From Neorhizobium petrolearium (GTDB taxonomy: Bacteria; Pseudomonadota; Alphaproteobacteria; Rhizobiales; Rhizobiaceae): a stretch of DNA of 64,000 bases. The position numbers and the translations under genes are program-made. Under the pieces are notes generated by a model, which saw only the letters and a list, made by a program, of their open reading frames with translations, made no database searches and was not told the origin of the DNA. The stretch is taken from the NCBI RefSeq assembly GCF_017873175.1, contig NZ_JAGGJW010000002.1:372001-436000 (forward strand), given 5' to 3'. Within the stretch, counting starts at the first letter, position 1. The number at the start of each line of letters is the position of its first letter. Shown here one piece after another: positions 1 to 64,000 of the stretch.

Positions 1-426
1 CGACAGGAAATTGATGACAATGCCGGCGACGATCACGACCGAGATGAAGTGCGGCAGATAGACGATCGTCTGCGCCCAGCGCCTGGCGACGGCGTTTTGC
101 ACCTCATTGAACATCAGTGCGAGAATGATCGGTACAGGGAAGGCGAATATAAGCCCGAGCCCGCTGATGGTGATTGTATTCCAGAATGCCCTGATGAACA
201 TGTCGTTCTGGAACAGAGCCTCGAAATGGGCAAATCCGACCCAGGGACTACGCTCGATGCCGCGGAAGATCGAAAAATCCTTGAAGGCGATCAGAAGACC
301 GTACATGGGTTTGTAGAGGAACAGCGCAAACCAGATGATCATCGGGGCCAGCAGCAGATAGAGTTGCCAATCCCGCTGCAGGTCCTCTGCGTGGGTGCGT
401 AGCGCGTTACGAAATTTCTGCTTCAT
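1..426 (-). CDS. ABC transporter permease, LplB type (partial)
   Basis: The 142 codons visible from ATG at 426 read into the window edge, so the C-terminal half is missing. The product begins MKQKFRNAL, then has a hydrophobic segment at about residues 22-42 (LYLLLAPMIIWFALFLY) and a second at about 85-105, with a third starting near 125. This is the pattern of LplB/YtcP-type permeases that import oligosaccharides or aldouronates. It starts 9 bases after the stop of the ATPase gene and reads the same way, so the two should form one inner-membrane importer. The substrate cannot be told from the visible part. Confidence 0.85.
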   Translation of the reverse strand, partial: MKQKFRNALRTHAEDLQRDWQLYLLLAPMIIWFALFLYKPMYGLLIAFKDFSIFRGIERSPWVGFAHFEALFQNDMFIRAFWNTITISGLGLIFAFPVPIILALMFNEVQNAVARRWAQTIVYLPHFISVVIVAGIVINFLS

Positions 427-435
427 GATCTGCCC

Positions 436-1539
436 TCACGCTTCGGCTTTTAGCGTGCGACCGGTCGCAGCGTCGAAGATGTGAATGCGGGTACTATCGA
501 CACCCAGCCGGGAAACGGCATTCAGTTGGTGATTGGAATAAAGGGTTTCCTCCTTTGCGATAAACGACTGGCCGCCTGCCTTTCCGTGGAGGAGGGCTTC
601 GGCCCCAAGCGGCTCGACCAATTCGATCGCACATTCGAGCACATCGGGAGCGTTGTCTGTTCTGACCGACATGATTTCGGGGCGGATCCCAAGCTTGATC
701 GGCTGTCCATCCGTAGCGGCACGCGCGAAGACATCGGGAACGGCAAGACTTTGCCCGGACTGGCCGGCAAGCACGGCCTTCACCGCGCCATCCCGCTTGG
801 CGATAAAGGCATCGAGCAGGTTCATCGGCGGAGATCCGATAAAGCCCGCGACGAAGGTGTTCGCCGGCTCGAGAAAGACCTCCATGGGCGACCCGACCTG
901 CTCGATATTGCCGGAATTCATGATGACGATGCGATCGGCGAGCGTCATCGCTTCCACCTGATCGTGCGTCACGTAGATGCTGGTAGCCTTCATCCGCCGA
1001 TGGAGTTGCTTGATCTCGGCGCGCATGTAGGTGCGCAGCTTGGCATCGAGGTTGGAAAGCGGCTCATCGAACAGAAAGACCTTCGGCTTGCGGACAATCG
1101 CTCGCCCCATGGCGACGCGCTGACGCTGGCCTCCTGACAAGTCGGCGGGTTTGCGAGACAGGTAGTCGGTCAGGCCCAGGATCTGTGCCGCTTCCGAAAC
1201 CGCCTGGCTGATCACCTCACGGCGCTCTCCTCTCACACGCAGCCCGAAAGCAATGTTCTCCGCAACGCTGAGGTGGGGGTAAAGCGCATAGTTCTGGAAC
1301 ACCATCGCAACGTCGCGATCCTTCGGCGCGATCTTGTTGACCTCCCGGCCACCGATCGAGATCGTGCCTTCGGAGATGTCTTCCAATCCCGCCACCATGC
1401 GCAGCGTCGTGGACTTGCCGCACCCGGAAGGCCCGACGAGCACGACAAACTCTTCAGGCTGGATCGCCAGGTTGATACCGTGGACGACCTCGAAGGCGCC
1501 GTACCGTTTGATGACGTCACTGATCTGGACTGCAGACAT
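436..1539 (-). CDS. ABC transporter ATP-binding protein, MsmX/UgpC/MalK family
   Basis: This 367-residue ATPase powers a carbohydrate-type ABC importer on the cytoplasmic face of the membrane. Walker A is GPSGCGKST near residue 37, the signature LSGGQRQRVAMGRA is near 134, Walker B ending FLFDEP follows, and a switch His lies in YVTHDQ. The C-terminal 120 residues form the TOBE/MalK regulatory region usual for this subfamily, and the length is typical. It sits between a GntR regulator and an LplB-type permease on the same strand. The substrate-binding protein and second permease are presumably beyond the left edge. Substrate unknown; MsmX-like ATPases often serve several transporters. Confidence 0.92.
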   Translation of the reverse strand: MSAVQISDVIKRYGAFEVVHGINLAIQPEEFVVLVGPSGCGKSTTLRMVAGLEDISEGTISIGGREVNKIAPKDRDVAMVFQNYALYPHLSVAENIAFGLRVRGERREVISQAVSEAAQILGLTDYLSRKPADLSGGQRQRVAMGRAIVRKPKVFLFDEPLSNLDAKLRTYMRAEIKQLHRRMKATSIYVTHDQVEAMTLADRIVIMNSGNIEQVGSPMEVFLEPANTFVAGFIGSPPMNLLDAFIAKRDGAVKAVLAGQSGQSLAVPDVFARAATDGQPIKLGIRPEIMSVRTDNAPDVLECAIELVEPLGAEALLHGKAGGQSFIAKEETLYSNHQLNAVSRLGVDSTRIHIFDAATGRTLKAEA

Positions 1540-1569
1540 AAAAGGCCCCTCCTCAAAAGCCTTGGATGG

Positions 1570-2358
1570 TCAAGCGATCGTATTGGAGCCTCTTGCGACC
1601 CGCTTCTTGGTGACGCGCGTGTTGACCTGTTCGATGTAAGCCCAGATCTTCGGGTTCTTGGACAGTTCGGCGATCTTGGATTCGAGCGATCCGAGATGAC
1701 AGACAACAGCCTCCCGCGCCTGCTCGATGTCGCCAGACTCGATGCCAGCGACAATCTTCTCGTGCTCCTCGATCACCTTTTCAGTGCGGCGAACCGCGAA
1801 TACGCGCTTGAGATGGCGCATCCGGTCCATCTCGCCCTTGGCCTGATTGACCACGCTCCATGCGCCGGGAAGGCGGGCCGCTGCGAAGATCGTTCGGTGG
1901 AATTCCTCGTCCAGCAAAAAGAAATCGGTGAACTGCTCGCCCTTTGCGGCAGCGCGCTGCTGAACCAGGCAGGTTTTCAAACGCGCGATGTCTTCAAAAG
2001 AATGCCGCTTGGTTGCCTCGATGACAGCGCCTTCCTCCAGCTTGAAGCGGATGAAGCAGGCCTCCATGTAGCGCTGCACGTCGATCGGGGCGATGTATGT
2101 ACCTCCCTGCGGCACGACGATGACGAACCCCTCCTCCGCAAGCCGAATAATGGCTTCCCGCACGGGTGTCTTGCTGACATTCAGGAGTGTCGCGACCTCC
2201 TTTTCAGAAAGCGCGCGCCCCGGCAGAAGCTTCACCTCAACGATAAGCTTGCGCAGCAGAGCATGAATGCGATTAGTCATGTTGCCGCCAGGCGGCAACT
2301 CAAGGGGCGTAACGAGATCGGAGAGAGGTAGCGACGGGAATTCGACCGTATCCGACAT
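1570..2358 (-). CDS. GntR family transcriptional regulator (FCD subgroup)
   Basis: A 262-residue regulator with an N-terminal winged helix at about residues 28-95 (KEVATLLNVSKTPVREAIIRL is the helix-turn-helix region) and a C-terminal all-helical FCD ligand-binding domain at about 100-235, including the acidic and His residues (DEEFHR, EEHEKI) that usually bind a metal. It is first in a minus-strand set with the ABC ATPase and permease, so it most likely controls that transporter. Its promoter would lie in 2359-2638, shared with the divergent ferredoxin gene. The effector is unknown. Confidence 0.9.
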   Translation of the reverse strand: MSDTVEFPSLPLSDLVTPLELPPGGNMTNRIHALLRKLIVEVKLLPGRALSEKEVATLLNVSKTPVREAIIRLAEEGFVIVVPQGGTYIAPIDVQRYMEACFIRFKLEEGAVIEATKRHSFEDIARLKTCLVQQRAAAKGEQFTDFFLLDEEFHRTIFAAARLPGAWSVVNQAKGEMDRMRHLKRVFAVRRTEKVIEEHEKIVAGIESGDIEQAREAVVCHLGSLESKIAELSKNPKIWAYIEQVNTRVTKKRVARGSNTIA

Positions 2359-2638
2359 ATCAAATCCACAACTGAGATATTAGTTTCTGGCTTGATATCT
2401 TGGAGGTTCTCGACTGTCAATAGACTCCCATGGATGAGAAGTTGCCTGGGACAAGACTGGCGCCTTCCAATGCATGCGCATCATCGCGGCTTCGCATACG
2501 AGATGAGATGATCGGCCGGGGCCGGTCCGCAGCTTCGCCTGTTGCCAAAATTCGAACAGAGCAAGCGAAAGATAGCACTTTTCGGCAACACAAACGTTTG
2601 AGATATTTCGGAAAATTCCCGGCAGGATCGAGACTGCG

Positions 2639-2974
2639 ATGGCCTACATCATTACCGAACCCTGCATCGACGTGAAGGACGGCGCCTGTACCGCAGCCTG
2701 TCCCGTCGACTGCATCTATGAGGGGGGGCGGATGTTTTACATCCACCCCGACGAATGCATCAACTGCGGCCTCTGTCTGTCGATCTGTCCGGTGGATGCC
2801 ATCGCTTACGACGAAGAAGCGACAGAGGCGCAGAAGAGGTTCATTCCGGTCAATCGCGATTACTTTGGCCCCGGGATCACGGCACTCGGCTCTCCCGGTG
2901 GCTGGGACAAGAGCCGTACGACGGCCAAGGATCACCCGCTGGTTATGAGTGCATCGAAGACGGCAATCCGGTAG
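2639..2974 (+). CDS. 7Fe-type ferredoxin ([3Fe-4S][4Fe-4S])
   Basis: A 111-residue cytoplasmic electron carrier. By comparison with Azotobacter FdI, C9, C17 and C50 should bind a [3Fe-4S] cluster and C21, C40, C43 and C46 a [4Fe-4S] cluster; the position matching the extra N-terminal Cys of 8Fe ferredoxins is Val12, as in many 7Fe ferredoxins. C25 would be the free cysteine. The C-terminal 50 residues form the usual extension. The gene stands alone, divergent from the GntR regulator and convergent with a LysR gene, so its redox partner cannot be named from context. Confidence 0.93.
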   Translation: MAYIITEPCIDVKDGACTAACPVDCIYEGGRMFYIHPDECINCGLCLSICPVDAIAYDEEATEAQKRFIPVNRDYFGPGITALGSPGGWDKSRTTAKDHPLVMSASKTAIR

Positions 2975-3141
2975 GCCGATTTTCAATCAGGCTGCTACGA
3001 GCAGCGCTTCGCGATCCCGAGACCATCAGGCCCGGGTTGGAGCCGAATGTGTCGGCAGCTTTAGCAATAGGCACGTGTCACCACATCAAGCTTGCGGCAG
3101 CGGTCTCTCTCGACGATGACGCGGTAGGTCCGCTTCCGCCG

Positions 3142-4065
3142 TCACCGTCTGATAACCTCCGCGATCTGTTCCGCAAATTTTTCGAGATCGGTGCTCATGG
3201 CCTCGATCACCGCCTCCGTGGCATGGGTGAGCTGCCTCTCTCGAGGTGCCACTATCCCGACCTCCATATTCTGCAGCCGGGAGCCGGCGATCGGGAGTGC
3301 CACCACTTCACCCGCATTCAGCTCCTTCAACAGGCCAAGAGGCGTGAAGAAGGCGACCCCTTCTCCCGAAAGAATCAGCGGCTTCAGCATCATCTGGTTG
3401 TTCGTCGCCACGAAGGTGCGCCCGACGCGGTCCAGTGCGGCAAGTTCCACGGCAATCATGGAACTCATCACCTCGTTATCGAGCTGCAGCAGCAGCTTGA
3501 ATTGCGCACATTCCTGCAATGTCACGCTTTTTTGCCGGGCGAGCGGATGGTGACGCGCAACGATTGCCATCAGCGGCATGCGTACGCCGTATACGAGCTT
3601 GATATCGTGCGGTCGCGCCAGATCGAAGGTAACGCCGATATCGCAATCGCCATCGGCAACGAAATGAAAGATGTTGTTGAAGTTGTCCGCCCGGATGCGG
3701 AAGTCGACGGCCGGGTTCTTCTGATGGAAACCCACCACGAATTCCGGCAGGAACTGCACCGTGAGGCTATCGAGACAGGCGATATGCACCCGGCCCGTGC
3801 GCTTCCCCTGCAGGTCGCCGAGATCGGATTTCATGATCTCGTAGTGCTGCATTGTTTCCTTGGCATGCTTCAGGACCACCTTACCGGCGGCGGTCAGGCG
3901 CAGACCATCCGAAAAGCGCTCGAACAATGGAGTGCCGAGTTCGTCTTCAAGCTTACGGATTTGCCGGCTCACCGCCGAGGTCGCCACGTGCAACTCCTCG
4001 GACGCCTTCCGGATGGAGCCGGAGCGCGCGACTTCGATGAAATACTTCAGGATGCTGGCGTGCAT
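3142..4065 (-). CDS. LysR family transcriptional regulator
   Basis: A 307-residue LysR protein. The helix-turn-helix is at about residues 17-40 (SIRKASEELHVATSAVSRQI) followed by the conserved FERFSDGLRLT wing, and residues 90-295 form the periplasmic-binding-like effector domain. It starts 35 bases downstream of the enoyl-CoA hydratase gene on the same strand, so it may be the last gene of the ABC/CoA operon and regulate it. The inducer is unknown. Confidence 0.92.
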   Translation of the reverse strand: MHASILKYFIEVARSGSIRKASEELHVATSAVSRQIRKLEDELGTPLFERFSDGLRLTAAGKVVLKHAKETMQHYEIMKSDLGDLQGKRTGRVHIACLDSLTVQFLPEFVVGFHQKNPAVDFRIRADNFNNIFHFVADGDCDIGVTFDLARPHDIKLVYGVRMPLMAIVARHHPLARQKSVTLQECAQFKLLLQLDNEVMSSMIAVELAALDRVGRTFVATNNQMMLKPLILSGEGVAFFTPLGLLKELNAGEVVALPIAGSRLQNMEVGIVAPRERQLTHATEAVIEAMSTDLEKFAEQIAEVIRR

Positions 4066-4100
4066 GAATGTCCCCCAATATCCCGAAATTCATACCATGC

Positions 4101-4877
4101 TCATCGGCCTCGCCAAACCGGAGCGCGTTTTTCGCGGAAAGCCGCCACACCTTCCATGGCATCCTCGCTCTGGAGGGCGCGGACGAGTGCCGGGGTACGC
4201 AATCCCTGCGCTTCGGCAGGACTAAGGTGACCGGTGCGGTTCACCGTCTGCTTGATCGCTTTCAGGGAAAGAGGAGCGCAGGCGATAATCTCGCTCACCC
4301 AACGGTCCACGGCTGCATCGAGCTCTTCGTAGGGAACGATCTCGTTCACGATGCCGAAGCCATGCATCTCTGCTGCGGTGAACTGTCGACCGGTCAGCAT
4401 CACCGCCATAGCCTGGTTATGGGCGATTTTCCGCTGCAGCAAAATCATCCCGCCGTCGAGCGGCATGCGCCCGACACGGGCTTCCGGCAGACCGAATTTC
4501 GCCGTATCCGCCGCGATCACGATGTCACAGCCGAGCACCATCTCGAAGCCGCCGCCGAGCGCATAACCATTGACGCGGGCGATTACCGGCACGTCGAGCG
4601 ACCTGCGGAAGGCGAGGCCGCCGAATCCGTTCACCCGGCTTTCTGCCCAGTATTCGAGGCCGGTCTTCGTGCCACTGCCTTTAAGGTCGGCTCCAGTACA
4701 GAAGGCCTTGCTTCCACTGCCGGTCAGTACCACGCAGGAGATGTCATCGCGAGCTTCGATCTCGGTCCAGATGGCTTCGAGCTCCTGCTCGGTCGCCGCA
4801 TCCACGGCATTCATTCGATCCGGACGATCAAGGGTAACGCGCGCCACCCGGTTCTCGACGGAAAATCCGACTGTCAT
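4101..4877 (-). CDS. Enoyl-CoA hydratase/isomerase (crotonase) family protein
   Basis: A 258-residue crotonase-fold enzyme. The oxyanion-hole segments are visible as ADLKGSGTK near residue 63 and NGYALGGGFEMVLGCD near 105; E111-region and Glu near 130 (LPEARVG) match hydratases such as carnitinyl-CoA dehydratase CaiD. Its ATG overlaps the stop of the CoA-transferase gene by four bases (ATGA), so the two are co-translated. The expected job is hydration or dehydration of a CoA thioester made by the neighbouring transferase. Substrate unidentified; a CaiD-like role is possible but carnitine is not shown. Confidence 0.9.
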   Translation of the reverse strand: MTVGFSVENRVARVTLDRPDRMNAVDAATEQELEAIWTEIEARDDISCVVLTGSGSKAFCTGADLKGSGTKTGLEYWAESRVNGFGGLAFRRSLDVPVIARVNGYALGGGFEMVLGCDIVIAADTAKFGLPEARVGRMPLDGGMILLQRKIAHNQAMAVMLTGRQFTAAEMHGFGIVNEIVPYEELDAAVDRWVSEIIACAPLSLKAIKQTVNRTGHLSPAEAQGLRTPALVRALQSEDAMEGVAAFREKRAPVWRGR

Positions 4878-6031
4878 GCCGCATCTCCGCGCTCGGCTTC
4901 GAGCGATGCAAGAATCTCGTCATTGTGCTGGCCGAGACCTGGCGGCGGGATGCGAACCGAAACCGGTGCTGCCGACATGTCGATCGGCGAGCCGATCAGC
5001 CGGATGGGACCGGCCGCCGTTTCACCTGCCTCCAGGATCATCTTGTTGATGATCGTCTGTTCATCCTCCAATGCCTCGGCAAGGTTGCGGACGGGGGCGC
5101 ACAGAATATCCACCTCCTCCAGCCGCTTCAGCCAATGGGCGTTGCTGTTCTTCGCGAAATTCTCGCGAAAGATCGCCTGCAGTTCCGGTCGATGCTCCAT
5201 CTGAGCGTCGAAATCCCTGTACCGCGGCTGCTGAGACAGGTCCTCGATATCGAGCGCGTTGCAGATGTCCTGAAGCGGATTCTGCTTGAAAGCGCCGACC
5301 ATGACGATCGCGCCATCCGTGGTGTCGAACACGCCGGTTAACGGAAAGGCGCCCCAGTTGAGGTCCTTTTTGCGCATCATGTGCGCCGCACCTTCCTGCA
5401 TCTGCATCGCCAGCATGGAATTATAGAGGCTAACGGCCACCTGCTGCCCTTCGCCGGTCTTTTCCCTGTGCAGGAGTGCAAGCAGGATGCCCTGGACGAG
5501 ATGCATGCCGGCGGAGTAGTCGGCAAGCGGCGTCGCGTAGATGGAGGTCGGATGGCTGCTGTCGGATTTGCGCCGCATCACTCCCGAGAGCGCCTGGGCG
5601 AGGATATCCTGTCCACCCTTGTGCTGGTAGGGGCCGATTAGTCCGAAGCCGGTACCGACCGCATAGATCAACCGCTTGTTGATCTTCTTCAGATCACCGT
5701 AGCCGAAGCCCATCCGTTCCATGACGCCGGGACGGAAGTTGTTGACGACAACGTCCGCCTCCGCGATCAAGGCAAGCACGGCATCGCGCGCTTCCTTGAG
5801 TTTAAGGTCCAGAGCCAGGCTCTTCTTGTTGCGGTTTAGCGAGCAGAAGACCGGATTGTTGAGGCCATCCGGATCTGAACCGAGCGACCAGCGCGACAGG
5901 TCGCCGATCTTGGCTTTCTCGATCTTGATGACCTCGGCGCCGTAGTCGGCCAGCGTCTGCGTGCAGCAGGGACCGAGCATGACCTGCGTGAAATCGATCA
6001 CGCGGACGCCGTCGAGTGGGAGAGGATTCAT
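4874..6031 (-). CDS. CaiB/BaiF family CoA-transferase
   Basis: A 385-residue family III CoA-transferase. The N-terminus LPLDGVRVIDFTQVMLGP and the following GAEVIKIEK are family hallmarks, and GDLSRW should hold the catalytic Asp region near residue 170 (ALADYSAGMH). The open frame extends upstream, but the ATG at 6031 overlaps the FAD dehydrogenase stop (ATGA) and gives the normal family N-terminus, so I chose it. It probably activates the imported carboxylate by moving CoA from a donor. Another family III transferase lies at 15273-16502, about 30% like it by eye in the N-terminal motifs only. Confidence 0.92.
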   Translation of the reverse strand: MNPLPLDGVRVIDFTQVMLGPCCTQTLADYGAEVIKIEKAKIGDLSRWSLGSDPDGLNNPVFCSLNRNKKSLALDLKLKEARDAVLALIAEADVVVNNFRPGVMERMGFGYGDLKKINKRLIYAVGTGFGLIGPYQHKGGQDILAQALSGVMRRKSDSSHPTSIYATPLADYSAGMHLVQGILLALLHREKTGEGQQVAVSLYNSMLAMQMQEGAAHMMRKKDLNWGAFPLTGVFDTTDGAIVMVGAFKQNPLQDICNALDIEDLSQQPRYRDFDAQMEHRPELQAIFRENFAKNSNAHWLKRLEEVDILCAPVRNLAEALEDEQTIINKMILEAGETAAGPIRLIGSPIDMSAAPVSVRIPPPGLGQHNDEILASLEAERGDAA

Positions 6032-7386
6032 TCCGCAGCCTCCAGGAATGTTGCATTTTCGGACGGGATGTCGCCGGGATCGGCACCCTGCGCCCGCATC
6101 TGTTTCCGGATCGCGCGAATATCGGCTTTCCTGACGGTGGTTCCGGCATTGAGCGCCACTGTGGCGGCGACGCCCGCGGCCTCGCCCATGGCCATGCAAG
6201 GCGGGATTTCGCGGCTCGATTTTTGTGCCTGCGGCGTTGCCGAATAGTGACGCCCGGCGACGATGAGCTGATCGACTTCACGCGGCAGCATCGACCGGTA
6301 AGGCGTATAATAGTCGCGGCCACGGCAGACTGTGTCGGCAAAATGAACGCGGTTCATGACGTCGTCCTTCGTCACGACATATTCGCCCTCAAGCAGCCGC
6401 GTCTGGCGCACACCCGTCTGCGGCGCGAAATCCACCACATAGGCGTTTTCGAATCCCGGCATCGTTTCCCGGGCGAAATCGAGCAGCCGACCGATGCGGG
6501 CACGGCCTTCGAGTTCGGCCTTGGTGAGGTCCTCGGTCTTGAGACCGGAGAGGTTCGGCATATGGGGGCAGTTCAGCCAGACGACGCCGGGCAGCGGGGT
6601 CTTCAGCCACCAGAAGGACCAGCAACCGCCGATCAGGCGCTTGGCCTCATGGTCGATCTTCTTGAAGGCTTCGGGTTCTTCGAACTCAAAACGCTCGGCC
6701 GCATCCGTATCGACGCCGCCCCAGCGGGAGACGGTCGTCAGGATGAAGTTTGATTCCACATGCGAGGCGCCGGCAGAAGCGGCAACATCAAGGTCACCCG
6801 TCGTGTCGATGACGACATCGCCAAGGATCGCTTCCATGCCCGACTTGGTCTGGCAAATGACGCCCTTGATGGTCTTGCCTTCCATGATGGCGGAGGAGAA
6901 CCAGCTATGGGCTCTGAGCTTCACGCCGGCTTCCGTCAGCACGTCATAGGAAGCGCGCTTGAAGCCGTCGGGGTCAAAGGCGGCGGAAAAGCAGATCGGG
7001 TGCGGCATGGACTGGGTGTGGAAGTCGAAGAGGCCCCAGCGCGCCCAGCGTCGCCAGGCTTCCGGTGTCTCGCGGATGTCGAGTTCGCGATCGCGACCGG
7101 TCGGCGTAACGCAGAGGTCCCATTTCTTCATCCGCTCGATCATCTCCATGCAGATGCCCTGCACGGTGACCTCAAGTCCGTTGATCATATCGTCAAGCAC
7201 CAGCACCATGCCGCCGGCGGCAAGTCCGCCGACATAGGGGTAGCGTTCAAGCAGCGTCACCTTGGCACCGTTGCGGGCTGCGGAAACCGCCGCGGAAATG
7301 CCCGCAGGTCCCCCGCCGACGACCACCACATCGGAACGGTCGACCACTGCGACGTCGCGCGCCGCCTGAAGAATTGTCTGTTGCAT
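6028..7386 (-). CDS. FAD-dependent oxidoreductase (FAD_oxidored type)
   Basis: A 452-residue flavoprotein. The dinucleotide-binding motif VVVGGGPAGISAAVSAARNG starts near residue 20 and is followed by the ribose-binding acidic position in LLERYPYVGG. A second FAD-contacting motif, DTTGDLDVAA, is near residue 200, and AGRHYSATPQAQ near 395 is the C-terminal flavin site. This is the pattern of the PF12831-like oxidoreductases. Its gene overlaps the CoA-transferase by four bases and follows the ABC permease by 42 bases, so it should oxidise or desaturate the compound brought in by the importer. The reaction is not identifiable. Confidence 0.88.
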   Translation of the reverse strand: MQQTILQAARDVAVVDRSDVVVVGGGPAGISAAVSAARNGAKVTLLERYPYVGGLAAGGMVLVLDDMINGLEVTVQGICMEMIERMKKWDLCVTPTGRDRELDIRETPEAWRRWARWGLFDFHTQSMPHPICFSAAFDPDGFKRASYDVLTEAGVKLRAHSWFSSAIMEGKTIKGVICQTKSGMEAILGDVVIDTTGDLDVAASAGASHVESNFILTTVSRWGGVDTDAAERFEFEEPEAFKKIDHEAKRLIGGCWSFWWLKTPLPGVVWLNCPHMPNLSGLKTEDLTKAELEGRARIGRLLDFARETMPGFENAYVVDFAPQTGVRQTRLLEGEYVVTKDDVMNRVHFADTVCRGRDYYTPYRSMLPREVDQLIVAGRHYSATPQAQKSSREIPPCMAMGEAAGVAATVALNAGTTVRKADIRAIRKQMRAQGADPGDIPSENATFLEAAE

Positions 7387-7428
7387 TGGTTCAAACTCCC
7401 AGGGAACCGGATCAGAGGACGGTCGGGT

Positions 7429-8250
7429 TTAATGCGAGCCGGCCGGCTTCCAGCGGATCATCCGGGCCTCGATCACCGAGACGATGAAGAAGAGGACGAC
7501 CGCAAGGGCCGCGGCGATCACGACGGTCGCGTAGAGCAGCGGTGAACGGAAATTATAGGTTGCCTCGATGATGACCGCCCCAAGCCCGAAGCTGGAGCCG
7601 ATCCATTCGGCGACGATCGCCCCCATGACGCTGCTGGTCGCGGCGATCTTCAGAGCCGCAAACAGGAACGGCATGGAACTAGGCAGTCGCACTTTCCAGA
7701 GGATTTCGCTGTTGCTGGCCGAAAGCACTCGCATCAGGTCGAGCATGGCCGGGCTTGCGGATTTCAGGCCCTGCACCATGTTGACGAGCGTCGGGAAGAA
7801 GCAGATCAGCCCGGCGATGATGATTTTCGGCGCAAGTCCATTGCCGAAGATCAGCACGAGGATGGGCGCCAGCGCGATGATCGGGATCGCCTTGATGAAG
7901 ACCGCGATCGGATAGAAGGCCTTTTCCGCCGTCGAGCTGTGTACGAACCAGATCGCCAGCAGGATCGCGACGAGATTGCCGAAGAAGAAGCCAAGCACCG
8001 CCTCGAGCAATGTCGGCAACATGTTCGTCCAGAGAATTCCGGCATTCTGCTGGAAAGCATAGGCGACATCGATCGGGCTCGGCGCCATGAAGGTCGGGAT
8101 CTTGAAGACCCAGACAACCAACTGCCAGAGAACGATGAGGCCCATGGCAGCGGAAATCGCCGGCATGTGCCTGGCGAACACGCCCGCCGTGGCGTCGAGA
8201 AGCGCGATCTTGCGCTCCGTATCGACCCGGGATGAGACGACCTGGCTCAT
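7429..8250 (-). CDS. ABC transporter permease, NitT/TauT (SsuC/TauC) family
   Basis: A 273-residue inner-membrane permease with about six hydrophobic segments and the family EAA-type loop ([20 protein letters not shown] near residue 165). I chose ATG at 8250: it overlaps the ATPase stop (ATGA) and lies 7 bases after a GGAGG box, whereas the ATG six bases upstream is too close to that box. It pairs with the ATPase at 8247-9062 and the binding protein at 9068-10102. The family carries sulfonates, nitrate, pyrimidine precursors and aromatic acids. Confidence 0.92.
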
Positions 8251-9062
8251 AGGCATTCCTCCAGGAGGCCACGCAGATGCGCGGTGACCTTGATGAACTC
8301 CACCGTGTCGCGCGCTGCGAGCGAACGGGGGAACGGCAGTTCCACCTTCATGAACTCCTTGACCCGACCGGGATGCGCCTGAAGCATCAGGACGTTCTGG
8401 CCGAGGAAAGCGGCTTCCGGAATGGAATGGGTGACGAACAGGATCGTCGTTCCCGTCTCCTGCCAGACGCGCAACAATTCCTCGTTCAACCGGTCGCGGG
8501 TGATCTCGTCGAGGGCACCGAACGGTTCGTCCATCAGGAGAATGCGCGGCCGGGTGATGAGCGCACGGGCGATCGCCACGCGCTGCCGCATGCCGCCGGA
8601 AAGCTCGTGAGGAAGCGCATTTTCGCGCCCCTTCAGACCGACCATGGCCAGTAGTTCATGCGGGTCCGCATGGTCGCCGGTTTGGGCGTGCTTGCCGACT
8701 TCCAGTGGCAGCCGCACATTGTCGAGCACGGTTCGCCAGGGCAAGAGGGTCGCATCCTGGAAGACGAAGGCGAAGTCACGACCTTCACGCGCTTCCTGCG
8801 GACTGCGGCCGAACACGGAAATCGATCCGTCGCTGATATGCACGAGATCAGCCACGCATCTCAGAAGCGTCGACTTCCCGCAGCCGGAAGGACCGAGCAT
8901 GGTGACGAAGGCACCTTCCGGAATCTCCACGGAAACATCGGATAGTGCGGTGAATTCGTTGTTCCTGTCGCCGAACCGGACGGAGAGGTTCCGGATCGAA
9001 ACCGCCGTGGCGGCCGGCTCGGTGCGTGGAACGTTCGGCTTCAACTGCGCCGCTCCCAACAT
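8247..9062 (-). CDS. ABC transporter ATP-binding protein, NitT/TauT (SsuB/TauB) family
   Basis: A 271-residue ATPase with Walker [10 protein letters not shown] near residue 58, signature [15 protein letters not shown] near 155, Walker [17 protein letters not shown] and the switch FVTHSIPEA. It overlaps the permease gene by four bases and begins six bases after the binding-protein gene. The set is a complete importer, placed ahead of a dehydrogenase and CoA-chemistry genes in the same operon. Confidence 0.93.
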
Positions 9063-9067
9063 TGCGA

Positions 9068-10102
9068 TTACCCCACCTGTTTGCGGGCGTCGATGGTTGC
9101 TTCGAGGATGGAGAAGTTGACGACATCATCCACCGCCGGCACAGTGCCCTTGAACTGCTTGAGGTCGGCATAGGCCTTGATCTGCGCGGCCCAGTTCTCG
9201 CGCGTCATCGTGCCCCAGCCGGCGGCCTTGGTCGTGTCTCCGAAGGAGAAGTCGACGCAGGGGCCGACGGCCCGGAGCTCGCTCGGCTTGTCGAGGATCG
9301 GATAGGCCTCACAGAGATATTCCACAGCTTCCTCCTGATTTTCGCGGACAAAGCCCCACCCCTTGGCCGCAGCGCGGGTGAAGCGCTCCAGGACGTCGGA
9401 ATGTTTGTCGATCTGATCGTCGGTCGTGTAGTAGACGTTGGCATAAAGCTGCAGGCCGCTGTCCCAAAGCATCATGTCTACGCGGTTGTCACCAAGCACG
9501 TCGAGCGCGTTGACGTTGGTAAGCCAGCCGGTGACCGCATCGGCTTGTCCGGTGAGAAGCTGGTTCATGTCCGAGCCCATGTTCACCATCTTCACCTGAT
9601 CTTCGGCGATGCCATTCTTGGCAAGCAGGGCGCGCAGCAGGATAAAGGCCGTCGGCTGAGTGGCGATCGTTTTGCCGATCATGTCCTTCGGTTCGCGGAT
9701 CGGCTTGGTCTTCAGCGAGAAATAAGTGAAGGGATGCTTCTGGTATCCGGACAGGAAGGCCTTGACGGGCATTCCCGCTGATCGCGCCAGCATGACCGAA
9801 GGGCTCGACGAAATCTGACCGATCGCGGACTGACCGGAAGCGACGCCGGCCACGCCGTCGACGCTTGGCCCGCCAGGCACGATTTCGAGCTCGACACCTT
9901 CCTCTTCGAAAAAACCTTTCTTTATTGCAGCGACCTCCCCCAGCAAGCCGTTCGAGGCGAGCCAGCCGAGCTGCATCCTGACTTTGGCCGTATCCTTGGC
10001 AAGGCCTGCCTTTATACCGATGAAGCTGGATGCTGCAGCAAGGCCGCCGATGGCGGCCGTTTGAGACATGAATCGCCGGCGATTCAGCATGAAATTGAAC
10101 AT
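9068..10102 (-). CDS. ABC transporter substrate-binding protein, NMT1/SsuA-like
   Basis: A 344-residue periplasmic binding protein. The N-terminus carries [20 protein letters not shown], a probable twin-arginine signal, so the mature protein may be exported folded. The mature part has the NMT1/SsuA layout ([12 protein letters not shown], then [15 protein letters not shown] and VASGQSAIG). ATG at 10102 was chosen because GGGGA lies 5 bases upstream. It is the first gene of the minus-strand operon reaching to 4101, and perhaps 3142. The ligand is unknown; an organic anion is likely given the CoA-transferase downstream. Confidence 0.9.
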
Positions 10103-10398
10103 AGTGTTCCCCTGTTTTGGCTCCGACACCGGAAGTGCCGGCTTGGCTGCGTCCGGTCTCTACCGCCGGATTGAACGCAGGATGGCTCAATGCTGCGTTC
10201 TAATAAAGAACAATATTTCGTATATCACGTTGCCGAAAAGGCAACGCAAGACCCGTTGTACGGAGGAGTCTGCCCCTCGACAGTTGCAGAACGCGTGCCT
10301 TGAGCTGCATTTGGCCCACGAGGATTATCTCAAGCATGAAATGTCGGAATCTCGTTTAGCCAGTCGTCTTCAAGACGGATAAGCTACGGAGAACACCA

Positions 10399-11049
10399 AT
10401 GACTATTACCATTACCGCCTTTGAACGGTCGCCGGATCGCGGCAAGGGTCTGGCGCGTGACATGCGCGTTCGCTGGGCGCTCGAAGAAGTTGGCCAGCCT
10501 TACGACGTTCGCCTTCTTTCGTTCAAAGCGATGAAGGAACCCGCGCATCTCGCGCTTCATCCTTTCGGGCAGATTCCGACCTATGAAGAAGGCGATCTTG
10601 CCCTGTTCGAGTCAGGGGCGATCGTATTCCATATCGCGGAGCGCCATCCGGGCCTGCTGCCAGACGACGCGAATGCCCGTGCGCGTGCGATCACATGGAT
10701 GTTTGCTGCGCTGGACACGGTGGAGCCGCCGATCTTCGATCACTCCCTCGCCAGGATCCTCGAACGTGACGAGCCTTGGTACGAGCAGCGCCTGCGTTTC
10801 CTCGAAGACAGTATCCGGAAACGGCTGGGCGGCCTTTCAAGCCGTCTTGGCGATGCCGACTGGCTCGATGGTGCATTCAGCGCCGGTGACCTGCTGATGG
10901 TGACGGTGCTGCGCAGGTTGCAGGGATCGGGCATGCTGGAGGAATATCCGAACCTCGCGGCGTACGTCGCCCGCGGCGAAACGCGCCCCGCTTACAAGCG
11001 TGCTTTCGATGCTCAGTTGGCGGCTTTCACCGCCGCATCGACCGGCTGA
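10399..11049 (+). CDS. Glutathione S-transferase family protein
   Basis: A 216-residue cytosolic GST-like protein. The thioredoxin-fold domain covers about residues 1-85, with the cis-Pro and the glutathione-carboxylate motif ESGAIVFHIAE near residue 70; the helical domain follows. The start is preceded by GGAG with 8 bases of spacing. It is divergent from the ABC operon, with 296 bases between. The Tyr/Ser/Cys activating residue is not obvious (the start is TITAFERSPDRGKG), so a role in conjugation versus binding cannot be settled. Confidence 0.9.
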   Translation: MTITITAFERSPDRGKGLARDMRVRWALEEVGQPYDVRLLSFKAMKEPAHLALHPFGQIPTYEEGDLALFESGAIVFHIAERHPGLLPDDANARARAITWMFAALDTVEPPIFDHSLARILERDEPWYEQRLRFLEDSIRKRLGGLSSRLGDADWLDGAFSAGDLLMVTVLRRLQGSGMLEEYPNLAAYVARGETRPAYKRAFDAQLAAFTAASTG

Positions 11050-11203
11050 TATAGATCCGTTCCGGACTCGAAGCCGGGTCTTTCGCTCAGTTTAGGAGGC
11101 CCGCTCCCTGGCAAATGGCCTTGCGCGGAGTAGCCTACGCGATTGGCACGTCAGGCCATTCGTGGCAACTTGTCATCCAAGGAAAGTTGCCAAGGAGCCG
11201 ACG

Positions 11204-12277
11204 ATGCCAGCCCTACCCACCCTGAATATCGTACCGTTCATCAGCGTCGAGAACATGATGGACCTTGTGCTGAATATCGGGATCGAGACATTCCTCGATG
11301 AATTGGCGGCTTATATCGAAGCTGACTTCCGCCGCTGGGAAGTCTTCGACAAGGTGCCGCGCATTGCCTCCCATTCACGCGAGGGCGTAATCGAGCTGAT
11401 GCCGACCAGCGACGGCACGCTTTATGGGTTCAAGTATGTCAACGGCCATCCGAAGAACACGCGCACCGGCCGACAGACCGTGACGGCATTCGGTGTTCTC
11501 TCCGATGTCGATAGCGGCTATCCGCTCCTCATCTCGGAAATGACCATCCTGACAGCGCTGCGCACGGCAGCGACCTCGGCAATGGCCGCCAAATATCTTG
11601 CTCCGGAAAACGCCGACTGCATGGCGATTATCGGCAATGGCGCGCAGAGCGAATTCCAGGCGATCGCCTTCAAGGCGCTGCTCGGTATCAGAAAGTTGCG
11701 CCTCTATGACATCGACCCAAATGCCACGAAACGCTGCGCCAAAAACCTGCGAAACTTGGGATTCGAAATCCACGCCTGTCGATCGTCTGAAGAGGCTGTC
11801 GAAGGCGCCCATGTCATCACGACGGCAACAGCCGACAAGCAGAACGCCACCATCCTGACCGACAACATGGTTGGACCCGGTGTTCACATCAATGCCGTCG
11901 GCGGAGATTGCCCAGGCAAGACCGAGCTCCACCGGGACATTCTCCTGCGTTCGGATATCTTCGTCGAGTATCCGCCGCAAACGCGCATCGAAGGGGAAAT
12001 CCAGCAGATGCCGGCGGATCATCCGGTCACCGAACTCTGGCAGGTCATCGCCGGCCTTGCACCCGGCCGGAAGAACGGCGCGCAGGTGACGCTTTTTGAC
12101 AGTGTCGGCTTTGCGATCGAAGACTTTTCGGCACTGCGCTATGTCCGCGACAAGCTCTCCGGCACCAATCTCTATGAAAACCTCGACCTGCTCGCCGATC
12201 CGGACGAACCGCGCGACCTCTTTGGCATGCTCCTGCGCAGAAAAGCTCTAACCGCCACATCTCGGAAACCCGCATGA
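11204..12277 (+). CDS. Ornithine cyclodeaminase/mu-crystallin family protein
   Basis: A 357-residue protein of the ornithine cyclodeaminase/alanine dehydrogenase/mu-crystallin family. Substrate-binding residues are in the N-terminal half (SREGVIELMPTSD, GFKYVNGHP) and the NAD-binding Rossmann motif IIGNGAQSEFQ is near residue 145; DSVGFAIEDFSALR near 305 is the family C-terminal motif. ATG at 11204 has AAGGAG 7 bases upstream; the frame is open further upstream but without a site. True ornithine cyclodeaminase would convert ornithine to proline and ammonia; other family members are imine reductases, so the substrate is open. Confidence 0.9.
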   Translation: MPALPTLNIVPFISVENMMDLVLNIGIETFLDELAAYIEADFRRWEVFDKVPRIASHSREGVIELMPTSDGTLYGFKYVNGHPKNTRTGRQTVTAFGVLSDVDSGYPLLISEMTILTALRTAATSAMAAKYLAPENADCMAIIGNGAQSEFQAIAFKALLGIRKLRLYDIDPNATKRCAKNLRNLGFEIHACRSSEEAVEGAHVITTATADKQNATILTDNMVGPGVHINAVGGDCPGKTELHRDILLRSDIFVEYPPQTRIEGEIQQMPADHPVTELWQVIAGLAPGRKNGAQVTLFDSVGFAIEDFSALRYVRDKLSGTNLYENLDLLADPDEPRDLFGMLLRRKALTATSRKPA

Positions 12278-12278
12278 A

Positions 12279-12350
12279 CTGAAGCAATTCTTCTCCGCGA
12301 GCATCCTGCGCAAGAAGCGCAATCAGATCGCCGGTCTTGACGTTACTCAG
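12279..12350 (-). pseudogene. Possible remnant of an NrsF/DUF1109 anti-sigma factor gene
   Basis: Directly after the sigma factor gene, the same strand reads NVKTGDLIALLAQDARGEE in one frame for about 24 codons, after which the reading continues as antisense of the ornithine cyclodeaminase gene. The peptide resembles the N-terminus of NrsF-type (DUF1109) anti-sigma factors, which usually follow such sigma genes with a four-base or similar overlap. The expected start codon is replaced (GTC, or CTG overlapping the sigma stop). This is a short similarity recalled by eye, so confidence is low. Confidence 0.35.
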
Positions 12351-12895
12351 CCGGAGTATAGTGCGGCCAAAGCCTTCAAAGCTCTATGCAAGGAGACTCG
12401 CACCGCCACCTCGGTCATTTTCAGCCGGTCAGCGGTTTCGCGCACGGTCGATCCTTCAATCGAGATCGATTGCACGATTGTTCGTTGTGGGTCCTTCAAC
12501 CGGTCCAGCACCCGTTCTATGTCGATGCGATCCGAGATGTTAACACGCTCATCGCTCTCGAGCGTTGCAATGACATCTTCCAGTGGGACGCTGGCCTGTC
12601 TTCCACGCCGGCGCATGCTATCGACAAGCTTGTTGTGCACGATTGCGGAAATCCATGGCCCGAGCGGCCGGGATGGATCCCATGTCCCTCGCTTCAGATG
12701 GATCGCCAGTAGCACTTCCTGAACCACGTCCTCGGCCTCACTTGTCGGTGCGCCAAACTGTTCACAACGCTTCCGCGCCATCATGCGCAGGTGTGGCGTG
12801 AGGGCAGTCAGCAGTTTTTGATAAGCACGGCTATCGCCCGCGATTGCCGACCGCATCCAGGCGGCCCATTCCATTTCACGCGCCTGGTTTCTCAT
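12347..12895 (-). CDS. ECF-type RNA polymerase sigma factor
   Basis: A 182-residue sigma-70-family protein of the extracytoplasmic-function group. Region 2 is at about residues 25-95 (SEAEDVVQEVLLAIH, then GPWISAIVHNKLVDSMRRRGR), and region 4 at about 125-180 has the helix-turn-helix TVRETADRLKMTEVAVRVSLHRALKAL. I chose ATG at 12895 (MRNQAREMEW); it lies inside the 3' end of the TetR gene, so the two overlap by 20 bases. An anti-sigma gene is expected downstream but only a short fragment is seen there. Confidence 0.9.
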   Translation of the reverse strand: MRNQAREMEWAAWMRSAIAGDSRAYQKLLTALTPHLRMMARKRCEQFGAPTSEAEDVVQEVLLAIHLKRGTWDPSRPLGPWISAIVHNKLVDSMRRRGRQASVPLEDVIATLESDERVNISDRIDIERVLDRLKDPQRTIVQSISIEGSTVRETADRLKMTEVAVRVSLHRALKALAALYSG

Positions 12896-13529
12896 CCGAC
12901 ATGTCCTTCTTCGGCGCGGCATATGGCTTGGTCCGGTCGTCTTTCACGTCGGGTTCGAGCAACGCGAAGATAGGTTTGATCAGACCTTCCATGAGGTCCC
13001 TCTCTGGCCGTGTTCGTGCGAGCACCCGAATGCCAAGAAGGGTGCACAAAAGAGTGCGGGCCATGTCAGGTGCAGTCTGGTACCGGCTGATCGTTCCATT
13101 TTCCTGTCCTGCCTGGAGACAGCGCTGGAAGAAAGCCTCCACTTGCAGCAGCACGTCGGCGACCACGCGCTGGAACTCTTCGTCGTGAGGCGCAACCTCG
13201 AGAGCCGAATTGACCAGCATGCATCCTTTCCGCCTCGTGTCGGTCAGTGAGCGGTCGATAATTTCAACAAAGAATGCATGAATAGCTTCACGTGGCTGTT
13301 TCTTTTCGAAACGCCCGACCCGAGCGATAAAACTCTGCTTCACGTAAAATTCCAGAGCCTTGCGATAAAGGGTCCGCTTGTCGCCGAACGCGTTGTAGAT
13401 GCTGGCCGTGGTCAATCCCATCACTTGCGCCAGATCGCGGATCGAAGTTGCCTCGTATCCATGGTCCCAGAAGTGCTCGACGGCCAGCAAAAGCACCTTT
13501 TCATCATCGAATTCTCTCGGTCTGGCCAT
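12876..13529 (-). CDS. TetR/AcrR family transcriptional regulator
   Basis: A 217-residue repressor. The N-terminal helix-turn-helix covers about residues 10-55 (YEATSIRDLAQVMGLTTASIYNAFGDKRTLYRKAL), and the remaining helical domain should bind an inducer. It is on the same strand as, and overlaps, the sigma factor gene, so the two are probably transcribed together. The nearest candidate target upstream is the YghU-like gene at 13702-14595 on the same strand, 172 bases away. Confidence 0.92.
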   Translation of the reverse strand: MARPREFDDEKVLLLAVEHFWDHGYEATSIRDLAQVMGLTTASIYNAFGDKRTLYRKALEFYVKQSFIARVGRFEKKQPREAIHAFFVEIIDRSLTDTRRKGCMLVNSALEVAPHDEEFQRVVADVLLQVEAFFQRCLQAGQENGTISRYQTAPDMARTLLCTLLGIRVLARTRPERDLMEGLIKPIFALLEPDVKDDRTKPYAAPKKDMSDEKPGA

Positions 13530-13623
13530 CTTTATCTCTCATGCCGCTGCTCGCGTTACCTTGCTGACGACAGCGGTGGCAGCAAGCAGCAGTCCTGGGG
13601 AGCGCTTCACTCTGCAGAGCGCG

Positions 13624-13649
13624 GAAGGCGGGTTTCGTTGCCCGCCTTC
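13624..13649. terminator. Hairpin downstream of the YghU-like gene
   Basis: A perfect 9-bp stem (GAAGGCGGG / CCCGCCTTC) with an 8-base loop lies between the YghU-like gene and the TetR gene. It has no strong U-tract on either strand, so it could be a weak terminator or an attenuating structure ahead of the TetR gene. Confidence 0.45.
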
Positions 13650-13701
13650 GCAACAATGTCAGCGATGACAGATTTGAGCTCTCCTCATCAACGAGGAAAG
13701 C

Positions 13702-14595
13702 TCACCCCTTATTTTCCTCGGTTCTTCCCGCTGACAATTTATCCTGGGTCTTGGTATTGAAGTCCTCGGCATCGTGACGCTCGTGCAATTGCTCGGAGAG
13801 GTCGCCGGAGAGGCGATTCACCATACGGCCACGCTTGACTGCCGGGCGGCTCAGGAGGAGATCGGCCCAGCGCAACACATTTTTATAGTCTTGAACCGAC
13901 AGGAATTCGGCCGCACCGTATTGCCAGCCCTTGACCAGACCGCCATACCAGGGCAGCACGGCGATATCGGCAATGGTATATTCACTGCCACCCAGATATT
14001 CGCTTTCGGCCAGACGGCGATCGAGGACGTCGAGTTGACGCTTGACCTCCATGGCAAAGCGATCGATCGCATATTCGATCTTGATGGGCGCATAGGCATA
14101 GAAATGACCAAAGCCGCCGCCGAGATATGGTGCGCTCCCCATCTGCCAGAATAGCCAGGACAAGCACTCCGCGCGAGCCGGCTGCTCTATCGGAAGAAGT
14201 GCCCCGAATTTCTCGGCAAGATAGACGAGGATGGAACCGGACTCGAACACCCGCACCGGCTTTGGCCCGGACCGATCCAGCAATGCCGGAATCTTGGAGT
14301 TCGGATTGACCTTCACGAAACCGCTGCCGAACTGGTCGCCCTCGCCGATCTTGATCAGCCAGGCGTCGTATTCGGCGCCGGCGTGGCCGAGCGCAAGCAG
14401 CTCTTCCAGCATGATCGTTATCTTCTGTCCGTTCGGCGTGCCAAGCGAATAAAGCTGCAGCGGATGCCGGCCTACCGGCAATTCCTTTTCATGGGTCGGT
14501 CCGGCAGTCGGCCGATTGATGTTAGCGAACGCGCCGCCGCTTGGCTTGTTCCAGGTCCAGACTTTCGGGGGAACGTATTCGGGGGAATCTGCCAT
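13702..14595 (-). CDS. yghU: Glutathione-dependent disulfide-bond oxidoreductase, YghU-like
   Basis: A 297-residue GST-superfamily protein. The N-terminal extension (PPKVWTWNKPSGGAFANINRP) before the thioredoxin fold is the mark of the YghU/Nu-class enzymes, which reduce disulfides using two bound glutathiones. The glutathione site motif ESGSILVYLAEKFG is near residue 130, and the helical domain ends with RAWGRMVNRL-like sequence. ATG at 14595 has AGGAG 8 bases upstream. It may be controlled by the downstream TetR gene on the same strand. Confidence 0.92.
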   Translation of the reverse strand: MADSPEYVPPKVWTWNKPSGGAFANINRPTAGPTHEKELPVGRHPLQLYSLGTPNGQKITIMLEELLALGHAGAEYDAWLIKIGEGDQFGSGFVKVNPNSKIPALLDRSGPKPVRVFESGSILVYLAEKFGALLPIEQPARAECLSWLFWQMGSAPYLGGGFGHFYAYAPIKIEYAIDRFAMEVKRQLDVLDRRLAESEYLGGSEYTIADIAVLPWYGGLVKGWQYGAAEFLSVQDYKNVLRWADLLLSRPAVKRGRMVNRLSGDLSEQLHERHDAEDFNTKTQDKLSAGRTEENKG

Positions 14596-15272
14596 TTTTG
14601 TCTCCTGAGTTATTCCGCGACCTTTGTGCGGCCGGGAAATGGTGGATGGGAAGAGAGCGCACTTGGTTTGCTCGTCTCTGAGGTGTTTGAACGGACGATC
14701 CTTGCCGACTTCGCGGGCGCAAGCCGCGGCTGATCGCGCGTCGATGATCTCAAACAGTCGTTTCAGATGGGGGTTGTCGTGCAAGCGGTCATCGTGAAGC
14801 TCCGTTCTGGATGGCTCATATATTTGGGGTGCTGGTAGGAGAACGCATCTGGCGCTGGATCATCGGGGCCGATCGCTTCATTCCACGGCGAAGCTGGCAT
14901 ATCGTTTCTTGATTCTTGTCTTACAAACGGGCCACTCCACTGACGAAAACCGCGCGAGAACTCCGTGTAGCCATAGCGCAATGCCACTCCAGCCGCATGA
15001 CAGCATTCCCTCACTTTGTCGTCTCCCGCCTTACTGCCATCGCTTGGCGGCAAGAGCGTCGCATTTTAACTCGATCGTTCTACAATGCAGCCCTGTTTGA
15101 ATGTTGGCAACATACAATTCGATCGACAGTCTCAGCAAAAAGAAGGCCTGCTGCTGTAACGAACCGTATCATGCAACCGTAGTGGCTTTGTCGGACCTTA
15201 CCCGACAGTGGGCTGCCGGACTAACCGCCGCTGCCTGTCCGTTGGTTCAGCAACTTGCAGTGGAAATCGTAA
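14596..15272. other. 677-base region without a convincing gene
   Basis: Lies between the divergent YghU-like and CoA-transferase genes and should hold both promoters. On the minus strand around 14763-14900 a short open stretch starting MPASPWNEAIGPDDPAPDAF looks protein-like and a second frame (about 14600-14784) continues with LKRLFEIIDARSAAA; this could be a frameshifted remnant, but I cannot name a parent family. Nothing else is recognised. Confidence 0.4.
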
Positions 15273-16502
15273 ATGACGACATCGAACGATCAGAAGCCGG
15301 CCTGCCTTCAAGGCCTGCGCATCCTGGACATGTCGCGTATTCTTGCAGGGCCGACGGCAACGCAACTCCTGGCCGACCTCGGTGCGGATGTGATCAAAGT
15401 GGAGCGCCCCGGCCTCGGTGATGATACGCGCAGTTGGGGGCCGCCCTTTGTGGCGAACGCCGATGGGAGCGAAAGTGATCTGAGCGCCTATTTCCTCTCG
15501 GCTAACCGCAACAAGAGATCGATAGCGATCGACCTTGCGACGGACGATGGCGTCGCTTTGGTCAAGCGACTAGCCGCAATTTCCGATGTCGTTATCGAAA
15601 ATTACAAGCCGGGCGACCTGGCGCGACGCGGTGTTGGTTACGACGATGTCCGCAAGTTCAAGCCGGATATCGTCTGGTGCGCAATTTCCGGGTTCGGGCA
15701 GAGCGGCCCCTACTCCGATCGAACCGGCTACGATTTCCTGATCCAGGCAATGGGCGGCATCATGAGCATAACCGGCGAAAGTGATGCTGCTGGCGGAAGG
15801 CCGGTCAAGGTTGGTCTCGGTATCGCCGATGTCATGTGCGGCATGTACGCAACAGTCGGCATCCTCGCTGCACTTCGCCATCGTGACCACACCGGGGAAG
15901 GTCAATACATCGATCTCGCGCTTTACGACACACAGGTCGCCTGGCTCATCAACGCTGCGACGAATTACCTGGCTTCAGACAAGGTGCCGAGCCGGATCGG
16001 TAACCGGCATCCGAACATCGCACCCTACCAAACCTTTGCGACAGCAAAGGGCGAGATCGCTATTGCTGTCGGCAACGATCAGCAATTCGCCAGATTTGCC
16101 GCAGTCATTGGCTCGCCGGCGCTTGCCCAAGATGAACGTTTCCACCGCAATCGCGATCGAGTGATGAACATCGATGCCCTTGATGCGCTGGTGACCGAGG
16201 CGCTGCGCAATGACACGGCGGAAAATTGGGAGCGGCGTCTCATAGCAGCGGGGATTCCCGCCGGACGTGTCGCAACGATCAGTCAGGTTCTTTCTGATCC
16301 GCACACGATCGCACGCGACATGGTAATACGCATGCCCACAGATGATGGCCAGTTGCTAAGGCTTCTAGGCAACCCATTGAAGATGTCCGCTACGCCCGTC
16401 AGGTTCCACCGTGCACCGCCTCATTTGGATCAGCATCGCGAGGACGTTCTTCGCGAGATCGTAGCTATCGAGGACGCCCAAAGAAGTGATGGCGCCAGAT
16501 GA
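15273..16502 (+). CDS. CaiB/BaiF family CoA-transferase (second copy)
   Basis: A 409-residue family III CoA-transferase with the hallmark start LQGLRILDMSRILAGPTATQLLADLGADVIKVERPG region (residues 11-45), the GDDTRSWGPPF loop, NRNKRSIAIDL, and the GYDFLIQAMGGIMS/ITGE segment. The catalytic Asp is expected near residue 185 (GIADVMCGMYA). It stands alone, convergent with pqqE, with no adjacent acyl-CoA enzyme, so the acid it activates cannot be inferred. It is unrelated in operon to the copy at 4874-6031. Confidence 0.92.
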   Translation: MTTSNDQKPACLQGLRILDMSRILAGPTATQLLADLGADVIKVERPGLGDDTRSWGPPFVANADGSESDLSAYFLSANRNKRSIAIDLATDDGVALVKRLAAISDVVIENYKPGDLARRGVGYDDVRKFKPDIVWCAISGFGQSGPYSDRTGYDFLIQAMGGIMSITGESDAAGGRPVKVGLGIADVMCGMYATVGILAALRHRDHTGEGQYIDLALYDTQVAWLINAATNYLASDKVPSRIGNRHPNIAPYQTFATAKGEIAIAVGNDQQFARFAAVIGSPALAQDERFHRNRDRVMNIDALDALVTEALRNDTAENWERRLIAAGIPAGRVATISQVLSDPHTIARDMVIRMPTDDGQLLRLLGNPLKMSATPVRFHRAPPHLDQHREDVLREIVAIEDAQRSDGAR

Positions 16503-16587
16503 TCCACTCCGCCGTCCCTTGAGGTAGAAGAGTTGGCAATACCACAGCACTCGCCTCTGCTACCAAGACAAAAGTCCAGCTCGGCGA

Positions 16588-17691
16588 TTACGCCCTTCCG
16601 ATGCGGCGGTACCGAAAGTCGTCTGCGTTGGAGGAAGGGAGTGAGTTGGCCTCCCCGATCAGCATCGCCATGCGGTTATGGAGGGGAGATTTGACACAGG
16701 CAGGATCAGTCGCGGCAGCATCGCCCGCAATCGCCATGGCCTGACATCGGCAGCCGCCCCAGTCGATCTCTCGCCGGTCGCAGCTTCTGCAGGGTTCCAG
16801 CATCCAGTCGTCGCCGCGGAAAGCATTAAAAGCCGGAGAATTGAGCCAGATATCCGTCAGGCTTCGTTCTCCGAACCGCTCGAAATGCAAGGTCGGGATG
16901 GTCGCGGCCGCGTGACATGGAAGGACCATGCCATCCGGCGCAATCATGAATGCATCGCGTGCCCAGCCGCCCATGCAGGGTTTCGGATAGATTGCAAAAT
17001 AATCGGGCGCGACGAAATCAATGGCCAGAATTCCCTGCAACCGCGACTGAGCCTCCTCGACGATCTCGACCTGACGTTCCACCGCCTCGCGGTCGGGCAT
17101 GAGGGTATTGCGGTTCAGAAGAGCCCAGCCTGCGTATTGCACGTTGGCGATCTCCAACCGCTGCGCGCGGAGGGAAAGCGCGAGATCGATGAAAGCCGGT
17201 ACTTCCTCGATGTTGTGCCGATGGATGGGCGCGTTGATCGTGAGCGGCAGGCCGAGTTCCACGACCCGCCTTGCAGTCTCGAGCTTTTTCTCCTGTGCGC
17301 CACGGTTGTTGCCGATTTTCTCCGTCGTCGGCGCGCGGGCACCCTGAATACTCAACTGCACGTGATCGAGACCGGCGTCACATAGCCTCTCCATTCGACC
17401 CTCGGCGATGCCGACACCGGCAGTGATGAGATTGGTGTAGACCCCGCGCCGCGCCAGACAGCTTATAAACTGCTCGAGATCCGGCCTGAGCGTCGGCTCT
17501 CCCCCGGACAAATGGATCTGCAGAACCCCGAGATCGGCCGCCTCTTCAAAGAGAGCAAGCCATGCGTCTGTCGAAAGCTCCTTGTCAGCCTTCAACAGTT
17601 CGAGCGGGTTGGAACAGTAGACGCATTGCAACGGACAGCGATGCGTCAGCTCAGCCAGAATGCCGATCGGAGGCAGAGGTGCATCACTCAT
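16588..17691 (-). CDS. pqqE: PqqA peptide cyclase PqqE (radical SAM)
   Basis: A 367-residue radical SAM/SPASM enzyme that joins the Glu and Tyr side chains of PqqA in the first step of PQQ synthesis. The radical SAM cluster motif is C19, C23, C26 (CPLQCVYC), and the C-terminal SPASM region has many cysteines (LPCHAA, EPCRSCDRREIDWGGCRC) for auxiliary Fe-S clusters. ATG at 17691 overlaps the pqqD stop (ATGA) and gives the usual length. Last gene of pqqABCDE. Confidence 0.97.
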   Translation of the reverse strand: MSDAPLPPIGILAELTHRCPLQCVYCSNPLELLKADKELSTDAWLALFEEAADLGVLQIHLSGGEPTLRPDLEQFISCLARRGVYTNLITAGVGIAEGRMERLCDAGLDHVQLSIQGARAPTTEKIGNNRGAQEKKLETARRVVELGLPLTINAPIHRHNIEEVPAFIDLALSLRAQRLEIANVQYAGWALLNRNTLMPDREAVERQVEIVEEAQSRLQGILAIDFVAPDYFAIYPKPCMGGWARDAFMIAPDGMVLPCHAAATIPTLHFERFGERSLTDIWLNSPAFNAFRGDDWMLEPCRSCDRREIDWGGCRCQAMAIAGDAAATDPACVKSPLHNRMAMLIGEANSLPSSNADDFRYRRIGRA

Positions 17692-17984
17692 AGGGTCACC
17701 AGAAATCTGTCTGACCATTCCTGCAGGAACTGTTCGACATCGGGTGCGATATCTTCGCGAGCTCCATCATACTGGCCGGCGAGCTCGTCGACGATTTGCG
17801 AAACCGTGCGCTGGCCGTCGCACAGCCTGAGTATATCAAGGCTGACCTCATCCGGCCAGAAAACCCTTTCTGGCGAAAGCAGCGCCCAGGCACCGCGAAC
17901 CGGATCATACTGCAGCCTTACGTAGTGCCTCAGGCGAGGTCGCGCTTCTCCGGACAGAATGACACGCTGACGGCGGGCCTCCAT
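17688..17984 (-). CDS. pqqD: PqqA-binding chaperone PqqD
   Basis: A 98-residue RiPP recognition element that binds the PqqA peptide and presents it to PqqE. The winged-helix region includes LQYDPVRGAWALLSPE and the conserved LCDGQRTVSQIVDELAGQYD segment. Start ATG at 17984 shares a base with the pqqC stop (TGATG) and the stop overlaps pqqE. The length is normal for free-standing PqqD. Confidence 0.95.
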   Translation of the reverse strand: MEARRQRVILSGEARPRLRHYVRLQYDPVRGAWALLSPERVFWPDEVSLDILRLCDGQRTVSQIVDELAGQYDGAREDIAPDVEQFLQEWSDRFLVTL

Positions 17985-18739
17985 CAGATCGCCTCCGGCA
18001 CAAAGGCGCCCGGCGGAATACTGCCTCCGCCTCCATAGGCGTAGTCCAGGGCATCCAGCATCGCCCACAAGATATCGCATTTGAAAATGAGGGCGTTGAC
18101 GACGTCCTGCTGCTTTTCCGGATCGGTCGCATGCTTCAGAACATAGGCGAGCGCGAAATCGGAATCCCGCGGTGCCTGCGTCAGCCTCGGCATGAAATAG
18201 GCGAGCGTATCTTCGGTTACGTAGCTGTATTTCGCCAGCATGGCCGGAACGCGCTCGCCGATGATCACCGGAGAAAACAACTCCGTCAACGAGGACGCGA
18301 CGGCTTCCAGCAGGCTGCGATTGGTACAGAAAGACAGATACGCTCCAACAGCGAAGCGAGTGGCGGGCAGGGCAAATCGCTCGCTCTTCACCGTCTCCTC
18401 GTCGAGCCCTAGCCCGGTCGCCAGCTTGACCCAACGGGCGATGCCGCCATCCCAGCCAGTCGTTCCGTCGTGATCTTCGATCCTGCGGCGCCATTCGACG
18501 CGAAATTCCGGGTCTTCCGCCCGGGCGATGATCGTCGCATCCTTGCGCGGGATCATCGCCTGATAGCAGTACCGGTTGAGCGCCCATGCCTGAAGCTCGG
18601 CCTTGGTCAAGGCGCCCGCCGTCATCCTGTGATGGTAGGGATGCCTGTTGTGGTATCGCTCAGCCCCGATCTGACGAAGTACCTCTTCGAGCGCGCCCGG
18701 CGTCAATCCATTGCGCGCCGCGTCTGCAAAATCGCTCAT
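17984..18739 (-). CDS. pqqC: Pyrroloquinoline-quinone synthase PqqC
   Basis: A 251-residue cofactor-free oxidase that carries out ring closure and the eight-electron oxidation at the end of PQQ synthesis. Family motifs include YHNRHPYHHRM near residue 30, ALNRYCYQAMIPRKDA near 53 and the RFAVGAYLSFC segment near 125. Overlaps pqqB by four bases and pqqD by one, showing translational coupling through the operon. Confidence 0.97.
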   Translation of the reverse strand: MSDFADAARNGLTPGALEEVLRQIGAERYHNRHPYHHRMTAGALTKAELQAWALNRYCYQAMIPRKDATIIARAEDPEFRVEWRRRIEDHDGTTGWDGGIARWVKLATGLGLDEETVKSERFALPATRFAVGAYLSFCTNRSLLEAVASSLTELFSPVIIGERVPAMLAKYSYVTEDTLAYFMPRLTQAPRDSDFALAYVLKHATDPEKQQDVVNALIFKCDILWAMLDALDYAYGGGGSIPPGAFVPEAI

Positions 18740-19674
18740 AGGCTGATCTCCATCCCGTCATAGCCGATCTCCCAGCCCTCTGCCCTCACGGCTGCCGTTT
18801 CGGGTGAATTTTCGCCGAGGATCGGATTGGTATTGTTGATGTGAACATAGATGCGGCGCTCCAGTGCGACATCGGCAAGCAGAGCCATGGACCCATCAGG
18901 GCCGCCGATGTGCAGATGTCCCATGCGCCGGCCGGTTTTGGCACCGACGCCGGCCCTCAACATCTCGTCATCCGCGTAGACCGTGCCGTCGAAGAGCAGG
19001 CATGTCGCAGCGGCAATTCTCTCTTTCAGATCGGCGTCGATAGCTGCACAGCCAGGGACATATAACGCCGAGGACTCACGACCCTCCTGCCAAATGCGAA
19101 CTCCCACCGTGTCGCCCTCCTGCGTGCCGAAACCATCTTCCGCCTTGCTGGCATCCTCCAAAAACAGAGCCACCTTACCGAGAACCGGAAACGCCTCGAC
19201 CACAATGGATGTCGGCTTGCCCTGCCAATCGGCAATCGGCGTCGGGATATTCAGCAGAAGCTCGCGGCGCTCGACCAGTTCACTGTCGAGAACATTAAAA
19301 ATGCTGTTTTCCGCGAGTACGCGTAGAACCCGCGCGGTTGCATAAATGACGAAGCGATGCCGCTCGCGCAGGCTCAAGAGTCCGGCAATGTGATCGACGT
19401 CCGCATTCGTCAGGATAACGGCTTGGATAGGCGAAGCACGAAGGGGGCCATCTTCCCTCGGCTGCAGCTCGGGAGTTGCCGCAATTTGCTCGCGAATATC
19501 CGGAGATGCATTGAAGAGAACCCAGTCCTTGTCATCAGCGGAGACACCCAGACTCGATTGCGTCCGAGGTCGAAAACCGTCTTCGCCATTGCGGACAGAA
19601 CGGCTCAGCCGGTAGTTGCAGTTCCACTGGGGAAATCCCCCTCCTGCCGCGGAGCCGAGAATCTTCAGCCGCAT
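18736..19674 (-). CDS. pqqB: PQQ biosynthesis protein PqqB
   Basis: A 312-residue metallo-beta-lactamase-fold protein, reported to hydroxylate the tyrosine part of the PQQ precursor. The N-terminus MRLKILGSAAGGGFPQWNCN is nearly diagnostic; metal-site residues lie in TNADVDHIAGLLSLRE near residue 85, and GHLHIGGPDGSMALL near 250 is the C-terminal motif. ATG at 19674 gives that N-terminus; the frame is open further upstream without support. Confidence 0.96.
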   Translation of the reverse strand: MRLKILGSAAGGGFPQWNCNYRLSRSVRNGEDGFRPRTQSSLGVSADDKDWVLFNASPDIREQIAATPELQPREDGPLRASPIQAVILTNADVDHIAGLLSLRERHRFVIYATARVLRVLAENSIFNVLDSELVERRELLLNIPTPIADWQGKPTSIVVEAFPVLGKVALFLEDASKAEDGFGTQEGDTVGVRIWQEGRESSALYVPGCAAIDADLKERIAAATCLLFDGTVYADDEMLRAGVGAKTGRRMGHLHIGGPDGSMALLADVALERRIYVHINNTNPILGENSPETAAVRAEGWEIGYDGMEISL

Positions 19675-19740
19675 GTGACAATGCTTCCTTCCGACGGCAG
19701 CCGCTCCATGCGTGAACGCCACATGGAGCGGTAAATGCTC

Positions 19741-19836
19741 TTACTTCTTGGCCTTGAGGTCGGCGGAATAATAGCGTGACATTTCCATTCCGACAGCTAC
19801 CGTGCACATTGTCGGCTTTTTCCAGCTTTTCTTCAT
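19741..19836 (-). CDS. pqqA: PQQ precursor peptide PqqA
   Basis: A 31-residue ribosomal peptide that supplies the Glu and Tyr atoms of PQQ. It reads MKKSWKKPTMCTVAVGMEM then SRYYSADLKAKK; the crosslinked pair should be E18 and Y22 (E-x3-Y), in the usual VGMEM setting. AGAGGAG lies 7 bases before the ATG. The C-terminus after the Tyr is lysine-rich (DLKAKK), unlike the short tails of many PqqA peptides. First gene of pqqABCDE, 66 bases ahead of pqqB. Confidence 0.95.
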   Translation of the reverse strand: MKKSWKKPTMCTVAVGMEMSRYYSADLKAKK

Positions 19837-19863
19837 AAGCTTTCTCCTCTTCGCTCTTTGCCT

Positions 19864-19911
19864 GAGATCAACAATTTGATCTCCTCCCGGCATCGTGCGC
19901 CCTCGGGCGCA
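19864..19911 (-). promoter_or_regulatory. Two adjacent hairpins between xoxJ and pqqA
   Basis: A perfect 8-bp stem GAGATCAA/TTGATCTC with loop CAAT (19864-19883) and a perfect 6-bp (extendable to 7) stem TGCGCC/GGCGCA with loop CTCG (19896-19911) lie just upstream of the pqqA ribosome-binding site. They could end xoxFGJ transcription, or sit in a pqqA leader. Neither is followed by a clear U-tract. Confidence 0.5.
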
Positions 19912-19973
19912 AGCTCTGAAATTTGCGGCGTTACATCCGAACGCAATCGCACCTCACATTGTTCGACGACACC

Positions 19974-20831
19974 CTATCCCTTGATCTCGTTGCCGGCTTC
20001 ATCGATCAGCGGCACCTGATACTGCAGGAGAATCCGATTTATCTCCGACTGGTTCTCCCTGATCACGGAATTCAAGGCGCGTTTCCACTCCTGATCGGAG
20101 GGACGGACTCCCATGGTGATACGATAGGACATATGGCTGACCTTCTCCTTGAGAAGCGGCACCACGACAAGATCCGGATTTATTTCCTTGACATAGTAGC
20201 CGGCCATCGGCCCCCAGAGAACGGCGACATCGATGACGTCGTTCTGAAGATCCTTCAACATCACCTCGGCCATGGACGGCATCGAGCGCGTATCCACCAT
20301 CAGAGGATATGCCTTGGCATTCCGCATCAGGTTGGCCTTTGCCATGCTGGCGCTCGGCGGCGTTCCGGCGACAATGCCGAGCCGTTTGCCGGCCAGTCTG
20401 GGATCCTCTATGGCTTCTGCACCATCCAGGCCGCTACCCTTCTTGAAAACCATGACGTAGGTCGAGCGGTAGTAGGCATTGGTGTTCTGCACGAGTTCGT
20501 CACCTTGGGCGTAACCCATGATGATATCGCAGCGGTTGGCCCGCAGCGTGTTCCGGACGAAGCCGGTTGCCATCGGATACCATGTGTAGCTGACCGACTT
20601 GCGGCCAGTCTTCGCCGCAACAAGCTCCGCCAGCTTGTTTTCGAAACCTTCTCCGCTTTCATCCGTGAACGGCATGTTAGAAGGGTCGGCGCAGACACGC
20701 AGCACGTCCGGATCCACCAATTCGCCCGCGGCGCCGAGCCCGGCTGTCTGCGTGAACGCCGCTGTCGGGACAGCGGCAATCGCCGAGATCACGCAGAGTA
20801 TATAAAGACCGCAGGATTTGCGTGCAGGCAT
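19974..20831 (-). CDS. xoxJ: XoxJ, periplasmic binding-like partner of methanol dehydrogenase
   Basis: A 285-residue periplasmic protein of the solute-binding-protein 3 fold. A signal peptide covers about residues 1-27 (CVISAIAAVPTAAFTQ). The mature start VLRVCADPSNMPFTDESGEGFENKLAEL is the signature of the MxaJ/XoxJ family, which is thought to help mature or activate methanol dehydrogenase rather than transport a solute. ATG at 20831 is four bases after the xoxG stop; the frame is open upstream but would run through xoxG. Third gene of xoxFGJ. Confidence 0.94.
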   Translation of the reverse strand: MPARKSCGLYILCVISAIAAVPTAAFTQTAGLGAAGELVDPDVLRVCADPSNMPFTDESGEGFENKLAELVAAKTGRKSVSYTWYPMATGFVRNTLRANRCDIIMGYAQGDELVQNTNAYYRSTYVMVFKKGSGLDGAEAIEDPRLAGKRLGIVAGTPPSASMAKANLMRNAKAYPLMVDTRSMPSMAEVMLKDLQNDVIDVAVLWGPMAGYYVKEINPDLVVVPLLKEKVSHMSYRITMGVRPSDQEWKRALNSVIRENQSEINRILLQYQVPLIDEAGNEIKG

Positions 20832-20835
20832 ATGT

Positions 20836-21357
20836 TCAGCTCCCCATGCACGATGCTTCTTGATCTTTGGCGGCCTGCGGCTTGTCAGCTTTCTTGGGAG
20901 GTCTGCCGCGCGGGATCCCATCGACGGCACGCGCTCGCAGATAAATGTAGATATCGTCCATATAGCAATAGACGTTCTTGTTGTTGCCGAAAGCGGGCAT
21001 GACGTTTTCCTTGCCGCCGCCGACATTCTTACGCCCCTCGGCGACGATCGAAAGAAACGTCGCGTAATCCATCGTCTTCAACGAATTGACCAGCGCCGGA
21101 GCATAGCTGGAACCCATTCCGTCTGGTCCATGACAGGTGTGACAGTCCGAATGATAACGGCGATATCCACTGAACGTGTACCAGTCCACCGTCCCATCAT
21201 CCTGAAGCTTGAACGTCGGGTTTCCATCGGCGTCAAAATACTTACCGTCTTCATCGGTAACAGCTGCGGCCTTTTGTTTGTCGTCAGCGGCAAAGGTGAT
21301 GCTGGAGCTGATGACAATAGCCATAGCGATAACCGAGACTGTTTTGCAGACAGACAT
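20836..21357 (-). CDS. xoxG: XoxG, cytochrome c (cL type) for XoxF
   Basis: A 173-residue periplasmic c-type cytochrome that takes electrons from XoxF. The signal peptide ends near residue 23 (SSITFA-A). Haem binds at C72-H-T-C75-H76; M120 in NVMPAFGNN is the likely axial ligand. The domain pattern (WYTFSGYRRYHSDCHTCHG) matches cytochrome cL/XoxG. A charged tail rich in Lys and Pro follows the fold. It lies 182 bases downstream of xoxF and four before xoxJ. Confidence 0.95.
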   Translation of the reverse strand: MSVCKTVSVIAMAIVISSSITFAADDKQKAAAVTDEDGKYFDADGNPTFKLQDDGTVDWYTFSGYRRYHSDCHTCHGPDGMGSSYAPALVNSLKTMDYATFLSIVAEGRKNVGGGKENVMPAFGNNKNVYCYMDDIYIYLRARAVDGIPRGRPPKKADKPQAAKDQEASCMGS

Positions 21358-21539
21358 TCCTACCTCTTTCTCATTTCGCCACGAACACAGCTTGGCTGTC
21401 GCAATGCGGCGTTGACAGGTGGGTTGTGGGTTGCGTGGCGAAATCGAGAGCCCGCCAGGGAATTCCCGGTGATCCGGGCCCTCGTTTCTCTGCCTGCCGC
21501 CTCTTTAAGCGAGGTCGGCGTGCCTATGGTTCCCGTTTA

Positions 21540-23441
21540 TCAATCCGGGAGGCCGAAGACGGTGAGCTGACCGCCCAGCGTCGTATAGTCGGCGAGAGCG
21601 GCATACCCGCCGACCGCGCCGAGACCTGCTGTTGAAATCGACTGCTGTTCATCGGTGGGCGCTTTCTGGCCGGCGACAGCCGTTTGCCAGGCAGCCGCGC
21701 CTTCGGCCTGGAGCAGACCACCTGCAAGGCCGATACCAGCCCAGCCGCCAACACCCGAAAGCACGGCGATATACTGTTTGCCGTTGTGCTCGAAGGTGTT
21801 GATGTTGCCGATGATCCCGGACGGCGTCTTGAACTTGTAGAGTTCGTTGCCGTCCTTATCGACAGCCTTGATGTAGCCTTCCAGCGTGCCGTAGAAGATG
21901 ACATCGCCTTCGGTCGACAGCGCGCCTGACCACACCGAGAACTGCTCGGGCTTGGACCAGACGATCTCACCCTTGGCAGCGTCCCAGGCTATGAAGTTGC
22001 CCATGCCGCCATGGCTCTTGGGAGCCGGGTACATCGACACTGTCGCACCCACATAGGGCTGACCTGCCGTATAGCTTACCCTGTATGGCTCGTAATCCAT
22101 GCAGACATGGTTGGTCGGCACGTAGAACAATCCGGTTTTCGGTGAGTAGGTAGCCGGCTGCTGGTCCTTGGTACCAAGCGCTGCCGGGCATACGCCCGTC
22201 GTGTTGGTATCCTCGCCGTTCTGCTGGGTCGAATACTGAGCCACGACCTGCGGACGCCCATACTGATCACTCTTCGGGTCCATCACGACTTCCGTCGCCC
22301 AGTTGACCACCGGATCGTATTTCTTGGCAACCAGCAACTCGCCGTTTCCGCGATCCAGCGTATAGGCAAAGCCATTACGATCGAAATGAACCAGTACATC
22401 CCGGGCTGCGCCGTTGATCTGCATCCCGTCGACGAGGATCATCTCGTTGACGCCATCGTAGTCCCATTCGTCATGCGGGGTCATCTGATAGACCCACTTC
22501 GCCATGCCGGTATCGGCGTCACGGGCGAAGATGGTCATCGACCATTTGTTGTCGCCGGGCCGCTGTACCGGGTTCCATGTCGAGGGATTGCCGGTTCCGT
22601 AGTAGACCAGGTTCAGCTTCGGATCGAAGGCGTACCAGCCCCAGGTCGTTCCACCGCCCTGCTTCCATTGCTCGCCTTCCCAGCTGCTGACGCCGGAGTC
22701 CTTGCCAACCGGTTTGCCGAGCTGGGTGGTCTTTTCACCATCCATCAGGGTTTCCGAGTCGGGCCCGGTCGAATAGGCCTTCCAGGCAACGGAGCCATCC
22801 TTCAGGTTATACGCGGTCACATGGCCGCGAACACCGAACTCGCCGCCCGATATGCCGACCAGAACCTTGTCCTTGAAGATCATCGGTGCGGATGTTCCAC
22901 TCTCCCCCTTGCCGCCAGCGGTATCCTCGCCGTTCTTCGCCTGCCATGCGACTTTGCCCGTCTTGGCGTCGAGAGCGGTGACGGTCGTATCCGCTTGGTT
23001 GAGGATGATCTTGCCGTCGCCATAAGCAACGCCTCGGTTGACCGTATCGCAACACATGATCGGAATGACGTTCGGATCCTGCTTGGGCTCGTATTTCCAA
23101 AGGATCTTGCCGTCATTGTTGAGGTCGAGCGCATAGACTGTATTGGGGAACGGCGCATGAACGTACATGACGTCGCCGATCACCAGAGGTCCACCTTCAT
23201 GACCGCGCAGCACGCCTGTCGAAAACGTCCACTTGACCTGAAGGTTCTTCACATTGTCCTTGTTGATCTGGTTCAATTTTGAATAGCGGGTGTTGGCATA
23301 ATCACCCGTCGGAATCGCCCAGTTCTTGGAATCGGAGATCAACTTCTGGACTTCGTCATTGGCAAACACTCCTCCAGCCAACGACAAAGACACCGCAGTC
23401 GCCACTAATCCCGATTTTATGAAGTTTGCACGTACACGCAT
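21540..23441 (-). CDS. xoxF: Lanthanide-dependent methanol dehydrogenase XoxF
   Basis: A 633-residue periplasmic PQQ enzyme oxidising methanol to formaldehyde (and possibly onward to formate). A signal peptide covers about residues 1-27. PQQ-site features include the vicinal disulfide C130-C131 ([10 protein letters not shown]), E201 (SGGEFGVRG) and N285 (GTGNPSTWN). The metal site reads HDEWDYDG: D327 is the catalytic Asp, and D329 is the extra Asp that marks lanthanide-binding XoxF enzymes, where calcium MxaF has Ala. Eight-bladed propeller repeats run through the protein. No mxaI partner gene is nearby, as expected for XoxF. Confidence 0.97.
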
Positions 23442-23863
23442 TTAGTCCTCCCGAAGTTCGCACAGGTGACTTATTGCGGCGGCGCCTGTTTCATAACAGA
23501 AGCCCGCGTCACCGGTTCAGCATGTGGGAAGTATTTCCGGCAGCGTGTCACGACCTAAGCCAGGCGCGCGGAGGGCACCGTTACCGCCCACCCGCTTGGC
23601 CTACGAAGACTGTCACCACTCCCTTGACGGCAACGTCCTTGAAGCCGGAAACAACCTAACCATAAGAGATAGAATTACTTTCCGCAAGCGTGTTTCTCAG
23701 CAATATTCGCTGCGACGCAACATATTATTCTGCGATGCAGCAATTTATATTCGGAAAATTATCCTATGTTACTGGATGTTGACGCGATTTTGGCATTATA
23801 CTTAGGAAAGTATTTGCCCCTCTTGTCAGAGGCGACAACTGCGCTATACGGAAAGGACATCCC
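23442..23863. promoter_or_regulatory. xoxF upstream region (422 bases)
   Basis: Lies between divergent xoxF and the small secreted protein gene and must carry both promoters. It is AT-richer toward 23690-23820. I could not place reliable -35/-10 boxes, a two-component operator, or a gene in it. Confidence 0.5.
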
Positions 23864-24214
23864 ATGGTTACGCTTGCGAAGTTTCCCGTCGCGGTGTTCG
23901 CATCTGCAGCAATAGGTTTCGCAGTCCCAGTGGTAGCGGCGACCACCTATCCGACCAATGTCATCGCTGAGTATGTCTATGCCTGCATGAAGGCCAATGG
24001 TGAGAACCGGGCCACTCTCGATCGCTGCTCCTGTTCGATCGATGTCATCGAATCCATCATTCCCTACGACCGCTACGAGACAGCCGCTACATTCAGGCAA
24101 ATGGGGTTGGTCGCTGGGGAAAACGGCGCATTGTTTCGCGAAAGCGCCCCTGCCAAAGCTGCAATAGCGGAACTGAAAAGGGCACAGGCCGAAGCGGATA
24201 TACGCTGCTTCTAA
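23864..24214 (+). CDS. Small secreted Cys-containing protein, unknown function
   Basis: A 116-residue protein with a cleavable signal peptide (hydrophobic stretch FPVAVFASAAIGFAVPVVA, likely cut near residue 26) and a mature part of about 90 residues. It has Cys in YVYACMKANG and a Cys-Ser-Cys pair (DRCSCSIDVIES), plus a Cys two residues from the end. AAAGGA lies 6 bases before the ATG. I do not recognise the family. Its place, divergent from xoxF and convergent with an ABC importer, suggests a periplasmic role in methanol oxidation or metal handling; this is inference only. Confidence 0.8.
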   Translation: MVTLAKFPVAVFASAAIGFAVPVVAATTYPTNVIAEYVYACMKANGENRATLDRCSCSIDVIESIIPYDRYETAATFRQMGLVAGENGALFRESAPAKAAIAELKRAQAEADIRCF

Positions 24215-24215
24215 G

Positions 24216-24971
24216 TCAGATAGCGGCCCGTGCCGGAAATTTCTCGTGGAACGAGCGCAGGATGTCGCTGCAAACTTGAGCATTTCTGGATTGCCGGGGA
24301 ATGCGCACCAGAAACGAGCCCACGACATGGGATGGGCGTGGCGACAGTACAATGATCCGGTCGGCCAGCATGATAGCCTCGAGCAGGTTATGCGTCACCA
24401 TCAAGACCGTCGTCGGACGCTCCGACCAAATTTCGAGCAGCAGACAACGGAGCTGCTGTGCGGTCGCTTCATCAAGGGAGACGAAGGGTTCGTCGAGAAC
24501 CAGGAGATCGGGCTCAATTGCGAGCGCCCGGGCAAGAGCAGCGCGGCGTGCGAGCCCGAGCGAAAGTTCTCCGGGATAAAACGCGCGCATTCCTGACAGA
24601 CCAAGCGCGTCGAACAAATGATCGAGGTTTTTGCCAGACAGGCTTCTCGGTAATCCCAGACGCACATTTTCCTCGACCGTACGCCAGGGCAGGAGTATGG
24701 GCTCCTGAAAAACCATGCCTATGCGCGGCTCCCTTTCTCCCGGCAGCTTTATGCGACCCTCAAAGGAATGGTCCAAGCCGAGGAGCAATCGCAGCGTCGT
24801 GGTCTTGCCACAGCCGGAAGGACCGACCAGGCAGACGAATTCGTTCCGCTCCACCGCAAAGTTCAGATCACGCAGGACTTCGATGCTGCCGCCTCTGGAC
24901 GCCTCGAACGATTTGTGCCTGACTTCGATTTCAAGCTGCGCGTCTGCGCCAACGGGTTGAAGCGTGTTCAA
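24216..24971 (-). CDS. ABC transporter ATP-binding protein, NitT/TauT family
   Basis: A 251-residue ATPase with Walker A GPSGCGKTT near residue 53, Walker B LLVLDEPFVSLDEATAQ and switch MVTHNLLEA. The signature position reads LSLGLARRAALARAL, an altered form of LSGGQ as in some nitrate/taurine-type ATPases. It overlaps the permease gene by 41 bases if translated from 24971, or starts later within. Last gene of the three-gene importer next to xoxFGJ. Confidence 0.9.
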   Translation of the reverse strand: MNTLQPVGADAQLEIEVRHKSFEASRGGSIEVLRDLNFAVERNEFVCLVGPSGCGKTTTLRLLLGLDHSFEGRIKLPGEREPRIGMVFQEPILLPWRTVEENVRLGLPRSLSGKNLDHLFDALGLSGMRAFYPGELSLGLARRAALARALAIEPDLLVLDEPFVSLDEATAQQLRCLLLEIWSERPTTVLMVTHNLLEAIMLADRIIVLSPRPSHVVGSFLVRIPRQSRNAQVCSDILRSFHEKFPARAAI

Positions 24972-25746
24972 GGGGCTGTACCAGGAGAAATTCGATGACT
25001 AGCATTACGCAGACGAAGGCCAGCGTATAGGCCAAGATGGAAGCGACGTCGAAAAGCTGAAAATAGAGATTGATCTGGAAACCGACACCATTCGACCGAC
25101 CCAGAAGCTCTACGACGAGGACGATCTTCCAGATCAGCGAAATGCCGGAACGTGAGGCCGCAGCTAGATAAGGCTGCAGCTGCGGCAGCAGGACATGGCG
25201 CAATCGCGCGAGAGGCCCGAACTTGTAGACCTTTGCCATGTCCGTGTAATTCAGATCGAGCGCACGAGCCCCTTCCCTCATGGTGACGATCACATTCGGG
25301 ATCTTGTTGAAGGCCACGGCGCCGATAGCAGCCACCTCATTCAGCCCGAACCAGATATAGGCAAGAACGATGATCACCAGTGCCGGGATGTTCAGGGAAA
25401 GGATGACCCAGGGATCGAGAAACCTGTCGGCGCGCGGATGGCTTCCGAGAAAGATGCCGATCGCCGAACCAATGACCATGGCGAGCAGGAATGAGACCGC
25501 TACGCGACCAAGAGTGATCGCCAGATGATAGGGGATCTCACCCCTCGCCGTCTCGCGGGCCATGGCGCGCAGGACGTCCAGCGGTGGCGGAAAGGCACGA
25601 CTCGGCCACAGGGTCGCTGACAGATGCCACACTATGGCCAGAACGACGACCGATGCCACGACCGTCAGGAAAGGCCCGAAACTGCGTCTTCGTGCAGTCT
25701 TCTCCGTTTGCCCTTGCGACGATGAGACAAGAGAGGCCGAACCCAC
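24931..25746 (-). CDS. ABC transporter permease, NitT/TauT family
   Basis: A 271-residue inner-membrane permease with about six hydrophobic segments and the EAA-type loop (GARALDLNYTDMAKVYKFGPLARLRHVLLP near residue 165). The first codon is a GTG that directly follows the TAG of the binding-protein gene, so translation is coupled. Forms the importer with 24216-24971 and 25747-26733. Confidence 0.9.
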   Translation of the reverse strand: MGSASLVSSSQGQTEKTARRRSFGPFLTVVASVVVLAIVWHLSATLWPSRAFPPPLDVLRAMARETARGEIPYHLAITLGRVAVSFLLAMVIGSAIGIFLGSHPRADRFLDPWVILSLNIPALVIIVLAYIWFGLNEVAAIGAVAFNKIPNVIVTMREGARALDLNYTDMAKVYKFGPLARLRHVLLPQLQPYLAAASRSGISLIWKIVLVVELLGRSNGVGFQINLYFQLFDVASILAYTLAFVCVMLVIEFLLVQPLEHASTRWRRRAA

Positions 25747-26733
25747 CTAATCCGCCCCCCAGAAGGTGCCCGGCATCAGTTCTTTCGACGGTCCGACGAG
25801 CTCTTCGCCACCGATCGTGGCCAGTACGGAATAAAGCGTTTCCGCGTCCTTTTCCGCTTCTGCGGGCGGGCGTTTGGGAATGCCTTCGCGATAGCGATCG
25901 CGCATGACCTTCTGTTCGCTTTCGTCACCCCGAAGCATCTGGGCAAGCATTTTCCACTCGTCATCGGAGCTTTCGAGCAGCGCCTTTGCATCGGCACTTG
26001 CCGCTACGAAGCCGTCGATCGCGGATGGATGAGCCTTGCCCCAGGCTTCGTGAAAGATATATCCCAGAGCAACGATCGGTCCGGAGGCGCCAAGCGCGGC
26101 GGCGGCCTCCTGTCCTCCAGTCAGTCTGCGAAATCCCTTCGCCTCCAATCGTGCGCAATAATTCCAGAAATTGAGGACCGCATCGAGCTCCCGCTGCTGC
26201 ACTTTCTCCGTCAGCAGTGGGGGAGCACCGTAGACGATCGTGTTCGTCTTGGCCAAGTCCCTGGAATAATCCTTTTTCGCCATCGCCTGGATCAGAAGCC
26301 AGTTCTTGTCCAAAGGACCGCCCGCAACGCCTATCTTTTTATCGGTGAGATCGCCGAGGTTTTTGATCGGAGAGTCTGGCGGGACCATAACAGCGCCGAC
26401 CGCCGTGGAATAGGGAACAAAGGTCAGGTCGATGCCTGTGGCGCGCTGCCGCGAAACCCACAACCAGTCCGAAACGATCACATCGACCGCTCCGGCCATC
26501 AACGCGACGTTCGTGGCGTCTTCACCGGCAAATTCCTGCACATCCACGGTGATCCCGTGTTTCTCGTCGAGCTTATGCCGTTTGATCGTATCGAGTTCCC
26601 AACTCACCGTACCGAATTTGAGAACGCCGACGCGAACGACCTCCGCGGCCGCGGCCTGCCCTATCGCCTGGGTAGAGAATGTCGCCAGCAACAATAATGC
26701 GATCTGAAATAATCGACCGATCCCGCCTCCCAT
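25747..26733 (-). CDS. ABC substrate-binding protein near xox genes, NMT1/SsuA-like
   Basis: A 328-residue periplasmic binding protein with a signal peptide (LLLLATFSTQAIGQAAA). The mature protein begins VVRVGVLKFGTVSWELDTIKRH and has GEDATNVALMAGAVDVIVSDWLW near residue 65, the layout of NMT1/SsuA proteins. It heads a three-gene importer that lies between xoxFGJ and cytochrome c/cbb genes. Related operons occur near xoxF in other alphaproteobacteria, as far as I recall, but the ligand is not known to me. Candidates include a lanthanide chelate, PQQ or a one-carbon sulfonate. Confidence 0.87.
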   Translation of the reverse strand: MGGGIGRLFQIALLLLATFSTQAIGQAAAAEVVRVGVLKFGTVSWELDTIKRHKLDEKHGITVDVQEFAGEDATNVALMAGAVDVIVSDWLWVSRQRATGIDLTFVPYSTAVGAVMVPPDSPIKNLGDLTDKKIGVAGGPLDKNWLLIQAMAKKDYSRDLAKTNTIVYGAPPLLTEKVQQRELDAVLNFWNYCARLEAKGFRRLTGGQEAAAALGASGPIVALGYIFHEAWGKAHPSAIDGFVAASADAKALLESSDDEWKMLAQMLRGDESEQKVMRDRYREGIPKRPPAEAEKDAETLYSVLATIGGEELVGPSKELMPGTFWGAD

Positions 26734-27332
26734 AAGTCCGTCCTCCCATGCGCCGCATCCGACGTTCCGTTTCTAGATGTCCCGGCTCTGGGTCGGGTAT
26801 TCGCACCGCCATCTGACAACACGCAGACGCGGATGTTCCGTAGACCACTTCGCAATCTGCGGGGGTGCCTGGAGCATACAGGTTGTCAGGCTTCCCCTAT
26901 CCTCGAAATGGAGATGTTCCTCCCGACAGCTCAAAGGCTTGTCCGCAAGACAAATTGTCAAGATGAGTTCCATAAAAGGCATATTGCACCTTTCGACCCA
27001 CGGGCTTGCCGCAGCCGTTCCTTCTGCTCAGGCGGCTGCATGCGCCGCCACCAGCCAATCACAGCCTCCTCCGGTGCCGGGAAGAGATAATGGGGAAGTT
27101 AGGAGCATCACGTCGGCCCGTCAATCACAACTTCCGATCAGTGCCATCCACGGCCGGCCCGATTGGCGTATCAAGGGTTGACTTACATTCGCTGGCAGGT
27201 AACTTTTTTGAATGGATCAAAAGTCCCTGTCGCCATTGCGCGAGAGGTCCAGCGATCCGAATGGCAGGTGCCACAGGAGGAATAGCGGCACTGCCTTCGT
27301 CAAAGGGCACCCTTGGCGAATGAGGAGATACC
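26734..27332. other. 599-base region without a recognised gene
   Basis: Between the divergent ABC importer and cytochrome c genes. Short open frames on both strands have no recognisable protein features. It should hold both promoters; the cytochrome gene has GAGGAG before its ATG. No riboswitch or repeat could be identified by eye. Confidence 0.45.
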
Positions 27333-27725
27333 ATGAAATATCAAATCCTTCTGATCGGCGTGTCAGTTGCGATCTTTTCTGCCTGCGGGGTCAATGCCCA
27401 GGAGGGCGATGCCAACGCAGGAGCAACGGTGTTCAACAAGTGCAAGGCCTGTCATGACGCCGAGACGGATAAGAATAAGGTAGGCCCGTCCTTGAATGGT
27501 GTGATCGGCAGGGTTGCCGGCACCCATGCCGGGTTTGCCTATTCCAAGGCGATGGTCGAAGCAGGCAAAGCCGGCCTCCAATGGGACGAGGCATCGTTGC
27601 GCGACTACCTTCACAATCCCAAGGCGAAGGTGAAAGGTACCAAGATGGCTTTTGCCGGCCTGAAGGACGAAGGCGAGATCAGCAATCTGCTCGCCTATCT
27701 CGAACAATTCTCGAAAAAGCAATGA
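27333..27725 (+). CDS. Class I cytochrome c (c2/c550 type)
   Basis: A 130-residue periplasmic electron carrier with a signal peptide ending near residue 22 (GVNA-QEG). Haem binds at C37-K-A-C40-H41 and M105 (KGTKMAF) is the likely sixth ligand. The fold matches cytochrome c2/c550 (GPSLNGVIGRVAGT, FAYSKAM). Placed between the xox-side importer and the cbb operon, it is a reasonable acceptor for XoxG electrons on the way to a terminal oxidase (a role like cytochrome cH), though that is inferred from context. Confidence 0.94.
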   Translation: MKYQILLIGVSVAIFSACGVNAQEGDANAGATVFNKCKACHDAETDKNKVGPSLNGVIGRVAGTHAGFAYSKAMVEAGKAGLQWDEASLRDYLHNPKAKVKGTKMAFAGLKDEGEISNLLAYLEQFSKKQ

Positions 27726-27730
27726 AGCAA

Positions 27731-27757
27731 GGGGCTGCCGGTCTTCCCGGTAGCTCC
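27731..27757. terminator. Terminator hairpin between cytochrome c and cbbE
   Basis: An 11-bp stem with two G-U pairs (GGGGCTGCCGG / CCGGTAGCTCC) and loop TCTTC starts 5 bases after the cytochrome c stop. It sits between two convergent genes and could serve both. Confidence 0.65.
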
Positions 27758-27788
27758 ATCATGCATTTCGCATCACCCGCAGTTGAAC

Positions 27789-28478
27789 TCAGGCAGCCTG
27801 ACGCGCCAGTGACCTATCCGCTTGCCGGCGGATCGCCTCGATATTGCCTGCATAGGCGGTTCTATCGTTACCCGCGAACACGGCGGAGCCGGCCACGAGG
27901 ACATTCGCGCCGGCAGCCGAGACCAGCGGCGCGGTTTCAGGGGTAACTCCCCCGTCCACCTCGATATGGATCGGACGATCGCCGATCATTGCCGCGACGC
28001 GGCGTACTTTCTCCACAACGGCCGGAATGAAGGCCTGCCCACCGAAGCCTGGATTGACCGTCATCAGCAGGATAAGATCCAGCCGGTCGAGCACATATTC
28101 GATGGTGCTTTCGGGCGTCGACGGATTGAGCGACACACCAGCCTTCTTTCCCAGGCCACGGATCGCCTGAAGCGTCCGGTCGAGATGCGGACCGGCTTCG
28201 GCGTGAACCGTGATGACATCGCAGCCTGCATCCGCGAAGGCGGCGATATAGGGGTCCGCCGGCGCAATCATCAAATGGCAGTCGAAGACGGCGTTCGTGC
28301 GCTTGCGGATGGATCGGATGACCTGCGGCCCGAACGTGATGTTGGGCACGAAATGGCCATCCATGACATCGAGATGAATCCAGTCGGCGCCCGCCTTGAC
28401 GACGTCTTCCACTTCCTCGCCCAGCCGGGAAAAATCCGCAGACAGGATGGAAGGTGCGATGATGGTTTTCCTGCTCAT
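27789..28478 (-). CDS. cbbE: Ribulose-phosphate 3-epimerase
   Basis: A 229-residue TIM-barrel enzyme interconverting ribulose 5-phosphate and xylulose 5-phosphate for regeneration of the CO2 acceptor. Motifs: [12 protein letters not shown] near residue 11, [17 protein letters not shown] near 35 (metal and catalytic Asp), [12 protein letters not shown] near 140 and EVDGGVTPE near 175. ATG overlaps the cbbX stop (ATGA). Last gene of the cbb operon. Confidence 0.97.
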
Positions 28479-29413
28479 GATGCGGCCTCCTCTTGCATCG
28501 TCCCGCTGTTGAAAATGCGGCTTGCCCTGATGTCGGCGGCAACGATCGTCGACAGCGCATCGGCACCGATCGAGCCGTTGGACGTTTCGAACAGCCGGTT
28601 TGCCTGGCGCAGGCGCGCCCTGTCGAGCGCGTTGCGGATGGAGCGGGCATTGGCGAAATGCGGCTGGCGACGGCGCAGCGCGATATATTGCTCCATGGCG
28701 GCCCGCCCCGCGACGTCAAGACTGTAATTCTGCTTAGCGAGCATTACCTCTGCGATCCGTAGCAGCTCGCTATCCGTATAATCGGGAAAGTCGATATGAT
28801 GGGCGATGCGCGAACGAAAGCCAGGATTGCTTTCGAAGAAGCGATCCATCCGGTCGGCATAGCCCGCCAGTATGACGACGAAATCCTCGCGCTGATGCTC
28901 CATGACCTGCAGGAGAATTTCGATCGCCTCCTGACCATAGTCACGCTCGTTTTCCTGCCGATAGAGATAATAGGCCTCGTCGATGAAGAGGACGCCACCC
29001 ATCGCCTTTTTCAGGATTTCCTTCGTTTTCGGCGCGGTGTGGCCAATATATTGCCCCACCAGGTCGTCGCGGGTTACCGAAACCAGATGCCCCTTGCGGA
29101 TATAGCCGAGGCGATGGAGCAGATCGGCCATGCGCAGCGCGACCGTGGTCTTGCCGGTTCCCGGATTGCCGCTGAAGCTCATGTGCAGGGTCGGCGTCTC
29201 ATGGGCGAGACCGAGACGCTTTCGCGCACGCTCGACTAGGAGCAAGGCCGCGGTCTCCCTGATCCGCTGCTTGACCGGCGCAAGGCCGATGAGCGAGTTG
29301 TCCAACTCTTCCAGCACGTCCTTGACACCGGATTCGACATATTCCGCCCGCAAGTCGATGGTGGAAGGCACTTCGCCGTCGACCCCAGGTCTCATGGAAA
29401 CCGCCTCAGCCAT
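28475..29413 (-). CDS. cbbX: Red-type RuBisCO activase CbbX
   Basis: A 312-residue AAA+ ATPase that removes inhibitory sugar phosphates from red-type RuBisCO by pulling on the CbbL C-terminus. Walker [14 protein letters not shown] is near residue 75, Walker [11 protein letters not shown] near 135 and the sensor/arginine-finger region ([18 protein letters not shown]) near 195. ATG at 29413 overlaps the cbbS stop by 8 bases and gives the standard length; upstream codons lie inside cbbS. Confidence 0.97.
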
Positions 29414-29825
29414 AGCGCTCTCCCGCCGGCTTGTCCGCCGCATAGGACCGGGTGGTGTAGCGGATGCTTCTGCCGCCCGCCTCCTGCCGCTCCAGCCGGA
29501 AGCCCGGCTCTGCCGCAGGACGGTTGACGATGAAGGAAAGGCGGACAGATTCCCATCCGTGGGTGCTGTCGAAAGCGACGAAACGGATATAGCGGTCGCC
29601 ATAGACCTTGCGGCACTCCTTCAGCTCCATGATCAGCGCAGCCGCATCCGGATTGTCGAACATCGGGTGGCCCCACATGTCCCAATAGGTGTTACGGGGA
29701 TGCGGATCATCCGTGAATTCGAGGCTCATCGCCCAACCCTTGTCGATACAATACTGGGCCTGCCTGGCGATCTGCTCGTCCGTCAGCGGCGGCAGGAACG
29801 AGAACGCTCCCTGAGTGATATGCAT
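29406..29825 (-). CDS. cbbS: RuBisCO small subunit (red type)
   Basis: A 139-residue form IC small subunit. It begins [19 protein letters not shown] and has the extended C-terminal hairpin of red-type enzymes ([22 protein letters not shown]), which substitutes for the green-type internal loop. Ten bases separate it from cbbL. Confidence 0.97.
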
Positions 29826-29835
29826 GTCGCTTCTC

Positions 29836-32410
<2,575 letters not shown>

Positions 32411-32425
32411 TGGACCTGCTCCTTT

Positions 32426-34468
32426 CTACCGATCTGTCCGGTCTGTGCTCGATCCGCGAGCAACAAACTCAAGCGCTGCTTCCACGACGGCCTTGGCAGT
32501 GATGCCGAAATGTTCATAGAGCGCAGCGGCCGGAGCACTGGCACCGAAGCCGTTCATACCGATGAAGACGCCGTCTTCTCCGAGATACCGGTCCCAACCG
32601 AGACGCGCCGCCGCCTCTATGCCGATCCTGGGCGCCGTCCCCAGCACGGCCTTGCGGTATTCGGGCGATTGCTGTTCGAACAGCTCCCAGCAAGGCATTG
32701 AGACGACCGCGGCGGCAATGCCGTGTTCGGCCAGCAGCTTGTCGGCGGCAACGCAGGCAATTTCGACCTCGGAACCGGTCGCAAGGAGAGAAAGGGCGCG
32801 TGATTCCGAGGTCGCGCGCAGGATGTAAGCTCCGCGCGCAGAACGGTTTTCTTCGCTGTTTTCCGGACGAGCCATCGGCAGGTTCTGGCGCGACAGCACG
32901 ATAAGACTCGGACGGTCGCGTTCCTTCAGCGCCTGCTCCCAGCACTCCGCCGTCTCGACGATGTCGCAGGGACGGAAGACGTTGAGGTTTGGCGTCGCGC
33001 GCAGCATCGCCAGATGCTCGATCGGCTGATGGGTCGGTCCGTCCTCGCCGAGGCCGATCGAGTCATGTGTCATGACGTAGACGACCTGCTGCCCCATCAG
33101 CGCCGACAGGCGGATTGCACCACGTGCATAATCGGAAAAGACGAGGAAGGTGCCGCCATAGGGAATGAAACCGCCATGCAGGGCGAGACCGTTCATCGCA
33201 GCCGACATCCCGTGTTCACGGATGCCGTAATGGATATAACGTCCGGCGTAACTCCCCGGCCTGATAGGTTCCATCCCTGCAGTCAGGGTGAGGTTGGAAT
33301 GGGTAAGGTCCGCCGAACCACCGATCGTCAAATCCGTCGCGGCGTTGATGACGCCGAGCACCATTTCCGAAGCCTTGCGAGTGGCGACCTTCGTTGCCTT
33401 CGCCTGATGCTCCCGGCGAAATTCGGCAAGCGCGTCGAAAAGCAACGCCGGGATTTCCCGTTCGATCGTCCTGAGGAACGCCCGGCCTTCTGGAGCCGTG
33501 GCGACCCGGTTGAGCCATTTATGCCGTTCCATAGCCCCACGCACGGCAACTTCGCCCCAGCGATCCAGGATGGATTCGGGAATCCGGAACGGCGCATAAG
33601 GCCACTTCAGCTGCTGCCTTGCAGCAGCGACTTCGCTCTCGCCAAGCGGCGCTCCGTGGGTTTTCTCCGTGCCCTGAAGGTTCGGGGCGCCTTTGCCGAT
33701 CACTGTCCGGCAGGAAATGAGAGACGGTTTGTCCGAACCCCTAGCCCGCGAAATTGCGCGACCGACCGCGTCGAAATCATGCCCGTCGATCTCTTGCACA
33801 TCGAAGCCTGCAGCCTGAAAACGGGCAAGTTGGTTCATCGAGGTCGAGAGACTGGTGGGACCATCAATTGAGATCGAATTGTTATCCCACAGCACGATCA
33901 GCCGCGACAGCTTCAGGTGGCCGGCAAGGTCGATCGCCTCGTGGCTGATACCCTCCTGCAGACATCCATCGCCGGCGATGACATAGGTATAGTGATCGAC
34001 GAGCGCATCGCCGTAACGCGCATTGGAAATGCGCTCGGCAAGCGCCATGCCGACGGCCGTGGCGATGCCCTGGCCCAATGGCCCCGTCGTGGTCTCGATG
34101 CCGAGCGTATGCCCAAATTCGGGATGGCCGGCGGTGGTGGCGCCCAACTGGCGGAACCGCTGCAACTCCTCGATGGTCATATCCTCATAGCCGATCAGGT
34201 AATGAAGCGCATATTGCAGCATCGAGCCATGGCCGGCCGAAAGAACAAAGCGGTCGCGATCGGGCCATTTGGGATCGGAGGGATCGATCTTGATGAAGCG
34301 GCCGAATAGGACAGTGGCGACATCAGCCATGCCCATAGGCATGCCCGGATGGCCGGAGTTGGCTTTTTGAACAGCATCCATGGCAAGCGCCCTGATAGCA
34401 TTCGCCATGTCCTGTTCCGTTACGATATCGGACTCGACTATGTCCTGCGGCTGAAGTTGCGTGTTCAT
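32426..34468 (-). CDS. cbbT: Transketolase
   Basis: A 680-residue thiamine-diphosphate enzyme of the Calvin and pentose phosphate pathways. The ThDP motif is [18 protein letters not shown] to DNNSIS near residue 155-190; [13 protein letters not shown] near 40 and the pyrimidine-domain [18 protein letters not shown] near 480 are also present. I chose ATG at 34468 because GAGG lies 9 bases upstream; the ATG at 34477 touches that box. The gene follows cbbP by 11 bases. Confidence 0.96.
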
Positions 34469-34479
34469 CGCTTTCATCC

Positions 34480-35352
34480 TCACGAGGCTCGGTTCTTGCG
34501 TTCAATCAGTTGCATGATCAGAGGTGTCAGGATCAGCTGCATCGCGAGATCGAGCTTGTTTCCAGGCACCACGATGGAATTGGCGCGCGACATGAACGAG
34601 TCGTGGATCATCGACAGCAGATACGGGAAATCGATGCCACGCGGTCTCGCGAAGCGGATCACCAGCATCGATTCGTCAGGGGTCGGAATCCAGCGCGCGA
34701 TGAACGGATTGGACGTGTCGACGATTGGCACTCGCTGGAAATTGATGTCGGTCAGCGTGAACTGCGGCGTGATATAGCGGACATAGTCCGGCATGCGCCG
34801 CAGGATGACGTCCATGACCGCCTCAGTCGAATAGCCGCGCGCTTCGCGATCGCGATGGATCTTCTGTATCCATTCAAGATTGATGACGGGCACGACGCCG
34901 ATCTTCAGATCGGCGTGGCGGGCGAGATTGACCTTGTCCGTCACCGCGCAGCCGTGCAGCCCCTCGTAGAAAAGCAGGTCGCTTTGCGGAAAATCGCGCC
35001 ATTCCGTGAAGCTCCCCGGCGGAACATTGTGGTGTGTGGCCTCCTGTTCGTCGTGGATGTAGGTGCGGGTGCGGCCTGTGCCGTACCGGCCATATTCCTC
35101 GAAGACGGATTCGAGGATTTCCAACTCGTTGGCTTCCGCATGGAAATGCGTGAAATTCGGGTTGCCGTTCCTCTCCTCCTCGGCGACCTTTTCCTTCATG
35201 GCCTGCCGGTCGTAGCGGTGAAATGCGTCCCCTTCGATGAAGGCCGCTTCGATTTGCTCGCGCCGGAAAATCTGCTCGAAAATGCGCTTGACCGAGGTGG
35301 TTCCCGCGCCCGACGATCCGGTAATCGAAATAATGGGATGTCTTGCCGACAT
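34480..35352 (-). CDS. cbbP: Phosphoribulokinase
   Basis: A 290-residue bacterial-type kinase making ribulose 1,5-bisphosphate. The P-loop is [14 protein letters not shown] near residue 10, followed by [10 protein letters not shown] and the catalytic FYEGLHG near residue 130. AGGAGG lies 7 bases before ATG at 35352. Typical length for the proteobacterial octameric enzyme. Confidence 0.97.
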
Positions 35353-35368
35353 TGCCGCGTCCTCCTGA

Positions 35369-36418
35369 TCAGGCTCTGAAAAGGCCGCGATTGCTGAAAA
35401 GCGGCGCCCGTTCAGCGATGTTGCTGGGCTCGGTATGGTAGCGGCCGACGCGAGCCACCTCTCGAGCTGAGCCGAAGACCAGCGGAACACGCTGGTGCAG
35501 TGCCGTTGGCGTCAGGTCCAGAATGCGGTTGATCGTGTCGGTGGCGGCTCCGCCGGCCTGTTCGATGAGAAAGGCGATCGGGTTGGCTTCATAGATCAGC
35601 CGCAGCCGGCCCTCCCCGTAGCCTCTACGCCGGTCGCCGGGATAAAGGTAAACGCCGCCGCGTATGAGGATGCGGTAGGCATCGGCTGCAACCGCCGCGA
35701 TCCAGCGCATGTTGAACTCCTTTTCGCGCGGGCCTTCAATCCCTTTCAGACAGTCATCGACGTAGAGCCGGACGGCCTCGTCCCAATGACGATAGTTGGC
35801 CGCGTTGATCGCAAATTCCTGCGTCCGCGGCGGGATGACCAGGCTTTCACAAGCCTGGACGAACACGCCGAGCTGCGCGGAAAAAACAAAGACATGGGTG
35901 CCGCTCCCGACGCTGAGGACCAGCGCAAGCTGCGGGCCGTAGATGAAAAAGCCGGCGGCGAGCTGGGCGTCTCCCGGGTGGAAGAAGGAGGCGTTCGGCT
36001 CGCCGACCGGATCACCAGCCGCTGGGAGGATGGAGAAGATGGTCCCGATCGAAACATTGATGTCGATATTCGAGGAGCCGTCCAGTGGATCGATGGCAAT
36101 CGCGAGTGGGGCCCTCGGGTCAAGAAGAGCAGCCTCTTCAAGCTCTTCGGAAGCGTAGAGGCAGACGGGCGCCCGCCGCATCGCCTCGATAAACAGGGCA
36201 TCGGCCAGAACGTCGAGTTCCTTCGGGACATCACCGCCGGGGCCGACATTGTCGCACTCCCGGGAAAAGGCTGTGCCAAGGGCACCCTGGTTGATGGTCC
36301 TGCCGAGCGTGACCGCTGCCGTAGCCAGCTGCCGGATCGTCGACGCGGCAGCTTCTGCGAATGGCGCACCACCCGCGACATGGGAATTCAAAAAGGCATC
36401 TAGCGTCGACGAAGTCAT
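35369..36418 (-). CDS. cbbF: Fructose-1,6-bisphosphatase, class I
   Basis: A 349-residue phosphatase of the Calvin cycle. Metal-binding and catalytic residues are in AIDPLDGSSNIDINVSIG near residue 115 and substrate residues in GGVYLYPGDRR and LRLIYEANPIAFLIEQAGG near 265-300. First gene of cbbFPTALSXE; GGGAGG is 8 bases before the ATG. Divergent from cbbR across 119 bases. Confidence 0.97.
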   Translation of the reverse strand: MTSSTLDAFLNSHVAGGAPFAEAAASTIRQLATAAVTLGRTINQGALGTAFSRECDNVGPGGDVPKELDVLADALFIEAMRRAPVCLYASEELEEAALLDPRAPLAIAIDPLDGSSNIDINVSIGTIFSILPAAGDPVGEPNASFFHPGDAQLAAGFFIYGPQLALVLSVGSGTHVFVFSAQLGVFVQACESLVIPPRTQEFAINAANYRHWDEAVRLYVDDCLKGIEGPREKEFNMRWIAAVAADAYRILIRGGVYLYPGDRRRGYGEGRLRLIYEANPIAFLIEQAGGAATDTINRILDLTPTALHQRVPLVFGSAREVARVGRYHTEPSNIAERAPLFSNRGLFRA

Positions 36419-36488
36419 GGCTTACCCTCCCTGCCCGCTCACTGCCTTCCTGGGCATGGCGGTATCGAACCAAAAAACTTGGATTAAG

Positions 36489-36524
36489 TAAAATTTATTC
36501 CATTTACCTTCTGGATAAATTTTA
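36489..36524. promoter_or_regulatory. Probable CbbR operator between cbbF and cbbR
   Basis: The 119-base divergent region 36419-36537 contains a perfect 10-bp inverted repeat TAAAATTTAT / ATAAATTTTA separated by 16 bases, in an AT-rich stretch unlike its surroundings. LysR-type CbbR proteins bind such T-N11-A-rich palindromes in the cbb control region, so it is the likely operator, overlapping the cbbR promoter. Confidence 0.65.
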
Positions 36525-36537
36525 TTAATCTTCATTT

Positions 36538-37482
36538 ATGAGAAATCTGACGCTCAGACATCTGCGCGCGGCGCAGGAGATAGCGAGACACGGAACGATC
36601 GTCCGGGCGGCCAACACGCTTGGCCTCACTCCGCCGGCGATCACCATCCAGCTGAAGCAGATCGAGGAGGATGCCGGCGTCATCCTCTTCGACCGGACAA
36701 ACGATGGACTACGCCCAACAGCCGCGGGCCTTGCCTTCATCGATGCAGCCCAGATGATCGAAGAAAGGCTGCGCCAGCTGGACGACGAGATCGATGCCAT
36801 CAAGGGCGTGCGCGCCGGCACGCTGGCACTCGGCGTCGTCTCGACCGCGAAATATTTCGCGCCCCGCCTGATGGCCACCTTCAAGAATACCCATCCGGAC
36901 ATCGCCGTCTCGCTGACGATCGGCAACCGGGCGGAGATCATCGCCAAGCTGAAGAATCATGACGTCGACATCGCCCTGATGGGGCGCTCGCCCAGCGATA
37001 TGCCGCTGCACTCCGTGGTGTTCGGCGATCATCCGCTGGTGATGATCGCACCGCCGGATCATCCCCTGGCAAAGAGGCGTGACATTACCAAGGAAGAGAT
37101 CGCCAGAGAGCACTTCCTCATTCGCGAGCCAGGATCGGGCACGCGCATCTCGCTCGAAATCTTTCTCGGAGAAATCCCAGGAAAGCTGGAGGATCTGGGT
37201 ACTGAAATGTCGTCGAACGAGACTATAAAACAGGCCGTCATGGCAGGGCTCGGCATCGCCTTCATCTCCGCTCATACCATCGCCATGGAACTGGAGTTCG
37301 GAAAGCTCGTTACGCTGGACGTCATCGGCATGCCGATCCGCAGGCAGTGGTTTTCGGTAACGCGGACAGACAGGACCATTTCCCCGGCGATGAATGCCTT
37401 TCAGGTTTTTCTGCGGCAGAGAGGGGCTCAATGCCTGCCCTTCTTCAACAAGCTCTATCCTATGCAGCAGGAGCCGGGTTGA
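36538..37482 (+). CDS. cbbR: LysR-type regulator of the cbb operon
   Basis: A 314-residue LysR activator. The helix-turn-helix is at residues 17-40 (TIVRAANTLGLTPPAITIQLKQIE), and residues 90-295 form the effector domain with the ISSNETIKQAVMAGLGIAFISAHT segment typical of CbbR. It is divergent from cbbF and convergent with fhcC. It should switch on cbbFPTALSXE in response to cycle metabolites. Confidence 0.95.
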   Translation: MRNLTLRHLRAAQEIARHGTIVRAANTLGLTPPAITIQLKQIEEDAGVILFDRTNDGLRPTAAGLAFIDAAQMIEERLRQLDDEIDAIKGVRAGTLALGVVSTAKYFAPRLMATFKNTHPDIAVSLTIGNRAEIIAKLKNHDVDIALMGRSPSDMPLHSVVFGDHPLVMIAPPDHPLAKRRDITKEEIAREHFLIREPGSGTRISLEIFLGEIPGKLEDLGTEMSSNETIKQAVMAGLGIAFISAHTIAMELEFGKLVTLDVIGMPIRRQWFSVTRTDRTISPAMNAFQVFLRQRGAQCLPFFNKLYPMQQEPG

Positions 37483-37518
37483 ATATCTTCGGTCGATCTC
37501 AAGCCGGGCAGCCACGGC

Positions 37519-38331
37519 TCACCCTCGCGGAAACATGATTTCACCCTTGCCCAGAACGGCATTGTCACCTCCCAAACGGGTGGGTTTTGCGCCAAGCAGC
37601 GGCCGGTCGAGGATCTTTTCCTCCATCAGATAACGATCGAACAGCGCCTGAAAGGCGATATCGACCCGGCCGCAATCCAGGAATGTGGGTGAAAGGTCGG
37701 CCGGCCGCCGGTCGAACAGGAGCGAGCCGCGCTTCATCAGGTGGCCCGGATAGTGGCCGACCCGGCCGGCAACGACAATCGTGCCGGCAACCATGTTGAG
37801 GCCTGCATAGTCGCCGCAGCCTTTCAGGAGCGCTATGATGCCGCGCCGCATCCTCTCGCCGGAGCGATGCCCTGCCTTGCCGCGCACGATGATGAGACCG
37901 CCGGTCATGCCGTGGATTTCCCCTGCCATCGGCCCGCCGACCCCCTCGCCTGCATCGCCATTGATCTCGATGCGTCCATTCTTAAGGCCGGACCCAGCCT
38001 GCAATCCGGCTTTGCCCTCGATCACAAGTGTACCACCGGCCATGCGGCGGCCGGCACGGGCACCGACATCCCCGTCAACGCGGATGTGCCCTGTCTTCAT
38101 TTCCGCGCCGACAAAATCGAACCGCCCGCTGCCTCCGGCAAAGACGATATTGGCGGCATCGGTACCGGTAATCTTGAAGATATCTCCGACGATGGCGGGA
38201 CTCCGACTGGTGCCGATCGACAATCCCGCGATTTCGACCACCGGCATGCCGCCGAGCCGGTCGGGGATCAGGCCGGACAGGTCAAGCCTTTCCTCCGGCT
38301 CGGAGCGAAGCGTGAAGGTCAGCGGCTTCAT
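37519..38331 (-). CDS. fhcC: Formyltransferase/hydrolase complex subunit C
   Basis: A 270-residue subunit of the Fhc complex, which moves the formyl group from H4MPT to methylofuran and releases formate. It has the repeated Gly motifs of the FwdC/GltS C-terminal right-handed helix (GDVGARAGRRMAGG, GDAGEGVGGPMAGE, GKAGHRSGERMRRG) from about residues 80-200. Overlaps fhcD by four bases (ATGA). Last gene of the minus-strand PCD-fhcBADC group. Confidence 0.95.
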   Translation of the reverse strand: MKPLTFTLRSEPEERLDLSGLIPDRLGGMPVVEIAGLSIGTSRSPAIVGDIFKITGTDAANIVFAGGSGRFDFVGAEMKTGHIRVDGDVGARAGRRMAGGTLVIEGKAGLQAGSGLKNGRIEINGDAGEGVGGPMAGEIHGMTGGLIIVRGKAGHRSGERMRRGIIALLKGCGDYAGLNMVAGTIVVAGRVGHYPGHLMKRGSLLFDRRPADLSPTFLDCGRVDIAFQALFDRYLMEEKILDRPLLGAKPTRLGGDNAVLGKGEIMFPRG

Positions 38332-39236
38332 GGCATGAGATCCTTCAGATGGTAATGGAACTTGCCGAGCTTGCCGCCGTAGTTTCCCGCGCTGATGCGC
38401 AACGCACCGCGCTTGGGCCCGAAATCGATGACGGCCTTCAGCCCGGCCCGCATCGCGGCGTTCACTGCGTCGTTGTTCTCACCATCGATCACGATCTCCA
38501 GGACCGCATTAATCTCCGGGCCAAGCGCACTCTTGACCACACCGCGCAGCGTCGGCGCGTAGGCATCGTTGGTCGAAGCCATCATGCCCTTGTACTTGCC
38601 GCCAACCTTCGAGCCGGACCGCACGATGCCGCCCGGAAAGGGCATGATCGCACCCGGAACCTTTTCGATCGCCGCCACGGCCCGCTCGGCGGCGGCCAGC
38701 GCCTTTTCGGCATCCGCGGCGAGAAGCAGAAAGTTCCCGCCGCCGACCGCATCCTTGGTCAAGCCGGTCTTCGCCTCGCAAAGAAATTCGCCGTCCATGA
38801 CCGGCACCCGCCAATAATGCCTGCCGCCGAACTTCTTCGAGATCTGCCAACCATCCCCGAAGTAGCGCAGCGACGAGCCGAGATCGAGGGAGGCGCTACC
38901 TTTGAGGCTCGCGAAGCAGGCGCTGCCGGGCGACGTCAGAACGCACTGGCCGAGCCTCGTCTTCAACTGCTTCTGCAACTCGTCGGTACTCATCGCGAAG
39001 ATCATCACCCGGCAGCCGGGACGCCCGTCCGGCGTCTCCGATGCCGGAATGTCGATATCGATCGCCGCTTCGCAACCGCAACCGATGACGGAGGTCGCAA
39101 AGCCCGTCATGGTGATGGCCGCCTGACGCGCCCATTTCAGGGTCGGCGCCGTGATGATGATCGCGGTTGCCCGCATGCCGAACGCTTCCGCGAACGTGTC
39201 ATCGATCACAATGCCATTACGGATCAGCTCCTGCAT
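38328..39236 (-). CDS. fhcD: Formyltransferase subunit (FhcD, Ftr)
   Basis: A 302-residue formylmethanofuran:H4MPT formyltransferase. The start QELIRNGIVIDDTFAEAFGMRATAIIITA is diagnostic, and FGDGWQISKKFGGRHYWRVPVMDGEF near residue 140 follows the family. ATG at 39236 overlaps the fhcA stop by 13 bases; upstream frame is fhcA coding and not needed. Length is normal. Confidence 0.96.
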   Translation of the reverse strand: MQELIRNGIVIDDTFAEAFGMRATAIIITAPTLKWARQAAITMTGFATSVIGCGCEAAIDIDIPASETPDGRPGCRVMIFAMSTDELQKQLKTRLGQCVLTSPGSACFASLKGSASLDLGSSLRYFGDGWQISKKFGGRHYWRVPVMDGEFLCEAKTGLTKDAVGGGNFLLLAADAEKALAAAERAVAAIEKVPGAIMPFPGGIVRSGSKVGGKYKGMMASTNDAYAPTLRGVVKSALGPEINAVLEIVIDGENNDAVNAAMRAGLKAVIDFGPKRGALRISAGNYGGKLGKFHYHLKDLMP

Positions 39237-40855
39237 GCGACCTCCGCAAATGGGTTCTCGCGAGAAATCGCCGAATCCGGGAAAGTGAACCAATCGAGCG
39301 ACAGCCCGTAGCGGTCCTCGTGATAAGCTTGCATACGTTTGACGATCCCTTTGTCGGACGGCGGATTGAGCCGCAGCGCCCTTCCCCAGCGATAGTGCGT
39401 GACCACGCCGTCCCGAACGACCAGATCGCCGTTCTTGAACACCAATGCGGCGTCGCGGAACATCTTCTGGATGTCCTGGCCTTTCCGGTAGACGGCAATA
39501 TCCGCGATCGCGCCGGGACCGAGATGACCGCGATCATCAAGCCCGAGCAGTTTGGCGGGCGCTCCTCTCGTCATAACGGCGACCTCATCAAGCGTATACT
39601 CGCGCGAGATCGAGGCAAGCGTGGTCAGTTCCAGCGCGGACTGGTCGAGTTCTGCCATCTTCGCGTTGCGGGCATCGCGGCGCATCAACAGCTCGAACAG
39701 TTCCGGATAGGCTGTGAAGGGGGCACCGTTCGGATGATCGGTGGTAAAGAAGACACGCCAGGGGTCGTCGATCAGCAGGAAAAGCTCCAGCCCCACCGCC
39801 CATTGCAGCGAACCATAATAATCCTGGCGATAGCGATAGGGCACGATACCGCCGCCATTGCCGTCACCATCGAAGAGAACGGACTTTTTCGGACTGGCGG
39901 TCCGCATTCCGGAATATTGCCTTATGACGTCGGCCGAAATCGTCACGGTCTGCCCGAACATCACCTGGCCGACATCGATCGTCACGTCCGGATTGCCGTT
40001 GACCAGTTCGGCAAGACGGGCGGCCTCGGACGAGAATCCGCGTCTGCCCTCGGTCCCATAGCCATAGAACTGCAGGTGCGCGAGATGGAGCGGCCGACCA
40101 TTTGACGCGCCGATTGTCTCAGCGGCCGTCGCCGCATTTCCCGCAATTCCAAGGTTGTTGGCATGAACATGGAGGGGATGGGGAATACCCAGACGACCGA
40201 CCGAGGCCTGCAGCACCTCCACGATCCTGCGGGAACTGACGCCGTAGGAGGGGACGACGTCGTCGAAGGAGAAAGTGCGGATGTTCTCCTTGAAGGCGGC
40301 CGAGGCGCCGGCATTGATAACCTTCACGCCAAGCGCCCTCGATCTCGATACGGTCCAGGCCACATAGTCGTCGATCATCGCCGACGAGGCATTGTCCCGG
40401 ATCATCGACAAGAGAAAATCGTCATTGCCCAGGATCGTAAGCGTCGCCTTGTCGATGATCGGAATGTCGGCAAGCTCCATATGGGTATGAAGCGCGTTCG
40501 ACGGCGACATGGCCGGTTCGACCACGGTCGTGAACCCCATCTGCGCGTAGAGGCACCCCGTCCGGAACGTCGACCATCCAGCATTCGAAAGCGGCGTATG
40601 TTGCGGCCGCTTGAGATGCGCGGCGTGTTGTTCCGGTAACAGAAGACGCGCAGTATTCACATTGCCGCCGCCAATATGGGAATGAATGTCTATCGCCCCG
40701 GCCATGACGAAGCAGCCTGAAAGGTCATAGGTCTTGTCCGCCCTCTTGGAGACGGGTTTCTCTACGATGATGCCGCCCTTGATCCAGACATCGCGCTTGC
40801 CCGCCAAGCCGTTGACCGGATCGATCACTTCTCCCCCTGCAAGACGGATCAGCAT
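39224..40855 (-). CDS. fhcA: Formyltransferase/hydrolase complex subunit A
   Basis: A 543-residue amidohydrolase-fold subunit that hydrolyses formylmethylofuran to formate. Metal-site features include AGAIDIHSHIGGGNVN near residue 52 (HxH), HVHANNLG and HLAHLQFYGYG near 225-265, and FFTTDHPNGAPF near 375. Overlaps fhcB by 7 bases. It is the catalytic partner of FhcD in the FhcABCD complex. Confidence 0.96.
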   Translation of the reverse strand: MLIRLAGGEVIDPVNGLAGKRDVWIKGGIIVEKPVSKRADKTYDLSGCFVMAGAIDIHSHIGGGNVNTARLLLPEQHAAHLKRPQHTPLSNAGWSTFRTGCLYAQMGFTTVVEPAMSPSNALHTHMELADIPIIDKATLTILGNDDFLLSMIRDNASSAMIDDYVAWTVSRSRALGVKVINAGASAAFKENIRTFSFDDVVPSYGVSSRRIVEVLQASVGRLGIPHPLHVHANNLGIAGNAATAAETIGASNGRPLHLAHLQFYGYGTEGRRGFSSEAARLAELVNGNPDVTIDVGQVMFGQTVTISADVIRQYSGMRTASPKKSVLFDGDGNGGGIVPYRYRQDYYGSLQWAVGLELFLLIDDPWRVFFTTDHPNGAPFTAYPELFELLMRRDARNAKMAELDQSALELTTLASISREYTLDEVAVMTRGAPAKLLGLDDRGHLGPGAIADIAVYRKGQDIQKMFRDAALVFKNGDLVVRDGVVTHYRWGRALRLNPPSDKGIVKRMQAYHEDRYGLSLDWFTFPDSAISRENPFAEVACRS

Positions 40856-41940
40856 GAGGCCACGTCCTCACCCTGCAAAGCATGCTGAAGCTGCTCGACG
40901 ATCACGTAAACACTGGGAAGATCGGACGGCGCTTTTGCCACAGCGGACCTCAAGGTTCCGATGCGGCTCGAATAAACCACGCCATCATGGTCGAGACCCG
41001 CTTTGCCGATGCGAACAGTAACCGCTGCGCCGGCTACCGGCCGGTCGCTTCTCGTCAGCACGATCGTCGGCAGGCCGCTACGCCTCGGCGGATCCACCTC
41101 GTCACGCTCCGAGACCCATAGATGCAGATCCGCCTCCTCTCCGGCTATCATCCGGTCCACATCACAAAGCCATGGGTCATAAACTGGCGAACCGGTCGAA
41201 AAGCCGGTTCGCGGCGGAAATCCCGTCATCCAGGTCGAGGTGAGGACCATGCCCCAGGCGTCGTCGTCGGAAGGCAGGAAAAGAGCCGTCGCACGCCGTT
41301 TTTTATTGATGTCGATGAGCATGCCCTGCAGCATCGTGAGGCTGGCGGCATCTCCGAAATGGGAGAAGACGAAAACGGGAAAATCCGCGTTCGCCACCGT
41401 CCCCAGAAAGGCGTCGATATTGTCGAGCACAACGGATGCTTTTCTCGCAGCCAGTGATGCTCTGAGAACCCCAAGCACCGCATCGATGGGAAGATCGGAC
41501 GAACCGGCGTCGACAGCTTTCGCCCGTCGCTGCAATTTGCCGCTCAGGGCCAAAGTTGCCTTCCCCCTGATATGAAACCAGCGGCGCTTGCCAGACCGAG
41601 GCAGGTCCGGCGTCGTGGCCGCAAGAGAAAGAAGCAGATCGTGATGAACGGCCGGAACATCTCCGACGACGACAATCACATCGGCGCGACGCTGTACTTC
41701 CGTCGCCGTCGCAAAGAACCCGCCAATATCCGTATGCAGGGCGACCTGATGAACGAGATCGCGACCGTTCACATGGTCATAGGTCGCCCCGACCTGCTCT
41801 GCCAACGCTATCAGGCTGCGGCATCCATGGATATCCGAATCGAGGGAAAATACCGGGCAGCGGCTTTTTGCCAGAAGCTTTGCCGCCTGCTCGATTGCTG
41901 TCGGCAAAGGAACTGTTCGGCTGCCGATCCATGCAACCAT
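40849..41940 (-). CDS. fhcB: Formyltransferase/hydrolase complex subunit B
   Basis: A 363-residue homologue of the molybdenum/tungsten subunit of formylmethanofuran dehydrogenase. It starts at MVAWIGSRTVP, so the N-terminal Fe-S cysteines and the active-site Cys/Sec region of the archaeal enzyme are absent, as is usual for bacterial FhcB, which has no redox role. ATG at 41940 fits the GGAG four bases upstream better than the GTG one codon earlier. Residues such as ASLTMLQGMLIDINKKRRATALFLP near 210 match the family. Confidence 0.93.
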   Translation of the reverse strand: MVAWIGSRTVPLPTAIEQAAKLLAKSRCPVFSLDSDIHGCRSLIALAEQVGATYDHVNGRDLVHQVALHTDIGGFFATATEVQRRADVIVVVGDVPAVHHDLLLSLAATTPDLPRSGKRRWFHIRGKATLALSGKLQRRAKAVDAGSSDLPIDAVLGVLRASLAARKASVVLDNIDAFLGTVANADFPVFVFSHFGDAASLTMLQGMLIDINKKRRATALFLPSDDDAWGMVLTSTWMTGFPPRTGFSTGSPVYDPWLCDVDRMIAGEEADLHLWVSERDEVDPPRRSGLPTIVLTRSDRPVAGAAVTVRIGKAGLDHDGVVYSSRIGTLRSAVAKAPSDLPSVYVIVEQLQHALQGEDVASC

Positions 41941-42020
41941 CACACTCCGAAACTTTCTGGTGCCGACCTGAATTTATCCGTTCTTCGCCAAATGTGAAGT
42001 CCATCCGGCGAAAAATGCAG

Positions 42021-42413
42021 TCAGCTATCGTATTTCAAGTACGCAAATCGCTGATCGGTATTGGGGGTACCTTCCAAAGCCCCACCTTCCTTGCCTGGCT
42101 GCCACTGGACGACATCCTCAATCTTCCTGGCGAGTTCGAAATCCTTGTCGGTAATGCCTTTTGCCGCATGATTCACCAGCAAGACCTCCACCCAGGCATA
42201 GGATGCCTTGATATCCGGATGATGCCATGCCGCCTCTGCCAGATGGCCGACGGTATTGATGACCATCAGCGTGGATTTCCAGCCGTGCGTTTTGTATCTG
42301 CGGCGAATCCAGCCGTTTTCGTAACGCCAATGCGGAAGTTCCGCCTGCAGTTTCGAGACGATCTCGTCCTCCGAATAAACGCGCTCCCGTTTCCGTCCCG
42401 TCTCGTCGCTCAT
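42021..42413 (-). CDS. Pterin-4a-carbinolamine dehydratase-like protein
   Basis: A 130-residue PCD/DCoH-fold protein. The active-site His pattern is visible in VGHLAEAAWHHPDI near residue 65, followed by WVEVLLVNHAAKGITDKDFELARKIE, which closely matches the family. ATG at 42413 has GAGGAG 9 bases upstream. It heads the minus-strand operon leading into fhcBADC. PCD-like genes are often part of H4MPT clusters; the role there (possibly recycling or making the pterin) is unclear. Confidence 0.92.
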   Translation of the reverse strand: MSDETGRKRERVYSEDEIVSKLQAELPHWRYENGWIRRRYKTHGWKSTLMVINTVGHLAEAAWHHPDIKASYAWVEVLLVNHAAKGITDKDFELARKIEDVVQWQPGKEGGALEGTPNTDQRFAYLKYDS

Positions 42414-42526
42414 CGCAGATGCTCCTCGTTTCTTTTCACCCGCCTCTTCACGCTGGCTTGCGCCGGTAGCAAAATAGGATAACATGAACTCAGGGCCCGA
42501 TTATCAAAAAGTTCAGAATCGAACCG

Positions 42527-43513
42527 ATGTCGGACTCCGTCTCCATTCAAGTTCCTGGACGCCTGCACCTCGGATTTTTGGATATCCCTGGAAAGGACAG
42601 CTCGCGCTTTGGAAGCATCGGCTTACCTCTCGATGGCATATCAACCAGGCTGGAAGTATCGAGGGCGACGAGGACCAGCGTTCATGGCAATGAGAGCGCC
42701 CGCGTATTCTCGCACCTGGCGGCTCTCCGATCCCATCTCGATCTCGCCGATCATCATCAGATCACCGTGTTCGAGACCATTCCCGCTCATGCGGGATTAG
42801 GATCCGGGACTCAGCTCGCGCTCGCCGTTTCGGCGGCCCTTCGGACATTGCACGGTCTGCCGTTTCGCGTCAGCGACGATGCCGCCTTTCTCGGGCGCGG
42901 CGTGCGATCGGGGATCGGCATTGCGGCTTTCGAAGAAGGCGGTCTCATTTTTGACGCCGGCAAGGCCAAAGACGACCTGACGCCGACCGTCATTTCCCGC
43001 ATCCCGTTTCCGAACGAATGGCGCATCATCCTGGTCCTGGACAGCGGCGCTCAGGGCATTCACGGGGACGCCGAAATCAAAGCCTTCCACACGCTTCCAC
43101 CGTTTCCTGAGGAGAGCTCCGCTTCGATCTGCCGCCATGCGCTGATGGAGATCATGCCTGCCTTGATTGAGAAGGACATCGCGACGTTCGGCAATGCGAT
43201 CACGGCGATCCAGCAGAAGCTTGGCGATTATTTCGCGCCGGCTCAGGGCGGGCGTTTCACCAGCCGGGCAGTAGAGGAAACGCTCACGAGGCTAGCTGAA
43301 TGTGGCGCAGTGGGTATCGGGCAAAGCTCCTGGGGGCCAACAGGATTCGCTTTTGCTGAATCGCAGGTTGCGGCCGAACGCATCACCGCCGCCGCTGCGC
43401 TGCAGGATACCCAGACGACGATCCGTATCGTCGCCGCCAGAAACAATGGGGCGACGATCACGCGAAAGACAAAACCAGCCGAATTGGAGCTGGCATACAA
43501 GAACCGCTGCTAG
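42527..43513 (+). CDS. mptG: Beta-RFAP synthase (H4MPT biosynthesis)
   Basis: A 328-residue GHMP-fold enzyme that joins PRPP with p-aminobenzoate (or a 4-hydroxybenzoate) in the first specific step of H4MPT synthesis. Family motifs: VPGRLHLGFLDIPGKD near residue 9 and the glycine-rich AHAGLGSGTQLALAVSAALR near 85. Near the end GIGQSSWGPTGFAF near 275 is the second conserved loop. Starts the plus-strand operon with mtdB and mch, divergent from the PCD-like gene. Confidence 0.94.
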   Translation: MSDSVSIQVPGRLHLGFLDIPGKDSSRFGSIGLPLDGISTRLEVSRATRTSVHGNESARVFSHLAALRSHLDLADHHQITVFETIPAHAGLGSGTQLALAVSAALRTLHGLPFRVSDDAAFLGRGVRSGIGIAAFEEGGLIFDAGKAKDDLTPTVISRIPFPNEWRIILVLDSGAQGIHGDAEIKAFHTLPPFPEESSASICRHALMEIMPALIEKDIATFGNAITAIQQKLGDYFAPAQGGRFTSRAVEETLTRLAECGAVGIGQSSWGPTGFAFAESQVAAERITAAAALQDTQTTIRIVAARNNGATITRKTKPAELELAYKNRC

Positions 43514-43526
43514 GGGAGGCAAAGCA

Positions 43527-44423
43527 ATGGGCCGGAAAACCATTCTTCATATGCTCACGCCGTTGAGACAGATGAGCCCCTTCGACGTCAACATGGCTCT
43601 TGATGCGGGTTATGATCATGTCATTCCCTACACGGATGTGGCGCTCGCAGACGTGACCGGCCTCGTTCAGGATGCGATCTTTTCGCGCCCACCGGACGCC
43701 GGTGTCGCCACCGGTGTTTTCATTGCCGGGCGAGATACTGTCCTGGCGCTCGACATGATCGATGCCGCGAGAGCGGCAATGGTGCCTCCCTTCGAAATTT
43801 CGGTTTTTGCCGATCCCGCCGGTTCGTTCACGACGGCTGCGGCAATGGCGGCCAAGGTCGAGGCGGCGCTCAAAAAACTGCATGATCGAAGCCTTGCCGG
43901 AACGAAAGTGACGATTTTCGGAGCGACCGGCGTCGTCGGTTATTGCACGGCGGTGATATCCGCCAAGGAAGGCGCAGACGTCACGCTGGCGGGCCACGAC
44001 GGAACGAGCCGTGTTGAAAAGATAGCGGAAGCCATCAAGGCCCGTTTTGGCGTCACGGTGACGGCGGCCGATGGCTCGACGGACGAGAAAAAGACAGGTC
44101 TGTTGCAGGAGACAGAGGTTGTCCTGGCCGCAGCAAAAGCCGGCGTCAGAGTAATTTCGGTCGGGCAACTTCACTCGGCGACGCGTCTGCTCATCGCAGC
44201 GGACGTCAATGCTGTACCACCCTCGGGTATCGAAGGCCTGGCGGCCAACGCAAAGGCCGATAAACTGGGCGAGACATCGGCGATCGGCATCGGTGCTCTC
44301 ACCATCGGAAACCTTAAATACAAGACTCAATCCGGCCTGTTCAAACAGATGATCGGCGCCGAAAAACCGGTCATCTACGATTTCCAGGATGCTTTCGCCC
44401 TTGCCCGCAGCATCGAAAAATAG
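43527..44423 (+). CDS. mtdB: Methylene-H4MPT dehydrogenase
   Basis: A 298-residue NAD(P)-dependent dehydrogenase of the H4MPT pathway. The start KTILHMLTPLRQMSPFDVNMALDAGYD and the Rossmann motif FGATGVVGYCTAV near residue 130 are typical of MtdB; the cluster setting fits MtdB rather than MtdA. ATG at 43527 has GGGGAGG 9 bases upstream and follows mptG by 13 bases; the frame is open through mptG but not used. Confidence 0.95.
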   Translation: MGRKTILHMLTPLRQMSPFDVNMALDAGYDHVIPYTDVALADVTGLVQDAIFSRPPDAGVATGVFIAGRDTVLALDMIDAARAAMVPPFEISVFADPAGSFTTAAAMAAKVEAALKKLHDRSLAGTKVTIFGATGVVGYCTAVISAKEGADVTLAGHDGTSRVEKIAEAIKARFGVTVTAADGSTDEKKTGLLQETEVVLAAAKAGVRVISVGQLHSATRLLIAADVNAVPPSGIEGLAANAKADKLGETSAIGIGALTIGNLKYKTQSGLFKQMIGAEKPVIYDFQDAFALARSIEK

Positions 44424-45525
44424 CCCCGCCATTCTGATCGCGGCCGTTTCCGGCCGGTCACTTGCCGCAGCAGCGCGCCGTGCCGGTTTCAGACCGCTGG
44501 TGGCCGATCTCTTTGGCGACTCCGATACGGTCGCTCTGGCTGAGAGGACTGCGCGACTTCCCGGCAGCATACGCGATGGAATCGACGGCGGAAAAATAGT
44601 CGACATCCTCGTGGGTCTGGCACGACACAAGGAGCCGGTCGCACTGGTCTATGGCTCAGGTTTCGAGCGTCGCCCTGACATCCTCGATATACTCGCCCAA
44701 ACCTTTCGGATTGCCGGAAACAGCGCTGCGACGATACGCGCGGTCAAGGATCCGGCAGGCTTGTCTCGCCTCTGCCGGGATCTCGATATCAGGCATCCGG
44801 CAATCCGCTTCTCCGCACCGGAGCAGAACGGCTGGCTTATAAAGCTCGGCGGCGGCGCCGGAGGCTCGCATGTCCGGCCCGCAGGGGCGGCAACCCTGGA
44901 GAATGGCTATTATTACCAGAAGTTCGTCCGGGGCAGCAGCATCTCGGCTCTCTTCCTGGCGCAGTCGGGAAGCGCCCGTATCGTGGGCTTCAGCCGACAA
45001 TGGTCCGCGCCCTCGCGGTCCTCGCCCTATCGCTACGGCGGCGCCGTGCGGCTTAGGCGCTTCGACCGTGAGAAGAAAAGGCAGATCGCCGGCTGGCTCG
45101 ACAAACTGACGAAGCGCACCGGCCTCGTCGGTCTCTGCAGCGCCGATTTCATCGATGGGCCGGACGGCCTGCACCTCATCGAAATAAATCCACGGCCGGG
45201 CGCAACGCTCGATATCTTCGACAGCGAAGAGGCACCCTTGCTCGCCGCGCATTTGAGTGCCGTGCGGGGCGAAAACATCACGGTGCCGACTTATCGCGGA
45301 ACGAAAGCTTCGGCAATCGCCTACGCACCCTATGACATTTCCCGTTTTCCCCAGATCGAATGGCCTAGCATGACTGCCGATCACCAAAATCCGGGGTCAG
45401 CGCTATGCGCCGATGACCCCGTTTGTACCGTCCTGGCCCAGGCACGATCCGCCGCCGCCGCCGAACGGGCTGTGAAACGTCGTGTCAACGAAATGGCGGA
45501 GCATTGGAAGGAGAGTTTCCAATGA
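44389..45525 (+). CDS. ATP-grasp protein of the H4MPT cluster
   Basis: A 378-residue ATP-grasp enzyme. Nucleotide and metal-binding features are IKLGGGAGGSHVRP near residue 152 and HLIEINPRPGATLDIFD near 265. It begins inside the 3' end of mtdB (35-base overlap) and its stop overlaps the mch start (ATGA), so the gene order is tightly kept. Similar ATP-grasp genes occur in other bacterial H4MPT clusters without a proven reaction that I can name. It may add an amino acid or phosphoribosyl-linked group in H4MPT or methylofuran synthesis. Confidence 0.88.
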   Translation: MLSPLPAASKNSPAILIAAVSGRSLAAAARRAGFRPLVADLFGDSDTVALAERTARLPGSIRDGIDGGKIVDILVGLARHKEPVALVYGSGFERRPDILDILAQTFRIAGNSAATIRAVKDPAGLSRLCRDLDIRHPAIRFSAPEQNGWLIKLGGGAGGSHVRPAGAATLENGYYYQKFVRGSSISALFLAQSGSARIVGFSRQWSAPSRSSPYRYGGAVRLRRFDREKKRQIAGWLDKLTKRTGLVGLCSADFIDGPDGLHLIEINPRPGATLDIFDSEEAPLLAAHLSAVRGENITVPTYRGTKASAIAYAPYDISRFPQIEWPSMTADHQNPGSALCADDPVCTVLAQARSAAAAERAVKRRVNEMAEHWKESFQ

Positions 45526-46481
45526 TGAACGGCAAAGCCCATCTCAATAGAAGTGCCCAGCGCATCGTAGATCAGATCATTGCCGACGGAGAGCGGCTCG
45601 GCATTACCCATACCCGCGGTGCGCTCGGAGAACATCTGATCGATGCCGGCGCGGACAGTCCCGGCGGGCTCGAAGTAGGGCTGCGGATGACGGAAATCTG
45701 CATGGGCGGCTTGGGGACCGTCTCCATGGCACTCGATCGCCACAATGAACAGTGGCCGCTAACCGTCACAGTCCATTCCTCGCAGCCGGTCCTCGCCTGC
45801 CTCGGCAGCCAGTACGCCGGCTGGCGCCTCTCGCACGAGAAATATTTCGCCATGGGCTCCGGTCCTGCGCGTCTTCTGGCCCGGGTGGAGCCGCTGTTCG
45901 AGGAGATCGCTTATACCGAAACCGACGCCTCCACTTCGGTTCTCGTGCTGGAAACGCACAAGCCGCCGCCATCCGCTGTGGTCGAGAAGGTGGCGGTAGC
46001 GACAGGGCTGGCGCCTGAGGCCCTGACTTTCATCTATGCCCCGACACAAAGCCTTGCCGGTTCCGTGCAGATCATCGGCCGCTCCCTGGAGGTCGCCCTT
46101 CACAAGGCGCACAGCCTCCACTTCCCCCTGGACAACATCATCGACGGGGCGGGATGCTCGCCGGTTCCGGCTCCCCATCCCGATTTCCTGCAGGCCATGG
46201 GCCGGACGAACGATGCCATCATCTATGGTGGGCTGGTGCAGCTGTTCGTTCGTGGCAGTGCATCCGCTGCACGAGAACTCGCCGAGCAACTGCCGAGCAA
46301 CAGGTCACGCGACTACGGGCAGCCTTTCGCGGAAACCTTCAAGAAATTCAACGGCGACTTCTACGCGATCGATCCACATCTCTTCAGCCCGGCCGAAGTG
46401 ATTGTCACGGCCGTCGAAACAGGCGAGACTTTTCGTGCCGGTGAATGGAACAGGCAGATGCTGGAGCAATCTCTTGGCTGA
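45522..46481 (+). CDS. mch: Methenyl-H4MPT cyclohydrolase
   Basis: A 319-residue enzyme opening methenyl-H4MPT to formyl-H4MPT. Conserved parts include GGLEVGLRMTEICMGGLGTVS near residue 50, VTVHSSQPVLACLGSQYAGW near 85 and KYFAMGSGPARLLA near 107. ATG at 45522 has AAGGAG 8 bases upstream and overlaps the ATP-grasp stop. Expected length. Confidence 0.97.
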   Translation: MMNGKAHLNRSAQRIVDQIIADGERLGITHTRGALGEHLIDAGADSPGGLEVGLRMTEICMGGLGTVSMALDRHNEQWPLTVTVHSSQPVLACLGSQYAGWRLSHEKYFAMGSGPARLLARVEPLFEEIAYTETDASTSVLVLETHKPPPSAVVEKVAVATGLAPEALTFIYAPTQSLAGSVQIIGRSLEVALHKAHSLHFPLDNIIDGAGCSPVPAPHPDFLQAMGRTNDAIIYGGLVQLFVRGSASAARELAEQLPSNRSRDYGQPFAETFKKFNGDFYAIDPHLFSPAEVIVTAVETGETFRAGEWNRQMLEQSLG

Positions 46482-47406
46482 GCAGATAGCAATTTCCGAT
46501 AAAATTCTGATCGTTTCCGACAAGCCGGACGGCCAGGTGAAACAGCTAAGGCGCTCCTTCAAGGAACTCGGTTCCGAGGCAATCTTCTGCCCACTTGCCG
46601 ATATCGCGTTCGATACGCGCTACCCTTCGGGCATCGCCATCCCGACACTCGACGGCGCTCTTCCGGCTGGCGTGATCGTCCGCTCCATCTCCGCCGGCAC
46701 TTTCGAAGCGGTCACGCGCCGCCTCGGCATCCTGCACGCCCTCACCCATCTCGGCGTGCCGGTCTGGAATTCGGCCAAGGCGATCGAGCGTTGCGTCGAC
46801 AAATCGACAACCACTTTTTTTCTCGCGAATGCCGGCATCCCGACGCCGCAGACCTTCGCCGTGGAAGGTCCCCACAATGCCAAAGCCATCGTCGAGCGCG
46901 AGGTGTCCGACGGTCCGCTCGTGCTGAAACCGCTCTTCGGCTCGCAGGGGCGCGGAATCAGACTCATCCGCTCGATCGAGGACCTGCCCGATCCTGATGA
47001 TGTCGATAACGTCTATTACCTGCAGCGTCTGGTCGTGAGGAATGGGCCACCCTACCGGGACTACAGGATATTCGTCAGCAACGGCGAAATCCTCGGCATG
47101 ATGGGACGTTGCGCCGACGGCTGGATCACCAATATCGCACGCGGAGCAAAGGCGGAATCTGTGACAGGGCCATTGCGCCAGAAGCTCGAAGAACTCGCGC
47201 TTGCCGCGACTTCGGCCATCGGCACCGACTTTGCCGGCATCGACATCGTTCAAGGATGCGAAGGCAATCTCCTCGTGCTGGAAGTCAACAGCATGCCCGC
47301 CTGGACCGGTCTGCAATCCGTCGTTCCCGTCCGCATCTCCGATTGCATCGCTCGGGCGATGAGCGAGCTTCTCAATCCTGAAATCAAGGAAAGACCTGCC
47401 GCATGA
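46474..47406 (+). CDS. RimK-type ATP-grasp ligase (MptN-like)
   Basis: A 310-residue ATP-grasp of the RimK group. Substrate/ATP features: VDKSTTTFFLANAGIPTPQT near residue 110, PLFGSQGRGIRLI near 150 and LLVLEVNSMPAWTGLQ near 270. I propose a TTG start at 46474, 7 bases after GGAG and overlapping mch by 8 bases; no ATG gives a sensible N-terminus except well inside mch. The archaeal relative MptN adds glutamate to H4MPT, so a glutamate ligase acting on H4MPT or methylofuran is plausible. Confidence 0.88.
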   Translation: MAEQIAISDKILIVSDKPDGQVKQLRRSFKELGSEAIFCPLADIAFDTRYPSGIAIPTLDGALPAGVIVRSISAGTFEAVTRRLGILHALTHLGVPVWNSAKAIERCVDKSTTTFFLANAGIPTPQTFAVEGPHNAKAIVEREVSDGPLVLKPLFGSQGRGIRLIRSIEDLPDPDDVDNVYYLQRLVVRNGPPYRDYRIFVSNGEILGMMGRCADGWITNIARGAKAESVTGPLRQKLEELALAATSAIGTDFAGIDIVQGCEGNLLVLEVNSMPAWTGLQSVVPVRISDCIARAMSELLNPEIKERPAA

Positions 47407-48266
47407 CGCTGACGCGGCAGCAGATCATGACGGCATATCTCGATGCTTGCCTAGCGGAGATCGAGGCCTTGAAACCCGGCAATGTCCATCGCTTTGCCGA
47501 TGGCCACCGGATGACCGCGAACCAGTTCATTGAAAGCGCCGAGGTCAGCGCGCCGCTGGTTTCCGAACCAGGCACATCGGTCGGTCGGCGCGTTCTCGGC
47601 GCCATGACGGCGACGTGCAAAAAGGTGGGAACGAACACCAATCTCGGCATCCTCCTGCTCTGCGCACCGCTCGCCAAGGCCGCCGAAAGTAGCACGACAA
47701 ATTTCCGCAGGGATCTTATCCGCACATTGGACGAGATGGATGCTGAGGATGCGCGCGACGTCTTCGCCGCCATCCGGCTCACCAATCCGGGAGGGCTGGG
47801 CAACGCTGAAGAACAGGATGTCCGGGAAGAACCGACAGTGTCCCTCATTGAGGCCATGGGCATGGCCGCCGACCGCGACATGATCGCGAGACAATATACG
47901 ACCGGCTTTGCGGACATATTCACCGGCGGCCTGTCTGCCTGGACGGGAGCGACAGACAGGGGCGAAGAGGACATGTGGCCGACGATCTTCATCTACCTTC
48001 ATTTCCTGTCGTCATTTCCCGACAGTCATGTCGGGCGCAAGTACGGCATCGATCTCGCCGAAGAAATCCGGAAAGAAGCGGAAATGATATGCCGCACGGT
48101 AACAGACGAGATGAACCTATCGAGGCGGGAAAAGGTCCTGCTGGCCTTCGACAAACGGCTCAAGGACATGGATATCAATCCCGGAACCTCTGCCGATCTC
48201 ACCGTAGCCACGCTTTTTGTCTGCAACATGAACTTCGGCTTGCATAATCCCGACTTAAATGCTTGA
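47403..48266 (+). CDS. CitG-like triphosphoribosyl-dephospho-CoA synthase family protein
   Basis: A 287-residue protein resembling CitG/MdcB (triphosphoribosyl-dephospho-CoA synthase). Family features are the LDACLAEIEALKPGNVHRF start, KKVGTNTNLGILLLCAPLAKA near residue 75 and LRLTNPGGLGNAEEQDV near 125. It overlaps the RimK-like gene by four bases and ends the plus-strand operon. No citrate or malonate lyase is nearby, so a ribosyl-transfer step in H4MPT synthesis is more likely than acyl-carrier prosthetic-group synthesis. Confidence 0.9.
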   Translation: MTLTRQQIMTAYLDACLAEIEALKPGNVHRFADGHRMTANQFIESAEVSAPLVSEPGTSVGRRVLGAMTATCKKVGTNTNLGILLLCAPLAKAAESSTTNFRRDLIRTLDEMDAEDARDVFAAIRLTNPGGLGNAEEQDVREEPTVSLIEAMGMAADRDMIARQYTTGFADIFTGGLSAWTGATDRGEEDMWPTIFIYLHFLSSFPDSHVGRKYGIDLAEEIRKEAEMICRTVTDEMNLSRREKVLLAFDKRLKDMDINPGTSADLTVATLFVCNMNFGLHNPDLNA

Positions 48267-48428
48267 ATTTGATTGGCGAACAAATCTTACTCGCTGCTAT
48301 CTGGCCAACCGACCCAGTCAAAGGGTGCTGCGAACAAGGATAGCTGTCCATCGAGCGCGTGTCTCGTGTGGTACGGCTTCTTTGGACGAACGCATTTTTG
48401 ACCATACGGTACAAGGGAGGAATTGGCC

Positions 48429-48935
48429 GTGGCAAAGATTAGCAAGGTAATGGTTGGTGAGTCTCTCGTTGGTGAGGGAAATGAAGTCGCTCATATCGAT
48501 CTTCTGATCGGACCGCGCGGAAGTGCTGTGGAAACGGCATTCTGCAACGCACTCACGAACAACAAGGACGGGTTTACATCGCTGCTGGCGGTCATCGCGC
48601 CGAACCTGGCATGCAAGCCTAATACGATATTGTTCAACAAGGTCACCATCAAGGGTGCAAAACAGGCCGTGCAAATGTTCGGCCCGGCACAGCATGCAGT
48701 GGCAAAGGCAGTACAGGACAGCGTTGCCGAAGGCATCATCCCAGCGGAAGAGGCAGATGACGTCTTCATCTGCGTCGGCGTCTTCATCCATTGGGAGGCC
48801 GAGGACGATGCCAAGATCCAGGACTATAACTACCGGGCAACGAAGGAAGCGATCGAACGCGCCGTAACGGGCAAACCGACCGCGGCGGAAGCAACCGCTC
48901 AGCGGGACACGGTCAAGCATCCTTTCAGCGCTTAG
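48429..48935 (+). CDS. fae: Formaldehyde-activating enzyme
   Basis: A 168-residue enzyme that condenses formaldehyde with H4MPT. It is highly conserved: [23 protein letters not shown] near residue 9 (with the catalytic His in AHIDL), [29 protein letters not shown] and [20 protein letters not shown] start at 48429 gives [10 protein letters not shown], matching known Fae N-termini, with GGAGG 8 bases upstream; the TTG at 48423 is too close to that box. It has its own upstream region of 162 bases. Confidence 0.97.
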
Positions 48936-48961
48936 ACAAGCAGCAACCCCGCACAGAGCGA

Positions 48962-48983
48962 GCCGCCCGTGGAAACAGGCGGC
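48962..48983. terminator. Hairpin downstream of fae
   Basis: A perfect 6-bp GC stem (GCCGCC / GGCGGC) with a 10-base loop, 27 bases after the fae stop. Only a short CTGTTG follows, so it may be a weak terminator between convergent fae and the HisA-like gene. Confidence 0.45.
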
Positions 48984-49188
48984 CTGTTGCGCCGGTTGTC
49001 GAGGCTTCTAGGCTTCAGCAGCGCGCCGTCTTCAAGCGCGAACCGCTGAGGATGGCAACGCTTCGGGTTCGTATCGAAAGAATGGAGCGGGAGGTTGAGC
49101 ATGCGCTCATCCCCGCTCCACAATCAAAGCCATATTGAGAGGCTGTGTACCCGAGAGAAGAGGCAAAAACTTCTTCTCTCGGATATAT

Positions 49189-49890
49189 TTATTTGTCCAT
49201 GAAAGCGGAGATTTCCGCCCCGTCGAGCTCACCGCTATGCAACGAGGTCGCAACGAGAGCGCCTGCAATACCCATTCCGTACAGCCGTTCCAGGTCATCC
49301 ACGTTGCGGACACCGCCCGCCGCGATGATTTCACGGTTTCCGGAGGCATCCTTGATGGCCTGCAGACGATCGAAATCGGGTCCGCGGCGCGCTCCCACCT
49401 TGTCGAGGGTCATGACAATCACCCGTTTTGGCCAAAGGTGAGGCTGCGAAAGGATGGACGGAGGTCCCAGGAAGGCACCGCCACGAAAATCGAGAGAGAG
49501 GATCAGTCTCGGATGCGAGCCGAACGCGCCGAGAACATCCGTGTCAGCCTGGCTTTCCGAGCCAAGAACCGCGAACGTCTGCGAATCGGCAAGCACCGCT
49601 CCGACGGCCTTCGCCTCTCGAAAGCCGGCATCGAGCCAGACATCTGGCTTCGGCCGCAGAAGAAACAGAGGGTCGGCGGTCGCGGAAGGGCTCGAGCCCT
49701 TCTCGATTGCATCGAGATCGGCCACATAGAAAACCGGAAACGGATGGATTCGGCGCAATCCTTCGGCGACGCTTTCGATCGTCGGCGTCGGGCTGAGTGG
49801 CGTCTCAATGGGCTTATAGCTCTCGCGCATGCCCATCTGCGCGCGCACCACAAGGCCGTCTTTGACGTCGAGAACTGGAATGATAAGCAA
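49189..49890 (-). CDS. HisA/HisF-like TIM-barrel protein of the H4MPT cluster
   Basis: A 233-residue (beta-alpha)8 barrel. D8 (IPVLDVKDG) and the Asp in LSLDFRGG near residue 135 match the two catalytic Asp of HisA. The C-terminal phosphate loop IIAAGGVRNVDDLERLYGMGIAGALVAT is intact, but the N-terminal half reads WLDAGFREA where HisA has a glycine-rich phosphate loop. So it is likely not a ProFAR isomerase; a related rearrangement on a mono-phosphorylated substrate is plausible. The start is TTG at 49890 with GAGG 8 bases upstream. Such genes recur in bacterial H4MPT clusters. Confidence 0.85.
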   Translation of the reverse strand: MLIIPVLDVKDGLVVRAQMGMRESYKPIETPLSPTPTIESVAEGLRRIHPFPVFYVADLDAIEKGSSPSATADPLFLLRPKPDVWLDAGFREAKAVGAVLADSQTFAVLGSESQADTDVLGAFGSHPRLILSLDFRGGAFLGPPSILSQPHLWPKRVIVMTLDKVGARRGPDFDRLQAIKDASGNREIIAAGGVRNVDDLERLYGMGIAGALVATSLHSGELDGAEISAFMDK

Positions 49891-49921
49891 TGATCAAACC
49901 TCGGCAGAAACGATGACTCCC

Positions 49922-50989
49922 ATGAAAGCCGGAACTGCGGCGGAAGAAAAGGAAACAATTATCGGCTGGGACATCGGCGGCGCGCATTTGAAGATGGCGC
50001 GGGCCGAACAAGGCCAGATTACGCTTGCCACGACCCTCAAGGCATCGATGTGGCTCGGGCTTGACCAGGTGCGCGAGGCGCTGAATCGGTTGCGACCGCT
50101 TTTTCAAAGCAATGCCACCCATGTCTTCACGATGACAGGCGAGCTGTCGGATGGCTTTCCGTCACGAGAAGACGGTATTCGCGGTATCCTAGACTTCATC
50201 GATACAGAATTCGGCCGCGACAGTGTCCGTATCTATGCCGGCCGTGCGGGCTTTGTCGATCTTTCCCGTGCCTACGATCTCGGCCCCGACATCGCCTCGG
50301 CCAATTGGCATGCAACGGCCGAATTGAGTGCGAGGACGAAGACGGACGGCCTGTTCGTCGACATGGGGTCCACAACCACCGACATCATTGCGTTCCAGAA
50401 TGGAAAGCTTCGCAACGCGGGTTATTCCGACGCGGAGCGCTTGTTGACCGGCGAGCTCGTCTATACCGGCTTCACACGTTCCGCGCTGATCGGAATAGCC
50501 GAACGGGTTCCTGTGCGCGGCACGATGACGCCGCTGATGAACGAATACTTCGCCAATACCGCCGATCTGGGGCGCATTCTCGGAACTCTGGATGAGGCGG
50601 ATGATCACTATCCGGCCGCCGACCGCAGAGCCAAGTCGCTTGCCGGCTCCATCGGGCGCCTCGCCCGCATGGTCGGCCGCGACAGCACCGATCTCGACGA
50701 TGGCGAATGGATCGATATCGCCCGCTGGTTCAGCGAGCATCAGCTGCGCATGATCTATGACGGCGCATTCATGGTCGCCGGCAATGCCCGGCTGAACCCG
50801 GCCGCTCCCATCGTGGGAGCCGGGATCGGCCGCCCGCAGATCATGCAGCTCGCCAGACGCCTGGAGCGGCCCTATGTCGATTTCGGCTCCCTCATCGCGG
50901 CATCCTCGCAGGAAGCTCGGGACCACGCCAGCAAGGCAGCACCTGCCGCCGCCGTTGCCCTGCTCTGGTCCGGACGCGAAAAGCCATAA
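49922..50989 (+). CDS. MfnF-like methylofuran biosynthesis protein
   Basis: A 355-residue ASKHA-fold (hydantoinase/sugar-kinase-like) protein resembling archaeal MfnF. Motifs: IIGWDIGGAHLKMARAE near the start, FVDMGSTTTDIIAF near residue 140 and VGAGIGRPQIMQLARRL near 295. In archaea MfnF joins the aminomethylfuran diphosphate to the tyramine-containing part of methanofuran. Starts at 49880, 49913 or 49922 are possible and none has a clear site; 49922 gives the shortest tail. The start region nearly touches the divergent HisA-like gene. Confidence 0.82.
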   Translation: MKAGTAAEEKETIIGWDIGGAHLKMARAEQGQITLATTLKASMWLGLDQVREALNRLRPLFQSNATHVFTMTGELSDGFPSREDGIRGILDFIDTEFGRDSVRIYAGRAGFVDLSRAYDLGPDIASANWHATAELSARTKTDGLFVDMGSTTTDIIAFQNGKLRNAGYSDAERLLTGELVYTGFTRSALIGIAERVPVRGTMTPLMNEYFANTADLGRILGTLDEADDHYPAADRRAKSLAGSIGRLARMVGRDSTDLDDGEWIDIARWFSEHQLRMIYDGAFMVAGNARLNPAAPIVGAGIGRPQIMQLARRLERPYVDFGSLIAASSQEARDHASKAAPAAAVALLWSGREKP

Positions 50990-51025
50990 GGACGGACTTT
51001 TGCTCGCGACCTCCCGACAAACGCT

Positions 51026-51589
51026 TCAATGCGTGGCACGGTGGGCGTTCACCCGTTCCATCAGCCAATCCCAGGCCTGCCGCTCGTCCGAGCCGGCCGT
51101 CTTCTCGATCGCGATCGTCAGATAAGCGATTTCGGATTCGATCTTTTCCTTCGGCAGCATTTGCAGCCTGCTCACCAGGATCGCAAGTTCCAGGACGGCC
51201 GCCTTGGCGCGGTTCATTCCCGTGAAAGGTGCGTGCGTGGCTTCGGCAACGACCTTGCAGAAATAGCGGGGGCGTATCTCGTCCTCTTTGACGGAGGCGA
51301 CCTGGAGGACGGAATGACTGAGCGCCGCCTGCAGACGCGGGACCGGGCAGCCTTCCACCGCAACGACTGGCCAGTCCCGCCGCCCGGTGAGGCAGCCTGC
51401 GAAAATCCGCATGTCGTCCGTATAATTGGCGATGGCGAAAGGCACGGCAGTGAGGTTTTCAAGCGTCGCGGAGGGCCGGAACGGCGCGATAACCCAGCCG
51501 TCATCCTGTGCGATGATGCCGAGCGGGGCGATATGCACGCGCCCTTCGGCGCTCACCGTCGTCACGATCGTTTCCCGAATATAGGTCAT
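51026..51589 (-). CDS. DUF447 family flavoprotein-like protein
   Basis: A 187-residue protein matching the DUF447 family (flavin-reductase-like barrel). Recognisable parts are MTYIRETIVTTVSAEGRVHIAPLGI, PFAIANYTDDMRIFAG near 55 and FTGMNRAKAAVLELAILVSRL near 115. ATG overlaps the stop of the DHPS-like gene. It is the last gene of the minus-strand set from 55322. The function is not known; FMN binding is likely by fold, and a reductive step in H4MPT cofactor synthesis would fit. Confidence 0.85.
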   Translation of the reverse strand: MTYIRETIVTTVSAEGRVHIAPLGIIAQDDGWVIAPFRPSATLENLTAVPFAIANYTDDMRIFAGCLTGRRDWPVVAVEGCPVPRLQAALSHSVLQVASVKEDEIRPRYFCKVVAEATHAPFTGMNRAKAAVLELAILVSRLQMLPKEKIESEIAYLTIAIEKTAGSDERQAWDWLMERVNAHRATH

Positions 51590-52983
51590 GAGCCTTCCTT
51601 CTTCGCCCGGAGCGTATGGCCGGCCTCGGCAAGTCGGGTGCGATCCTCGCTTGTTCGAGGACTCGCCACGCCCCAGGCGAGCGGCTCGTCCTGCGAATAG
51701 CGTTTGCCCAGCTTCCAGGCGATTTCCGCCTTCATCAGTTCCGCGCCAAGATAGAAGGCATGCGCACCATCCTGCGCAACATTGAGGGAAGGAAAGAGAT
51801 CGAAAGCATCCTTCGCCGTCCAATGCCCCTGATTACTGAAGACATGGATGCCGTCCGGAGCAGTCATGATCCGGAAATTGGCGTCGCGCACGGTCTCGGC
51901 CAGCGCATCGATATCGGCAAGGCTGCTGGCGAAGGGCGCGCGGTCGTGGATCTGCAGGAGACCGGCATCGTAGCCGCGCGGCAGCGCATGATCGTTCTTC
52001 GCGGCAAACATGATCCGGCGCGCCCGATCATGCTCCTCCACTGTGCGCACCGTATGCGGACTGACGTTGACGACCAGCACGTTGCCGATCGCAAGCTCGG
52101 AACAGAGGCCAGCAAGGATCGCTGTGACCCCTGATGAGTCCGCGTCCGTCAATTCGGTCAGATTTCCGGTGCCCATCATTATCTCGACATCCGGCCAGCG
52201 GCGTCGGGCCTCGATGAAGCGTCCCACGGAGGCTGCAAAGCCGAAATGGATCGGATCGAGAACCGGATCGGCGATGAAGGATATCCCGGCTTTCCGCGCT
52301 GCATCGATGGCACGCCCGAGGGAATCGAAATCTCCTGGCACCGCCGGAACGAGGATAGGCGTCACCTCGTGTCGGGTGGCGATGTCGATGGTCTTCTCAT
52401 TGAGGCTCAGGAGATAATCCACGCCAGAGCGTGCGGCGAGTTCCAGCTCGTCAGGGTTAGCCGAGTCGACACTGACGGAAAGTCCCTCGGCCTTGAGCCG
52501 CCCGATCGCCTCCGACAGATGGACAAAGGGCGTGTCGGGAAGACAGCCAAGGTCGATCACGTCCGCCCCGACAGATGCAAAGGCTTTGGCTCGTTGCAGC
52601 AGGTCATCCAGCGAAAGGGTCGATGCATCCACGATCTCGGCGAAAATGCGCATGTCGTGGCGCGAGAGGTCAGGCACCTTTCCGGCCCGACCAAGATAGG
52701 TGGGCAGGTCCGCAACCTCGTCCGGTCCACGGACGAAAGGGACGCCGAAGGTATCACTCAACCGCTCCAGATGCCCCCTGAAACGCCCGGGTAGCACGAC
52801 CCGGTCCGCCTTCAATGGACGAGGCAGGCGCCGGCTGACGATCTCCTCCGTCATCAGGGCGGCGACCTTCACGCCAATGTCGATGATCTCGTAAGTGAAT
52901 GGCGTCGCTCCCAGTCCGGCGAGAACGTTTTCGAGTCTGGTTTTTGCCAGGTGTCCGGTCAGGAAGACGAGATGCTCAGCCAC
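51586..52983 (-). CDS. DHPS-like (dihydropteroate synthase-like) protein of H4MPT synthesis
   Basis: A 465-residue protein whose middle, about residues 150-340, is a pterin-binding TIM barrel (DVIDLGCLPDTPF, SVDSANPDELELAARSGVDYLLSLNEK, IMMGTGNLTELTDADSSGV). The N-terminal 110 residues are an extra domain (LVFLTGHLAKTRLENVL) and about 120 residues follow the barrel. This matches the DHPS-like proteins that accompany archaeal and bacterial H4MPT genes, thought to couple the pterin to the ribofuranosyl-aminobenzene moiety. Overlaps both neighbours. Confidence 0.88.
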   Translation of the reverse strand: MAEHLVFLTGHLAKTRLENVLAGLGATPFTYEIIDIGVKVAALMTEEIVSRRLPRPLKADRVVLPGRFRGHLERLSDTFGVPFVRGPDEVADLPTYLGRAGKVPDLSRHDMRIFAEIVDASTLSLDDLLQRAKAFASVGADVIDLGCLPDTPFVHLSEAIGRLKAEGLSVSVDSANPDELELAARSGVDYLLSLNEKTIDIATRHEVTPILVPAVPGDFDSLGRAIDAARKAGISFIADPVLDPIHFGFAASVGRFIEARRRWPDVEIMMGTGNLTELTDADSSGVTAILAGLCSELAIGNVLVVNVSPHTVRTVEEHDRARRIMFAAKNDHALPRGYDAGLLQIHDRAPFASSLADIDALAETVRDANFRIMTAPDGIHVFSNQGHWTAKDAFDLFPSLNVAQDGAHAFYLGAELMKAEIAWKLGKRYSQDEPLAWGVASPRTSEDRTRLAEAGHTLRAKKEGS

Positions 52984-53527
52984 TGCTCTCGACCACTCCC
53001 TTCCGGCGCGCCACCGCCAGTTTCAGATCGGCAAAGGATTCGACGACTTCGGTGTATTCAAAGGCCTTGAGACGTTCGGTGTTCTCCAGATCGATCGGCC
53101 GGGGATAAACCTTCACCAATCCGTGCGGCGCCATCGTCTCCAGTTCGGGCGCAGTGTCGCATGCGAAGACGATCGACGGCAGGCGGCATTTGCCGGCCTG
53201 CGCATAGACGTTCGTGGCGATCGTATCGGAGATGCCGGCCACGCATTTGGCGACAGTATTCGACGTTGCCGGAGCAATCACGACGCTATGGTAGACGCCG
53301 TGATAGAATTCGCCAACGGGGATCGCGCTCGCCGTCTTGTCGTGCAGCACGCGCGTCGTGTCCGAAAAATCGAGCTTCAGCCCGTACATCCTCAGAACCT
53401 CGTCCGCCGCCTTCGTCACGAAGACGTCGCAATGGTCGAGCGATCGGATCAATTCGAAACATTCGACAAAGAAATGACCCGATCCGGTCAGAACCCAGGC
53501 CCAGCGCGGCGTATGAAGCCGCGTCAT
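52976..53527 (-). CDS. AfpA/DmrB-like flavoprotein (dihydromethanopterin reductase)
   Basis: A 183-residue flavoprotein of the Dfp/AfpA type. FMN-site features: WVLTGSGHFFVECFELI near residue 11, VVIAPATSNTVAKCVAGISDTIATN near 83 and IVFACDT near 120. In Methanosarcina the homologue DmrB reduces dihydromethanopterin to H4MPT, and bacterial clusters carry this gene (archaeal flavoprotein-like, afpA). A last-step reductase role is therefore likely. Overlaps the DHPS-like gene by 8 bases. Confidence 0.88.
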   Translation of the reverse strand: MTRLHTPRWAWVLTGSGHFFVECFELIRSLDHCDVFVTKAADEVLRMYGLKLDFSDTTRVLHDKTASAIPVGEFYHGVYHSVVIAPATSNTVAKCVAGISDTIATNVYAQAGKCRLPSIVFACDTAPELETMAPHGLVKVYPRPIDLENTERLKAFEYTEVVESFADLKLAVARRKGVVESSG

Positions 53528-54156
53528 CCGCGAGCTTCCTCTCCGGCCGCCTCGTGCATCCTCACGCGGCTTCCCGGTATGCGAGTCATAGGCAACTCCG
53601 CCAGCTGCGAACGCAGTGACGATGGTCCGGCAATGTACAAGCTTGTCTCCTCCCCAAGCAGCCCCGGCAGCATGGCATCCACCACGCCCTTGTCAACCAG
53701 CGCTTGCAAGTCCCGGGCACCCGAATCGACCTGCTTGCACAGCAGGAGATGTCGGCTGCCGATCTGCCTGCACAGCCAGGCGGCAAGCGAGTCGGACGTG
53801 ACGTCCCAGGATTGCGCGATATCGGCACTGCGTGTCATCTGCGAAGGAAGCCATACCGGCACGCCGCCTTCAGCAAGGATCGTTTCGAGATCATGGAGCG
53901 AACGGGCCCGCTGAAAGCGCGGATGCCGTTCGGCGATCACGATGCCGAACTGCTCCATTGCCAGAATGGCCATTTCATGTGCGGCGGCGTCGGAAAAGTG
54001 CATCTCCTTTTGCGAGAAGCGCACTTGATCTGCAAACGGCCCACCGCCGGGGACGATCAGCAAAGGCAAGGTCGCCGATGCCAGTACGGCAATCCATTGT
54101 TCCATCTCGATGCGGCCGGCCGTGCTTCCTCCAAGCTTGACCACCAGCGGCGTCAT
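53524..54156 (-). CDS. MfnE-like kinase of methylofuran synthesis
   Basis: A 210-residue amino acid kinase-fold protein. It shows VVKLGGSTAG at the start, VPGGGPFADQVR near residue 36, and SWDVTSDSLAAWLCRQIG near 115, the pattern of the aspartokinase superfamily. Archaeal MfnE phosphorylates aminomethylfuran phosphate to the diphosphate used by MfnF. Overlaps AfpA and the MfnB fusion by four bases each. Confidence 0.85.
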   Translation of the reverse strand: MTPLVVKLGGSTAGRIEMEQWIAVLASATLPLLIVPGGGPFADQVRFSQKEMHFSDAAAHEMAILAMEQFGIVIAERHPRFQRARSLHDLETILAEGGVPVWLPSQMTRSADIAQSWDVTSDSLAAWLCRQIGSRHLLLCKQVDSGARDLQALVDKGVVDAMLPGLLGEETSLYIAGPSSLRSQLAELPMTRIPGSRVRMHEAAGEEARG

Positions 54157-55322
54157 ACCACGTTCCTTCCTCCGTCACCGGACGCTACGACCCGAAGCGG
54201 GTTCGACGACCGGGCACTTTCCCTTTTCCGCTCGATCTGCACTCCGACGCCACCTGGCCCAAGTTCCAGCTTCTCCGCCCGCACGACCACACGGGCTACA
54301 CGCGGATTTTCGAGAATGAAAGCGGCTATCTGCTCGACAAGCGTTTCAACCAGGTCGACATGACCTCGTCCGACAATCGCCCGGATGCCGTCCATGATGA
54401 GGTCGTAGGATACGATATGATGCATGTCCTTCGGATCGCGGGTTACGCGAAGTACATCCGCCGTCACGTCGAACCGCACCTTCTGAGGCCTGCCGTGTTC
54501 GAAACTGTAGGCCCCGATATGCATCGGCAGGACGAAATCCCGCACGAAAATCTGATCCGCGCCAAGGTCCTCGTCTGCCGAGCTGGGAAAATATCCCCGC
54601 GCCGCCAGCAGCTTGAGGTCGACGCCGGAAGGCTTTTCGGCGGGCCGGTCTCCGGGAATCAGAGCGCGGATTTTGGCAGTCGCTTCGGCGTCGATATCGG
54701 CATTCCTGGACAAGCCTTCGCAGAGTGCCCCGCGGAAGCCAAGGTAATCCGGCTTGCTTGGCAAGAGCCGCGGAATGTCCGGCGCTTCAAGCGATCCCGC
54801 AAGACCGACCATCAATCCGTGCCGGTGCCCTTCGGCCACGAAATCCGGAATGTGATCAGGCGGCATATGATCCAGCAATCGCCCTTTCGATTTGTCGTCG
54901 GTATCCAGCATGATGCCGTAGAAGCCGGCTTTGGCGAACGATGTCATGACGTTCTCCTCATATCGATGATCGGCAAAAAGGACGGCGATCAGCTTCTTCC
55001 GGCCAGCAATATCGGCCAAAGCCTCCACACCTGCCGCAATGGGAGAGGACGGAAGAAATCCTATCTTGATGAAATCCACCCCTGCCGAGGCTATCTCCTC
55101 GACCTTTGACCGCAGCGCCGCGGGATCGCCGAAGAACTCTCCGCAAGCGGCACTGACGAGCCTTTTGCCGGAGACGAAACCGACCACATCGACGATGTGC
55201 CGGATATCTGCCGGCCCAAGCGCGCCGCGCGCCGGATCCTTGAGATCAATGATATCCGCTCCCGCCTGCAGAGCAATCTCCGCTTCCTGGCGATTTTGAA
55301 CACTGGCCAGCATCAACGTCAT
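54153..55322 (-). CDS. MfnB-dihydroneopterin aldolase fusion
   Basis: A 389-residue two-domain protein. Residues 1 to about 235 match MfnB, which makes (5-formylfuran-3-yl)methyl phosphate from glyceraldehyde 3-phosphate: LMLASVQNRQEAEIALQAGADIIDLKDP, the Lys in DFIKIGF, and PDYLGFRGALC. Residues about 265-370 match FolB dihydroneopterin aldolase (DQIFVRDFVLPMHIGAYSFEHGRPQKVRFDVTA, then VDLVETLVEQIAAFILEN). So one polypeptide may serve both furan and pterin arms. ATG at 55322 has GAGAGG upstream and heads the operon. Confidence 0.88.
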   Translation of the reverse strand: MTLMLASVQNRQEAEIALQAGADIIDLKDPARGALGPADIRHIVDVVGFVSGKRLVSAACGEFFGDPAALRSKVEEIASAGVDFIKIGFLPSSPIAAGVEALADIAGRKKLIAVLFADHRYEENVMTSFAKAGFYGIMLDTDDKSKGRLLDHMPPDHIPDFVAEGHRHGLMVGLAGSLEAPDIPRLLPSKPDYLGFRGALCEGLSRNADIDAEATAKIRALIPGDRPAEKPSGVDLKLLAARGYFPSSADEDLGADQIFVRDFVLPMHIGAYSFEHGRPQKVRFDVTADVLRVTRDPKDMHHIVSYDLIMDGIRAIVGRGHVDLVETLVEQIAAFILENPRVARVVVRAEKLELGPGGVGVQIERKRESARSSNPLRVVASGDGGRNVV

Positions 55323-55474
55323 AGGACGCCTCTCCGCGTACCGCATTTCTCACGGCAAGGACGAGAAAAGCTGAGTACAAGTATTGAGTTTATCGGGGAT
55401 TGGGCTACAAACATAGTGGGCACCTCATCTGTACAGCGCATCTGCCTTCGCGGAAGGCCGGCGCAAGGCGTGGT

Positions 55475-56704
55475 ATGACCATGAAGAGTACGGTGCCTAA
55501 TACTCTTATATTTTTATTCGCTTGTTTTTTGCTCCTCGTCAATGCGCCGCAATCGATGGCGCAGCAAAACCCGGCCACGAAGCCCGCAACCGAGATCCGG
55601 ATAGGCTATATTAGAGCTTATGAGCCACAACTGGCCCTTTCGGTTTTGGACATCCCTCCGGCGGATGAAGGTGTCGCGGGGGCGAAGGTTGCTATCAACG
55701 ACAACAACACGACCGGCAGATTTCTCGGGCAATCCTTCACTCTGGACGTGGTTCAGACGAAGCGGGATGAGGATGTTGTCCCCGCATTCCGGGAAATGCT
55801 GACCCGGGGCGAGAAATATGTGCTGACCGACATCTCGGCCAGGCAATTGCTCTCCATCGCCGATCTCGCCAAGGAAAACGGCGTGCTTCTTTTCAACGTA
55901 GGATCGACGGACGATATCCTGCGTGAACAGGAATGCCGCTCCAACGTCTTCCACACCGCTCCGACCAGGAGCATGCTTGCCGATGGCCTGGCTCAGTATC
56001 TGATCTGGAAGCAATGGCGCACCTGGGTCCTTCTCTATGGTTCCCACGAACCGGATCAGCTTTTCGCCGACGCGATCCGGCGGTCGGCGAAGCGCTTCGG
56101 CGCTAAGATTGTCGAGGAACGGCTCTACAAGGATACGGGCACAGCCCGCCGCACCGACAGCGGCGTCGTTCAGGTCCAACGGCAGATGCCGGTCTTCACC
56201 CAGAACCTGCCGGCACATGACGTGGTGATCGTCGCGGATGAAAGCGAAGTCTTTGGCAGCTATGTTCCCTACCGGACCTGGGATCCGAGGCCGGTCGCCG
56301 GAACAGCCGGCCTCATCCCATCCTCCTGGCATCCGGCCAGCGAGCAATGGGGCGGTTCACAGATCCAGAACCGCTTCGTGAAAGCCACCGGCCGTCGCAT
56401 GCTGGGCAAGGACATGCAGGCTTGGACGGCAGCGCGTATCCTCGGCGAAGCCGCGACACGGACCAACAGCAGTGACCCTGCGAAGATTGAAGCCTTTATA
56501 AAGGACGAGAATTTCTCACTGGCCGCCTTCAAGGGACAGAAAGTGACCTTCCGCCGATGGAACTGGCAGCTTCGCCAGCCAATCTTCCTCGGCGACGGCC
56601 GAGGCGTGATCTCCACCTCACCACAAGAGGGATTTCTTCATCAGTTTTCTGAACTCGATACATTGGGAGTAGATCAGCCGGAGACGGCCTGCAAACTGAA
56701 TTGA
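55475..56704 (+). CDS. Substrate-binding protein of PQQ-dehydrogenase-associated ABC system
   Basis: A 409-residue periplasmic binding protein of the branched-chain amino acid type. A signal peptide ends near residue 29 (SMAQ). It has IRIGYIRAYEPQLALSVLDIPPADEGVAGAKVAINDNNTTGRFLGQ, and a DVVIVADESEVFGSYVPYRTWDPRPVAGTAGL stretch near 235. This is the PQQ_ABC_bind family next to PQQ-dependent alcohol dehydrogenase systems. It starts a six-gene plus-strand operon. In P. putida the related Ped ABC system has been implicated in growth at low lanthanide. The ligand is not proven. Confidence 0.9.
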   Translation: MTMKSTVPNTLIFLFACFLLLVNAPQSMAQQNPATKPATEIRIGYIRAYEPQLALSVLDIPPADEGVAGAKVAINDNNTTGRFLGQSFTLDVVQTKRDEDVVPAFREMLTRGEKYVLTDISARQLLSIADLAKENGVLLFNVGSTDDILREQECRSNVFHTAPTRSMLADGLAQYLIWKQWRTWVLLYGSHEPDQLFADAIRRSAKRFGAKIVEERLYKDTGTARRTDSGVVQVQRQMPVFTQNLPAHDVVIVADESEVFGSYVPYRTWDPRPVAGTAGLIPSSWHPASEQWGGSQIQNRFVKATGRRMLGKDMQAWTAARILGEAATRTNSSDPAKIEAFIKDENFSLAAFKGQKVTFRRWNWQLRQPIFLGDGRGVISTSPQEGFLHQFSELDTLGVDQPETACKLN

Positions 56705-56725
56705 TAACGGGAATGGGAGGAGAGA

Positions 56726-57700
56726 ATGCGCAGATATATTTACCTGCTCGCAGGGACTTTCGCGGCCGTCATCCACACTGGGCCTGTTTCGGCCAATGCC
56801 GTCTATGTTTCGAACGAGAAGGACAATACCGTCACGGTCGTCGACTCCAAGACGATGGAAGTAACCAAGACGATTGAGGTGGGACAGAGACCGCGGGGGA
56901 TCACGATCTCCCATGACGGGAAGCATCTTTACGTCTGCGCCAGCGACGACGATACGGTCGAGATCATCGACACCGCGACTCATGAGATTACCGGAACGCT
57001 GCCATCCGGTCCGGATCCTGAACTCTTCGTGCTCTCTCCGGACGGCAAGACCCTTTATGTCGCCAATGAGGACGACAATCTCGTCACCGTCATCGACGTC
57101 GACAAGAAAAGCGTGATCTCCGAGATACCGGTCGGCGTGGAGCCTGAGGGGATGGGCATCAGCCCCGATGGCAAGACGATGGTGAACACGTCCGAAACCA
57201 CCAACATGGCGCATTTCATCGACACGTCGACCCATGAGATCGTGGCGAACGTGCTCGTTGATTCACGTCCGCGTTTCGCCGAGTTCAAGCCGGACGGATC
57301 GCAGGTCTGGATATCCGCGGAAATCGGCGGCACGATCTCCGTCATCGACAACGCCTCCAGAGAGGTCGTCAAGAAGATCACATTCGAAATCCAGGGCTTA
57401 CGCTCGGAAGCGATACAACCCGTGGGCGTGCGAATCACGGCAGATGGCAAGAAGGCCTATGTTGCCCTCGGGCCAGCGAACCGAGTGGCGGTCATCAACA
57501 CGGAAACCTACGAGGTCGAGAAATACATCCTCGTGGGCCAGCGCGTCTGGCAATTGGCGTTCACGCCGGACGGCAAGAACCTGATCAGCACCAACGGCCT
57601 TTCGAACGATATCACCTTCATCGACACGGAGAGCGATGAACCGATCAAGTCCGTCACCGTCGGGGCGCTGCCCTGGGGTGTGACGGTCGCACCCGACTGA
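56726..57700 (+). CDS. YVTN beta-propeller protein of the PQQ-associated ABC operon
   Basis: A 324-residue periplasmic seven-bladed propeller with signal peptide (cleavage near residue 25). The YVTN-type repeat is seen several times: YVSNEKDNTVTVVDSKT, YVCASDDDTVEIIDTAT, YVANEDDNLVTVIDVDK, and VALGPANRVAVINTET. Many blades have Asp-rich loops. This is the PQQ_ABC_repeats family. It may bind PQQ enzyme partners or metal. Twenty bases separate it from the binding-protein gene, with GGGAGGAG before the ATG. Confidence 0.9.
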   Translation: MRRYIYLLAGTFAAVIHTGPVSANAVYVSNEKDNTVTVVDSKTMEVTKTIEVGQRPRGITISHDGKHLYVCASDDDTVEIIDTATHEITGTLPSGPDPELFVLSPDGKTLYVANEDDNLVTVIDVDKKSVISEIPVGVEPEGMGISPDGKTMVNTSETTNMAHFIDTSTHEIVANVLVDSRPRFAEFKPDGSQVWISAEIGGTISVIDNASREVVKKITFEIQGLRSEAIQPVGVRITADGKKAYVALGPANRVAVINTETYEVEKYILVGQRVWQLAFTPDGKNLISTNGLSNDITFIDTESDEPIKSVTVGALPWGVTVAPD

Positions 57701-57734
57701 TCCATATTTCGATTTTTTTCAAAGGGAGGAAGAC

Positions 57735-58202
57735 ATGTCGAAATTCACAGCCATTGCCGTTGCCGCACTCATCGGCGCTCTTTCGATGCAGAATCAGGCC
57801 TTCGCCCAGTCCGCCGACAAGGACGATGATGATGATGATGCGCCCAAAGTCACACGGGCCAGCCAGAATGTCCCGGAACTGATCCTCGGATCGAAGGACG
57901 ACAATTTCGCTGTGAACCAGAAGGACTTCGAACTTATTGCGGGACAGGGCTACCGCTGGAAAATCACGTCCGCAGCCGGCCTCGAATACAAATTCATGAC
58001 CGATCTGTTCCGTAACGTCTGGATGAACCAGATCGTCATCAACGATCTCGAAGTCCACATGAACGGCGCGCCTGCATGGCTGGAATTCGATTCCGAAGGA
58101 ACGATCAACGTCCAGTTCACGACGGTGCGGCCAGGCGAATACACGTGGTCCGTTCCCGATCTGGCGGGCAAAGGCATGACGGGCAAGATCATCATCAAGT
58201 AG
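57735..58202 (+). CDS. Small periplasmic protein with an Asp run
   Basis: A 155-residue protein with a signal peptide ending near residue 25 (FAQS). The mature N-terminus is SADKDDDDDDAPKV, six consecutive Asp, followed by a compact beta-rich domain with NVPELILGSKDDNF and PGEYTWSVPDLAGKGMTGKI near the end, cupredoxin-like in feel but without Cu ligands I can identify. I do not recognise the family. Its operon position suggests a role with the PQQ/lanthanide transport system, perhaps binding a hard metal ion through the Asp run. Confidence 0.82.
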   Translation: MSKFTAIAVAALIGALSMQNQAFAQSADKDDDDDDAPKVTRASQNVPELILGSKDDNFAVNQKDFELIAGQGYRWKITSAAGLEYKFMTDLFRNVWMNQIVINDLEVHMNGAPAWLEFDSEGTINVQFTTVRPGEYTWSVPDLAGKGMTGKIIIK

Positions 58203-58251
58203 CCATCCCAGGCGCGGCCCTTGAGGCGCGCCGCTTGTGAAAGGCCATCCG

Positions 58252-59058
58252 ATGAAGCTGCAGTCCCGTTTAACCGAAACATCGAAGAACGAGGAGAGAG
58301 CGGCGCCCGCCGCTCTCGAACTCGCATCCGTCAGCTATAACTACGGGCAACGAAAGGCGCTCGACAATATCTCGTTTTCCATAGAGCCCTCGCGGTTCAC
58401 CGTGCTCCTTGGGCTCAATGGCGCGGGCAAGACGACGCTCTTCTCGCTCGTCAGCCATCTTTTCTCACCACGGACGGGTCGCATTCGCGTCTTCGGTCAG
58501 GATATCAACCGCAATTCCGGTCCGGCGCTCAGGCGCCTCGGCATCGTGTTCCAGGCCCGCACCCTCGATCTCGATCTCAGCGTCCGGCAAAATCTTCTCT
58601 ATCACGCTGCCCTGCACGGCATTGGAACGCGGGTGGCGCGGCAGCGGATCGATGAGCTCCTTCAATCCATCGACATGACCGACCGTATCGAGGAAAAGGT
58701 GCGCGGCCTTTCCGGTGGACAGATCAGGCGGGTCGAGATCATTCGCGCCCTGTTGCATCGCCCCTCCCTGCTGCTGCTCGACGAAGCAACGGTGGGACTC
58801 GACATCAAGTCGCGCGCGACCATACTGAAAGACATCCGCGCGCTCGTTCAACAGCAAGGGATCAGCGTGCTCTGGGCAACCCATCTGATCGATGAGGTCG
58901 GCCAGGCGGATCAGGTTCTCGTTCTCGACCAGGGAAGGCTCGTCGCCGACGGCCAGGTGTCGACCATTCTTTCTGAGACAGGCACGGAGACAATCAACCA
59001 GGCATTCTCAAAACTAACCGGCATCGCGGATTTGAATGTTCGGGGAGGAAGAACATGA
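58252..59058 (+). CDS. ATP-binding protein of the PQQ-associated ABC system
   Basis: A 268-residue ABC-2-type ATPase. Walker A is LGLNGAGKTTLFSLV near residue 57, signature LSGGQIRRVEIIRALLH near 152, and Walker B LLLLDEATVGLDIKSR; VLWATHLIDEV holds the switch His. The ATG at 58252 has AAGG upstream; a GTG at 58237 is possible. It overlaps the permease gene by four bases (ATGA). The family is PQQ_ABC_ATP. Confidence 0.92.
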   Translation: MKLQSRLTETSKNEERAAPAALELASVSYNYGQRKALDNISFSIEPSRFTVLLGLNGAGKTTLFSLVSHLFSPRTGRIRVFGQDINRNSGPALRRLGIVFQARTLDLDLSVRQNLLYHAALHGIGTRVARQRIDELLQSIDMTDRIEEKVRGLSGGQIRRVEIIRALLHRPSLLLLDEATVGLDIKSRATILKDIRALVQQQGISVLWATHLIDEVGQADQVLVLDQGRLVADGQVSTILSETGTETINQAFSKLTGIADLNVRGGRT

Positions 59059-59924
59059 CCGATGCAGCCGGAACGTTCGCGGGTTCACCGTCGGAGAAAT
59101 GGAAAGGCTTCACCCCGATCCAGTATCTCGTCTGTCTCAAGGGTATTCTCCAACGAGAATGGCTGCGATACCTTTCGCAGAAGGAACGCTTCGTTTCCTC
59201 CCTTGTTCGTCCCCTGCTCTGGCTCTTCATTTTCGCGGCCGGTTTCCGGCAGGTGCTCGGTGTTTCAATCATACCACCGTACGAGACCTATGTTCTCTAC
59301 GAGGTCTACATCACGCCGGGATTGTGCGGGATGATCCTCCTCTTCAGCGGCATGCAGTCCTCACTGTCGATGGTCTATGACCGCGAGATGGGCAACATGC
59401 GCATCCTGCTCGTCAGTCCCTTTCCCCGCTGGTACCTGCTGGTCGCCAAGCTTCTGGCGGGCGTCGCCGTTTCCCTCCTCCAGGTCTATGCCTTTCTGGC
59501 GATCGCCTGGTTCTGGGATGTCAAAGCGCCGGTCGTGGGTTATCTGCTGATCCTGCCTGCGCTCTTCTTCTCCGGATTGATGCTCGGAGCGCTCGGCATG
59601 CTGCTGTCCTCCCTCGTCAAGCAGTTGGAGAATTTTGCAGGCATCATGAACTTCGTGATCTTTCCCATGTATTTCGCCTCCTCGGCACTCTACCCGCTCT
59701 GGCGAGTGCAGGAAGCGAGCCCACTGCTCTATCAGATATGCCTCCTGAACCCGTTCACCTACGCGGTTGAGCTTATCCGTTTCGCTTTTTACGGCCGTAT
59801 TGAATGGACATCGCTGATCGTCGTGCTGGCCGTTACGCTCGCCCTGCTCGGCGGAGCTATTCTGGCTTATAATCCCGCACGCGGTCTCACTGTCCGCAAG
59901 CAGGATATGGGAGGAAACCAATGA
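59055..59924 (+). CDS. ABC-2 type permease of the PQQ-associated system
   Basis: A 289-residue membrane protein with six predicted segments, of the ABC-2 (exporter-type) permease family, near PedC-type alcohol ABC permeases. Features: ILQREWLRYLSQKERFVSSLVRPLLWLFIF near residue 34, YDREMGNMRILLVSPFPRWYLL near 110 and the LLSSLVKQLENFAGIMNFVIFPMYFASSALYPL region near 180. ABC-2 permeases usually export, so pairing with a binding protein is unusual. Confidence 0.92.
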   Translation: MTDAAGTFAGSPSEKWKGFTPIQYLVCLKGILQREWLRYLSQKERFVSSLVRPLLWLFIFAAGFRQVLGVSIIPPYETYVLYEVYITPGLCGMILLFSGMQSSLSMVYDREMGNMRILLVSPFPRWYLLVAKLLAGVAVSLLQVYAFLAIAWFWDVKAPVVGYLLILPALFFSGLMLGALGMLLSSLVKQLENFAGIMNFVIFPMYFASSALYPLWRVQEASPLLYQICLLNPFTYAVELIRFAFYGRIEWTSLIVVLAVTLALLGGAILAYNPARGLTVRKQDMGGNQ

Positions 59925-60544
59925 AGCGATATGTTCCTCTGATCGCAATGCTCGCCGCGCTATCGGCCACACCGACGGCCCTTGCCGCGGCAAATGTCGA
60001 TCCCGACTGGCCTTGCATTCAACGCAAAGTGCCCGAGATTTCGATCGGCCAGGTTTGGAACGGCGACGAGCTGCCCGAAACGGCCAAGCAATGGGACAAG
60101 GACCCTCAGGTGGCCGATCTCGCCGCCGAACTCGTCAAGCGCAGCAATCCGATCGAAAATGCTCGCAAGCAGGTTTCGGCTTATGCCGCGACCCTGCCGA
60201 AAGAGCAGGTGCGTGAAAAGCTGGAGCAACTTTTCATGGGGGTGTTCGACAGGATCAATATAGAGCGCGGCCAGATCATCTCAGGCATTGCACGCTATGC
60301 CGAAAAGCAAAGGCAGCTTGCGGCAGATGTCAGAAAGAAGGCCGCAGAAATCGACAGAATGCGAGCCGCAGCCGATACCGACCAGGCGGAGCTTGCCAGG
60401 CATGACCAACAGCTGACATGGGAGACGCGTATCTTCGAAGAGCGTGTCCAATCACTAACCTATGTCTGCGAAGTTCCGACGCTAATCGAGCAGCGGCTCT
60501 ACAGCATTTCAAAGATCATCGATGAGACGATGCAAAAGAACTGA
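59921..60544 (+). CDS. Periplasmic coiled-coil protein of the PQQ-associated ABC operon
   Basis: A 207-residue protein with signal peptide (residues 1-22, ALAA). The mature start has DPDWPCIQRKVPEISIGQVWNG, then long helices rich in Ala/Glu/Lys at about 65-195 (KQRQLAADVRKKAAEIDRMRAAADTDQAELARHDQQL), a likely coiled coil. Two Cys, in WPCI and YVCEV, could pair. Overlaps the permease by four bases. I do not recognise a characterised family; position implies it works with the transporter. Confidence 0.85.
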   Translation: MKRYVPLIAMLAALSATPTALAAANVDPDWPCIQRKVPEISIGQVWNGDELPETAKQWDKDPQVADLAAELVKRSNPIENARKQVSAYAATLPKEQVREKLEQLFMGVFDRINIERGQIISGIARYAEKQRQLAADVRKKAAEIDRMRAAADTDQAELARHDQQLTWETRIFEERVQSLTYVCEVPTLIEQRLYSISKIIDETMQKN

Positions 60545-60618
60545 CATTCCATAAGATCAAACCTGATGGCCGGAATGTAGCCAGCCATCGAATGACCCAC
60601 TTCCATCTCTCGCGCAAT

Positions 60619-60649
60619 ATGGCCGAGACGTTTGACACGCCTCGGCCAT
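60619..60649. terminator. Bidirectional hairpin between PQQ-ABC operon and glpV
   Basis: A perfect 9-bp stem ATGGCCGAG / CTCGGCCAT with a 13-base loop lies between two convergent operons. It lies 19 bases past the glpV stop on the minus strand and 74 bases past the last plus-strand stop, so it could stop either. Confidence 0.6.
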
Positions 60650-60668
60650 TGATCGTGGTGGCAAAGCC

Positions 60669-62390
60669 TCAGTTCTGCCAGCTCTTCACGAGTTCGTCGT
60701 AGTTGATGGTGATCGGCTTTTCCTTCTCGTTCTCGACCTTCAACTGCGGCGCGAGATTGCCTTTCGAGACGGCGTCCTTGTTCCAGTATTCGAGGTCATG
60801 CTCCTCGGCAAGCTTCGGACCGATATCGCCCTGGACGCCTGCACGTTCGAGGCGCTGCAGCACCTTCTCCTGTTCGGCGCAAAGCGAATCCATCGCCTCC
60901 TGTGCGGTTTTTGCACCCGAAGACGCATCACCGATCGCCTGCCACCACAGTTGGGCGAGCTTCGGATAATCCGGAACGTTGGTGCCGGTCGGCGACCACT
61001 GCAGACGGGCCGGCGAGCGATAGAACTCGATGAGGCCGCCGAGCTTGGGCGCACGGTCGGTGAAGGACTTGTGGTCAAGCGTGGACTGACGAATGAAGGT
61101 GAGACCGACATGGCTCTTCTTCACGTCCACGGTCTTTGACGTCACGAACTGCGCATAGAGCCAGGCTGCCTTCGCGCGATCGTCCGGGGTGGATTTCATG
61201 AGCGTCCAGGAGCCGGCATCCTGATAGCCGAGCTTCATGCCATCCTTCCAGTAGACACCATGCGGGCTCGGAGCGAAACGCCACTTCGGCGTGCCGTCCG
61301 AATTGACCACCGGCAGGCCTTCCTTCACGAAGTCAGCGGTAAAAGCAGTATACGTGAACATCTGCTGGGCGATTTCGCCTTGCGACGGAACCGGGCCGGA
61401 TTCCGAGAAGGTCATGCCCTGGGCCGCGGCCGGCGCATAGGCCTTCATCCAGTCGAGATACTTCTGGATCGAATAGACGGCCGCAGGACCATTGGTGTCG
61501 CCGCCGCGCGCAACGCATGAGCCCACCGGACGGGAGTTCTCATCGACCTTGATGCCCCATTCGTCAACCGGTTTGCCGTTCGGAATACCCTTGTCGCCGT
61601 TGCCGGCCATCGATAGCCAGGCGTCGGTGAAGCGCCAGCCGAGCGACGGGTCCTTCTTGCCGTAGTCCATATGGCCATAGACCTTCTTGCCGTCGATCTC
61701 GCGGCCGGTGAAGAACTCCGCGATGTCCTCGTAGGCCGACCAGTTGACCGGAACGCCGAGGTCGTAGCCGTACTTCGCCTTGAAATCCGCCTTGTTCTTC
61801 TCGTCATTGAACCAGTCGTAACGGAAGAAATAGAGGTTGGCGAACTGCTGGTCGGGCAGTTGATAGAGCTTGCCGTCCGGCGCGGTGGTGAAGGACTTGC
61901 CGATGAAATCGTCGATGTCGAGGTCCGGGTTGGTGACGTCCTTGCCTTCATTCGCCATGAAGTCGGTCAGGCTGCGCGCCTGCTGATAACGCCAATGCGT
62001 GCCGATGAGGTCGGAGTCGTTGATGTAGGCGTCGTAGATATTCTCGCCCGACTGCATCTGCGTCTGCAGCTTTTCAACCACGTCGCCTTCGCCGATCAGG
62101 TCATGGGTGATCTTGATGCCGGTGATTGCCGTGAAGGCAGGCGCCAGCACCTTGGATTCGTATTCATGGGTAGTGATGGTTTCGGAGACGACCTTGATGT
62201 CCATGCCGGCAAAAGGCTTTGCCGCATCGACGAACCATTGCATTTCCTTTTCCTGCTCGGCACTGGAAAGCGTCGACATGTCGCCGATTTCCTTGCTCAG
62301 GAACTGTTTGGCCTCCTCCATCCCGGCGAATGCCGAGCCGGTCAGTGCCAGCAGCATGGCTGCCGTTGTCGTCATAAGATGCCGTCGCAT
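60669..62390 (-). CDS. glpV: Glycerol ABC transporter substrate-binding protein GlpV
   Basis: A 573-residue periplasmic binding protein with a signal peptide (LALTGSAFA). The long extracytoplasmic domain, with YESKVLAPAFTAITGIKITHDLIGEGDVVEKLQ near residue 75 and GKLYQLPDQQFANLYFFRYDWFND near 155, matches GlpV of the rhizobial GlpSTPQUV glycerol importer. GGGAGG is upstream of the ATG. Order glpP-glpQ-glpU-glpV fits that operon. Confidence 0.9.
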   Translation of the reverse strand: MRRHLMTTTAAMLLALTGSAFAGMEEAKQFLSKEIGDMSTLSSAEQEKEMQWFVDAAKPFAGMDIKVVSETITTHEYESKVLAPAFTAITGIKITHDLIGEGDVVEKLQTQMQSGENIYDAYINDSDLIGTHWRYQQARSLTDFMANEGKDVTNPDLDIDDFIGKSFTTAPDGKLYQLPDQQFANLYFFRYDWFNDEKNKADFKAKYGYDLGVPVNWSAYEDIAEFFTGREIDGKKVYGHMDYGKKDPSLGWRFTDAWLSMAGNGDKGIPNGKPVDEWGIKVDENSRPVGSCVARGGDTNGPAAVYSIQKYLDWMKAYAPAAAQGMTFSESGPVPSQGEIAQQMFTYTAFTADFVKEGLPVVNSDGTPKWRFAPSPHGVYWKDGMKLGYQDAGSWTLMKSTPDDRAKAAWLYAQFVTSKTVDVKKSHVGLTFIRQSTLDHKSFTDRAPKLGGLIEFYRSPARLQWSPTGTNVPDYPKLAQLWWQAIGDASSGAKTAQEAMDSLCAEQEKVLQRLERAGVQGDIGPKLAEEHDLEYWNKDAVSKGNLAPQLKVENEKEKPITINYDELVKSWQN

Positions 62391-62465
62391 GATATCCTCC
62401 CAGAGTTTGCGATTGCATGTTCAGTTCGAGGCATCCGGCATTCCGGCGCCCGTATCAGCTTGCCT

Positions 62466-62747
62466 TTAGACGAAGCGGAAAACGCCGATGGCGTAGACCA
62501 CCGCTATGGCAAGAGCCCACCACAGGTTGGGACCGGCCAGTCCCAGCCATGCGAGATGAATGAATGCTGCCCCGAGCAGCGAGATGAAGAGCCGGTCTCC
62601 CCGCGTCGTTTCAAACCGCAAGATGCCGACGCGCGGCGAGCCTCCCGGTGCAAAATATTCCCAGACGCTCATGCCGACCAGCAGCATGAGGATCGTCAGG
62701 AAGAACAGCGCCGTTGGAGGCGTCCAGGCCATCCATGAAAAGTTCAT
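62466..62747 (-). CDS. glpU: Small membrane protein GlpU (DUF2160)
   Basis: A 93-residue protein with about three hydrophobic segments (WTPPTALFFLTILMLLVGM, LFISLLGAAFIHLAWLGLAG, ALAIAVVYAIGVFRFV) and the motif SVWEYFAPGGSPRVGILRFETTRGDRLF. This is the DUF2160 family that accompanies rhizobial glycerol ABC transporters (GlpU). Start ATG at 62747 gives the family length. Between glpQ and glpV; 16 bases from glpQ. Confidence 0.9.
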   Translation of the reverse strand: MNFSWMAWTPPTALFFLTILMLLVGMSVWEYFAPGGSPRVGILRFETTRGDRLFISLLGAAFIHLAWLGLAGPNLWWALAIAVVYAIGVFRFV

Positions 62748-62763
62748 GCGTGCTTCCTCCTGG

Positions 62764-63591
62764 TCAGACGCGGCCGAGGGCAAAGCCCTTGGCGATGTAG
62801 TTTCGGACGAAATATATGACGAGAGCGCCCGGCACGATGGTCAGCACGCCTGCTGCAGCAAGCACGCCCCAATCCATGCCCGCCGCCGAGACCGTGCGCG
62901 TCATGATCGCGGAAATGGGCTTTGCCGCCGTCGTCGTCAGCGTGCGGGCGAGAAGCAGTTCCACCCACGAGAACATGAAGCAGAAGAAGGCGGCGACCCC
63001 GATTCCAGAGGCAATCAGCGGCATGAAAATCCTGACGAAGAAGCGCGGGAAGGAATAGCCGTCGATATACGCCGTCTCGTCGATTTCCTTCGGCACGCCC
63101 GACATGAAGCCCTCCAGGATCCAGACCGCGAGCGGTACGTTGAACAAGCAGTGCGCAAGCGCGACCGCGATATGCGTGTCGATGAGGCCGAAGGCGGAAT
63201 AAAGCTGGAAGAACGGCAGCGCGAAGACGGCGGGCGGTGCCATGCGGTTCGTCAAGAGCCAGAAGAACAGGTGCTTGTCGCCGAGGAACCGATAGCGCGA
63301 GAAGGCATAGGCGGCCGGTAGCGCCGCGAGCACCGAAATCACCGTATTCATCACGACGTAGATGATCGAATTGATATAGCCCGAATACCAGGAGGGATCG
63401 GTGAAGATCACCGTGTAGTTCCTGAGCGTCGGGTTCTGCGGCCAGAGCGAGAAGGTGCCGGTGATTTCGGCATTCTCCTTGAAGCTCATGTTAATCAGCC
63501 AATAGATCGGCAACAGCAGAAAGATGATATAGATCGTCGAAACCAGCCAGGAGAAGTTGCCGGCAGGCTTGTATTTCATCGGCGAAGCCAT
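62764..63591 (-). CDS. glpQ: Glycerol ABC transporter permease GlpQ
   Basis: A 275-residue permease of the MalG type with six membrane segments and the EAA loop GFMSGVPKEIDETAYIDGYSFPRFFVRIFMPL near residue 165. ATG at 63591 gives the normal length; the upstream frame is part of the glpP region. Follows glpP by 14 bases. Confidence 0.92.
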   Translation of the reverse strand: MASPMKYKPAGNFSWLVSTIYIIFLLLPIYWLINMSFKENAEITGTFSLWPQNPTLRNYTVIFTDPSWYSGYINSIIYVVMNTVISVLAALPAAYAFSRYRFLGDKHLFFWLLTNRMAPPAVFALPFFQLYSAFGLIDTHIAVALAHCLFNVPLAVWILEGFMSGVPKEIDETAYIDGYSFPRFFVRIFMPLIASGIGVAAFFCFMFSWVELLLARTLTTTAAKPISAIMTRTVSAAGMDWGVLAAAGVLTIVPGALVIYFVRNYIAKGFALGRV

Positions 63592-63605
63592 GGCTCTCTC
63601 CTTTC

Positions 63606-64000
<395 letters not shown>

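Follow-up and report, generated by a model that had tools for sequence, protein, structure and literature searches.

A lutABCEFG-type operon, likely a lanthanide importer, in a rhizobial genomic island that carries xoxF

Background

Does an ABC transporter operon that shares a rhizobial genomic island with the methanol dehydrogenase gene xoxF handle lanthanide or PQQ, and does it import or export? We studied this question in a window of 64 kb, which is the whole stretch of DNA analysed. A preliminary description had proposed a six-gene unit for lanthanide or PQQ handling. We found that the operon is very probably lutABCEFG of the Lut/Ped kind and would import lanthanide for the XoxF of the island, because its genes match Lut/Ped systems and because the island also carries a rare-earth-type methanol dehydrogenase. 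The operon is a member of this described system, not a new system.

The operon and its gene families

The features of the operon are as follows.

55475-56704, + strand, lutA (pedA1), periplasmic solute-binding protein; TIGR03863, 485 bits (cut-off 414), and Peripla_BP_6
56726-57700, + strand, lutB (pedA2), YVTN propeller; TIGR03866, 517 bits (cut-off 287)
57735-58202, + strand, lutC, small secreted protein with a predicted cupredoxin fold lacking the copper Cys
57822-57839, + strand, tract of six Asp in LutC (residues 30-35), following the apparent signal peptide
58252-59058, + strand, lutE (pedB), ABC ATPase; TIGR03864, 336 bits (cut-off 302)
59055-59924, + strand, lutF (pedC), ABC-2 type permease; TIGR03861, 395 bits (cut-off 241), and PF01061
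59921-60544, + strand, lutG, secreted helical protein with two conserved Cys (C32 and C183)

In the ORF list of the window, the six frames are all open, adjacent, and on the + strand (that of lutE opens at GTG 58237). They are separated by 21, 34, and 49 nucleotides and then joined by two 4-base ATGA overlaps, and thus form a single tight operon, as had been proposed. Scans for promoters and terminators gave results at chance level. The earlier family assignments of genes 1, 2, 4, and 5 held, since all four TIGR models scored over their cut-offs, and so did the ABC-2 type of the permease and the Asp-rich nature of gene 3. Genes 3 and 6 matched no NCBIfam or Pfam family over the cut-off. Gene order and similarity to Methylorubrum assign the six genes as lutA-B-C-E-F-G; in 24 named Methylorubrum and Methylobacterium loci, lutA is 43-46% and lutG 36-44% identical to the genes in the window.

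The island and its PQQ enzyme

The other relevant features of the window lie on the opposite strand.

16588-19722, - strand, pqqE, a pqqD-containing ORF, and pqqB; TIGR02109, TIGR03859, and TIGR02108, each over the cut-off
19974-21026, - strand, xoxJ; TIGR03871, 293 bits (cut-off 212), matched from residue 109, so that the true start probably lies inside this ORF
20836-21357, - strand, xoxG candidate, secreted c-type cytochrome, from the ORF and its CHTCH motif
21540-23441, - strand, xoxF, PQQ methanol dehydrogenase of the lanthanide type; TIGR03075, 731 bits, WDYDG with the extra Asp
24216-26733, - strand, second ABC importer (ATPase, BPD_transp_1 permease, and NMT1-type binding protein; Pfam)

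The host genome therefore has a PQQ-dependent alcohol dehydrogenase bearing the lanthanide Asp, which we take to be the second D of DYD in the WDYDG motif of XoxF. The operon had been said to occur together with xoxF in a rhizobial island, and xoxF was indeed found in the same window. The related statement that such genes sit beside PQQ-dependent alcohol dehydrogenases is true at the scale of the island and not at that of the gene, because xoxF lies 32 kb away, outside the operon. The extra Asp is named as essential in two reports (PMC12628762, PMC11996626).

Co-occurrence with lanthanide-type enzymes

We surveyed 101 genomes of the family and 289 of the class, taken from the named homologues to be Rhizobiaceae and Alphaproteobacteria, and 70 loci (one of which, L135, is that of genome G078, with a permease below the cut-off). 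In the family, the permease (TIGR03861) was over the cut-off in 31 genomes. These included all 28 genomes with LutC profile matches (that of G067 is a fragment of just 20 residues where a contig ends, and those of G058 and G087 lie on a contig other than that of the permease), as well as all 21 genomes with XoxF relatives of at least 73% identity. An over-cut-off dehydrogenase with the lanthanide Asp was present in 29 of the 31 permease-positive genomes versus none of the other 70 (Fisher p 3e-23), as read from 40 regions and the window's own among 44 hits, with the sub-cut-off enzymes of G021:C2, G043:C37, and G078 left unread. The exceptions were G077, with a permease and no dehydrogenase hit, and G058, with a permease and only a sub-cut-off dehydrogenase (with Asp). 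Three permease-negative genomes had an over-cut-off dehydrogenase, and all three enzymes have Thr at the lanthanide position.

In the class, Asp was found in 33 of 36 permease-positive genomes with a dehydrogenase versus 12 of 35 permease-negative ones (Fisher p 4e-7). At most four candidates were scored per genome, so that further dehydrogenases may have been missed; the reading covered every listed hit in the 35 permease-negative genomes, but not some second-rank paralogues of the permease-positive ones. Besides the 12 genomes with an Asp-type enzyme yet no permease, the exceptions were G223, G226, and G327, which combine the permease with Thr-only enzymes, and G224, G230, G255, and G291, which have the permease and no dehydrogenase hit. 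As the surveyed genomes are related, both p values overstate independence.

This split of Asp and Thr by permease status indicates that the transporter follows lanthanide-type enzymes rather than PQQ enzymes at large, and the surveys thus supply a criterion: the presence of the transporter goes with lanthanide-type enzymes. The same data bear on whether the operon handles PQQ, by import or redistribution of the cofactor, instead of lanthanide. The NCBIfam names link these families to PQQ-dependent alcohol dehydrogenase systems, pqq genes lie in the same window, and the three Thr-only class genomes do have the permease. However, the permease was absent where all detected PQQ-dependent dehydrogenases lack the lanthanide Asp in 3 of 3 family genomes (those with Thr) and 23 of 26 class genomes; in these 23, among the 35 permease-negative class genomes, every enzyme read was of a non-Asp type. 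In addition, Pseudomonas putida lacking the transporter is reported to grow unimpaired with the Ca enzyme PedE (PMC6839425). PQQ handling is therefore disfavoured, and we consider it very improbable. Of the two substrates first proposed, lanthanide is the one supported, by the family models, the gene-by-gene match to Methylorubrum lut, and the co-occurrence.

Direction of transport

The permease fold is of the exporter type. In published work, Methylorubrum lutA, lutE, and lutF mutants had La deposits in the periplasm, and loss of lutE or lutF halted La-dependent growth on methanol until suppressors arose (PMC7391723); deletion of pedA1A2BC in P. putida raised the La need about 100-fold (PMC6839425). 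These reported phenotypes argue for import.

Alternatively, the permease might export a lanthanophore or chelating peptide, with the binding protein as a sensor or docking part, and lanthanide would enter indirectly. The ABC-2 fold would suit this, as would the next best NCBIfam and Pfam families of the ATPase and permease, the daunorubicin exporter DrrA/DrrB, with NodI/NodJ also listed. A methanotroph survey offers a conceptual model in which an ABC transporter secretes lanthanide-chelating peptides (PMC12482762), LutH was not found in the Lut-positive family genomes, and a canonical (NMT1-type) importer co-occurs with lut (see below). The periplasmic La of the Methylorubrum mutants is, by contrast, as expected from a block after entry through the outer membrane (PMC7391723), and export appears distinctly unlikely.

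LutC, LutB, and the other components

Gene 3 was recognised here as LutC with a predicted cupredoxin fold, no copper Cys, and often an Asp tract; its signal peptide was judged by eye. Could it be an ordinary copper cupredoxin for electron transfer near XoxF, the Asp tract being incidental low-complexity sequence? The structure model has the fold, the nearest solved relative is AcoP, which binds copper, and some homologues are named copper-binding protein or plastocyanin in databases; the tract also differs in length between proteins, and many LutC do without it. The copper thiolate is absent, however, since Cys was found nowhere in LutC of the window, in none of the last 115 residues of the 120 homologues listed, and among 61 locus LutC the core of 57 is likewise free of it. 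Moreover, the plastocyanin model gave 16.4 bits (cut-off 87.9), and of the eight polar or aromatic residues with the strongest conservation, four are carboxylates (E84, E106, E117, and D119). We regard the copper reading as unlikely. When the LutC profile was searched against solved structures, the sole matches were trypanothione reductases, with E about 0.5.

Of the 25 LutC in the family survey, 21 have a tail run of at least three Asp, versus 0 of 25 in lutD-bearing loci; among the homologues listed, 100 of 120 have one. As controls, the measure was positive in 0 of 21 LutA, 0 of 16 LutG, and 14 of 25 LutB, the last because the first 110 residues take in the DDD of blade 2. The idea that the tail strictly replaces LutD found no support as a rule: it is absent in all 25 LutC with LutD, and also in 17 of 39 without, so that the tail chiefly characterises the family to which the window belongs. 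These 17 are in L024, L106, L109, L112, L114, L137, L155, L165, L169 (two), and seven loci ordered lutF-lutC-lutG.

In the case of LutB, a new observation is that four blades carry Glu at the same blade position (E31, E115, E157, and E199), each of these Glu being present in 70 of 71 LutB. Opposite E31 and E115, the positions compared, 2 of 14 aligned residues read by eye in the solved relatives 1l0q, 5c2v, 3bws, and 3vgz were acidic, and these two fall within a single weak segment of 3vgz (14.5 bits). LutB was rejected as an AztD metallochaperone (NF038015, 20.9 bits; cut-off 400).

The solved structures that matched LutA by sequence were leucine-type binding proteins, with E values of 0.006 at best, and unrelated proteins. 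LutG, with C32 and C183 both kept in 34 of 34, is predicted to be almost wholly helical (pLDDT 94.8); Foldseek gave no match at E of 0.001 or below, and its top rows, with E values no better than 0.04, were BAR domains and helical bundles.

Absent components and a second importer

Neither the TonB receptor gene lutH (E 1e-10) nor lutD (E 0.01) was found in any of the 31 Lut-positive family genomes, including the host (G000); both were found in the control G383, lutD at 1e-22. A search for lanM, run without a positive-control genome, gave no hit in the host at 1e-6, and weak hits in 13 of the 101 family genomes (28-48% identity, several across a stop). These absences are reported here for the first time and make the host system unlike that of Methylorubrum.

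The NMT1-type importer is a recurring partner of lut, also new here. Its binding protein occurs in 25 of 31 Lut-positive versus 1 of 70 Lut-negative family genomes, and in L024, L109, and L155 the ABC set has lut genes on both sides (in L024, S. meliloti 1021, lutC and lutE).

Proposed mechanism

In our model, lanthanide ions, free or chelated, would move from the periplasm to the cytoplasm via Lut. LutB, modelled on AztD with zinc, and LutC, through acidic residues and in rhizobia also the Asp tail, may bind the metal in the periplasm and pass it along; LutF would receive it from LutA, and LutE would supply the energy for entry even though the ABC-2 fold resembles that of exporters.

More tentatively, Alphaproteobacteria might use two ABC transporters, Lut and an NMT1-type importer that retrieves a lanthanide ligand, in a relay of repurposed folds in which a copper-free, acidic LutC with its Asp tail replaces LutD and lanmodulin in rhizobia and a Glu-studded LutB loads LutA as AztD loads AztC. 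Taken jointly, this is possible but doubtful. The Asp tail, the Glu positions, and the second importer could explain lanthanide handling without LutH, LutD, and lanmodulin. New lanthanide-binding folds, if borne out, would be relevant to rare-earth separation as well. As one rhizobial island unites a putative lanthanide uptake operon, XoxF, PQQ genes, the Calvin cycle, and H4MPT/methanofuran genes, lanthanide-dependent use of methanol is testable as a unit.

Comparison with known systems

The operon shares the order lutA-B-C-E-F-G, lutD aside, with Methylorubrum lut, at protein identities of 36-67% over the 24 loci, which do not include M. extorquens AM1. The xoxF1 gene of AM1 is reported to be encoded apart from lut (PMC7391723), as xoxF is in the host. 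Unlike AM1 (lutABCDEFGH and lanM), the host has no detected LutD, LutH, or LanM, and its LutC has an Asp tract, whereas LutC of the 25 lutD-bearing loci does not.

P. putida KT2440 pedA1A2BC likewise encodes a binding protein, propeller, ATPase, and permease, and a LutH homologue is described as absent there too (PMC12997753, PMC6839425); however, as printed it comprises four genes, without lutC or lutG, and serves PedH, an ethanol dehydrogenase.

The AztABCD zinc system also has a periplasmic beta-propeller within a metal ABC importer operon, where AztD is reported to deliver zinc to the binding protein AztC (PMC6689063); LutB scores 20.9 bits against the AztD cut-off of 400, and this likeness is an analogy only.

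A published parallel in rhizobia is that of Bradyrhizobium and Sinorhizobium, for which lutABEFG homologues, together with XoxF and the Calvin cycle, have already been reported, an obvious LutH being absent in S. meliloti 2011 (PMC12628762). The text of that report on these homologues mentions neither lutC nor a second transporter, both of which are described here.

Organization of the operon

On the plus strand at 55475-60544, six ORFs lie head to tail, with intergenic gaps of 21, 34, and 49 nt followed by two ATGA overlaps; therefore, we read them as one operon, in agreement with the single unit of the preliminary description. The curated NCBIfam cut-offs were exceeded by four genes, encoding the binding protein (TIGR03863), propeller (TIGR03866), ATPase (TIGR03864), and permease (TIGR03861), which bears out the family matches proposed there; genes 3 and 6 attained no family cut-off. 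The named homologues of gene 3 came from Rhizobium, Neorhizobium, and relatives; on this basis, we assign the genome to the family Rhizobiaceae. The genome assembly is 6.97 Mb in 64 contigs.

Eighty contigs were fetched with lanmodulin; in 24 named Methylorubrum or Methylobacterium ones, the gene order (lutA, lutB, gene-3 homologue, lutE, lutF, gene-6 homologue) was the same as that in the window. At locus L027, the gene-3 homologue is followed by a small gene, and the gene-6 homologue by a TonB-type receptor and lanM. META1_p1781 is described as lutD, a lanthanide binder (PMC9260416), and in a published table lutB is 1779 and lutE is 1782 (PMC7391723). From the gene order and these assignments, gene 3 is LutC, the small gene of L027 LutD, and gene 6 LutG; LutD is thus absent from the window.

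The window also contains pqqE, a pqqD-containing ORF, pqqB, xoxJ, an xoxG candidate, and xoxF, as well as the following sets.

24216-26733, minus strand, second ABC transporter (NMT1-type importer): ATPase, BPD_transp_1 permease, and NMT1-type binding protein
27789-37482, Calvin-cycle set sharing the island of xoxF: rpe, cbbX, cbbL, fba, tkt, prk, fbp, and cbbR-like
39224-55346, C1-carrier genes adjoining lut: formylmethanofuran dehydrogenase A, B-like protein, and Mch

The Calvin set encodes ribulose-phosphate epimerase, CbbX, the Rubisco large subunit, aldolase, transketolase, phosphoribulokinase, and fructose bisphosphatase; its CbbR-like regulator was under its family cut-off. The C1-carrier region also includes methanopterin/methanofuran biosynthesis-like genes, and the ORF at 54153-55346 has fused MfnB-like and FolB-like domains.

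The 11-residue motif region of XoxF has the extra Asp, which we take to be the second D of DYD. This Asp is described as essential for lanthanide binding (PMC12628762, PMC11996626).

Lanthanide or PQQ as cargo

The family survey covered 101 genomes: the permease was above the cut-off in 31, and a PQQ alcohol dehydrogenase (ADH) in 32, comprising 29 with the permease (of 31) and three without it (of 70). This supports the co-occurrence with PQQ enzymes suggested earlier. The lanthanide Asp was present in at least one enzyme of all 29, and Thr occupied this position in the three permease-negative genomes with such an ADH. Of the two permease-positive genomes left over, G077 (93% complete) gave no ADH match, and the ADH of G058 carries the Asp but is under the cut-off. 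G078, left out of the Asp/Thr reading, has a distant permease below the cut-off (G078:C15, locus L135; 110 bits) about 2 kb from a sub-cut-off ADH; this pair is perhaps a diverged relative of the permease and PQQ-ADH pair.

In the class survey (289 genomes, including that of the window; ADH matches at E 1e-100 or better, up to four candidates scored per genome), the permease was present in 40 genomes and an ADH match in 71. The lanthanide Asp was found in 33/36 permease-positive versus 12/35 permease-negative genomes with ADH (Fisher p 4e-7, kinship among genomes ignored). Three permease-positive genomes (G223, G226, and G327) have only Thr-type ADH, and four gave no ADH match. The transporter follows lanthanide-type enzymes in both surveys, kinship being ignored, and this speaks against PQQ as its cargo.

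An ABC-2 fold paired with a binding protein is unusual, and the fold would suit an export role for the permease, which has a low probability. LutAEF probably imports lanthanide, as published mutants of relatives indicate.

LutB and LutC

Glu residues E31, E115, E157, and E199 of LutB occupy the equivalent position in their respective blades, and each is kept in 70 of 71 LutB sequences. When YVTN-type propellers of solved structure (four: 1l0q, 5c2v, 3bws, and 3vgz) were compared at E31 or E115, two of the 14 aligned residues were acidic, both in one weak 3vgz segment.

The papers listed from the open PMC library include none that describes LutC as having a cupredoxin fold and none on an Asp-rich lanthanide protein. 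Seven loci (L138, L139, L142, L150, L151, L154, and L158), whose genomes belong to the class and are small (listed at 1.2-2.5 Mb), have the order lutF-lutC-lutG, in which LutC follows the permease and has no Asp tract. In a divergent lut type (L165 and L169-L173), the permease gene comes directly after lutB and lutA; when lutE was found, it is upstream of lutB. L169 has two LutC-like genes near each other, and G057, G035, and G086 have two or three LutC copies on separate contigs.

The second ABC transporter

The NMT1-type transporter lies 0.8 kb from xoxF. Its binding protein occurred as one copy each in 26/101 family genomes (E 1e-40), 25 of the 31 permease-positive versus one (G016) of the 70 permease-negative genomes (p 5e-17, kinship ignored), and in 15 of the 26 a lanthanide-Asp ADH is encoded no more than 10 kb away. 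Homologues of the binding protein or permease (at least 40% identity) were present at 15 of 70 survey loci. At the same identity, second-transporter homologues were found neither at the 24 LanM loci that carry lut nor at the 56 that lack it; Methylobacterium thus does not share the nearby arrangement. The set is located between lutC and the ATPase gene in Sinorhizobium meliloti 1021 (L024, pSymB) and L155, and between lutB and lutC in L109. The NMT1-type set is a recurring partner of lut, a link on which the papers listed from the open PMC library include none.

Comparison with known systems

At E 1e-10, LutH was detected in none of the 31 family genomes with the permease, and at 1e-50 in none of the 101. 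LutD, presumably the protein called landiscernin, was likewise found in none of the 31; the control was found in both 31-genome searches. LanM had no match in the window's genome and weak matches in 13/101 family genomes. Lut is therefore reduced in this family. For Pseudomonas putida, the outer-membrane step is described as unknown (PMC12997753). AztD is a propeller that, as described in PMC6689063, passes zinc to the binding protein of its ABC system; it is a precedent for the role proposed for LutB, not for family membership. We regard the operon as the rhizobial form of an already known system, which yields three leads concrete enough to test.
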